From NCBI GenBank assembly GCA_012519325.1, contig JAAYQK010000153.1, positions 1 to 37,959 of the forward strand: a stretch of DNA of 37,959 bases, read 5' to 3'. Both the position numbers and the translations under genes were made by a program. The notes beneath the pieces are model-generated. The model searched no databases and was not told the origin of the DNA. It saw only the letters and a list, made by a program, of their open reading frames with translations. Shown here piece by piece: positions 1 to 37,959 of the stretch (position 1 is the first letter of the stretch; every line of letters begins with the position of its first letter). The DNA comes from Gracilibacteraceae bacterium. Lineage in GTDB: Bacteria; Bacillota; Clostridia; Lutisporales; Lutisporaceae.

Positions 1-306
1 CCTGGCAACAACAAAACGAAGAGATATCGTTCGAAGTGTTTCTCTTAATGCCATATGTCCTCTGCATACTCCATAGAGTGCATCATCAATTGCAGCATAG
101 AGAGAGTGTTCCTCCCTGTAACTACTATCTATGATATTCTCTTTCTTAGCTGAGGTAATTATAGCACCAAAAACATCACCAATATTCATTGTGCCGACTT
201 TTCCAAAGCATATCTTTGTGCCTGATGGAAATTTTATTTTTGGATATTCAATTTCTATTTGATTCAATAGCTTTTGCATCGTTAATAAGCCCATATAAGT
301 TCCCAT
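1..306 (-). CDS. HutP-family RNA-binding regulator, partial (3' end beyond window)
   Basis: The reading frame is open from an ATG at 306 to the window edge, giving 102 residues with no stop. GGAGG lies 8 bases upstream of the ATG. The block CFGKVGTMNIGDVFGAI (residues 33-49) followed by a YREEHSLYAAIDDALYG stretch matches the core of HutP, the histidine- and Mg-dependent RNA antiterminator of Bacillus histidine-utilisation operons. In HutP the conserved His/Glu segment binds metal and ligand. B. subtilis HutP is about 148 residues, so roughly the last third is missing here. No hut genes are visible in the window, so the target RNA and ligand are unknown; many Clostridia carry HutP-like proteins away from hut operons. 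The family call is fairly sure, the function is not. Confidence 0.75.
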   Translation of the reverse strand, partial: MGTYMGLLTMQKLLNQIEIEYPKIKFPSGTKICFGKVGTMNIGDVFGAIITSAKKENIIDSSYREEHSLYAAIDDALYGVCRGHMALRETLRTISLRFVVAR

Positions 307-837
307 ATTTGATTCCTCCAATTCAATAAATGATTGCCGCAAATTAATCTGAATCTTTATATTTTAAATTAGGTTAGTGTTTTTTAGTTCTCTTAATATT
401 AGAAAATATACTGACAAATAATAGAATAAACATTATCAATAATGGGCTATAACATAAAATAAATACAAGCTATTTAAAACAAAAGTAATATCAAAAAAAT
501 ATTATAACAAAATTTCAAGTGAGGTTTTTTGCACAATTGCAAAATCCTACCCGAACGTCTCAACTATATGTTTCGCGTTAAACATTTTACACTGAATTCA
601 AATAGTATAAAACATAAAAGTTCAGGCACTAATTTCATAATGATAAATCTTTTTCACGACATATATAGATGGGAGATATACTCATAGCCTAACATAAGAT
701 TATATATATATTACTACATAAGACTTAGACAAGTCAACGCTTGTTTTTGGCAGCGATAGCGCAAGACCTATGGGCTCTGTTTATCTACCAGCCCAAAGGC
801 CGTGAACTTAGTCTGGAAGATAGGATATGATTGCATT
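307..837. other. AT-rich intergenic stretch with no recognisable gene
   Basis: Between the HutP-like gene and the remnant at 838-930 I see no frame with coding character on either strand. The sequence is very AT-rich from about 340 to 720. A short GGGCT/AGCCC hairpin (about 768-790) and an ACAAG/CTTGT hairpin followed by T residues on the plus strand (about 731-750) are present but weak. A promoter for the HutP-like gene must lie here, but no convincing -35/-10 pair stands out. Confidence 0.5.
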
Positions 838-930
838 TAATAGCTCTCTTACACTCTTTTTATCACCCGCATCTATATAATCCCACATAATTGATGCGGT
901 GTAGTCCATATGCGCTGTAGCTTCTGCCAC
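838..930 (-). pseudogene. small coding-like remnant downstream of eno
   Basis: A GTG at 930, preceded by GGAG at 8 bases, opens a 30-residue frame ending at TAA (838-840). Its content is protein-like (for example HMDYTASIMWDYIDAGDKK). A one-base shift just before this stop would continue the helix-like reading (VRELLNAIISYLPD) to another stop at 809-811. This suggests a frameshifted remnant of a larger gene, cut off upstream by a stop inside the eno terminator hairpin. It could also be a genuine small peptide or chance. I do not recognise the family. Confidence 0.25.
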
Positions 931-955
931 TAAGCTTACTCCAACCCCAGCGAAT

Positions 956-979
956 AAAAATGCGTCTTACGACGCATTT
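956..979 (-). terminator. eno operon terminator
   Basis: The hairpin has GC-containing arms (ATGCGTC / GACGCAT) around a TTAC loop, flanked by A and T runs so it could work in both directions. It begins about 17 bases past the eno stop codon on the minus strand and ends in a T run there. It is the natural end of the glycolytic operon. Confidence 0.85.
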
Positions 980-995
980 TTATATTGTATAGCAC

Positions 996-2306
<1,311 letters not shown>

Positions 2307-2356
2307 TTATTGTAACAAGGTATTAATGAGGCGGGAGGTATATACCCGTCTTATTA

Positions 2357-3106
2357 TTAATTGAAATTAACGATTTTGGAAAATTCTTGGGCATCCAAGC
2401 TCGCCCCTCCTACGAGAGCACCATCAATTTCGGGCATATCCATAAGTTCCTTTATATTTGAAGACTTAACGCTGCCGCCATATAATATCCTCGTCTTATC
2501 GGCTATCTCATTTCCCAGTAAAGCGGCCAGCTGTTTCCTAATAAATCCAATAACCTCATTGGCATCCTTGCTGGTTGCAGTCTTGCCGGTTCCTATAGCC
2601 CAAACAGGCTCATAGGCTATTATCAGGTCATCAAGATTTCTGCCCTCAAGGCCTTTGAGGCATCCTTTCACCTGGGTCAATATTACATCAAAGGTTACTC
2701 CTTTTTCTCTCTGTTCAAGGGTTTCTCCCACACAGAGAATCGACTTCAGGCCATGGTCCAGTGCAGCAATTACCTTCTTGTTTATTTCCTGGTCATCCTC
2801 CTTGAAATATTGTCTTCGCTCAGAGTGGCCCAATATCACATATTTAACATCCATATCCTTAAGGAATACAGGAGATATCTCTCCGGTATATGCTCCGCTT
2901 TCTTTATAATACATGTTTTGTGCACCGACTCCTATGTTGCTCCCCTTTAAAGCCTTTACCACATCATTAAGGCAAACAAAAGTCGGACATACTACTACTT
3001 CAGCAGCAGCTTCCCTGACAAGAGGCTTGAGATCTTCCACAAGCTTTACTGCCTCACTTACTGTTTTGTTCATTTTCCAATTTCCAGCTATAACCGGTTT
3101 GCGCAT
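2357..3106 (-). CDS. tpiA: triosephosphate isomerase
   Basis: TpiA interconverts dihydroxyacetone phosphate and glyceraldehyde 3-phosphate as a TIM-barrel dimer. I place the start at the ATG at 3106 ([14 protein letters not shown]), 6 bases after AGGAGGT. An upstream in-frame start at 3133 would overlap pgk and lacks a site. The product is 249 residues, normal for the family. The active-site Lys is in GNWKMN, the electrophilic His in LGHSERR near residue 95, and the catalytic Glu in [12 protein letters not shown] near residue 165. The phosphate-binding YGGSVK follows. It begins 16 bases after the pgk stop, inside the glycolytic operon. Confidence 0.97.
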
Positions 3107-3122
3107 AATCTTACCTCCTAAA

Positions 3123-4310
3123 TTACTTATCATCTATTGCATCTATTCCGGGAAGTACCTTGCCCTCAAGAAATTTAAGGGAGGCTCCTCCTCCTGTAGA
3201 TATGTGCGTCATCTTGTCTGCAAAGCCCATCTGTTCTATAGCTGCAGCTGAGTCACCGCCACCGATGATTGTTGTGCCGGTACACTCAGACATGGCCTTT
3301 GCCAGCGCAAGAGTGCCCTTCGCAAAGTTAGGCATTTCAAACACTCCCATAGGGCCATTCCAGACTACTGTCTTTGCGTTTTTAACAATTTCCGCAAATA
3401 TCCTGCTTGTATTTTCACCAATATCCATGCCCATCTGGTCCTTTGGAATCATAGCAGCCGGAACAGTTTTCAGGGGTGCCTCATTACTGAATTCGGCAGC
3501 AACTGTTGTGTCGACGGGGAGCAGCAATTTCACACCTTTTGTCTCCGCTTTTTTGAGAATCTTCCCTGCCAATTCCACTTTATCGGCTTCAAGAATGGAC
3601 TTGCCAATTTCATATCCCATTGCTTTGAAGAAGGTATAAGACATACCACCACCTATTAATAGTGTGTCAACCTTATCAAGAAGATTTTCTATTACGCCAA
3701 TCTTGTCTGAAACCTTTGCGCCTCCTAGTATTGCTACAAAAGGCCTTTCCGGTGCGGTAAGCGCCTTACCCATTATATCAAGCTCCTTCTTTATAAGAAA
3801 TCCTACAGCAGATGGCAAAAACTCAGCAATTCCTGCCGTAGTAGCATGAGCTCTGTGTGCTGTACCAAAAGCATCGTTTACATAAATATCACCCAGGGAT
3901 GCAAGCTTTCTTGAGAACTCTTTGTCATTCTTTTCTTCTTCCTCATAGAACCTGACATTTTCAAGCAGCATTACATCTCCTTCCTTAAGACTATCTACCA
4001 TTTCCAGTACAGACTCACCAATCACATCACCGGCGAGTCTTACTTCGGCTCCAAGCTTCTCGGACAATCTCTCAGCTACCGGCTTCAGAGAATATTTAAT
4101 ATTAAACTTTCCCTTAGGTCTTCCAAGATGTGACATTAAAACAACCTTTGCATTATGCTCCCTCAAATACCTTATTGTCGGAAGCGCCTCTCTTATTCTT
4201 CTATCGTCCGTGATGGCTCCGTTCTCGTCCAAGGGAACATTGAAGTCAACTCTTAAAAGAACCTTCCTACTTTCAACATCTATTTCCTGTATGGACTTTT
4301 TATTCAGCAT
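3123..4310 (-). CDS. pgk: phosphoglycerate kinase
   Basis: Pgk transfers phosphate from 1,3-bisphosphoglycerate to ADP, the first ATP-yielding step of lower glycolysis. From the ATG at 4310 ([12 protein letters not shown]), which follows AGGAGG by about 6 bases, the protein is 395 residues, the standard length. A longer frame from 4382 adds 24 residues unlike the family and is rejected. Visible motifs are the substrate segment [19 protein letters not shown] near residue 60, and the C-terminal nucleotide-binding [13 protein letters not shown] and [13 protein letters not shown]. It lies between gap and tpiA in the CggR operon. Confidence 0.97.
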
Positions 4311-4418
4311 TAGAATCCTCCTAGTCGATGTTAATTCCGCATATGTCGTTGAAAGTACATGCTTTTCACAGCATATTATCAAGGAAACATATCGCAGATC
4401 TTGAAACTGGTGTTAATA

Positions 4419-6459
<2,041 letters not shown>

Positions 6460-6474
6460 TTTACTACTCCCATG

Positions 6475-6510
6475 GACAAAAATTGTCCCTCTTATAATAT
6501 TATCGTCCCG
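6475..6510 (-). promoter_or_regulatory. CggR operator
   Basis: On the minus strand CGGGAC (6505-6510), six bases, ATTA, four bases, AGGGAC (6485-6490), six bases, then TGTC (6475-6478). This is the spacing of the known B. subtilis CggR operator, CGGGAC-N6-TGTC-N4-CGGGAC-N6-TGTC. The downstream repeat is nearly intact; the TGTC of the upstream repeat has decayed to ATTA. It covers the start of the transcript, about 16 bases before the cggR ATG. Confidence 0.85.
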
Positions 6511-6518
6511 ATATATTA

Positions 6519-6547
6519 ATTATATTATATAATCATTCCAATTTCAA
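6519..6547 (-). promoter_or_regulatory. sigma-A promoter of cggR-gap-pgk-tpiA-eno
   Basis: On the minus strand TTGAAA (6542-6547), a 17-base spacer and TATAAT (6519-6524). Transcription would begin near 6511-6512, so the CggR operator occupies roughly the first 35 transcribed bases, as expected for a block just downstream of the start site. Confidence 0.75.
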
Positions 6548-6593
6548 TACATACATGTATTATTTGCTAAAATCAATATTTTATAAGAAATAT

Positions 6594-6661
6594 CCATAAA
6601 AAAATACCTCCAGGTAGATAATCTAATTTTAATTAATAAGACTGTCTACTTTGGAAGTATC
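6594..6661 (-). terminator. probable rpoN terminator
   Basis: Downstream of rpoN on the minus strand, ATACTTCCA and GTAGA pair with TCTAC and TGGAGGTAT across a small internal loop. The apical loop is long and AT-rich, and a run of seven T follows. The long loop makes it less certain than the other terminators here. Confidence 0.6.
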
Positions 6662-6678
6662 ATATCATTACGCCACTT

Positions 6679-8082
6679 TTAGTATCTTTTTCTTTTTGAA
6701 GAAGACAGAATACCCAGTTCATCCCTGTACTTTGCCACTGTCCTCCTTGAAATCATATATCCTTCCTTAACAAGCAAATCTGCTATATTCTGATCGCTGA
6801 GAGGCTTGCTTGCATCCTCATTGCTTACATAACTTTTTATCATCTTTTTGATGCTTTCCGAAGAAATTGCTTCCCCATCCTGATTATCCACACCGCTTTT
6901 GAAGAAGTATTTGATTTCGAATATCCCCCGGGGAGTCTGCACATATTTGCCGTTTATTGTCCTGCTAACTGTTGATTCATGTACATTCACCATTTCTGCA
7001 ATCTTCTTCAATGTCATTGTTTTCAGAAACATAGGCCCTTTTTCGAAAAAGTCCATCTGGTAGTCCAATATAGCCTTTACTACATTATATAAAGTGTTTT
7101 TCCTATGCTCAAGGCTCTTTATAAGCCACATTGCCGAGGACAGTTTATTGTTTATGAAAGCTGAAGCCTGAGACGACTTATCCTCGGAAACCAGAATTTT
7201 TTTATAAAACTGATTTATAATAAGTCTGGAGCCATAATGGTCATTGACTATTACTACATATTCATTTCCTACTTTTTCTATATATACATCCGGTGTTACA
7301 TATTTTGTTGAGGTTCCTTCCTCGAAGGCCCGGCCGGGTTTTGGCTCAAGGCTCTTAATAATATCGCTGTATCTTTGGGCTTCTTCAATGCTTACAGAAA
7401 GTTTTTTTGATATATTGCTAATCCTGTTGGATGCAATGTCATCCAAATGATCCGAAATAATAGTTTCGAGCTTCTCATCAAGAATATCTTTACTCTTCAG
7501 CTGTATCAGAAGACATTCCTTCAGATGAGATGCACCTACACCATAGGGTTCAAAGGTCTGGATTACGCTTAGTGCCTCTTTTACTGCTTTAATATCAACA
7601 TAAAGTATGGCTGCCAGATCCTCCTGTGTAATGGTAAGGTATCCGTTTTCATCAAGACTCTCAATAATATACTCGCCGATACCTCTGATTTTTTTACTTA
7701 TCTGAGATACCCTAAGCTGTGAAATAAGATGATCCTTCAATGTGTATGAATAAGTTACGAAATTCTCATAAGAGAGTTCGGCAGCATCATCATTCTCAAA
7801 GCCACACTCAGAATAACTCTTACCTTGAAACTGGAAGTATTCCTTCCAGTCAATTTCTTTTTCATTTTCTTTTTCCTTTTTGTCTTGTTTATGTTGTGCT
7901 TCGGATTTTTCATCCCTGCTATCATCTACCAGTTCAAGAACGGGATTATCTTCCAACTCGTGCTGCAATAGTTCCTCAAGTTCTACTGTGGGCAATTGAA
8001 GTATCCTCAGAGCTAACTTAAGTTCAGGTGTCATGATAAGCTTCTGCTGCTGTTCTATTAATAAATCATATCCCATTCTCAT
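6679..8082 (-). CDS. rpoN: RNA polymerase sigma-54 factor
   Basis: Sigma-54 (SigL in Bacillus) directs RNA polymerase to -24/-12 promoters that need ATP-driven enhancer-binding activators. The 467-residue protein has region I at the N terminus (LIEQQQKLIMTPELKLALRI), an acidic charged linker at about residues 50-85, the core-binding middle, a helix-turn-helix (VHESTVSRTINGKYV) and the C-terminal RpoN box SRRTVAKYRD that reads the -24 element. The start at 8082 follows a GGGGGGTGAT site; the ATG two codons later is an alternative. It is a single gene with its own promoter and terminator, directly upstream of cggR. A matching promoter is at 37763-37778. Confidence 0.97.
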   Translation of the reverse strand: MRMGYDLLIEQQQKLIMTPELKLALRILQLPTVELEELLQHELEDNPVLELVDDSRDEKSEAQHKQDKKEKENEKEIDWKEYFQFQGKSYSECGFENDDAAELSYENFVTYSYTLKDHLISQLRVSQISKKIRGIGEYIIESLDENGYLTITQEDLAAILYVDIKAVKEALSVIQTFEPYGVGASHLKECLLIQLKSKDILDEKLETIISDHLDDIASNRISNISKKLSVSIEEAQRYSDIIKSLEPKPGRAFEEGTSTKYVTPDVYIEKVGNEYVVIVNDHYGSRLIINQFYKKILVSEDKSSQASAFINNKLSSAMWLIKSLEHRKNTLYNVVKAILDYQMDFFEKGPMFLKTMTLKKIAEMVNVHESTVSRTINGKYVQTPRGIFEIKYFFKSGVDNQDGEAISSESIKKMIKSYVSNEDASKPLSDQNIADLLVKEGYMISRRTVAKYRDELGILSSSKRKRY

Positions 8083-8157
8083 TTCATCACCCCCCCATCG
8101 ATGAAATAGTCTATAAAAAATTTACCTGTTACTATTATATAGAATAATTTCACTTAT

Positions 8158-8166
8158 ATTATAGCA
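8158..8166 (-). promoter_or_regulatory. extended -10 promoter of rpoN
   Basis: TGCTATAAT on the minus strand (TATAAT at 8158-8163 with the extended TG) lies about 75 bases before the rpoN ATG. The -35 region at 17 bases (TATGAC) is poor, which is usual for extended -10 promoters. Confidence 0.5.
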
Positions 8167-8211
8167 CATATGCAGTACAAGTCATAATAATTTGCATTGT
8201 AAAAAGACGGG

Positions 8212-8235
8212 AAAAATGCGCCGAAGCGCATTTTT
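8212..8235 (-). terminator. terminator of the nucleoside ABC transporter operon
   Basis: Perfect 10-base arms (AAAAATGCGC / GCGCATTTTT) enclose a TTCG tetraloop on the minus strand. It starts 15 bases after the stop codon of the last permease gene. Confidence 0.9.
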
Positions 8236-8250
8236 GTCAATTTCAAATTA

Positions 8251-9141
8251 TCATTTTTCACCCTTTTCATAGGGAATTCCGCCTGCAGCCGGTCCAACCG
8301 CTCTGCCTACAAATCCGGATACTGCAAACATTGTCATGATATATGGAAGTGCGTTTAAAAACTCATTGGGAACCGGCAGATTATTTCCAACCGTCTCCAG
8401 TGCAACGGCAAAGCCGAAGAATAAACAGGCCAATGCCGCCCCTATAGGATTCCATTTCCCAAATATCAAGGCAGCCAGTGCAATGAAGCCCCTGCCTGCT
8501 ACCATTCCCTCCTTGAAAAGGCTCATTGAACCTATGGATAGTGAAGCTCCTCCAATACCGGCAAGTATGCCGCTTATTATTACACATATGTACCTTATTG
8601 CATAAACATTGACCCCTAATGTATCGGCAGCTCTTGGATGTTCGCCTACGGCCCGGACTCTTAAACCGAATGGAGTCTTGTACAATACATAATATGATAT
8701 GAATACCATGACAAATGCCAGGTAAGTAAATATGTTGAAGGGACCTACCGCTTTGAAGTATTCAACATTGTCCGTCTGTCCCGGCCTTCCCCATATTTCA
8801 ACCAGCAGGAAGGTGGTGAGGCTTGCTGCCAGAATATTTATTGCAGTACCTACTATAACCTGATTTGCTTTGATATATATGCTCATAAATGCCAGGAGCA
8901 GCCCGAACAGGCCTCCGACAATCATGGCACCCAAAAGCCCCGCCCAGGGGGAACCTGTCTTGAAGGAGAAGAAAACAGCACTAAAAGCGCCGACTGTCAT
9001 AATACCTTCAAGACCTATGTTAAATACCCCCGATCTTTCTGAAAAGTTTCCTCCAAGGGAAGCGAATATCAGCGGAGTGGCCGATCTTATGCTGGCTGTT
9101 ACTATTATTCCCAGTATAGTAAACATTCCTACGCCTTCCAT
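8251..9141 (-). CDS. nucleoside-type ABC transporter permease (YufQ/NupQ-like)
   Basis: This is one of two inner-membrane permeases of a BMP-dependent importer in the branched-chain-permease-like superfamily. From the ATG at 9141 the protein is 296 residues, very hydrophobic, with about eight or more membrane segments. The segment GERSGVFNIGLEGIM-type is visible as SERSGVFNIGLEGIM near residue 37, and the cytoplasmic coupling loop as RAVGEHPRAADTLGV near residue 163. GAGGAGG sits 9 bases before the ATG, inside the end of the preceding permease gene, whose stop is one base upstream, so translation is coupled. B. subtilis NupOPQ imports guanosine and other nucleosides; the substrate here is inferred from family only. 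Confidence 0.9.
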   Translation of the reverse strand: MEGVGMFTILGIIVTASIRSATPLIFASLGGNFSERSGVFNIGLEGIMTVGAFSAVFFSFKTGSPWAGLLGAMIVGGLFGLLLAFMSIYIKANQVIVGTAINILAASLTTFLLVEIWGRPGQTDNVEYFKAVGPFNIFTYLAFVMVFISYYVLYKTPFGLRVRAVGEHPRAADTLGVNVYAIRYICVIISGILAGIGGASLSIGSMSLFKEGMVAGRGFIALAALIFGKWNPIGAALACLFFGFAVALETVGNNLPVPNEFLNALPYIMTMFAVSGFVGRAVGPAAGGIPYEKGEK

Positions 9142-9142
9142 C

Positions 9143-10255
9143 CTATTCAACCTCCTCTTTTACTGTCTGCTTCTTCAGTTCCCTGTTCAGTTTAATATTT
9201 TCCGTTACTACCTTAACAAAGTTAGCAGCCACAAAAAGTATTATTATTCCCTGAATGATTCCGACAACCTCTTTTGGAATCCCTTGTATCTGCATAAGGG
9301 GTCCTCCCTTTTGCAGTACTCCGAATAGAAATGCCGAAAGTATGACCCCTATGGGGTGGTTGTTTCCTACCAGCGACACTGCAATTCCATCCAATCCATA
9401 GCCTGTAAAGCCGAAGAGGTTGTTTACCCTGTATTGGACTCCTGTAGTCATTATGCCTCCTGCAAGTCCGGCAAACAAGCCTGAAACTATCATTGAAAGG
9501 ATTATATTTTTCCTGACGCTAATCCCGCCATATTCGGCTGCATGAGGATTGATGCCGACTGCTCTTATCTCATATCCTCTTACAGTTTTATTGAGAATAT
9601 AATAAGCAGCCAGAGCGGCAATCAGGGAGAGTATTATTCCAATATGCAGTCTTGAATGTTTGAACTGCTCAAAAGCCTGAGAAAACCTCCAAAGCTTTGC
9701 AGTATCTGCAATATCAACAGAATATGCTTTCCCGGGCACATTAAGAAGGGTCCTTACAAGATAATTACTCGTATACATTGCAATATAATTCATCATTATT
9801 CCGTTTATTACCTCGTGGGAACCTACCTTGGCCTTAAGCAAGCCTATAATTGAAGCCCAGAGTCCCCCTGCAAAGGCACCTGAAAGTAATGTAAGAGTAA
9901 GATGCACTACTGCGGGCAAGCCTGTAAAAGCCCATCCTGCCCAAACTGCGGCAATGGCACCCATAATAAACTGCCCTTCTACTCCTATATTGAAAAGATT
10001 GCACTTAAATGCAAAGGCAATGGACAAGCCAGTCAGAATAAGCGATGTAACTGTAACTAACGTTTCTCCGAATTTATTCCAATCCCCAAGGCTTCCTTTT
10101 ATCATTGCAGTATATGCCACTATCGGATCTTTTCCGACCGCATATACAAGAATGCCTCCTGCAATAACCGAAATAAATATTGCGACAAGGGGATATGCAA
10201 TTTCTTTTAAGGTTTTTATAAGGTTTTCTTTGAACTCATTCATCCCAGATTCCAT
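9143..10255 (-). CDS. nucleoside-type ABC transporter permease (YufP/NupP-like)
   Basis: This is the larger permease of the pair, 370 residues, with a short cytoplasmic N terminus, about ten hydrophobic segments and a charged C-terminal tail (KLNRELKKQTVKEEVE). Typical family segments are FKCNLFNIGVEGQFIMGAI near residue 80 and the coupling loop RAVGINPHAAEYGGI near residue 226. AGGAGGATATGAA precedes the ATG. It begins 12 bases after the end of the ATPase gene and its stop abuts the second permease. It should pair with that permease to form the channel served by the BMP lipoprotein. Exact substrate unknown. Confidence 0.9.
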   Translation of the reverse strand: MESGMNEFKENLIKTLKEIAYPLVAIFISVIAGGILVYAVGKDPIVAYTAMIKGSLGDWNKFGETLVTVTSLILTGLSIAFAFKCNLFNIGVEGQFIMGAIAAVWAGWAFTGLPAVVHLTLTLLSGAFAGGLWASIIGLLKAKVGSHEVINGIMMNYIAMYTSNYLVRTLLNVPGKAYSVDIADTAKLWRFSQAFEQFKHSRLHIGIILSLIAALAAYYILNKTVRGYEIRAVGINPHAAEYGGISVRKNIILSMIVSGLFAGLAGGIMTTGVQYRVNNLFGFTGYGLDGIAVSLVGNNHPIGVILSAFLFGVLQKGGPLMQIQGIPKEVVGIIQGIIILFVAANFVKVVTENIKLNRELKKQTVKEEVE

Positions 10256-10267
10256 TTCATATCCTCC

Positions 10268-11788
10268 TTATACTGCATCCTGAATGCTGCCGCCCGCCAT
10301 CATAATACCAAGCTTTTTCTCTGTCGCATCCTTTGCATTAAGAATTCCTACAATTCTCCCATCGTACATTACTGCTATCCTGTCCGAAAGCTCCATTATC
10401 TCATCCAGCTCGAGGGAAACCAGCAGCACCGCCTTGCCTTCATCCCGCAGCTCAATAAGCTTTTTATGCACAAATTCTATTGCTCCCACATCTAGCCCTC
10501 TTGTGGGCTGTGAAGCTATGCAAAGGCTTGGGTCCCTGTCAATTTCCCTTGCGACTATCAGTTTTTGCTGGTTCCCTCCCGAAAGAGATTTTGCAAGTAC
10601 CCTTTCATTGGGAGTCCTGATGTCGTATTCCTTAATAAGCTTTCTGCAGTATTCCCTTATTTTACTGTAGCTCAACCCAAAGCCTTGTCTATACTGCTTC
10701 ATGTGATGGCTTCCCAGTATTGAATTCTCTGCCAGGGTGTAACCAAGCAGCAGACCTCTCTTATGCCTGTCTTCGGGTATATGTCCTACTCCACTGGCAA
10801 TTATCTCCATTGGGGTCAGATTTGTAATCTCCTTGCCGTTTAATAGGATTTCTCCCGCTTCTGCTTACAAAAGGCCTGTTATGGCTTGTACAAGTTCACT
10901 CTGGCCATTGCCGTCCACTCCTGCGATTCCAAGTATTTCACCGCCATGCACCTGAAGGTCTATCCCTCTGACAGCCTCAAGCCTCCTGTTGTCCAACACC
11001 CTTAGGTCTTTGATCTCCAGAATTGGAGCAGAAACTTCCGCTTCTTTCTTATCCATTTTAAGGCTTACCTTTCTGCCTACCATTTTTTCTGCAAGCTCAT
11101 CAATGTTTGTATCCTTTGTATTCAATGTATCAATAACCTTGCCTCTTCGGATGATTGTCACCTTGTCGCTCATGGACATAACTTCTTTAAGCTTGTGAGT
11201 AATAAGTATTATTGATTTGCCTTGATCCACCAGGCTTCTTAAAGTAACACTCAATTCTTCTATTTCCTGAGGTGTAAGCACTGCCGTCGGTTCATCAAGA
11301 ATAAGAATTTCAGCTCCCCTGTAAAGAGTTTTCAATATTTCAACTCTCTGCTGCATTCCTACGGAAATATCCTGAACAACAGCCCGTGGGTCTACTCTCA
11401 ATTCATATCTTTTTGAAATCTCCTCTACATCTTTTATTGCTTTATCAAGATCCAAAGTAGTGCCTTTCCTCGGCTCCTTCCCCAGTATGATATTTTCTGT
11501 AACGGTAAAGGGCTGGACAAGCATGAAATGCTGATGAACCATTCCTATGCCGTGGGAAATCGCTACATTGGGGTTGATGATCTTGACAGGCTTTCCCTTT
11601 ATGAATATCTGTCCCTCATCCGGTTGATAAAGTCCGTAAAGTATATTCATAAGCGTGGACTTGCCGGCACCGTTCTCACCCAGCAGTACATGTATTTCCC
11701 CCTGTTCAATTTTCAGATTGACATTGTCATTTGCCTTTATACCGGGAAAAGATTTGCATATACCTTTCATCTCAATTACTGCAGGCAA
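10268..11788 (-). pseudogene. nucleoside ABC transporter ATPase (YufO/NupO-like), interrupted by an in-frame TAA
   Basis: The full frame would encode a double-domain ATPase of about 506 residues. Domain 1 has Walker A GENGAGKST, the signature-like ISVGMQQRVEIL and Walker B LILDEPTAVLT. Domain 2 has the degenerate GVDGNGQSEL expected of the family, signature LSGGNQQKL and SQPTRGLDVGA. The TAA at 10865-10867 falls at codon 308, right after the domain-2 Walker A region (AITGLL-stop-AEAGEILLNG); both halves stay in one frame. AAA to TAA is a single-base change. The next ATG at 10810 has no ribosome site. I start at the TTG at 11788, 9 bases after GAGGTG; a GTG at 11800 is possible. Options are a real recent nonsense mutation, a sequence error, or stop readthrough. 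All neighbouring transporter genes look intact. Confidence 0.8.
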
Positions 11789-11844
11789 TCTATATCTCAC
11801 CTCTCAAAAATACTATAAAAGACATCCGTTAAGTCATTTAAACA

Positions 11845-11873
11845 AAAGCTAGATGCAGCAGTGCACCTAGCTT
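11845..11873 (-). terminator. hairpin between lipoprotein and ATPase genes (attenuating terminator)
   Basis: Arms AAAGCTAG-TGCA / TGCA-CTAGCTTT with one mismatch and a 3- to 4-base loop, then TTTGTTTAAAT on the minus strand. It sits 28 bases after the lipoprotein stop. Such hairpins commonly let the binding protein be made in excess over the membrane parts. Confidence 0.7.
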
Positions 11874-11901
11874 TGATCCACCATGCCATACATGGCCTTG
11901 C

Positions 11902-12957
11902 TTATTTTATTTCTACCGGTTTGAATGCCTCTAATTCTTCTCTTGTCTGCGGAACAATTATGGTGCCGTTAACAACCAGCTCTTTTGCTTTGTCCGCTAC
12001 GGCCCTAATTTCTGCCGGTACATTGTTCCCGCCGTCACCGTAGCCTACGCCTTCTTCTTTGAGTCCCAATTCTATTGCCTTTCCTCCGCCGAAATCATTG
12101 TCGGCATATGATTTTACTATAGTATATGTACCTACGTCAACTCTCTTGATCATGCTGCAGAGAACTTTATTGTTCTTTGACACCGATGACTGATCCTGGT
12201 CGACACCGATTGCCCAGAAATCATTTTCGTCAGCCGCCTGTATAACACCTATACCGCAAGCACCTGAAGCATGATATATGACATCAGCCTTTTGCTTGAA
12301 CTGCGAAATTGCTATTTCCTTACCCTTGTCAGGATTATCGAAAGCACCTGTATAATTTACAAGGACTTTTGCATTAGGATTAACGGAAGCAACGCCTGCT
12401 CTGAAGCCAACTTCGAATTTTTCAATCAGCGGGCCCTCCATGCCGCCTACAAATGCAACAACATTGGATTTTGTAGTAAGACCAGCTATGACACCGACCA
12501 AAAATGAACCTTCGTGCTCTTTGAAGGTGACTGACATAACGTTAGGAGCGTTGACCACCGTATCGATTATACCGAACTTCATATCCGGATACTGTTCAGC
12601 GCCTGCTTTCATAGCCTGTTCCATCAAGTAACCTACAGCTATGGAAAGATCAACCGATTGAGCCATATTCCCAATATTGGCTTCATAATCTTCCTGCTTT
12701 GTTGACTGAAGTATTACCGGTTCAACCCCAAGCTCTTTTCCTGCCTTCTGCAGGCCTTCCCAGGCTGAGTCATTGAAGGACTTGTCTCCAAGACCGCCAA
12801 TGTCTGTGATCATACCGAAGGATAATTCTGGTTTTGATTCTTCTGCAGGTGTCTCCGGAGCCTCTTCAACTGGTGCTTGTGCCGGCTTGGCGCAGCCTGT
12901 AAACATTGCCATAATCATAGCAAGTGCCAGCACTAATACTAAACCCTTCTTAAACAT
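11902..12957 (-). CDS. BMP-family nucleoside-binding lipoprotein
   Basis: This is the extracellular solute-binding lipoprotein of the adjacent ABC importer (BmpA/PnrA/Med family, which binds purine nucleosides). The 351-residue protein starts at the ATG at 12957 after GGGGGAAG. It has a lipoprotein signal with lipobox FTGC (Cys22), then a low-complexity Ala/Pro/Glu linker to about residue 45. The mature domain opens with FGMITDIGGLGDKSFNDSAW, a hallmark of the family, and later shows VAFVGGMEGPLIEKFEVGF. It leads the operon; a hairpin follows it. A 24-base palindrome lies upstream. Nucleoside specificity is inferred from family and from the partner permeases. Confidence 0.93.
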   Translation of the reverse strand: MFKKGLVLVLALAMIMAMFTGCAKPAQAPVEEAPETPAEESKPELSFGMITDIGGLGDKSFNDSAWEGLQKAGKELGVEPVILQSTKQEDYEANIGNMAQSVDLSIAVGYLMEQAMKAGAEQYPDMKFGIIDTVVNAPNVMSVTFKEHEGSFLVGVIAGLTTKSNVVAFVGGMEGPLIEKFEVGFRAGVASVNPNAKVLVNYTGAFDNPDKGKEIAISQFKQKADVIYHASGACGIGVIQAADENDFWAIGVDQDQSSVSKNNKVLCSMIKRVDVGTYTIVKSYADNDFGGGKAIELGLKEEGVGYGDGGNNVPAEIRAVADKAKELVVNGTIIVPQTREELEAFKPVEIK

Positions 12958-12986
12958 CAATCTTCCCCCTTAATATATGCTTGTAT

Positions 12987-13010
12987 ATTGTATTACAGTT
13001 GTAATACAAT
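12987..13010. promoter_or_regulatory. perfect palindrome upstream of the BMP operon (operator candidate)
   Basis: Perfect 11-base arms (ATTGTATTACA / TGTAATACAAT) are separated by 2 bases. It lies 30 bases before the lipoprotein ATG and immediately downstream of a TATAAT element on the minus strand (about 13014-13019; a TTGGAT -35 at 16 bases is weak). The position is that of a repressor site at the transcription start. The regulator is unknown. Confidence 0.6.
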
Positions 13011-13080
13011 TGCATTATAAATATATTATAGTATTATCCAACAAAAATTTCCACTCCTATTTTTAATTAACATAATAAGA

Positions 13081-13107
13081 GGGACACGGGAAACGTCCCC
13101 GTGTCCC
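13081..13107 (-). terminator. grd operon terminator with GGGACACGG repeats
   Basis: Perfect 10-base arms (GGGACACGGG / CCCGTGTCCC) enclose a 7-base loop about 20 bases after the grdD stop. A further copy of the arm, CCGTGTCCCT (13111-13120), lies on the grdD side, so two alternative hairpins are possible. The T run after the stem is poor (TCTTATTAT), so it could be a dispersed repeat that doubles as a terminator. Confidence 0.65.
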
Positions 13108-13125
13108 CTTCCGTGTCCCTCCTAG

Positions 13126-14313
13126 CTAGCAATTGCAGTCCAAGGGTTTTTCGGCAATATGCTTATTCTTTAGAAGTACATCAATCGCTTTGATATAGTC
13201 CTCCTCGGCTACAAGTACTATTGGTCCTGTGCAGCCCATTCCACTTTCCGAATATATTCCCTCCCCTGCAAGAGATGCTACAGCATTTTCAAGTTCAAGT
13301 ATATCTATTCCTGCAATAGATTTTGTCACTGGTTTCTTTTCAAGCTGCTTAACCTCAGGTTTTGACATGGTCTTTGCAGTGTCAGAAGTCAATTCCTTCA
13401 ATATGCTGTCAAGTCCTGCTTTTCTGGCCTTTTCATATTCCTCTCCGGCTATCCTTGTAAGTCCTCCCTTGGCACAGCTTGCCGCATATCTTAGAGCTTC
13501 GCATACTACAGGCGCACCTGACGCTCTTGAAAGTATTCCGATTATCTTTCCATAATTGTCTCCGACCCCTGGGCCATAGCCATAGCCCAATGACTCATAG
13601 CTGCCGCCGGTTGTAAATGCCGAAAATATTTTTATCATAAGGTTTCCGGTTAATGTATCCATTACCATGACATCAGCCGCTGCGGACAACAGGTCATTGC
13701 CTCTCATCACAACACCTCCGTCAGCTCTTAAGGACTCTGAAAAGTTAATATCATAACCGTTGCTCTTGAGTTCCTTGAGAGCTATCTCCACCTGTCTGGC
13801 GCCGTCGACATTAAGTATTCCAACTGTTGGATTTTTTATCCCTAAAGCTTTTGCTGTAATTATTCCATTAAGGGCATTCTTGATCATTCCGGCTACCCTG
13901 TGAGTGGATGAAGTACCTGTAGTCGTGGCAAGTATTAATTCCTTGCCAAAACCCGGAGTAATAACCCTGCCAACTGTAGAAACGCCTATTGGAAAGTTGT
14001 AATGCATAGTGACGGCTGCATCCAGCTCTTCATTGTCCAGAAGCTCATCCATCCTCTTATGCATATCTACTTCATTTTCTGCCTCAACCACTCTAAGTTT
14101 AGTATCAACCTTAGGGCCGATCAGCACAACCTCAAAATCGCCATATTTATTGGCAGCCATTTCCGCGCCCTTTACCAGTTCTTGAGTACCGTGCTCACTT
14201 CCAAGAATAGTCAGGCCTACTTTTACTTTTTTCCCGAATTCACCTGTCATAATAGCATCGGCAATCTCGTTAAACACTTCACCTATCATTGACTTAACTT
14301 GATTTTCAGACAT
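13126..14313 (-). CDS. grdD: glycine reductase complex protein C, subunit D (GrdD)
   Basis: With GrdC it forms protein C, which turns the carboxymethyl group handed over by GrdA into an enzyme-bound acetyl thioester and releases acetyl phosphate. The fold resembles PlsX-type phosphate acyltransferases. From the ATG at 14313 (MSENQVKSMIGE), after AGGGGTG, the protein is 395 residues. The conserved Cys in SESGMGCTGPIV falls at residue 361, corresponding to the essential thiol described as Cys359 in the Eubacterium acidaminophilum protein. The start is 5 bases after the grdC stop, so the two are coupled. It is the last gene of the grd operon. Confidence 0.95.
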   Translation of the reverse strand: MSENQVKSMIGEVFNEIADAIMTGEFGKKVKVGLTILGSEHGTQELVKGAEMAANKYGDFEVVLIGPKVDTKLRVVEAENEVDMHKRMDELLDNEELDAAVTMHYNFPIGVSTVGRVITPGFGKELILATTTGTSSTHRVAGMIKNALNGIITAKALGIKNPTVGILNVDGARQVEIALKELKSNGYDINFSESLRADGGVVMRGNDLLSAAADVMVMDTLTGNLMIKIFSAFTTGGSYESLGYGYGPGVGDNYGKIIGILSRASGAPVVCEALRYAASCAKGGLTRIAGEEYEKARKAGLDSILKELTSDTAKTMSKPEVKQLEKKPVTKSIAGIDILELENAVASLAGEGIYSESGMGCTGPIVLVAEEDYIKAIDVLLKNKHIAEKPLDCNC

Positions 14314-14318
14314 TAATA

Positions 14319-15863
14319 TCACCCCTGCTTTCCATTCAGTAAGAAGGATGCAAAATCTTTCATTGCCTCTGCTACCATTTCCTTCACTTCCTCTTTCGAA
14401 ACCGCACCTGTCGACTCTTCCCTGCCCGTATTTTTCTCCATTATGATGGATACACCGTCAAATTGGTTAGTCATTCTTCCAAGGAACAGGCTTCCCTTAC
14501 CTACTATCATTGCTCTCTCAATGGCGCCTGACATGATCATTTCCCTTGCCGCTCCGACATATGGCACTCCTGAAGGAATATGCCCTTGTGTGGGTGCAAA
14601 GCCCGGCATACCATGCTCCTTAATGAATGAAGGCATTGATGTCTTGTCAATATCTCCTCTCTTTGCACCTAGCGCAGCTATCATTTTATAGTTTGCCAGC
14701 GGAACGTTCCCTGCTCCTGCCGGTTCTGTAATCTCAGGATTTTGCATTTCTACGGAGTATTTGTCTATATCTGTGATCTTCATACCGACTTTATCTAAAG
14801 GCTTGGTTATCAAGGATTCCATAACAGCCTGAGGCGATGAACCGGTGCCTACGGTATGTCTGCCGACTATATCAGTTCTGAGTACCGGGCTTATACCGTC
14901 GTTTTCTGTTACAAGTACAGCGAAACCTCCCAAGCAATCCTCAAGTACCGGAACTCCTTTATTAACATGGTCTCTGGCATTCATTCCCAGTTTTGCCGTC
15001 GCACCTCCGGCAACTATTGCTACACTCTTATAAACCCCTGCCTTTACCAATGCGGCAGCATTTATAAGTGCATGGGCAGGTGCCGCACAGAATCCTCTTG
15101 TATCCGAGCCTGTAGCACCGGTAGCACCCGCTACTTCACATATTGCTTTGGCAAAGTTGCCGACCCCTCTTTGGTTCATATCCCCGCAGGCTTCCTCCGA
15201 GCACTCTATTACATATTCAATGGAATCGGCAGGGATATTGTTCCTGTAAATCAGGTTCTTCAGTGCAATTACACCTGATGCTTTAGTCACAAGATTTTCT
15301 ACCATTATGTGGGCGGTCAGGTTCTTGTCCTTATCATGAGCAGCCTTTACGCAGCCCACCAGCTTACTGCCCATATAAAGAGGTTCTGCTCCTCCTCTAA
15401 CTTTGCTTTCAATTTCGGACAGCTCCGAGCCTTCTTTAAGCTTTGCCAGCTCAGCTTCCGTATACAGCGACTTTTTTGCCAGCTTTGCCTTTATTTCTAT
15501 AAGAAAATCCTTCTCCAATGCAACAAGGTCAAGAGCATCACTGAGCTTTATTGCTGCATAAAATTCATCTTGACTAACGATTTCTCCCATTTTACCCTCT
15601 GCATCGGCAGCCTGAATAAGATTCTTATACCATGGTTTTTCTATTGTATTAAGTATATCAGGAAGTATGTTCCCTATATATGCCTGATTGGGGGCATATT
15701 TCACGACTTCTTCATAACTCCTTACATACTCAGGAAGCTTTTTTAAGAATTCCGATTCAGGATTAGCTTCATGTTCAAGGGCACATGTGGTGCCATAACG
15801 CATTATCATATCCGGTGTATGAACAAGTATATATGCTGCTCCTCTTACAACCGGTGCACTCAT
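14319..15863 (-). CDS. grdC: glycine reductase complex protein C, subunit C (GrdC)
   Basis: GrdC is the larger, beta-ketoacyl-synthase-III-like subunit of protein C. The 514-residue length matches the family. The N terminus APVVRGAAYILVHTPDMIM is typical. The thiolase-like core contains CSEEACGDMNQRGVGNFAKA and GFCAAPAHALINAAALV near residue 260, which holds the FabH-like active-site Cys position. A charged tail ends the protein. GGAGGTGTATAATT precedes the ATG. A hairpin terminator and about 100 bases of repeat-like sequence separate it from grdB, so grdC and grdD may be expressed below grdE, grdA and grdB. Confidence 0.95.
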   Translation of the reverse strand: MSAPVVRGAAYILVHTPDMIMRYGTTCALEHEANPESEFLKKLPEYVRSYEEVVKYAPNQAYIGNILPDILNTIEKPWYKNLIQAADAEGKMGEIVSQDEFYAAIKLSDALDLVALEKDFLIEIKAKLAKKSLYTEAELAKLKEGSELSEIESKVRGGAEPLYMGSKLVGCVKAAHDKDKNLTAHIMVENLVTKASGVIALKNLIYRNNIPADSIEYVIECSEEACGDMNQRGVGNFAKAICEVAGATGATGSDTRGFCAAPAHALINAAALVKAGVYKSVAIVAGGATAKLGMNARDHVNKGVPVLEDCLGGFAVLVTENDGISPVLRTDIVGRHTVGTGSSPQAVMESLITKPLDKVGMKITDIDKYSVEMQNPEITEPAGAGNVPLANYKMIAALGAKRGDIDKTSMPSFIKEHGMPGFAPTQGHIPSGVPYVGAAREMIMSGAIERAMIVGKGSLFLGRMTNQFDGVSIIMEKNTGREESTGAVSKEEVKEMVAEAMKDFASFLLNGKQG

Positions 15864-15889
15864 AATTATACACCTCCATAATTATAAAT

Positions 15890-15912
15890 AAAATGCGTTA
15901 ATAACGCATTTT
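15890..15912 (-). terminator. hairpin between grdB and grdC
   Basis: Perfect 10-base arms (AAAATGCGTT / AACGCATTTT) with a 3-base loop and a following T-rich stretch on the minus strand. It lies within the operon, after grdB and before the grdC ribosome site, so it would act as a partial terminator or mRNA-stabilising end. Confidence 0.7.
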
Positions 15913-16000
15913 ACGGCAATGGGTTATAGGCAATGAGCAATGGGTCCATCCCTTGTTTAACCTATCGCCACCTGCCTATAGCCTCTCGCCTTGCGCTGTA
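15913..16000. repeat. repeat-like sequence between grdB and grdC
   Basis: Imperfect repeats of a CAATGGG/GCAATGAG-type unit (GGCAATGGG, GGCAATGAG, GCAATGGGT), then CCTATCGCC, CCTGCCTATAGCC and CTCTCGCC runs. The composition is richer in G and C than other spacers here. It looks like a dispersed intergenic repeat rather than coding sequence. Confidence 0.45.
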
Positions 16001-16006
16001 AGCGCC

Positions 16007-17311
16007 CTATTTTTCAAATACCGTTTGTCCGTCTACTTCTGTCTCAAGTGCTTTAAGTGCTCTTAGCACTATGGATCTTCTTAATTCTTTCTCATCTTCC
16101 TTGCTCAGTGCCGGATTCCCCAGGGGGTGTGGTATTGCAATCGCAGGAACTATCCTATTTGCCCCAACAGTCAAGGAAATTGGAACAACGGTACATACAT
16201 GTACAACCGGTATTCCGGCTCTTTCAATTTCTTTTACCATCGTTGCACCGCAACGTGTACAGGTACCTCATGTAGACGTGAGTATAACTGCTTGTACCCC
16301 ATCCTTTATAAGCTCCTGTGCAAATGTTTCTGCAAATTTCTTTGCATTGGCAACTGATGTTCCATTCCCTACAGTTGAATAGTAGTATCTATGAAGCTCA
16401 CCAATAACGCCTTCCTTTTCCAGGTCTCTCATTACATCCACAGGGAGAACCCTGTCCGCATCTATATTAGCGTATGTTGGATCATAGCCGCCGTGAGCTG
16501 TTTCATAGGTTTCTGCCGTCAGGTCATTTACACCTGTCAAATCATACTTCCCATATTTTGAAGCACTGGAGGATTCTATTCTGTCCGGATTGCCCTTTGG
16601 TACTATACCTCCTGAAGTCACAAAAGCTATCTTGGCTTTTTTCATGTCCGCAACCGGAGGATTAGGAGCCACCCTGTCAAAATCCGGCATGGGGTATTCT
16701 GTCTCGAATTTCTCCCCTTTAAGCTTTGCAACCAGCATGTCTACAGCTCTCTTGGAGCCTCTCTCGGATTTGAATATATTCTTTCGTACTCCTCTGGGAA
16801 TATAACCCTCTTCTTTCGGCATACCAATATCCTCGTTCTTTGCAAGCTTCAGTGCAAGCTTTGCAATTGCAGGAATTGCCTGTCTCATTCCTGTTGCTGC
16901 ATTTGCTGTCTCAATTATATATATGTCCTTCTTGAACATATCAACTCCCGGATTCCCAATAAACATACCGGTAATTACAGGGATATTCAAATTATCCTTG
17001 ACAGCTTTGCAGACCGATCCGCAGGCTACCCCGTACCTTCCTGCGTTAAAAGCAGGGCCGGCTATAAACAGGTCCGGATTGTACCTCTTAACCATTTCCA
17101 GAATTGCTGCGGAAGCCTCTTCAATATTCTCATTGAAATATGAATCCCCGCATATTACCGTCGCTACTATTTCAGCTTCGGCTCCTAATGCAGCCTTAAG
17201 AGCCATTCCGGGACCAACAACACCTTCTCTGATTTCCGGTTTTACATCAGCCTTTTCTTCGCCGCCAATACCACCGTAGAATTGATTTATATAATGTACA
17301 ACTCTAATCAT
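16007..17311 (-). CDS. grdB: glycine reductase protein B selenoprotein subunit (GrdB), with in-frame UGA = selenocysteine
   Basis: GrdB is the selenoprotein of the substrate-specific protein B. With pyruvoyl GrdE it activates glycine and passes a carboxymethyl group to the selenol of GrdA. The frame runs through TGA at 16268-16270, giving 434 residues with Sec348 in the motif U-G-T-C-T-R-C (UxxCxxC), the position known for GrdB (Sec350 in E. acidaminophilum). Conventional translation would cut it at 347 residues (ending VILTST). The N terminus RVVHYINQFYGGIGGEEKAD is family-typical. A strong stem-loop lies directly after the UGA (16235-16266). It lies 57 bases after grdA, with AGGAGGG upstream of the ATG. 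Confidence 0.97.
16235..16266 (-). promoter_or_regulatory. bacterial SECIS element candidate in grdB
   Basis: Immediately 3' of the Sec UGA in the mRNA, CGTTGC and GCAACG form a perfect six-pair stem with a GGU loop (16241-16255). An outer TACC/GGTA helix (16262-16265 with 16235-16238) closes below an internal loop. The hairpin base is 12 bases from the UGA, within the range for SelB-binding bacterial SECIS elements, and the loop carries the usual G-U. It must also encode the UxxCxxC region. Confidence 0.7.
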
Positions 17312-17368
17312 TTTAGAAGTTTCCCTCCTCTCTAGATTTGTTAATTGAAATAAACCCTTACATTTTTA

Positions 17369-17833
17369 TCAATCTTTATACTGGGAGTATTGGTCTCGAA
17401 TTGAGCTTACTTCTTTGATGATTGCATCAACATCAAGAACCATTTCCATCATACCGCATTGTTCATCATATACGTTTGCATCAATCTGATCCTTTAATTC
17501 AAAGGCATGGTATACACCGAGTCCCAACGAGACTCCTGCCAAAGGACCTGCATAAGTAGGATCTCCTGCTGTAACCGTTTCAGCAGTGAGTCCTGCAGAT
17601 TCAGCCTCAGATGTACCAATAATTACGACAACATTCTCCTTGCCGTATTTTTCTGATAAATCCAAAACTCTCTTCTGATTTTCCAGGTCCATTGCTCCTG
17701 CAGCCGTTCAGACGAAGCATTCCGTTGCTGCGAATACCACTTCGCCGCCCACGGTCTTTATGCACTCTTCTATTGCAGGAGCAGGAATACCATCTCTGTC
17801 GCCGATGATGATAACCTTTTTATCCTGTAACAT
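17369..17833 (-). CDS. grdA: glycine/sarcosine/betaine reductase selenoprotein A (GrdA), with in-frame UGA = selenocysteine
   Basis: GrdA is the small acidic selenoprotein that takes the carboxymethyl group from protein B as a Se-ether and delivers it to protein C, then is reduced by thioredoxin. The frame crosses TGA at 17708-17710, giving 154 residues with Sec42 in CFVU, followed by [13 protein letters not shown], diagnostic for GrdA. The fragment downstream of the UGA alone would be 107 residues. I start at the ATG at 17833 ([15 protein letters not shown]), 9 bases after GAAAGG; an ATG three codons upstream (17842) touches that site. A four-pair CAGG/CCTG hairpin lies after the UGA but is weaker than the grdB one. 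It sits between grdE and grdB. Confidence 0.97.
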
Positions 17834-17901
17834 ATTATTCATCCTTTCAAGATTTATTTAGTTCAATGTTCAAGGGCTTTGCCTCATAGAATACCCTGAA
17901 A

Positions 17902-19188
17902 TTAATATTCTGCCGCACTTAATGTGTTAAAGCCTATTTCACTTGTGGAACCTGTGATTACTTGAAGCTCAGCAACAATGCTTCCGTCTTCCTTAAGGCT
18001 TCCTGAGAAACCGCCTGCAATTATATCTGCCGGCTCAAGATAACCGATAACCTTCTTCATAGGCGGCAATGATATAATCTCGTTTGCATTGCCTGCCGTA
18101 ACCACTGCATCCGCTGACTTATCAGCATCGGCAAGGGACTGGGAAGCACCATCTCTCCCTGCATATTCATCAGTTACCAAAACTGTCTTGATCCCTTTTG
18201 CAGATATCTTCTTGCAGTTCATCATAAGATCCGTATCAGGATTTCCAAAGCCTTCCTCAGATATTATTACAGCATCAAGATTCAAATATTCTGCGAGCTT
18301 TGCAGTCCAGTTGGAGGACCTTTCCTTGTCTGCAAGAGTAACATTTTCATTTGTAATTATTACCCCTACAAAGTTGAAATCCTTTCCATGCCTTTCATAA
18401 AGGTCTTCGATAATAGGATTGTTCAAATGGTTGTATGTCGGATTCTTGTCGCAGGCCGATACGCAGTTTCCGCTGACAATTGCTCCATCCATCACTTCCG
18501 TAGGATATATGAGCGTAGGAACAATCTTCTTTGCATCCACACCGTATACATAGGTGTCATGAAGAAGTCCCTGGGTCTGAAGCATATATACATAAGCCAC
18601 TCTTGGAAGATTAGGATACTGCTCCATTCCTTTCATCAATGTGGGAGTTTCATATACCTTTACTTCATCAGGAGTAATGTTCTTTCCTGCTTCTCCAATA
18701 TAAGCCGCTGCCTTTAATCCAACCATCCTTACCGCCTGCTCATGCTCATGCTGCTGTAGGTTTTCCACAGGTGTGCATACAATTACGATATTCTGTGTCT
18801 TTGAAAATGGAGTATACTTTGCTCCGGGTCCGCTCATATCTATAATGCCTTCCTGGAATCCAACTATCTTTCCGGCAGTCACTACTGCAACACCTTTTAG
18901 TGCGTTTGTTTTACCGGAGCCGACAACGTCTACCTTACTTATCATACCTGGGAAAATCCCACCGGGGCCTTCCACCTTGACCCTGGGTTCAATTACGTCT
19001 TTTACAGGCATTATTCTTGTCTCTTCACCTGGTTTTGCAATGTCAATCTCAATTTTTGTCAGTCTTGGGTCACCGCTAACTGCCTCCAAAAGCTCGGTTT
19101 TGTTAACATATAGGGTTCCCTTTTCAACTTTGGTAACATCACCGAATTGTACATCTTTAATGAATATATTGCCCAACTCTAAACGCAA
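17902..19188 (-). CDS. grdE: glycine reductase protein B proprotein subunits alpha/beta (GrdE)
   Basis: GrdE is made as a proprotein and self-cleaved; the new N-terminal Cys of one piece becomes the pyruvoyl group that forms a Schiff base with glycine. I start at the TTG at 19188 (MRLELGNIFIKDVQFGD), 6 bases after GGGAGGTG, giving 428 residues. The longer frame from 19260 has no family match at its N terminus. The cleavage site fits exactly: Asn241-Cys242 in VSGNCVSACDKNP, equal to the Cys242 reported for Clostridium sticklandii. The C-terminal part has GGFSGSLKEDGSIVAELQ and STSEIGFNTLSAAEY. It lies between trxA (26 bases) and grdA. Confidence 0.95.
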   Translation of the reverse strand: MRLELGNIFIKDVQFGDVTKVEKGTLYVNKTELLEAVSGDPRLTKIEIDIAKPGEETRIMPVKDVIEPRVKVEGPGGIFPGMISKVDVVGSGKTNALKGVAVVTAGKIVGFQEGIIDMSGPGAKYTPFSKTQNIVIVCTPVENLQQHEHEQAVRMVGLKAAAYIGEAGKNITPDEVKVYETPTLMKGMEQYPNLPRVAYVYMLQTQGLLHDTYVYGVDAKKIVPTLIYPTEVMDGAIVSGNCVSACDKNPTYNHLNNPIIEDLYERHGKDFNFVGVIITNENVTLADKERSSNWTAKLAEYLNLDAVIISEEGFGNPDTDLMMNCKKISAKGIKTVLVTDEYAGRDGASQSLADADKSADAVVTAGNANEIISLPPMKKVIGYLEPADIIAGGFSGSLKEDGSIVAELQVITGSTSEIGFNTLSAAEY

Positions 19189-19214
19189 AACGTTCACCTC
19201 CCTAATAATATAAT

Positions 19215-19535
19215 CTAAATATTCTCTTTTATGAGGTTTTCTATTGCTTCTGGGGTACAATTCTCTGCCCCGCTGATTTCTTTAATTTTCTCCCCGTTTT
19301 TGTATACTATAAAAGTTGGAAGTCCTAATACTTTTTGTCCGATTGCGAGTCTTCTGTTCTGAGTAGTGTTAAGCTTGCACATTTTCATTTTGTCCCCGTA
19401 TTTTTCAGCAAGTGCGTGTACATCGGGCATCAGCGCTTTGCAGGGTTCACATTTTTCTCCCCAAAAATCAACCAGCACCGGACCTTCAGCCTGCATTACC
19501 TCTGCCTCAAAATTATCCTTAGTCAGCTCAATCAT
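19215..19535 (-). CDS. trxA: thioredoxin of the glycine reductase system
   Basis: This thioredoxin passes electrons from TrxB to oxidised GrdA. From the ATG at 19535 (MIELTKDNFEAEV), behind AGGAGGTG, it is 106 residues, normal for thioredoxin. The active site reads FWGEKCEPCKALMP, so the redox pair is C-E-P-C rather than the usual W-C-G-P-C, as seen in thioredoxins dedicated to grd operons. The cis-Pro region is GLPTFIVYKNGE. It follows trxB by 13 bases and precedes grdE. Confidence 0.95.
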   Translation of the reverse strand: MIELTKDNFEAEVMQAEGPVLVDFWGEKCEPCKALMPDVHALAEKYGDKMKMCKLNTTQNRRLAIGQKVLGLPTFIVYKNGEKIKEISGAENCTPEAIENLIKENI

Positions 19536-19548
19536 ACTTTCACCTCCT

Positions 19549-20481
19549 TTAAATTTCAAAATTCTTTTCGATATACTTTTCTGCATTGACAGCAGCTATT
19601 GCTCCATCTGCAGCTGCTGTAACAACCTGTCTCAGTGATTTTACTCTAACGTCTCCCGCTGCAAATATTCCGTCAACTGATGTTCTCATTTCTTCATCGG
19701 TCTTTATATATCCCTTTTGGTCCATTTCTACAATACCCTTTGCAAATTCGGATATAGGCTTAGTTCCGACAAACATGAACACACCGTCCGTCCTAAAGTC
19801 CGTTATTTCGTTGGTCTTCACATTCTTGAGCTTTACACCCTCAACTATTCCGTCACCATATATCTCTTCCACTACCGTATTCCACATAATATCTATCTTA
19901 TCGTTGTTCATTGCCTTTTCTGCAATCGATTTTGCCGCCCTGAATTGATCCCTTCTATGTACTATAGTTACTTTTTCAGCGAACTTTGTCAGATATATGG
20001 CCTCTTCAACTGCTGCATCTCCGCCTCCGACAACCACAACTTCCAATTCAGTGAAAAAATCGGCATCACATGTTGCACAATAGGATACACCTTTTCCCCT
20101 GAGTTCCGCCTCACCCGGTACTCCCAGCATCATCGGCTGAGCACCTGTTGCGATTATTACTGCTTTTGCACTTATGTCCTTGCCGCTTCCCAAAATTATT
20201 TTCTTTGTTTTGTCTGATGTGTCGATGCTTGTTACTTCGTCTTTCACAAGCTCAGCCCCAAAGGCTTCTGCCTGGTTTTTCATCCTCTCCATAAGCTTAG
20301 GCCCTGTCGGCATTTCAATTGAACCGGGATAATTTTCAAGTTCTTCCGTGGTACCCGCCTGTCCGCCCCATTTAGCCCTCTCTACTATTAATGCACTCAT
20401 TCTGGACCTTGAAGCATACAATCCCGCCGAAAGGCCTGCAGGTCCTCCGCCTATTATTACAACATCATATACTTTGCTCAT
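19549..20481 (-). CDS. trxB: thioredoxin reductase
   Basis: This FAD enzyme transfers electrons from NADPH (or another donor) to thioredoxin. The 310-residue protein has the N-terminal FAD motif GGGPAGLSAGLYASR, the redox disulfide CATCDADFF near residue 135, a second nucleotide-binding motif GGGDAAVEEAIYL and the C-terminal FAD block GIFAAGDVRVKSLRQ. GGGAGGG precedes the ATG. The second dinucleotide-binding region (VTIVHRRDQFRA) has the HRR-type basic motif usual for NADPH enzymes. It lies between grdX and trxA, the same order as in other grd clusters. Confidence 0.96.
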   Translation of the reverse strand: MSKVYDVVIIGGGPAGLSAGLYASRSRMSALIVERAKWGGQAGTTEELENYPGSIEMPTGPKLMERMKNQAEAFGAELVKDEVTSIDTSDKTKKIILGSGKDISAKAVIIATGAQPMMLGVPGEAELRGKGVSYCATCDADFFTELEVVVVGGGDAAVEEAIYLTKFAEKVTIVHRRDQFRAAKSIAEKAMNNDKIDIMWNTVVEEIYGDGIVEGVKLKNVKTNEITDFRTDGVFMFVGTKPISEFAKGIVEMDQKGYIKTDEEMRTSVDGIFAAGDVRVKSLRQVVTAAADGAIAAVNAEKYIEKNFEI

Positions 20482-20494
20482 TTATTACCCTCCC

Positions 20495-20884
20495 TTATTT
20501 ATTTATACTGTCATAAGCACTTTCAAAAAGCTTCAAGTCCACAAATCTGAAATCATCAAGTATGTTTTCATTCCATTCAGGAACTCCATTATCCCTCTGG
20601 AATTTCTCCGCAGACGCAATGCTGCTTTCAATAATTACAAGAGACTCAATGTCCAGAGAAGTCCCTTCACCTTCAGATACAATTATGCTTCTGAAAGGAG
20701 TTTCATTTGGCTTGATACTCCCCATCAATGGATGAGTTATCAGCTTTGCTCCCTTGTGAATCATGTCTCTGGCGAATATCAGCACGTCAATATATTTCCC
20801 ATTTATAAAGGTAATATCCGAATTTTTACTGTACTTATCCCTTACCAGGCTGTTGTTTGTCAGTATACAAACTCTGCTGTTCAG
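20495..20884 (-). CDS. grdX: GrdX protein (function unknown), apparent CTG start
   Basis: GrdX is a small protein found first in glycine reductase operons; its role is not established. The frame matches the family: LTNNSLVRDKY, then NGKYIDVLIFARDMIHKGA, then HPLMGSIKPNETPFRSI. An in-frame TAA lies just upstream and there is no ATG, GTG or TTG before the conserved N terminus. The CTG at 20884 lies 6 bases after a strong GGAGGG, giving 129 residues with N terminus MNSRVCILTNN, the expected length. The first GTG (20785) would remove 33 conserved residues. It is the first gene after the riboswitch and 13 bases before trxB. Confidence 0.85.
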   Translation of the reverse strand: MNSRVCILTNNSLVRDKYSKNSDITFINGKYIDVLIFARDMIHKGAKLITHPLMGSIKPNETPFRSIIVSEGEGTSLDIESLVIIESSIASAEKFQRDNGVPEWNENILDDFRFVDLKLFESAYDSINK

Positions 20885-20909
20885 TCTTATCCCTCCAATT
20901 TACACCCTT

Positions 20910-20946
20910 AAAAAAACAAAAGAGATAGAGAGTTGCCTCTATCTCT
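20910..20946 (-). terminator. riboswitch-controlled terminator upstream of grdX
   Basis: Ten-base arms AGAGATAGAG / CTCTATCTCT with a six-base loop, followed by TTTGTTTTTTT on the minus strand. Its 5' arm overlaps the CAGAG strand (20943-20947) that closes the P1 helix of the second glycine aptamer, so the two structures exclude each other. Glycine binding should disrupt the terminator and turn the operon on. Confidence 0.85.
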
Positions 20947-21133
20947 GTACTGTACCTGAGATATTCTTTGATAGATGAGCAAAGCTCACTTATCAAGTTG
21001 ACCCTTCGGCGCTTACGCTTCCCAGAGTTGCGTCCGGCAATCGGTCCTTTTGCCTGAGAGCTTCGTCGTAAAGCTATTTTTATGACTTGCCCCTTCGGCG
21101 CCAAGTTTGGTCTCTCCCGAAAGCCATCACCCG
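20943..21133 (-). ncRNA. tandem glycine riboswitch
   Basis: Two aptamers in series on the minus strand. Aptamer 1 (about 21133-21036) has GGGAGAGACC, GCGCCGAAGGGGCAA and CTCTCAGGCAAAAGGACC. Aptamer 2 (about 21035-20943) has CTCTGGGAAGCG, GCGCCGAAGGGTCAA and ATCTCAGGTACAGTACAGAG. The CCGAAGG-RGYAA and CTCAGG-AAAGG-AC signatures are those of the gcvT/glycine riboswitch class. It lies in the roughly 300-base leader of the grd operon, before a terminator, which fits direct sensing of the operon's substrate. Confidence 0.95.
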
Positions 21134-21198
21134 CAGTATTTATTTTTCCTCTATTCTGAATATTTACTATAGAAATTATCTATACAGCGTATACTTAT

Positions 21199-21227
21199 AT
21201 TATATTAGAATTTTATTCCATTGTCAA
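21199..21227 (-). promoter_or_regulatory. consensus sigma-A promoter of the grd operon
   Basis: TTGACA (21222-21227), a 17-base spacer and TATAAT (21199-21204) on the minus strand; both hexamers match the consensus exactly. The -35 box overlaps the stop codon of the upstream DUF362 gene. Transcription should start near 21192, about 60 bases before the first aptamer. Confidence 0.9.
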
Positions 21228-22327
21228 ACTTTTATCAGTTCATATTTTCTGCTGCCCAATCCTATTTCTTCTCCGTATGAGAACTGTCTGGTTGCGTCAA
21301 TATTTCCATACAGCCCCTTGAACTTATCTCCGCCTTCGCCGTGATTACACTTCAAGCTGCTGTTATAGTTCCCTAACTGTTCATTTACAAGGTCATAGGA
21401 TGCCGCATCTATTGCAACAGGGTCTCTTGAGGCCAGTATCCCAATATCAGGCACAATGTTTGCGCCGCTGTACCTTAGGCAATCACAATCGGGTGTAATA
21501 TCCATAAGCATATTTATATATCCTACATTGCCATGCTTATTTTTAACGGCTCCATATGCATATTCCGTCATTCTTTCAATAAATACCGGAATTTCCGTAT
21601 CCCACTGGGGATTTATTGCTCTTATGGGGCACATAGGTATACACTCCCCACAGCCAATGCAAGGCTCCCCTATCAAAGCTTTCTCCCCTTCTTTCGATAT
21701 TGCTCCTACAGGGCAATACTTCAGGCATGTTTCACAGCCCACACATTTTGATGAAACCTTCGGCTTCACAACTGAATGCTGCTGCTGTTTGCCTGCGGCA
21801 GGAGCACAGCCCATGGCAAGATTTTTTATCGCTCCCCCAAAGCCTGCAGTACTATGGCCCTTAAAGTGGGACAACACTATCATTTTGGATGCACTTTCAA
21901 TTTCCTTTGAAATCTTGACTTTGCTGAAATGCTTTTTATTTATCTCAACATCAACTGAATTCTTGCTTAATATCCCGTCGGCAATTATTATCGGGGCATT
22001 TACTACCGAATAAGCAAAGCCGTTGTAAATTGCAGTTTCATAGTGTTCCACCCCGTTTGCCCTTGAACCGTTATACAAGGTATTGGAATCAGTTAAAAAA
22101 GGTTTGCCGCCCTTTTCTTTTATCTTGTCTACTATTTGCCTTGCAAAAATTGGCCTTATATATGCCGTATTCCCTTTCTCTCCAAAATGAAGCTTTACAG
22201 CTACAATATCATTCTGCGAAATCATATCTCCGAATCCGGCGCAGTCAAAAAGCTTACGCATTTTGACAAGCAGGCTCTCCTGCTTTCCCTTGGTATGCAC
22301 GCTTGCAAAATATACTTCAGGTTTCAT
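21224..22327 (-). CDS. DUF362 protein with two [4Fe-4S] ferredoxin motifs
   Basis: A 367-residue cytoplasmic iron-sulfur protein. The N-terminal two-fifths is the DUF362 domain (AVKLHFGEKGN near residue 45, LSHFKGHSTAGFGGAIKN near residue 155). Residues about 191-240 carry two clusters of CxxCxxCxxxC type: CVGCETCLKYCP and CIGCGECIPMCP. A C-terminal DUF362 part follows. The biochemical role of the family is unknown; an electron-transfer or cofactor-maturation function is a guess. It is 12 bases downstream of degV, with GGAGAG before the ATG. The grd promoter overlaps its stop codon, but I see no terminator, so some read-through into the riboswitch leader is possible. Confidence 0.88.
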   Translation of the reverse strand: MKPEVYFASVHTKGKQESLLVKMRKLFDCAGFGDMISQNDIVAVKLHFGEKGNTAYIRPIFARQIVDKIKEKGGKPFLTDSNTLYNGSRANGVEHYETAIYNGFAYSVVNAPIIIADGILSKNSVDVEINKKHFSKVKISKEIESASKMIVLSHFKGHSTAGFGGAIKNLAMGCAPAAGKQQQHSVVKPKVSSKCVGCETCLKYCPVGAISKEGEKALIGEPCIGCGECIPMCPIRAINPQWDTEIPVFIERMTEYAYGAVKNKHGNVGYINMLMDITPDCDCLRYSGANIVPDIGILASRDPVAIDAASYDLVNEQLGNYNSSLKCNHGEGGDKFKGLYGNIDATRQFSYGEEIGLGSRKYELIKV

Positions 22328-22339
22328 AATACTCTCTCC

Positions 22340-23179
22340 TTAAACTTCAAAATGTACTGCTACTGCACAAGGGCCTCCGTGAGTGGCTATAACTGAACCG
22401 GCCTCACCCCTTATAAACTCTTTAATATTAAACTCCTTCCTAAGCTGCTCCTCAAGTATATCCCTGCTTTCCAGGTTCGTAATATGGTTTATCCCCACTA
22501 CCTTGCCGTCTAATGACCAACCGCCCTCTTTTATTTTGCTCACCACTGCGGATATGGCCTTTTTCATTCCCCTTGCCTTTTCAAACAGCTCCAATTTCCC
22601 ATTGACCACTGTAAGTATAGGTTTTATACTCAATATTGAGCCCAGCATTGCAGCAGAAAGCGAAATCCTTCCGCCTTTTTGAAGATACTTTAATGTATCC
22701 AGTACTAATATGTACTTCATCTTCTGCTTACTGACTTCTATTTGTTTGACTATATCTTCTGCTTCCATGCCTTCCTCCGCAAGTCTGACTGCCTTAATCG
22801 CCAGCAATCCGGCGCCAAGGCTTATCCCCATTGTATCTATGACATGTATGTCTGCCCCTGCCATTTGTTCCTTTGCAATAACTGCTGAATTATATGTCCC
22901 GCTCAGATGTGAAGAGGCATGAATTGAAATAACCTTATTTCCCGCGGCAATTTCCTCTTTGTAGGCTTCGAAAAAATCACCCGGGGTTACTTGCGATGTC
23001 GTCGGAAGTGCCTCCGCTTTTTCCAACTTTTCTAAAAATTCTTCCAAGGTCAAGTCTATACCATCAACATATGAAATATTTCCAAAATGCACAGTCAAAG
23101 GCATCACTCTTATACCGTACCTGTCCGCATAATTCTTTGGAACATCACATATTGAATCTGTTACAATCTTTATACCCAT
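22340..23179 (-). CDS. DegV family fatty-acid-binding protein
   Basis: DegV (FakB-like) proteins bind a fatty acid and, where a FakA kinase exists, present it for phosphorylation. The 279-residue protein begins IKIVTDSICDVPKNYADRYGI, has the TSQVTPGDFFEAY segment near residue 60, SSHLSGTYNSAVIA near residue 87 and the C-terminal GPCAVAVHFEV. GGAGGAATATAT precedes the ATG. It follows trmL by 23 bases and precedes the DUF362 gene by 12, so the three are probably co-transcribed. A second DegV paralogue lies at 28148-28996. No FakA is visible in the window. Confidence 0.92.
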   Translation of the reverse strand: MGIKIVTDSICDVPKNYADRYGIRVMPLTVHFGNISYVDGIDLTLEEFLEKLEKAEALPTTSQVTPGDFFEAYKEEIAAGNKVISIHASSHLSGTYNSAVIAKEQMAGADIHVIDTMGISLGAGLLAIKAVRLAEEGMEAEDIVKQIEVSKQKMKYILVLDTLKYLQKGGRISLSAAMLGSILSIKPILTVVNGKLELFEKARGMKKAISAVVSKIKEGGWSLDGKVVGINHITNLESRDILEEQLRKEFNIKEFIRGEAGSVIATHGGPCAVAVHFEV

Positions 23180-23202
23180 ATATATTCCTCCATGCAGATT
23201 AT

Positions 23203-23667
23203 TTAAAGCATCCCAGGAAACCCAATCTGCCTTAACGCTTCATATAAAACAATTGCCACCGAGTTTGCAAGATTCAGTGATCTGACATCATTTATCATAG
23301 GCACTCTGATGCAAAACTCCTTATTATCTTCCAGAAGAGTCTTCGGCAAGCCGGCAGTCTCCTTGCCGAAGACTATGAAACAGCCCTCTCTATATACAGC
23401 CTCAGTATACTTTTTCTTTGCTTTTGTGGTTGAATAATAGAACAATCCGTCAGGATACTGGCTTTTGAGTTCTGTAAAAGAGTCATAATAGTATATATCC
23501 ACCAGATCCCAATAGTCCAGTCCCGCCCTTTTCAGATACTTGTCATTAACCGAAAATCCCAGAGGCCTGATAAGGTGGAGCTTGCTTCCTGTGACTGCAC
23601 AAGTTCTCGCAATATTCCCGGTATTTTGAGGAATTTCAGGCTCTACCAATACAATATTCAAACTCAA
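23203..23667 (-). CDS. trmL: tRNA (cytidine/uridine-2'-O)-methyltransferase TrmL
   Basis: TrmL methylates the 2'-O of the wobble nucleotide 34 in certain leucine tRNAs using S-adenosylmethionine. The 154-residue protein is a minimal SPOUT (trefoil-knot) enzyme: motif 1 EPEIPQNTGNIARTC near residue 9, motif 2 FIVFGKETAGLP near residue 97 and motif 3 RSLNLANSVAIVLYEALRQ near the end. It starts with TTG at 23667, 8 bases after AGGAG; no ATG fits the conserved N terminus. It leads the trmL-degV-DUF362 group. A possible promoter (TTGTCC, 17 bases, TATTAT) lies about 70 bases upstream. Confidence 0.93.
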   Translation of the reverse strand: MSLNIVLVEPEIPQNTGNIARTCAVTGSKLHLIRPLGFSVNDKYLKRAGLDYWDLVDIYYYDSFTELKSQYPDGLFYYSTTKAKKKYTEAVYREGCFIVFGKETAGLPKTLLEDNKEFCIRVPMINDVRSLNLANSVAIVLYEALRQIGFPGML

Positions 23668-23854
23668 GCTAACAACTCCTGTGAGTAATAATACCTTGTA
23701 CGCAAATGCGGGTCATTTCCACTGATTATATAATACAGTAACTCAACAATCAGGACAAGTACACAATTATATGTTTATTAAAGAAAAAAGCAAGTTTGCT
23801 AAGATGTATATACTGCAAAAATGCTCATAATTTATTTTATTCCTCTTTAATTAT

Positions 23855-24322
23855 CTAATATTCCGTCAATGCAATATCTATTTCAATTTTTCCCATTTCC
23901 TCCAATATCAGGGGTATACATATAGTCTTCAATCCTTTTGTCGAAAGGACCATATCCTTTCCTACCAACACAGTCGGAGGTGTAATATCAATCTTTATCC
24001 CCTTGTTGAAAAACTCAGTGGATACATTGCCCATAATCATATTCCCAAGCTCAGCTATAGCGCTTTTGGTCATATCGTCCAATTCCTTTACTTCCGCTCC
24101 GAACATCATGGTAGAAGCAATATTACATGCCTTACTCTCATCCATGCTGAAAAACACCTGCCCCTTGAATTCTCCCGCTATACCAATAATTATTACAACA
24201 TTTTCTGAGGAAAAGGTTGCATTCTTAATATACATCTGTCCGCGTCTGGCTGTTACATTGCATATCATTTTCATCAAACTGACTGATACATTGATAAATG
24301 GATTAATGTATTCTACATTCAA
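23855..24322 (-). CDS. CheX-like chemotaxis phosphatase
   Basis: CheX dephosphorylates CheY-P. The 155-residue frame starts with TTG at 24322 (MNVEYINPFINVS), 8 bases after GGAGG; a TTG five codons earlier lies within that site. The pattern resembles Thermotoga CheX: N-terminal N-x-F-I helix, SAIAELGNMIMGNVS near residue 85 with the ExxN catalytic pair (Glu and Asn), and DITPPTVLVGKDM. Having ExxN means it could be active. It stands alone between trmL and the 5'-nucleotidase gene with no other che genes next to it, so it may act on a distant CheY or another response regulator. Confidence 0.88.
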   Translation of the reverse strand: MNVEYINPFINVSVSLMKMICNVTARRGQMYIKNATFSSENVVIIIGIAGEFKGQVFFSMDESKACNIASTMMFGAEVKELDDMTKSAIAELGNMIMGNVSTEFFNKGIKIDITPPTVLVGKDMVLSTKGLKTICIPLILEEMGKIEIDIALTEY

Positions 24323-24396
24323 ATCTGCGTCCTCCAAATATAATCGATTTGTCTATATTCTATATAACACTCTAATATTCCTTCTGTTTTTAAATT

Positions 24397-24426
24397 AAAA
24401 GCTGCCGGATATGACCGGCAGCTTTT
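24397..24426 (-). terminator. terminator of the 5'-nucleotidase gene
   Basis: Perfect 12-base arms (AAAAGCTGCCGG / CCGGCAGCTTTT) around a six-base loop, 8 bases after the stop codon. It also separates this gene from the CheX-like gene. Confidence 0.9.
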
Positions 24427-24434
24427 CACCATTC

Positions 24435-26135
24435 TTAGAATTCAGGGATTAGAAGCTTCTGACCCTCATAAATCATGTTTGCGTCTTTAAGATTATTGAA
24501 TTCTGCTAATCTTTCATATGTCAATCCAAATTTCTCTGCAATCTTCCAAAGGAAATCTCCAAACTTTACTATGTATTCTGCTGCAGTCTGAGCCTGCTTC
24601 GCCTCCACTTTTACCCTTCCGTCAACCTTAATGCCGGCCGTGCCGTATTTTGCAACATAATCCATTACTATTTCATCTAAGCCCGGCATTTCTGTTACAA
24701 TCGGACCGGATGCAAGCATTGTATAATTATCTCCGCCGGCTGCCATAAAATCATTGGTTGCAAGGAAATATTCCTTATTAGGATCTAGAGCTTTACCGCC
24801 TATCTCCACGTTTGTTACCCTGTTTCCTGCCTCCTTTGTCGAATCAAAAGCAAATCTTATGCCTGCAACATGCGGGAATCCGCCATTTGCAGCAGGATAT
24901 ACCGATACGCCGTGCTCAAGGGCCGCAATTATATCAGAACCTTTAATCTTCTTTACCACCACATAGTTCCCGAAGGGAAGCACTGTAATTATTTCACCCT
25001 TTGTTATATCACCTACGTCAATTGATGCTCTTATTCCACCGCCATTAGTGATTACCGCATCTGCGCCTGTTGCTTTTAATATTGCCTCGGTTATTAGATT
25101 CCCAAGATTGGTTTCTCCTGTCCTTACATTCTCTCTTATACCATCAAGCTCGACTTCAGTCCTGCCAATTACTGCAGATGTAATCTCATCCTGTTCGGCC
25201 TTTATTACTTCAATAGCCTTAAGAACTTCATCATCCTCAACCAGCTGTTCCGCCGCTTCTCTTGTAATATGGAAAGCCTTTGCAGCTGATACCTTGCCGT
25301 TATCATAAACTATTTCAACAATACCAAGGTTATTGCCATATTCACCGGTCTGAACGATTAATGTATCTCCTACTTTCATTCCCTCTGCCAGAACCGAGTG
25401 ACTGTGCCCGTCAACAATCAGGTCAATGCCTTCTACCTTTTCAGCCAGCAATTTGCTTGTATAGACAGAGCCTTCATCCAATCCGAGATGCGAAAGAGCA
25501 ATTACTATGTCCGCTTTCCCTTCAAGTTCCCGTACCATTCTTTCTGCGGCAGCTGTCGGATCCTCAAAAGTCAAACCCTTCACATTATTGGGGTTTGTCT
25601 TATATACTGTTTCCGGAGTAGCCAGGCCGAAAATACCTACTGTAACTCCTTTGAACTCCTTAATAATATAAGGAGTCAGGAAGCTGCTGCCGTCCTCTTT
25701 GATAATGTTTGCGGCAATTATAGGAAAGTTTGTCATCTGGTCCAATTCAAGAAGCCTTTCCTGCCCATAATTGAAATCATGGTTTCCCGGCACCATGGCA
25801 TCGTATTTTATTATATTCATAACTTCTGCAACACTTTCACCCTTGACAAGTGTGGAAATAGTCTGCCCATGGAATGTATCTCCTGCATCAAGTACCAGGA
25901 CATTCTCGTTGGAGTTCCTTATCTCCTTTACTTTGGATGCAATTCTTGCAAAGCCGATTTCGCTGCTGCTTGAAAGCACTCTTGAGTGTGTGTCGTTTGT
26001 ATGTACTATTGTTAAGCTCACACTACCGGTGGCTGCGCTGCTCTCATCCGCCCATATGCTGCCCATAGGAAGAAGCATAGAGAGAATCATAACAACAGTT
26101 ATCAGCCAGCTTATTTTTTTGAAGCATCTGTTCAT
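24435..26135 (-). CDS. secreted 5'-nucleotidase/2',3'-cyclic phosphodiesterase family protein with C-terminal LysM
   Basis: An extracellular metallophosphoesterase that would release nucleosides and phosphate from nucleotides. From the ATG at 26135, 7 bases after GGGGGT, it is 566 residues. A signal peptide covers about residues 1-31 (cleavage near SIWA-DE). The metallophosphatase domain has NDTHSR, DAGDTFHG, GNHDFNYG, LSHLGLDEG and DGHSHS. The 5'-nucleotidase C-terminal domain has NGGGIRASIDVGDITKGE and the Phe-containing substrate segment. The last ~45 residues are one LysM (YIVKFGDFLWKIAEKFGL ... EGQKLLIP), which should tether it to peptidoglycan. It could feed nucleosides to the BMP-type importer at 8-13 kb, though the two are not adjacent. 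Confidence 0.93.
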   Translation of the reverse strand: MNRCFKKISWLITVVMILSMLLPMGSIWADESSAATGSVSLTIVHTNDTHSRVLSSSSEIGFARIASKVKEIRNSNENVLVLDAGDTFHGQTISTLVKGESVAEVMNIIKYDAMVPGNHDFNYGQERLLELDQMTNFPIIAANIIKEDGSSFLTPYIIKEFKGVTVGIFGLATPETVYKTNPNNVKGLTFEDPTAAAERMVRELEGKADIVIALSHLGLDEGSVYTSKLLAEKVEGIDLIVDGHSHSVLAEGMKVGDTLIVQTGEYGNNLGIVEIVYDNGKVSAAKAFHITREAAEQLVEDDEVLKAIEVIKAEQDEITSAVIGRTEVELDGIRENVRTGETNLGNLITEAILKATGADAVITNGGGIRASIDVGDITKGEIITVLPFGNYVVVKKIKGSDIIAALEHGVSVYPAANGGFPHVAGIRFAFDSTKEAGNRVTNVEIGGKALDPNKEYFLATNDFMAAGGDNYTMLASGPIVTEMPGLDEIVMDYVAKYGTAGIKVDGRVKVEAKQAQTAAEYIVKFGDFLWKIAEKFGLTYERLAEFNNLKDANMIYEGQKLLIPEF

Positions 26136-26159
26136 ATTCATACCCCCACAATAATTATT

Positions 26160-26204
26160 TGTACGTACCATAATTTGTACATACATGAATACATTTCTAT
26201 TATA
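26160..26204 (-). promoter_or_regulatory. -10 element and inverted repeat upstream of the 5'-nucleotidase gene
   Basis: TATAAT at 26199-26204 on the minus strand, with a poor -35. Just past the expected start site lies an inverted repeat, TGTATGTAC and GTACGTACA (26160-26185, 9-base arms with one mismatch, 8-base spacer). It may be an operator; the regulator is unknown. Confidence 0.4.
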
Positions 26205-26303
26205 TCATAATTTTGTTAGCATAATAAATATCAGTTTCCAAATATAACCTGAATCCTTTCTTGCAGCTTCAGCAGCCTCAGCTACATGCTTATTATCTGC
26301 AAA

Positions 26304-26327
26304 AAAAAATGACTTGCGTCATTTTTT
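26304..26327 (-). terminator. terminator overlapping the end of the EEP-family gene
   Basis: Ten-base arms AAAAAATGAC / GTCATTTTTT with a GCAA loop and a run of T. The stop codon (26319-26321) lies inside the hairpin. Confidence 0.85.
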
Positions 26328-27140
26328 ATATTCCAGCGTGCAGATTACCGGATAATGGTCTGATGCATCCAGCTCCAGCACGTCATATGCCTTTACCTTG
26401 AAATTTTTTGAAGCAAATATATAATCTATTCGCTCGCTGAGCTCCCCTTCTTCAAAGGTTGCCCTGCTGTCATTATTCTCAAAGCTTGCACAGTCTATGT
26501 ATCTTCCGGTAATTGCCCCAAGCTTGTCCACTCCAGAATTAAAATCCCCTGAAACTATGGAATTACTGTTATCCGCAGCAAGCCTCACAATTTCTTCAAC
26601 CTGGATATCCCTTTCCTCTTGGTCAAGTCCAAGGTGGGTGCTGTAAAAATATATCCTGTTTCCATACACATTCAGTCCCGCTCTTAAAAGTGTCCTTCTC
26701 TCCCCATTAGACGGCAGTTTATTTACTTCATACTCTTCTATGGGGAATTTACTTAGTATGGCATTTCCGTATTGGCCGTTCAAAATGTTGATGCTTTTCC
26801 CATAGGCATACCCCATTGAAAGCTTGTCCGCAATGTACTTAATCTGATCTTGAAAACCGGTTCTCACCGAGAATCTTTCAACCTCTTGAAGAGCTACTAT
26901 TTCAGCTCCGGAGCTTCTTATAGCCTCCACTATCCCGTTTAAATCCAGCTTACTCCCTTTGTTTATCCCTCTGTGAATATTGTATGTCATCACCCTTATT
27001 TCAAACACGGCATCAGCAGTGCTTCCGCCATTGCTAAAGTCGATGCGCTTTTTCTCCTGTACTGCAGGAATGCTTGCACTAATGAAATTTGCATATTCAA
27101 ATGCCAGTATTACAGTAAACAAAAGAAAAAGCTTTTTCAT
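26319..27140 (-). CDS. secreted endonuclease/exonuclease/phosphatase (EEP) family protein
   Basis: A Mg-dependent phosphodiesterase-fold protein, probably exported. From the ATG at 27140 (MKKLFLLFTVILAFEYANF), behind AAGGG, it is 273 residues; an upstream TTG at 27158 is less likely. Residues 1-24 look like a signal peptide or anchor. EEP motifs are MTYNIHRGIN near residue 50, IVALQEVERF near residue 83 (metal-binding Glu), YFYSTHLGLD near residue 163, SIVSGDFNSG near residue 193, ERIDYIFAS and the catalytic SDHYPVICTLE at the end. Substrate unknown: nucleic acid, phospholipid head group or phosphoinositide-like. It lies between the HAD hydrolase and the 5'-nucleotidase, with its own terminator. 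Confidence 0.88.
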   Translation of the reverse strand: MKKLFLLFTVILAFEYANFISASIPAVQEKKRIDFSNGGSTADAVFEIRVMTYNIHRGINKGSKLDLNGIVEAIRSSGAEIVALQEVERFSVRTGFQDQIKYIADKLSMGYAYGKSINILNGQYGNAILSKFPIEEYEVNKLPSNGERRTLLRAGLNVYGNRIYFYSTHLGLDQEERDIQVEEIVRLAADNSNSIVSGDFNSGVDKLGAITGRYIDCASFENNDSRATFEEGELSERIDYIFASKNFKVKAYDVLELDASDHYPVICTLEYKK

Positions 27141-27197
27141 ACTGTTTTCCCTTTTCAAAACAAATGTTAATAATACCTTATTCTTCAGCGGTATATA

Positions 27198-27258
27198 ATT
27201 ATGTTAACATAATGTTGTAGTCCAGTAAACATTTTATATTAGAATCCAATAAACATTT
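27198..27258. repeat. palindrome and direct repeats upstream of the EEP gene
   Basis: A perfect 16-base palindrome, ATTATGTTAACATAAT, lies at 27198-27213. Next to it are two direct copies of TCCARTAAACATTTT (about 27221-27235 and 27247-27259). They fill the spacer between the HAD gene and the EEP gene and could be regulator sites; no clean promoter is evident. Confidence 0.4.
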
Positions 27259-27260
27259 TT

Positions 27261-28115
27261 TTAAAGTATGAACTGTTCAATAGCCTCCGCCACTCCATCC
27301 TCCTGATAATCCCCAGTAATATGATCAGCAACCCTTTTCAAGGATTCTTCCGCATTTCCCATTGCAATTCCAAGGCCTGCATATTCAATCATGCTGATAT
27401 CGTTTTCATTGTCTCCTATTGCAATTATTTCTTCCCGGTTTATACCGTACATCTGTGCAAGGATCCTGACGGCATTGCCCTTTGTAACCCCTTTGTTCAT
27501 CACCTCCAGGTTGTGTTTCATGGATTGGCTGACGGACACAATCCCAGTCTCCATTATGCTATCCCTTAACCTCTGAATTTTCTCTTCATCCTCATCAGAT
27601 ACTACTGCCTTCAACACTTCAGATTTGGCATCCTCAAGAATTTTTTCCGCATCATCAACAATTTTTATTCTAACCTGGTCCTCTTCTCCCATGTACTTGT
27701 TCCATTCAGTATAACGCAGTGATACATTTACCAGTTTTTCAGAATAAATCGTATTTTCAGTAAAAAAGTGGCAGTAAAGCCCATATTTGTGGGATAACCT
27801 GATCATTTCCCTTATAACCTTCTCATTCAAAGCATCTTTAAATATGGTCCTCTCTGTATTCTCCTTATTGTTAATAGAAGCTTCTCTTATTATTGCACCA
27901 TTGCTGGCTATTATCGGAGAACTCATTCCCAATAGCCTTGCATATAATCTGGCTGAAGTATAAATCCTTCCTGTTGCAACTACCAGATGTACACCTTTAT
28001 CAGCTGCTCTTTTCAATGCTTCTCTATTTCTGTCGGACACTTTCTTTTCCTTGTTCAAAAGCGTATAATCCATGTCGGTTACCACCATTTTGTATTCCAG
28101 GCCGTCTTTTTTCAT
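27261..28115 (-). CDS. Cof-type HAD-IIB family hydrolase
   Basis: A cytoplasmic haloacid-dehalogenase-type phosphatase, most likely acting on sugar phosphates or flavin-type phosphates. From the ATG at 28115 (MKKDGLEYKMVVTDMDYTLLN), 5 bases after GGAGGAG, it is 284 residues. HAD motif I is DMDYT near residue 15 (nucleophile Asp and acid Asp), motif II VATGRIYTSAR, motif III Lys in the MNKGVTKGNAV segment, and motif IV GDNENDISMIE near residue 235. The C2B cap lies between motifs II and III. It begins 32 bases after the DegV gene and is probably co-transcribed. The substrate cannot be read from sequence. Confidence 0.9.
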   Translation of the reverse strand: MKKDGLEYKMVVTDMDYTLLNKEKKVSDRNREALKRAADKGVHLVVATGRIYTSARLYARLLGMSSPIIASNGAIIREASINNKENTERTIFKDALNEKVIREMIRLSHKYGLYCHFFTENTIYSEKLVNVSLRYTEWNKYMGEEDQVRIKIVDDAEKILEDAKSEVLKAVVSDEDEEKIQRLRDSIMETGIVSVSQSMKHNLEVMNKGVTKGNAVRILAQMYGINREEIIAIGDNENDISMIEYAGLGIAMGNAEESLKRVADHITGDYQEDGVAEAIEQFIL

Positions 28116-28147
28116 AATTCTCCTCCGTTTTGCTCTTGTATTTATGC

Positions 28148-28996
28148 TTATGAGCTTCTTAAATAGAGTATACCAACGGTTCCCTCTCCGCAGTGGCTTG
28201 AAATCACACATCCCGCATCAGTAATTATTATTTCTCCCTGCAGTTTTTGTTCAAGCATACTCTTAAGATACTCAGCCTCTTCTTTCGCCATTGAATGAGT
28301 AATAAAAATCCTCCGTGGATCTATAATATCACTGTCTGCCAAAACACACTCCAGCATACTCTTTAAAGCCTTTTCTTTTTTCCCTCTTATTTTTTCTTCA
28401 AGAATCATCTTTCCCTCTTCAACTGCTATAATCGGTCTGATATTTAACAGCCCTCCGAAAAAACTTTCCAAAGCGGTGCACCTTCCGCCTTTGTAAAGAT
28501 AATCCAGGGTATTTATGACAAAACGTGTCCTGACTTTAGGAACCATTCCTCTAATACACTCCGATATTTCACGCACTCCAAAGCCCTGCCCCGCAAGGTC
28601 GACTGCTTTCATTACCAGCAATCCTATTCCGGTTGAAAGGTTTCTTGAGTCTATGATTTCAATTCTTCCCTTAGGAAATTCCTGCGCTGCAATTGCGGCA
28701 TTCTGAACTGTTGCCGAAACTTCCGAAGAAAGCCCTATGTATATTATATCCTCTCCCTTTTCGAGATAACTGCTAAAAACCTTACGAAAATCCAAAGGTG
28801 AAGGAGCTGAGGTTCTGGGAAGCACATTCAACCTTTCTACTGTTTTATACAACTCGTCAGTTTTAATATCTATTCCATCCCTGAATGAATCCCCGTCAAA
28901 AATAACATAAAGCGGTACAATTGAAATATCATGCTTTTTAATAAGCTCTGGCGACAAATCACAAGTACTGTCTGATATTATCCTCACGGACCCCAT
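28148..28996 (-). CDS. DegV family protein (second paralogue)
   Basis: A FakB-like lipid-binding protein of 282 residues from the ATG at 28996 (MGSVRIISDSTCDLSPE), after AGGAGG. Landmarks are TSAPSPLDFRKVF near residue 60, the GLSSEVSATVQNA ligand loop near residue 87, and YKGGRCTALESF near residue 166. The C-terminal block reads ISSHCGEGTVGILYL, differing from ATHGGPCAVAVHFEV in the other copy. Overall similarity to the copy at 22340-23179 is modest, so the two probably bind different fatty acids. It leads the HAD gene. Confidence 0.9.
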   Translation of the reverse strand: MGSVRIISDSTCDLSPELIKKHDISIVPLYVIFDGDSFRDGIDIKTDELYKTVERLNVLPRTSAPSPLDFRKVFSSYLEKGEDIIYIGLSSEVSATVQNAAIAAQEFPKGRIEIIDSRNLSTGIGLLVMKAVDLAGQGFGVREISECIRGMVPKVRTRFVINTLDYLYKGGRCTALESFFGGLLNIRPIIAVEEGKMILEEKIRGKKEKALKSMLECVLADSDIIDPRRIFITHSMAKEEAEYLKSMLEQKLQGEIIITDAGCVISSHCGEGTVGILYLRSS

Positions 28997-29074
28997 TGCA
29001 TTAACCTCCTGAAAAATTATCATATATATTTTATATTATACATCGATGATTTTAAGACTTCAAAATGAACTAAC

Positions 29075-29103
29075 AAAAAGAACCATAGCTTTTGCTATAG
29101 TTC
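29075..29103 (-). terminator. terminator of the aco-TRAP operon
   Basis: Arms GAACTATAGC / GCTATGGTTC (one G-T pair or mismatch) with an AAAA loop, then CTTTTTG on the minus strand. It starts about 16 bases after the lipoamide dehydrogenase stop codon. Confidence 0.85.
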
Positions 29104-29119
29104 CTCTCTCCCAAACACT

Positions 29120-30514
29120 TTATTTAGCAGGCATATGTATTGCCTTATTATCAGCATCGAGGGCAGCTTCCTTCAAAGCTTCGCCCACAGTCGGATGTGC
29201 ATGAATGGTATTTACTATTTCATCAACGGTTGCCTCAAGGCTTATGGCAAGAGCACCTTCGGTAATCAATTCCGTAGCTCTGGGACCAAGTATATGGACT
29301 CCAAGTATTTCACCGTATTTCTTATCCGCGATGATTTTTATCAAACCTTTGTATTCATTCATTATAATAGACTTGCCATTTGCTGTTAATGGAAATCTCC
29401 CCACCTTATATTCAATTCCTTTTTTTATTGCCTGCTCTTCCGTAAGACCCACGGATGCAAGCTCAGGCTTAGTAAATACGCATGCAGGTATTACTTTATA
29501 GTCCATTTCCGATTCAATGCCCATAAGATTTTCCGCTGCAACCTCACCTTGCCTTGAAGCTACATGGGCAAGCATATTTTTGCCGTTACAGTCTCCAACA
29601 GCATAAATACCTTTAATATTCGTCTCCATTCTATCATTAACTATAATACAGCCTTTTTCACAATCTATTCCGGCAGCCTGCAAATTGAGTCCGGATATAT
29701 TGGCTCTCCTGCCTATTGAAACAAGAATGTTTTCTCCTTCAACAGAAAATTCCTTCCCGCTCATCAGTACATTGGCACACAATCCTTTTTCTGTCTTTCC
29801 TATAGATAAAACCTTTGCATCATTATAAATTTGTATGCCTTCTTCTACAAGATTCCTGTGAAGCATATCAGCGATTTCTCTGTCAATTGGCGGCAAAATG
29901 TAAGGAAGCATTTCAATTATTGATACTTCACAGCCTAAACTGTTAAAAATGGTAGCGAACTCAACTCCAATGACACCGCCGCCTATTATTACTATTTTTT
30001 TGGGGAGCTTTCTAAGGGATAGAGACGCAGTACTGTCAATTACGCCATCAAGGCTTATACCGTCAATAGGAGGAATAAACGGTAACGAACCGGATGCAAT
30101 TATTATGCCTTCTGACTCAAGAATTGTTGTCGAGCCATCCTTCTTTAATACCTTTACCTTATTTTTATTTATAAACTCGGCGCTACCCTCTACCAGCTCC
30201 ACATTGTTAGACACCAATAACCCGTATACACCGTCCACCAGTTGATTTACAACACCGGTTTTCCTCAGCTGCAATCTATCCCAATCAACACCGGCAGAAG
30301 ATATATTAAGTCCCATATCCTGCGATGATTTATACTCTGAATAAATTTCGGCGGTATGAAGCAGTACCTTAGTAGGTATGCATCCCGCATTCAGACATGT
30401 ACCGCCAAGCCTTTCCTTTTCAACCAGTGTAACCTTCGCCCCCAGCTGTGAAGCACGAATTGCAGCTACATAGCCTCCGGGGCCTCCGCCTATTACTATA
30501 ATATCCTTTTCCAT
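29120..30514 (-). CDS. lpdA: dihydrolipoyl dehydrogenase (E3)
   Basis: E3 reoxidises the dihydrolipoyl group of E2 with FAD and NAD. The 464-residue protein has the FAD motif GGGPGGYVAAIRASQLGA, the redox disulfide GGTCLNAGCIPTK near residue 40, the NAD motif IGGGVIGVEFATIFNSLG near residue 175, the FAD block GIYAVGDCNG near residue 305 and the C-terminal catalytic His-Glu HAHPTVGEALKEA. It has no N-terminal lipoyl domain. GAGGAGG precedes the ATG by about 9 bases. It lies 119 bases after the E2 gene and is the last gene of the aco operon, so it could be called acoL. Confidence 0.96.
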   Translation of the reverse strand: MEKDIIVIGGGPGGYVAAIRASQLGAKVTLVEKERLGGTCLNAGCIPTKVLLHTAEIYSEYKSSQDMGLNISSAGVDWDRLQLRKTGVVNQLVDGVYGLLVSNNVELVEGSAEFINKNKVKVLKKDGSTTILESEGIIIASGSLPFIPPIDGISLDGVIDSTASLSLRKLPKKIVIIGGGVIGVEFATIFNSLGCEVSIIEMLPYILPPIDREIADMLHRNLVEEGIQIYNDAKVLSIGKTEKGLCANVLMSGKEFSVEGENILVSIGRRANISGLNLQAAGIDCEKGCIIVNDRMETNIKGIYAVGDCNGKNMLAHVASRQGEVAAENLMGIESEMDYKVIPACVFTKPELASVGLTEEQAIKKGIEYKVGRFPLTANGKSIIMNEYKGLIKIIADKKYGEILGVHILGPRATELITEGALAISLEATVDEIVNTIHAHPTVGEALKEAALDADNKAIHMPAK

Positions 30515-30633
30515 GTCAGTATGCCTCCTCTGGTACCTGAACTTTTATATTTTACACAAAAGCACTTGTATAACCAATTCTCTATATAATATTCGCATAA
30601 TTTTATTTAATGCAAATATTATTGTTTTTGTCA

Positions 30634-31899
30634 CTACAGCAAGAGTGAAAAGGGATTCTCAATGATTTCTTTTATCCTCTTCATAAACTTCGAAGCCTCT
30701 GTTCCGTCAACCACTCTGTGGTCGGCCGTCAAACTCAGTTTCATCATTGGCCTAATGTCTATTTTCCCGTTTATTACAACAGGAGTGTCAACAATTGCTG
30801 CGATTCCAAGTATTGCAAGTTCAGGCTGGTTAATTATAGGGGTAAAGGATTCTATTCCGTACATGCCTACATTAGTTATAGTAAATGTCCCAAAACTCAT
30901 GTCATCCGGTGACAGTCTGTTTGACCTTGCATCACTTATAAGCTTTTCTGTTTCTTCTGCTACTGCAAGTAATGGTTTTGATTCAACATTTTTTACATTC
31001 GGAACAAGCAAGCCATTGTCAACAGCTACAGCAAGTCCGATATTTACATGGTCATGAAGAATCAACTCATCCCCGTCGATAGTTCCATTTATATAAGGCA
31101 TTTCCATCAGCACTTTTGCACATATCTTCATTATCAGATGATTGTAAGTCAGCTTAATACCGGCTTTTTCGCAAGTATCCTTCATGCTGTCCTTAAAAGC
31201 CCTCATTTGGGTTATATCCACCGACGTATTATAAGTAACCATAGGTGAAATACTCCAGCTTTCAGACATTCTCCTGGCAATTACCTTTCTGAGGTTGGAA
31301 AGCGGAATTACTGATTCAGAATGTCTGAATGCCAGCACATCATCCTTCATAATTCTTCCGCTTTTCTTTATATCCTTTAAGCTTATACCCAAATCCTCAG
31401 CTGCTCTTACTGCCGTAGGAGAAGCTTTAACCTTACTTTTTTCCAAGTATTCTTCAATATCTTTAACTACTATTCTTCCCTGTGGTCCTGTGCCCTTAAC
31501 CAAACTTATATCAACATTATTGTCCGCAGCAAGTTTTTTAGCCGCAGGGGAAGCTTTACTGCCTATGCTGTTTCCCTGTGCTTGAGCCTTCTCCTCAGTA
31601 ACTTTTTGTTCAACATGTTCCGAAAAACCTATATCGGATAAAAGGGAAGTCAAATCTTCATTTTCCTCGGCAATTATTGCAACAGGAGCGGTACATGGAA
31701 CAGATGCACCTTCAGCAGCTAATTGTATTCTTAGGATACCATTTGCATCAGCCTGTACTTCATTTGTGAGTTTCTCAGTTGTTACCTCAAATAATGCATC
31801 TCCCTCTTTAACTCTTTCCCCTTGGGCTTTATACCATTTTGTAATAATTCCTTCAGTCATGGTCAGCCCCAGCTTTGGCATTACAACTATATGAGCCAT
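30634..31899 (-). CDS. acoC: 2-oxo acid/acetoin dehydrogenase E2 (dihydrolipoyl acyltransferase) with two E3-binding-like domains
   Basis: E2 receives the acyl group from E1 on its lipoyl arm and passes it to CoA. The 421-residue protein has an N-terminal lipoyl domain (residues 1-80, lipoyl Lys43 in VTTEKLTNE) and a linker. A peripheral-subunit-binding domain lies at about 115-152 (ASPAAKKLAADNNVD ... GTGPQGRIVVKDI). A second, divergent copy lies at about 158-191 (ASPTAVRAAEDLGIS ... KKSGRIMKDDVLAF). The catalytic domain ends with the active-site His394 motif DHRVVDG. Most E2s have one binding domain. AGGGGG precedes the ATG. It lies between the chemoreceptor and E3. PDH E2 remains possible; the aco name follows the E1 type. 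Confidence 0.92.
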   Translation of the reverse strand: MAHIVVMPKLGLTMTEGIITKWYKAQGERVKEGDALFEVTTEKLTNEVQADANGILRIQLAAEGASVPCTAPVAIIAEENEDLTSLLSDIGFSEHVEQKVTEEKAQAQGNSIGSKASPAAKKLAADNNVDISLVKGTGPQGRIVVKDIEEYLEKSKVKASPTAVRAAEDLGISLKDIKKSGRIMKDDVLAFRHSESVIPLSNLRKVIARRMSESWSISPMVTYNTSVDITQMRAFKDSMKDTCEKAGIKLTYNHLIMKICAKVLMEMPYINGTIDGDELILHDHVNIGLAVAVDNGLLVPNVKNVESKPLLAVAEETEKLISDARSNRLSPDDMSFGTFTITNVGMYGIESFTPIINQPELAILGIAAIVDTPVVINGKIDIRPMMKLSLTADHRVVDGTEASKFMKRIKEIIENPFSLLL

Positions 31900-31931
31900 A
31901 TATTGAACCCCCTTCTGTGATACAGTGAAAA

Positions 31932-32783
31932 TCAGAAATCTGTTTCTTGATCAACATTTGACAGGTCATAAGTCAATTTGTCCAGATGACTTGCCATTGT
32001 TCCTAATTCCTGAATTGACTCGGCTATATGATTAATTGCATTTGAAATGTCTGAAACAACATTTTTCACTTGATCAACCTCCTGTAAAATGCTGTCTTCA
32101 TATTCTTGTATATCTTTAATTGTGCTTCCTATCTTTTTAACAGAATCAGCACTGCTTAGGGCAAGCTTTCTGATTTCCTGCGCAACAACGCCAAATCCTC
32201 TGCCCAATTCTCCTACCCGGGCAGACTCAATAGCCGCATTAAGTCCAAGAAGATTTGTTTGTGAAGCGACACTATTAATGAACTCAGCTATATTGTCCGT
32301 CTCCTTCATCTTCTCTTTTGAATTCTGCACCATTCCTGCAAGCTCAGTGCAAACAGCAGCTACTTCTTCAGTCTGGGCAGATATTTCCTGTGACGTACTT
32401 GCCAGGACATTGATATTTTCACTCAGGCTTTCTGCAACCTTCTTCAGGGTATCGTACTTTTCCACGTTTTCTTGTATCGAAACCGAACCGACTACCTGGT
32501 TGTTCTCATCATAAAGAGGTATAGCAACTGCAATAAATGGGATGCCCCACAGGGTAGTATCCATTCTTTCAACCAGGCGGCACCTCTGAACCATCGCACG
32601 ATAGCTTATCATCTTTGGATTAACCGGCGTTCCGTATGGAATTTTCAGGTCAATCCGTGCTCCGGGCTTATAATATACTACAATATCTTTATCTGTTATG
32701 GATATGCTTGCATCACCGATAAACAAGTCCATGATTTCCGGAGCCATTGCCACCCATTTTTCAACTATCTCATGTATACTCAT
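31932..32783 (-). CDS. soluble methyl-accepting chemotaxis-type sensory protein
   Basis: A 283-residue cytoplasmic chemoreceptor without signal peptide or membrane segments. Residues about 1-110 form a sensor region with a PAS-like pattern ([18 protein letters not shown] ... [22 protein letters not shown]). Residues about 115-275 are coiled-coil signalling domain with the kinase-control tip [21 protein letters not shown] followed by [15 protein letters not shown]. The signalling arm is short, as in compact cytosolic receptors. AGGAGGACAGAG precedes the ATG. It lies between dctM (37 bases) and the E2 gene (32 bases), so it is likely co-expressed with the transporter and enzyme. It may sense the transported substrate or a product; that is inference. 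Confidence 0.9.
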
Positions 32784-32820
32784 CTCTGTCCTCCTAATAT
32801 CCTGAATTTCTATTACTCAG

Positions 32821-34104
32821 CTATTTTACCCCCATTATATTAGGAAGCAATAATGTAATTTGAGGGAAATATGTAATTGCAAATAATGCCAGAATAGATG
32901 CCAGTACAAAAGGCAATACAGCTCTTGATATTTCTTTAAGACTGATATTTGAAATTCCACAGGCTACATATAAATTTACACCCACGGGAGGAGTAACCTG
33001 ACCAATGGCAAGGTTCATAGTCATAAGAACCCCCAGAGCAATGGGATCATATCCAAGTTCCAGTGCAACAGGCAGCATAATAGGTATAAAAATATAAAGT
33101 GCAGATACTGCATCAATAAAGCATCCTGCAATAATCAATATTATATTTATAATAAGCAGGAATACGATTTTACTGCCGGAAATATTGAGTAATAACTCTT
33201 GAGCCATCTCAGCAATGCCTTCTGTCTGACAGAACCATGCAAACAGGGATGCACATGCCACTATAAGCATAACCGTTGCTGACTGCACAGATGATTGTAC
33301 CAATAGCATATGGAATTCTTTCCACTTTATTTTCCTATAAACAAAAATCCCCACAAGAAGTCCGTATACTGCGGAAACAGCCGCTGCTTCAGTAGGAGTA
33401 AATATACCACCGTATATACCGCCAAGAATAATTGCAGGCATCATCAAACCCCATATAGCATCTTTAAAAGCACTCCATTTTTCCTCTGAGGAGGCTTTAA
33501 CCTGCATTTCTACATCCAATTTGCTACTTAATATTAATGAAACAACAATTAGACAGGCACCCATCAAAAGCCCGGGAACAATACCTGCAATAAATATCTT
33601 TACTATAGATACCTCAGCTACTGCCCCATATACAACAAAAGCTATGCTCGGGGGAATGATTATACCTATTGCTCCGGAGGTAGCCATAAGAGCTGATGAC
33701 ATTCCTTTCCCATAACCGGCATTTATCATTGCAGGGATAATTATAACTCCCAGAGCTGCTACAGTTGCAGGCCCGGATCCTGAAATTGCAGCAAAGAAAC
33801 ATGAGGTAATAACACATACAATTGCCAATCCGCCTTTTCTATGTCCAACGAATTTATTTGCAAGGTTTATCAATTTTTCTGATATTCCGGCTTTCTCCAT
33901 AATATTTCCCGCCAGAATAAAGAAAGGTATTGCAAGCAACGTAAACTTTCCTGTTGCTGCATATATCTGCATAGGAAGCATATCAAGGGGTGTGCCGCTC
34001 ATAGCCATTGCAGCCAGGCTTGAAAGTCCCAGTCCCAATGCTATCGGAACATTCAGCAATAACAATACTATAAATGATAAAAATAAAACTCCGGCAACTG
34101 ACAT
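32821..34104 (-). CDS. dctM: TRAP transporter large permease (DctM)
   Basis: This is the main translocation subunit of a sodium-driven TRAP importer for organic acids. The 427-residue protein has about 12 hydrophobic segments. Family motifs are IPFFILAGNIMEKAGIS near residue 60, ISGSGPATVAALGVIIIP near residue 108 and GIIIPPSIAFVVYG near residue 148. The second half repeats the fold (IFTPTEAAAVSAVYGLLVG, then GQVTPPVGVNLYVACGI). Its ATG directly follows the dctQ stop, so the pair is coupled. Substrate is set by DctP, not by this subunit. Confidence 0.95.
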   Translation of the reverse strand: MSVAGVLFLSFIVLLLLNVPIALGLGLSSLAAMAMSGTPLDMLPMQIYAATGKFTLLAIPFFILAGNIMEKAGISEKLINLANKFVGHRKGGLAIVCVITSCFFAAISGSGPATVAALGVIIIPAMINAGYGKGMSSALMATSGAIGIIIPPSIAFVVYGAVAEVSIVKIFIAGIVPGLLMGACLIVVSLILSSKLDVEMQVKASSEEKWSAFKDAIWGLMMPAIILGGIYGGIFTPTEAAAVSAVYGLLVGIFVYRKIKWKEFHMLLVQSSVQSATVMLIVACASLFAWFCQTEGIAEMAQELLLNISGSKIVFLLIINIILIIAGCFIDAVSALYIFIPIMLPVALELGYDPIALGVLMTMNLAIGQVTPPVGVNLYVACGISNISLKEISRAVLPFVLASILALFAITYFPQITLLLPNIMGVK

Positions 34105-34575
34105 CTAATCTCCCCCCTGTTCTTTAAAGGCATTTATTCCAAATTGAATAAATTCTATAGCCATGAATATCCCGCCAATCGGTACAAACAATCCGAATAT
34201 CCATTCCGGCCAACCCATTGCCGGGGTGGTTTGCCCCAATCTGATTTCTGATTGAACCATGTCAAAACCATACTTGATTAAAAACCCGCAAAAAACCATA
34301 GCTGCTAATACTGTAATTAACGTAATATACTTTTGCATCTTTTTAGGCAGCAAATCCGTAAGCACACTGAGTCCCATATGTGCACCTTTTTTTGCCGCAA
34401 CAGCTGCTCCAATCAAACTGGACAATATGAACAAGACTGTTGTGATTTCTTCGGTAAAGGCCCAAGATGCTGAAAAAACCTTTCTTGCAAGAACATTTGC
34501 AAAGGTTATGAATGTCATTATAATAAGGCTCACGGACAGTATATATTCTTCAAAATGATCAAGAAGCTTTCTCAT
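34105..34575 (-). CDS. dctQ: TRAP transporter small permease (DctQ)
   Basis: The small membrane subunit that joins the binding protein cycle to DctM. From the ATG at 34575 (MRKLLDHFEEYILS), behind AAGGAGG, it is 156 residues with four hydrophobic segments and typical DctQ features: FANVLARKVF near residue 25, then the WAFTEEITTVLFI block near residue 37. The frame extends six codons upstream (34593) but this region contains the ribosome site. It follows dctP after a hairpin and abuts dctM. Confidence 0.93.
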   Translation of the reverse strand: MRKLLDHFEEYILSVSLIIMTFITFANVLARKVFSASWAFTEEITTVLFILSSLIGAAVAAKKGAHMGLSVLTDLLPKKMQKYITLITVLAAMVFCGFLIKYGFDMVQSEIRLGQTTPAMGWPEWIFGLFVPIGGIFMAIEFIQFGINAFKEQGGD

Positions 34576-34624
34576 GTAACAACCTCCTTCCATTGCTCGG
34601 TATCAACATAAAATTGAGAGAATT

Positions 34625-34658
34625 AAAAGTCCCGGTCCGGAAACGTCCCGGGACTTTT
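34625..34658 (-). terminator. hairpin between dctP and dctQ
   Basis: Perfect 11-base arms (AAAAGTCCCGG / CCGGGACTTTT) with a 12-base loop, 9 bases after the dctP stop. Within the operon it would act as a partial terminator or stabiliser that raises dctP over the membrane subunits. The GGGAC and AACGTCCC elements recall the repeat at 13081-13120. Confidence 0.75.
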
Positions 34659-34667
34659 ATTGGTTCT

Positions 34668-35708
34668 TTATCTGAAAGCGTCAATAAATTCCTTACCCAT
34701 GATGCCTTCATATTCTGTGTACACAGACTGAACTGCTTCTATAAACGGTTTCATATCTTCGGCAGTAAACTCATACACTTTCATACCCTTATCCTTGAAC
34801 TCCTGAACCTGTTTCTCACCCTTTTCTCTGTTTAACGCTACCTGGAATTTGCATGCCTCATCCGCAGCTTCTTGTATCCCCTTTTGAATTTCGGGGCTGA
34901 AGCTTTCAAACTTTGCTTTGTTTATACCCAAAATTAAAGCATCATATGAATAGTTCCATACGGACATGTACTCTTGTACCTCATATAGCTTGGATGAAGA
35001 AATAACATCTGTAGGGTTTTCCTGTCCGTCTATTGCTTTTTGCTGAAGTGCTGTAAATACTTCCGCGAAGTTCATTGCGGTTGGATTTGCGCCAAGGGCT
35101 TTATATAGTGAAATATACATTTTTATACCGGGTATCCTGATCTTTAAACCGGCCATATCCTTCAAAGTCTTTATTTCTCGCTTGCTGTTGGTAATCTGCC
35201 TGAAGCCGTTCTCCCCAAATCCAAGTCCTACAACACCTTTTTCCAATAACAGCTTCTTTATTGCTTCTCCGCCGGCTCCTGCCAGTTTTTCATCAGCTGT
35301 TTCATTATCCGGTAACAGCCATGGTAAGCTTATTACTCCAAATTTTTCATCCATTATAGAGTAAATTATGTTGGAGTGATAGCTTAGATCAATAGCGCCA
35401 CTCATCAGCATTTCCACGCCTTTACCCTGATTTCCCCCTGACAGCTGCTCATTGGGATAAACCTTGACTTCAACTTTTCCGCCGGTCTTTTCTTTTACCA
35501 GCTCGGCGAACTTCTGTGCACCTATTGTCCATGTTGAACCGTCAGCAGTTGTAACACTCATTTTAAGTACTTCCGGTTTAACTTCCTCTGCAGGGGCACT
35601 TTCTGCAGGCGCACCTGCAGCAGGTGCTGCGGCCTTTGGAGCGCAACCCGTAAATGTAAGGGCTGCCAAAGTCAGAATAAGAGTAATTGCCAGTACCTTT
35701 TTTAACAT
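34668..35708 (-). CDS. dctP: TRAP transporter solute-binding lipoprotein (DctP)
   Basis: The extracellular receptor of the TRAP system. The 346-residue protein has a lipoprotein signal with lipobox FTGC (Cys22), an Ala/Pro/Glu-rich linker to about residue 45, and a DctP domain. Its LKIRIPG segment near residue 190 contains the conserved Arg that pairs with a substrate carboxylate, followed by ALGANPTAMNFAEVFTALQQ and IDGQENP. This indicates a carboxylic acid substrate. GGGAGGAATTAAA precedes the ATG. It starts 61 bases after acoB. Given the E1/E2/E3 genes around it, a 2-oxo acid or related acid is the natural guess, but the sequence does not fix it. Confidence 0.94.
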   Translation of the reverse strand: MLKKVLAITLILTLAALTFTGCAPKAAAPAAGAPAESAPAEEVKPEVLKMSVTTADGSTWTIGAQKFAELVKEKTGGKVEVKVYPNEQLSGGNQGKGVEMLMSGAIDLSYHSNIIYSIMDEKFGVISLPWLLPDNETADEKLAGAGGEAIKKLLLEKGVVGLGFGENGFRQITNSKREIKTLKDMAGLKIRIPGIKMYISLYKALGANPTAMNFAEVFTALQQKAIDGQENPTDVISSSKLYEVQEYMSVWNYSYDALILGINKAKFESFSPEIQKGIQEAADEACKFQVALNREKGEKQVQEFKDKGMKVYEFTAEDMKPFIEAVQSVYTEYEGIMGKEFIDAFR

Positions 35709-35769
35709 TTTAATTCCTCCCTAATATTTTATTTTTTAGATAAAACTTAGAAGCTGAAAACCTGTTTCT

Positions 35770-36741
35770 CTAAAACATTCTCTTAACTCCATTTACAATG
35801 TCCTCTACCGATACTCTTACGCCCTTCTCCAGTGTAGGTGCAAAGGGTATTGGAACAAAAGGTGCACCAAATCTTAATATTGGAGCATCCAGGCTGTCTA
35901 TAGCCTCTTCCGCTACTATTGCAGAAATCTCTGCTCCGACTCCACCCTGCTTTACTGCTTCATGGGCCACTACAAGCCTTTTTGTTTTGGCAACAGAGTT
36001 AAGAATAGTTTCCTTATCAATGGGTGATATCGTTCTTAAGTCTACAACCTCTGCGCTGATCCCGTCTTTTTCCAGAGCTTCTGCAGCTTCAAGTACTGTA
36101 TTCATCATTATTGAGTATGAAACTATAGTCACATCGCTGCCCATTTTTACTACATTTGCTTTGCCGATGGGCACTGTATATTCACCATCCGGAACCATAC
36201 CTTTTTGTTTAAATAATACCTTGTTTTCAAAGTATATTACAGGATTGTTGTCTCTAATTGCTGATTTCAGCAACCCCTTCGCATCCGCAGGATTTGATGG
36301 TGCTACAACCTTTATTCCGGGGATATGCAGGAACCATGACTCTATACTTTGAGAATGCTGAGCCGCTGCCTGTAATGTAAGCCCGTCAGGGGCTCTAACC
36401 ACAACCGGCATTGAAGTTTGTCCCCCAAACATATATCGTATTTTGGCCATCTGATTGAATATTTCATCCATGCAAACTCCCATAAAATCAGCAAAATGCA
36501 TGTCCGCAACCGGCCGCATACCTGCCAGGGCAGCCCCTACCGATGCGCCGACAATTGCTGTTTCAGATATAGGTGTATCTATTACTCTCTCAAATCCGAA
36601 TTTTTGCGGCAACCCCTTGAATTGCCCGAATATGCCGCCTTGCCTTGCAATATCTTCGCCCATGATGAAAACTCTTTCGTCCCGCAGCATTTCTTCTTCC
36701 ATTGCTTCAAGAGTTGCCTGTGAAAATGTTATTTCTTTCAT
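35770..36741 (-). CDS. acoB: acetoin/2-oxo acid dehydrogenase E1 component, beta subunit
   Basis: With AcoA it forms the thiamine-diphosphate-dependent E1 that cleaves acetoin or decarboxylates a 2-oxo acid and acylates the E2 lipoyl arm. The 323-residue length is typical. Motifs are MGEDIARQGGIFGQFKGLP near residue 27, RVIDTPISETAIVGASVG near residue 53, MHFADFMGVCMDEIFNQ near residue 81 and VDLRTISPIDKETI near residue 225. AGGAGATGTG precedes the ATG. It begins 12 bases after acoA and precedes dctP. Confidence 0.94.
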   Translation of the reverse strand: MKEITFSQATLEAMEEEMLRDERVFIMGEDIARQGGIFGQFKGLPQKFGFERVIDTPISETAIVGASVGAALAGMRPVADMHFADFMGVCMDEIFNQMAKIRYMFGGQTSMPVVVRAPDGLTLQAAAQHSQSIESWFLHIPGIKVVAPSNPADAKGLLKSAIRDNNPVIYFENKVLFKQKGMVPDGEYTVPIGKANVVKMGSDVTIVSYSIMMNTVLEAAEALEKDGISAEVVDLRTISPIDKETILNSVAKTKRLVVAHEAVKQGGVGAEISAIVAEEAIDSLDAPILRFGAPFVPIPFAPTLEKGVRVSVEDIVNGVKRMF

Positions 36742-36753
36742 TTTTCACATCTC

Positions 36754-37719
36754 CTATTCATATAAGTCATCAAAAAGTTCTGAAGGTTCGGGATATGGGC
36801 TGTTTCTGGCATACTCTACCGATTCATCTATCATTCTTTCAACTTTCTTTCTTACATCTTCCATTTCTTTCTTAGTCATTAGGGATTCTTTTACTGCCTT
36901 TTTTTCGAATTTCTTTATCGGATCTGTTTCCTCGAATATTTTCTGTACCTCTTCCTTTGTTCTGTATAGCTCCGGATCCCCCACAAAGTGTCCTTTGATT
37001 CTATACGTCTTTGCTTCTATTAATGTAGGGCCTCCGCCCCGTCTTGCCCTCTCAACGGCAAGCTTCACAGCATTATATACTTCAAATACATCGTTACCAT
37101 CGACAATCACTCCCGGCATTCCATATCCTGCCGCTCTGTCGGAAATATTTTCAACCGAGGTTGTCGTTCTATAGGGCGTTGTAGATGCCCAGCAATTCAT
37201 CTCACAAACAAAAAGCACCGGAAGCTTCCATATTGCCGCCATGTTTGCCGCTTCATGAAATGTCCCTCTGTTTGAGGCTCCGTCTCCGAAGAACACTACT
37301 GAAACATTGTCTCTTTTCTGCATTTTGCATGCAAGAGCAGCACCTACGGCAAGATTGTATCCTCCGCCGACAACGCCGTTTGCACCAAGCATCCCGACAC
37401 TAAAATCCGCAATATGCATAGAGCCGCCTTTACCTTTACAAAATCCGGTTTTCTTTCCGAGAATTTCTGCCATAGCCCTATTAATATCTGCTCCCTTGGC
37501 AATGGTATGTCCATGCCCGCGATGTGTACTTTCTATATAGTCCTCCTTTCTGAGGTTTGCGCATACACCTGTTGCTATTGCTTCTTCTCCAATATACAAA
37601 TGCACGAATCCGGGTATTTCCCCCGCAATGAACATTTTTTCTACTCTTTCTTCAAAAAATCTAATTTTCAGCATCGTCTCATAAAAGCCTGCAATAGTAT
37701 TTTTATTAAGTGCTTCCAA
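36754..37719 (-). CDS. acoA: acetoin/2-oxo acid dehydrogenase E1 component, alpha subunit
   Basis: This is the thiamine-diphosphate-binding E1 subunit, 321 residues from a TTG at 37719 placed 5 bases after AGGAGGTG. The IPGFVHLYIGEEA stretch near residue 34, STHRGHGHTIAKG near residue 64 and KGKGGSMHIAD near residue 94 match B. subtilis AcoA closely. The diphosphate/Mg motif is GDGASNRGTFHEA near residue 145. Its far end reads CEMNCWA instead of the usual ENNxYx: the Mg-binding Asn is kept, but the preceding Asn is Met and the Tyr is Trp. It is the first gene of the operon behind a sigma-54 promoter. PDH or another 2-oxo acid dehydrogenase is the alternative. Confidence 0.93.
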   Translation of the reverse strand: MEALNKNTIAGFYETMLKIRFFEERVEKMFIAGEIPGFVHLYIGEEAIATGVCANLRKEDYIESTHRGHGHTIAKGADINRAMAEILGKKTGFCKGKGGSMHIADFSVGMLGANGVVGGGYNLAVGAALACKMQKRDNVSVVFFGDGASNRGTFHEAANMAAIWKLPVLFVCEMNCWASTTPYRTTTSVENISDRAAGYGMPGVIVDGNDVFEVYNAVKLAVERARRGGGPTLIEAKTYRIKGHFVGDPELYRTKEEVQKIFEETDPIKKFEKKAVKESLMTKKEMEDVRKKVERMIDESVEYARNSPYPEPSELFDDLYE

Positions 37720-37762
37720 ATTGTCACCTCCTCAAAGATCAAAAATCTCCGATACTTATCCC

Positions 37763-37778
37763 AGCAAATTCCATGCCA
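37763..37778 (-). promoter_or_regulatory. sigma-54 (-24/-12) promoter of the aco-TRAP operon
   Basis: The minus strand reads TGGCATGGAATTTGCT, matching TGGCAC-R-N4-TTGCW at all but one base with exact GG-to-GC spacing. It lies about 45 bases before the acoA start, with transcription expected near 37752. B. subtilis acoABCL is likewise sigma-54 dependent, activated by AcoR. No activator gene is visible; it may lie just beyond the right edge. Confidence 0.85.
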
Positions 37779-37868
37779 ATCAGATAGTGCTCTTATTATC
37801 TGTTTGGTAATATGTCCATAATCTGAGGATTCGACATTTTGGAAAAATATAAAACAAAAAATAAATAA

Positions 37869-37919
37869 TAAAAAAACTGCTCAAAATTTAAACATTATAT
37901 TGCTAAAATTTTGAGCAGT
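37869..37919 (-). terminator. terminator of a gene upstream of the aco operon
   Basis: Long arms ACTGCTCAAAATTT / AAATTTTGAGCAGT (37876-37919) are followed by TTTTTTT on the minus strand. It implies a minus-strand gene ending just past the right edge of the window. Confidence 0.8.
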
Positions 37920-37959
37920 GCTAATATTTTTAACACAAGTACCTTGTATGCAATTAATA

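Follow-up and report, generated by a model that had tools for sequence, protein, structure and literature searches.

The stretch of DNA analysed here (the window, 37,959 nucleotides) is an entire contig, C384, of the Gracilibacteraceae bacterium assembly. It carries on its minus strand an acetoin-dehydrogenase-type gene set, in which E1 alpha, E1 beta, E2 and E3 are all found together. The acoA gene (E1 alpha, 36754–37719, PF00676) has a TTG start with a GAGGAGG ribosome-binding site just before it, and is followed by acoB (E1 beta, 35770–36741), which scores above the NF006667 cut-off. The next three genes encode a TRAP transporter, with the solute-binding protein DctP (34668–35708, above the TIGR00787 cut-off and aligned to a PDB chain), the small permease DctQ (34105–34593) and the large permease DctM (32821–34104, above the TIGR00786 cut-off). 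The match of DctQ to the NCBIfam TRAP small permease YiaM is below cut-off; it is 54–60% identical to the gene that separates dctP from dctM in five relatives. Further inside the operon, 31932–32783 encodes a 283-residue protein with an MCP signal domain (PF00015), which hints at a connection with chemotaxis or sensing. No tblastn match to this gene was found in the related operons, where a PCC-domain gene follows either acoB or dctM. The dihydrolipoamide acyltransferase gene acoC (E2, 30634–31899) falls below the curated cut-offs of all NCBIfam E2 families and is syntenic in relatives, and acoL (30514 down to 29120) encodes the dihydrolipoyl dehydrogenase E3, above the TIGR01350 cut-off. Two more E1/E2-type clusters are present in the same genome, on contigs C243 (L046) and C207 (L047), with AcoA proteins 53–54% identical.

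The same contig encodes a full-length, intact sigma-54 factor (rpoN, 6679–8082, minus strand; 447 bits against TIGR02395, above cut-off), with its AID, CBD and DBD domains. It stands within a group of genes at 996–8082, beside a cggR-like regulator gene, gap, pgk, tpi and eno, an order found in other clostridia. Genes for thioredoxin and thioredoxin reductase belong to a glycine-reductase cluster, at 13126–19586; in the list of open reading frames its GrdA- and GrdB-like frames appear broken, probably at an in-frame TGA, as expected for selenoproteins.

A sigma-54 promoter core, TGGCATGGAATTTGCT, lies in front of acoA at 37763–37778, read on the minus strand from 37778 to 37763. It matches the consensus exactly, with GG at −24, GC at −12 and the GG-N10-GC spacing. 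The core is preceded by a T, giving TTGGCATGGAATTTGCT, to be read against the clostridial consensus TTGGCATNNNNNTTGCT (PMC6615313). The preliminary description of this DNA had already pointed to a near-consensus motif with exact spacing about 45 bases before acoA; the distance, once counted, is 43 nt to the TTG start at 37719. The transcription start that it had placed near 37752 is likewise reproduced as a prediction by counting from the −12 C at 37764. The pattern TGGCAYRN4TTGCW occurs exactly once in the window, compared with 0.08 occurrences expected for DNA of the same size and composition. One-mismatch matches, by comparison, number four against 1.8 expected and thus carry no meaning; the remaining three are all intragenic according to the list of open reading frames.

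Across the 2.66 Mb of the genome, which is split into 397 contigs, 13 exact matches were found, against one with the reversed pattern used as a control. Most of them lie directly upstream of fermentation or amino-acid-catabolism genes, which include, as identified by reading translations, those for 3,5-diaminohexanoate dehydrogenase, butyrate kinase, CoA-transferase, 2,4-diaminopentanoate dehydrogenase (ornithine) and thiolase; two or three are intragenic or remote from genes. The preliminary description had also seen a meaningful link in the presence of rpoN in the same window as its target, some 30 kb away. This reading is rejected: sigma-54 acts in trans and 12 of the 13 exact sites are on other contigs, so that the nearness of rpoN is incidental.

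The contig stops 181 bases upstream of the promoter, and an AcoR/PrdR-type activator gene had been expected just beyond position 37959. The end of such a gene was indeed found, among the 13 PF00158 matches of the genome, where contig C308 of this assembly starts. C308 begins within the last codons of the gene, which points out of the contig, and the protein reads ...SRNTIYNKIKKY as far as the contig runs, while the orthologues terminate in KKYNLVE*, RKYGLV*, NKYELV* and KKYNLA*. It is the assembly's only activator-type gene broken off at its 3′ end, and the best own-genome match to the activator of a Sedimentibacter metagenome-assembled genome (MAG), at 57% compared with 45% for the next. The minus strand of C384 starts with TATTAA, which provides a stop codon in one frame. 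No DNA overlap was found between C384 and other contigs; we infer that C308 and C384 are adjacent, with no read or overlap spanning the join. Another activator gene of the genome is apparently split between the end of C289 (L031) and the start of C50 (L032), inside its AAA domain (profile positions 1–109 and 112–167).

The C308 protein contains GAF (PF01590), PAS (PF00989), Sigma54_activat (PF00158) and HTH_8 (PF02954) domains, all above cut-offs, with 238 bits for PF00158 and the GAFTGA motif present in the sequence. It thus combines the AAA+ domain with GAFTGA, the sensory GAF/PAS modules and the Fis-type HTH of AcoR-like activators. It is below the cut-off of every named NCBIfam activator family, the best being PrdR and DhaR. 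Its response to the substrate, proposed beforehand, can only be suspected from the GAF and PAS domains.

Six loci were compared, namely the window, three relatives (G150, G042 and G075), the Sedimentibacter MAG (L050/L104) and UBA1065 (L103). Among the closest relatives by AcoA (L048, L049 and L051–L054), the DNA immediately before acoA gave no −24/−12 match; the informative comparison was the one made through the activator. Orthologues of the C308 activator at 63–64% identity are encoded in G150, G042 and G075, where the activator gene directly adjoins three dyads, followed by TTGGCA and acoA, then acoB, the PCC-domain gene, dctPQM, acoC and acoL. In the Sedimentibacter MAG, whose activator is at 50%, the activator gene is succeeded by the array, an exact −24/−12, dctPQM, PCC, adh and acoABC. 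The UBA1065 activator (50%), array and exact −24/−12 reach the end of their contig, and a separate contig (L049) opens with dctPQM, PCC and acoABC; here too, activator and operon being on separate contigs, their adjacency is deduced. A genome of the same genus, G003, encodes the activator at 87% identity on a contig that stops inside the gene. Clostridium magnum has no close activator orthologue (best match 42–43%), and no −24/−12 match was found upstream of its acoA. The −24 element TTGGCA is at the same place in all six loci; the −24/−12 pair is exact in three of them, and the other three have a degenerate −12 element (TTGTA, TTGAG). This degeneracy and the C. magnum case, where AcoA is 76% identical, count against the sigma-54 reading.

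Between the activator gene and the promoter lie the three dyads, on the minus strand of the window: UAS1 (TGTTAAAAATATTAGCA, 37919–37935), UAS2 (TGCTCAAAATTTTAGCA, 37901–37917) and UAS3 (TGTTTAAATTTTGAGCA, 37878–37894), the far edge of the latter and the −24 element being about 100 bp apart. Each is a 17-bp TGY-N11-RCA dyad kept in the six loci, where the distances from start to start are invariably 18 and 23 bp. In 934 kb of scanned strands, the TGY-N11-RCA triple with this 18/23 geometry was confined to these junctions. Across 398 genomes of the same phylum (about 1 Gb), it turned up at the locus of the window and in a single unrelated sequence, common to three genomes of one genus. The distance from the UAS3 start to the −24 region ranges from 104 to 210 bp across loci, within or near the usual 100–250 bp. 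Clostridial activators usually have tandem TGT/ACA-type sites placed 100–250 bp away from the promoter (PMC6615313), and the three conserved dyads can be considered as candidate activator-binding sites.

UAS2 and UAS3 are also inverted matches of each other. The DNA at 37870–37919 (minus strand) would form a hairpin from these two sites, followed by T7, with a predicted folding energy of −20.0 kcal/mol; the energies predicted for the five loci folded range from −17.6 to −24.2 kcal/mol. When one core is inverted, UAS2 and UAS3 match at 51 of 54 positions. Of 720 permutations of the genomes, only two reach this level, one of them being the true pairing, and the figure is one of 24 when the four loci with a T-run are taken alone; the same test revealed no such inverted coupling for UAS1. 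The pairing covaries among the six sequences, with 94% of cells paired compared with at most 43.5% when the arms are slid, and 14 hairpin cells changed on both sides. A coordinated flip of both sites is shared by the Sedimentibacter MAG and UBA1065, which adds to the covariation signal. A T-run follows the hairpin in four of the six loci (the window, G150, G042 and G075), the exceptions being the Sedimentibacter MAG and UBA1065. A generic terminator scan did not list the UAS2–UAS3 hairpin. In the four T-run loci, the sequence nevertheless looks like a terminator of the activator gene overlapping its enhancer. Given the covarying hairpin and these T-runs, the enhancer may double as the terminator of the activator gene. 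The stronger proposal, that the terminator of the activator gene and the enhancer of the neighbouring operon are one element, in which the two promoter-proximal inverted sites would act as terminator hairpin at the RNA level and as activator targets at the DNA level, is tentative, and we hold it as possible rather than probable.

A general design of this kind was also considered, but found no significant support: palindromic arms were not significantly commoner at about 30 other activator genes than in 56 control hairpins (p 0.06). The overlap is thus proposed for this activator group only. Two single cases were seen elsewhere in the genome. On contig C160 (L034), an activator gene upstream of a butyrate-kinase gene has at its end a hairpin with TGCA-type dyads in both arms, followed by T5, about 135–185 bases upstream of a sigma-54 site at 5413; this is a second possible overlap. 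On contig C210 (L037), about 105–140 bases upstream of a sigma-54 site at 9612, a 2,4-diaminopentanoate dehydrogenase-like gene is preceded by a hairpin with T6, made of a perfect 16-bp palindrome of the TGCAAATAAATTTGCA type and its near-copy. A literature search for enhancers overlapping terminators at sigma-54 loci found none, with a narrow query that gives this result little weight.

The hairpin raises the question of whether the dyads have anything to do with activation. They could merely be the terminator of the upstream gene, the promoter being sigma-54-dependent and activated through other sites or by another activator, as the AT-rich UAS2–UAS3 hairpin followed by T7 might suggest. However, UAS1 lies outside the hairpin and retains both TGY-N11-RCA and the 18-bp offset in the six loci, the two loci devoid of T-run still keep the triple, and the array has the tandem layout usual for clostridial activators (PMC6615313); we consider this explanation very unlikely. 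Still less credit can be given to a sigma-A promoter driving the operon, with the −24/−12 match as a chance occurrence or a relic. Two weak sigma-70-like pairs (9/12) are indeed present nearby on the minus strand, but the −10 of one is at about 37700, within acoA, while the second coincides in part with UAS3 and the hairpin. Counted on both strands, such pairs number three, near the level of shuffled sequences (mean 1.5, sd 1.1), whereas the sigma-54 match is exact, rare and kept alongside the enhancer array in relatives. The sigma-54 promoter with an AcoR/PrdR-type ATP-dependent activator, as initially described, is supported by comparative evidence, namely the C308 activator, the positions of its orthologues and the conserved enhancer.

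It is very probable that the whole switch consists of this sigma-54 promoter, an AcoR-like activator encoded immediately upstream and three tandem sites, which together drive the aco operon. The promoter at 37763–37778 would direct transcription of the minus-strand operon acoA-acoB-dctPQM-(MCP-like)-acoC-acoL. The dedicated GAF-PAS-AAA+-HTH_8 activator, with its GAFTGA motif, would be encoded immediately upstream in the same direction, by the gene on C308 whose last codons fall in the contig gap, and would bind the three 17-bp sites at 37878–37935. Upon sensing a small-molecule signal through its GAF/PAS domains, it is expected to hydrolyse ATP and, through DNA looping, to open the sigma-54 RNA polymerase complex at the promoter.

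This switch is of a largely familiar type. AcoR/sigma-54 control of acoABCL is reported as established in Bacillus subtilis (Ali et al. 2001, as cited in PMC6615313) and as predicted across Clostridium (PMC6615313), and the window provides a further case, in another lineage. The shared features are the E1-E2-E3 operon behind a −24/−12 promoter, the activator gene, here probably, beside its target, the GAF-containing activator with GAFTGA and HTH_8, and the upstream dyad sites. In contrast to these systems, the operon of the window includes a TRAP transporter and the MCP-like gene, its enhancer is a strict 18/23 three-site array with the UAS2–UAS3 hairpin, its activator passes no named NCBIfam cut-off, and C. 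magnum is without a close orthologue. The highest NCBIfam score of the activator is obtained with PrdR, the proline reductase activator (NF041552), at 417 bits, far below the 795-bit cut-off. The TGT-N10-12-ACA site type reported for PrdR is also shared, but the target here is an E1/E2/E3 operon and not prd. DhaR (PRK11388) aligns over nearly the full C308 activator with 406 bits, below its 551-bit cut-off, and has a different target. What is new here is the fixed three-site enhancer, the TRAP transporter in the operon and the possible enhancer/terminator overlap.

The identity of the substrate is a separate matter, compatible with the sigma-54 reading preferred above. The E1/E2/E3 complex could act on the carbon skeleton of an imported carboxylate (an alpha-hydroxy-keto or 2-oxo acid) taken up through the TRAP transporter and sensed by the activator, rather than on acetoin. 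All five relatives that encode this activator have the dctPQM genes within or beside the operon, although the UBA1065 activator stands on a contig of its own. Acetoin is a neutral molecule, whereas DctP carries an arginine of the carboxylate-binding type, Arg191, which aligns with Arg147 of the SiaP-type chain 9bh3. In SiaP, Arg147 is a selectivity filter for carboxylates (PMC4646407). The transporter and its arginine therefore suggest, at the level of sequence, that the imported substrate, and hence the inducer, may be a carboxylate and may not be acetoin. The scores of E1 alpha and E2 below the NCBIfam equivalog cut-offs point in the same direction, as do those of the activator, already mentioned. 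On the other hand, the acoA product is 76% identical to that of the acoA-like gene of C. magnum DSM 2767, a species in which acetoin dehydrogenase has been described, and the TRAP transporter may be there for a second substrate or a by-product. The carboxylate is thus a serious candidate, to which we give slightly less than an even chance.

For this uncultured lineage, these results would provide a concrete sigma-54 switch that can be tested, since its activator is named, its candidate sites are exact and its start is predicted, and the fixed 18/23 geometry offers a searchable signature for the activator group. If the TRAP-linked operon uses a carboxylate, the "acetoin" label on similar clusters needs correcting. 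If enhancer and terminator are one element, both functions would evolve together, and the activator, once bound, could influence read-through from its own gene. If demonstrated, such a combination would amount to a compact regulatory design, of which no description was found in the literature searched.
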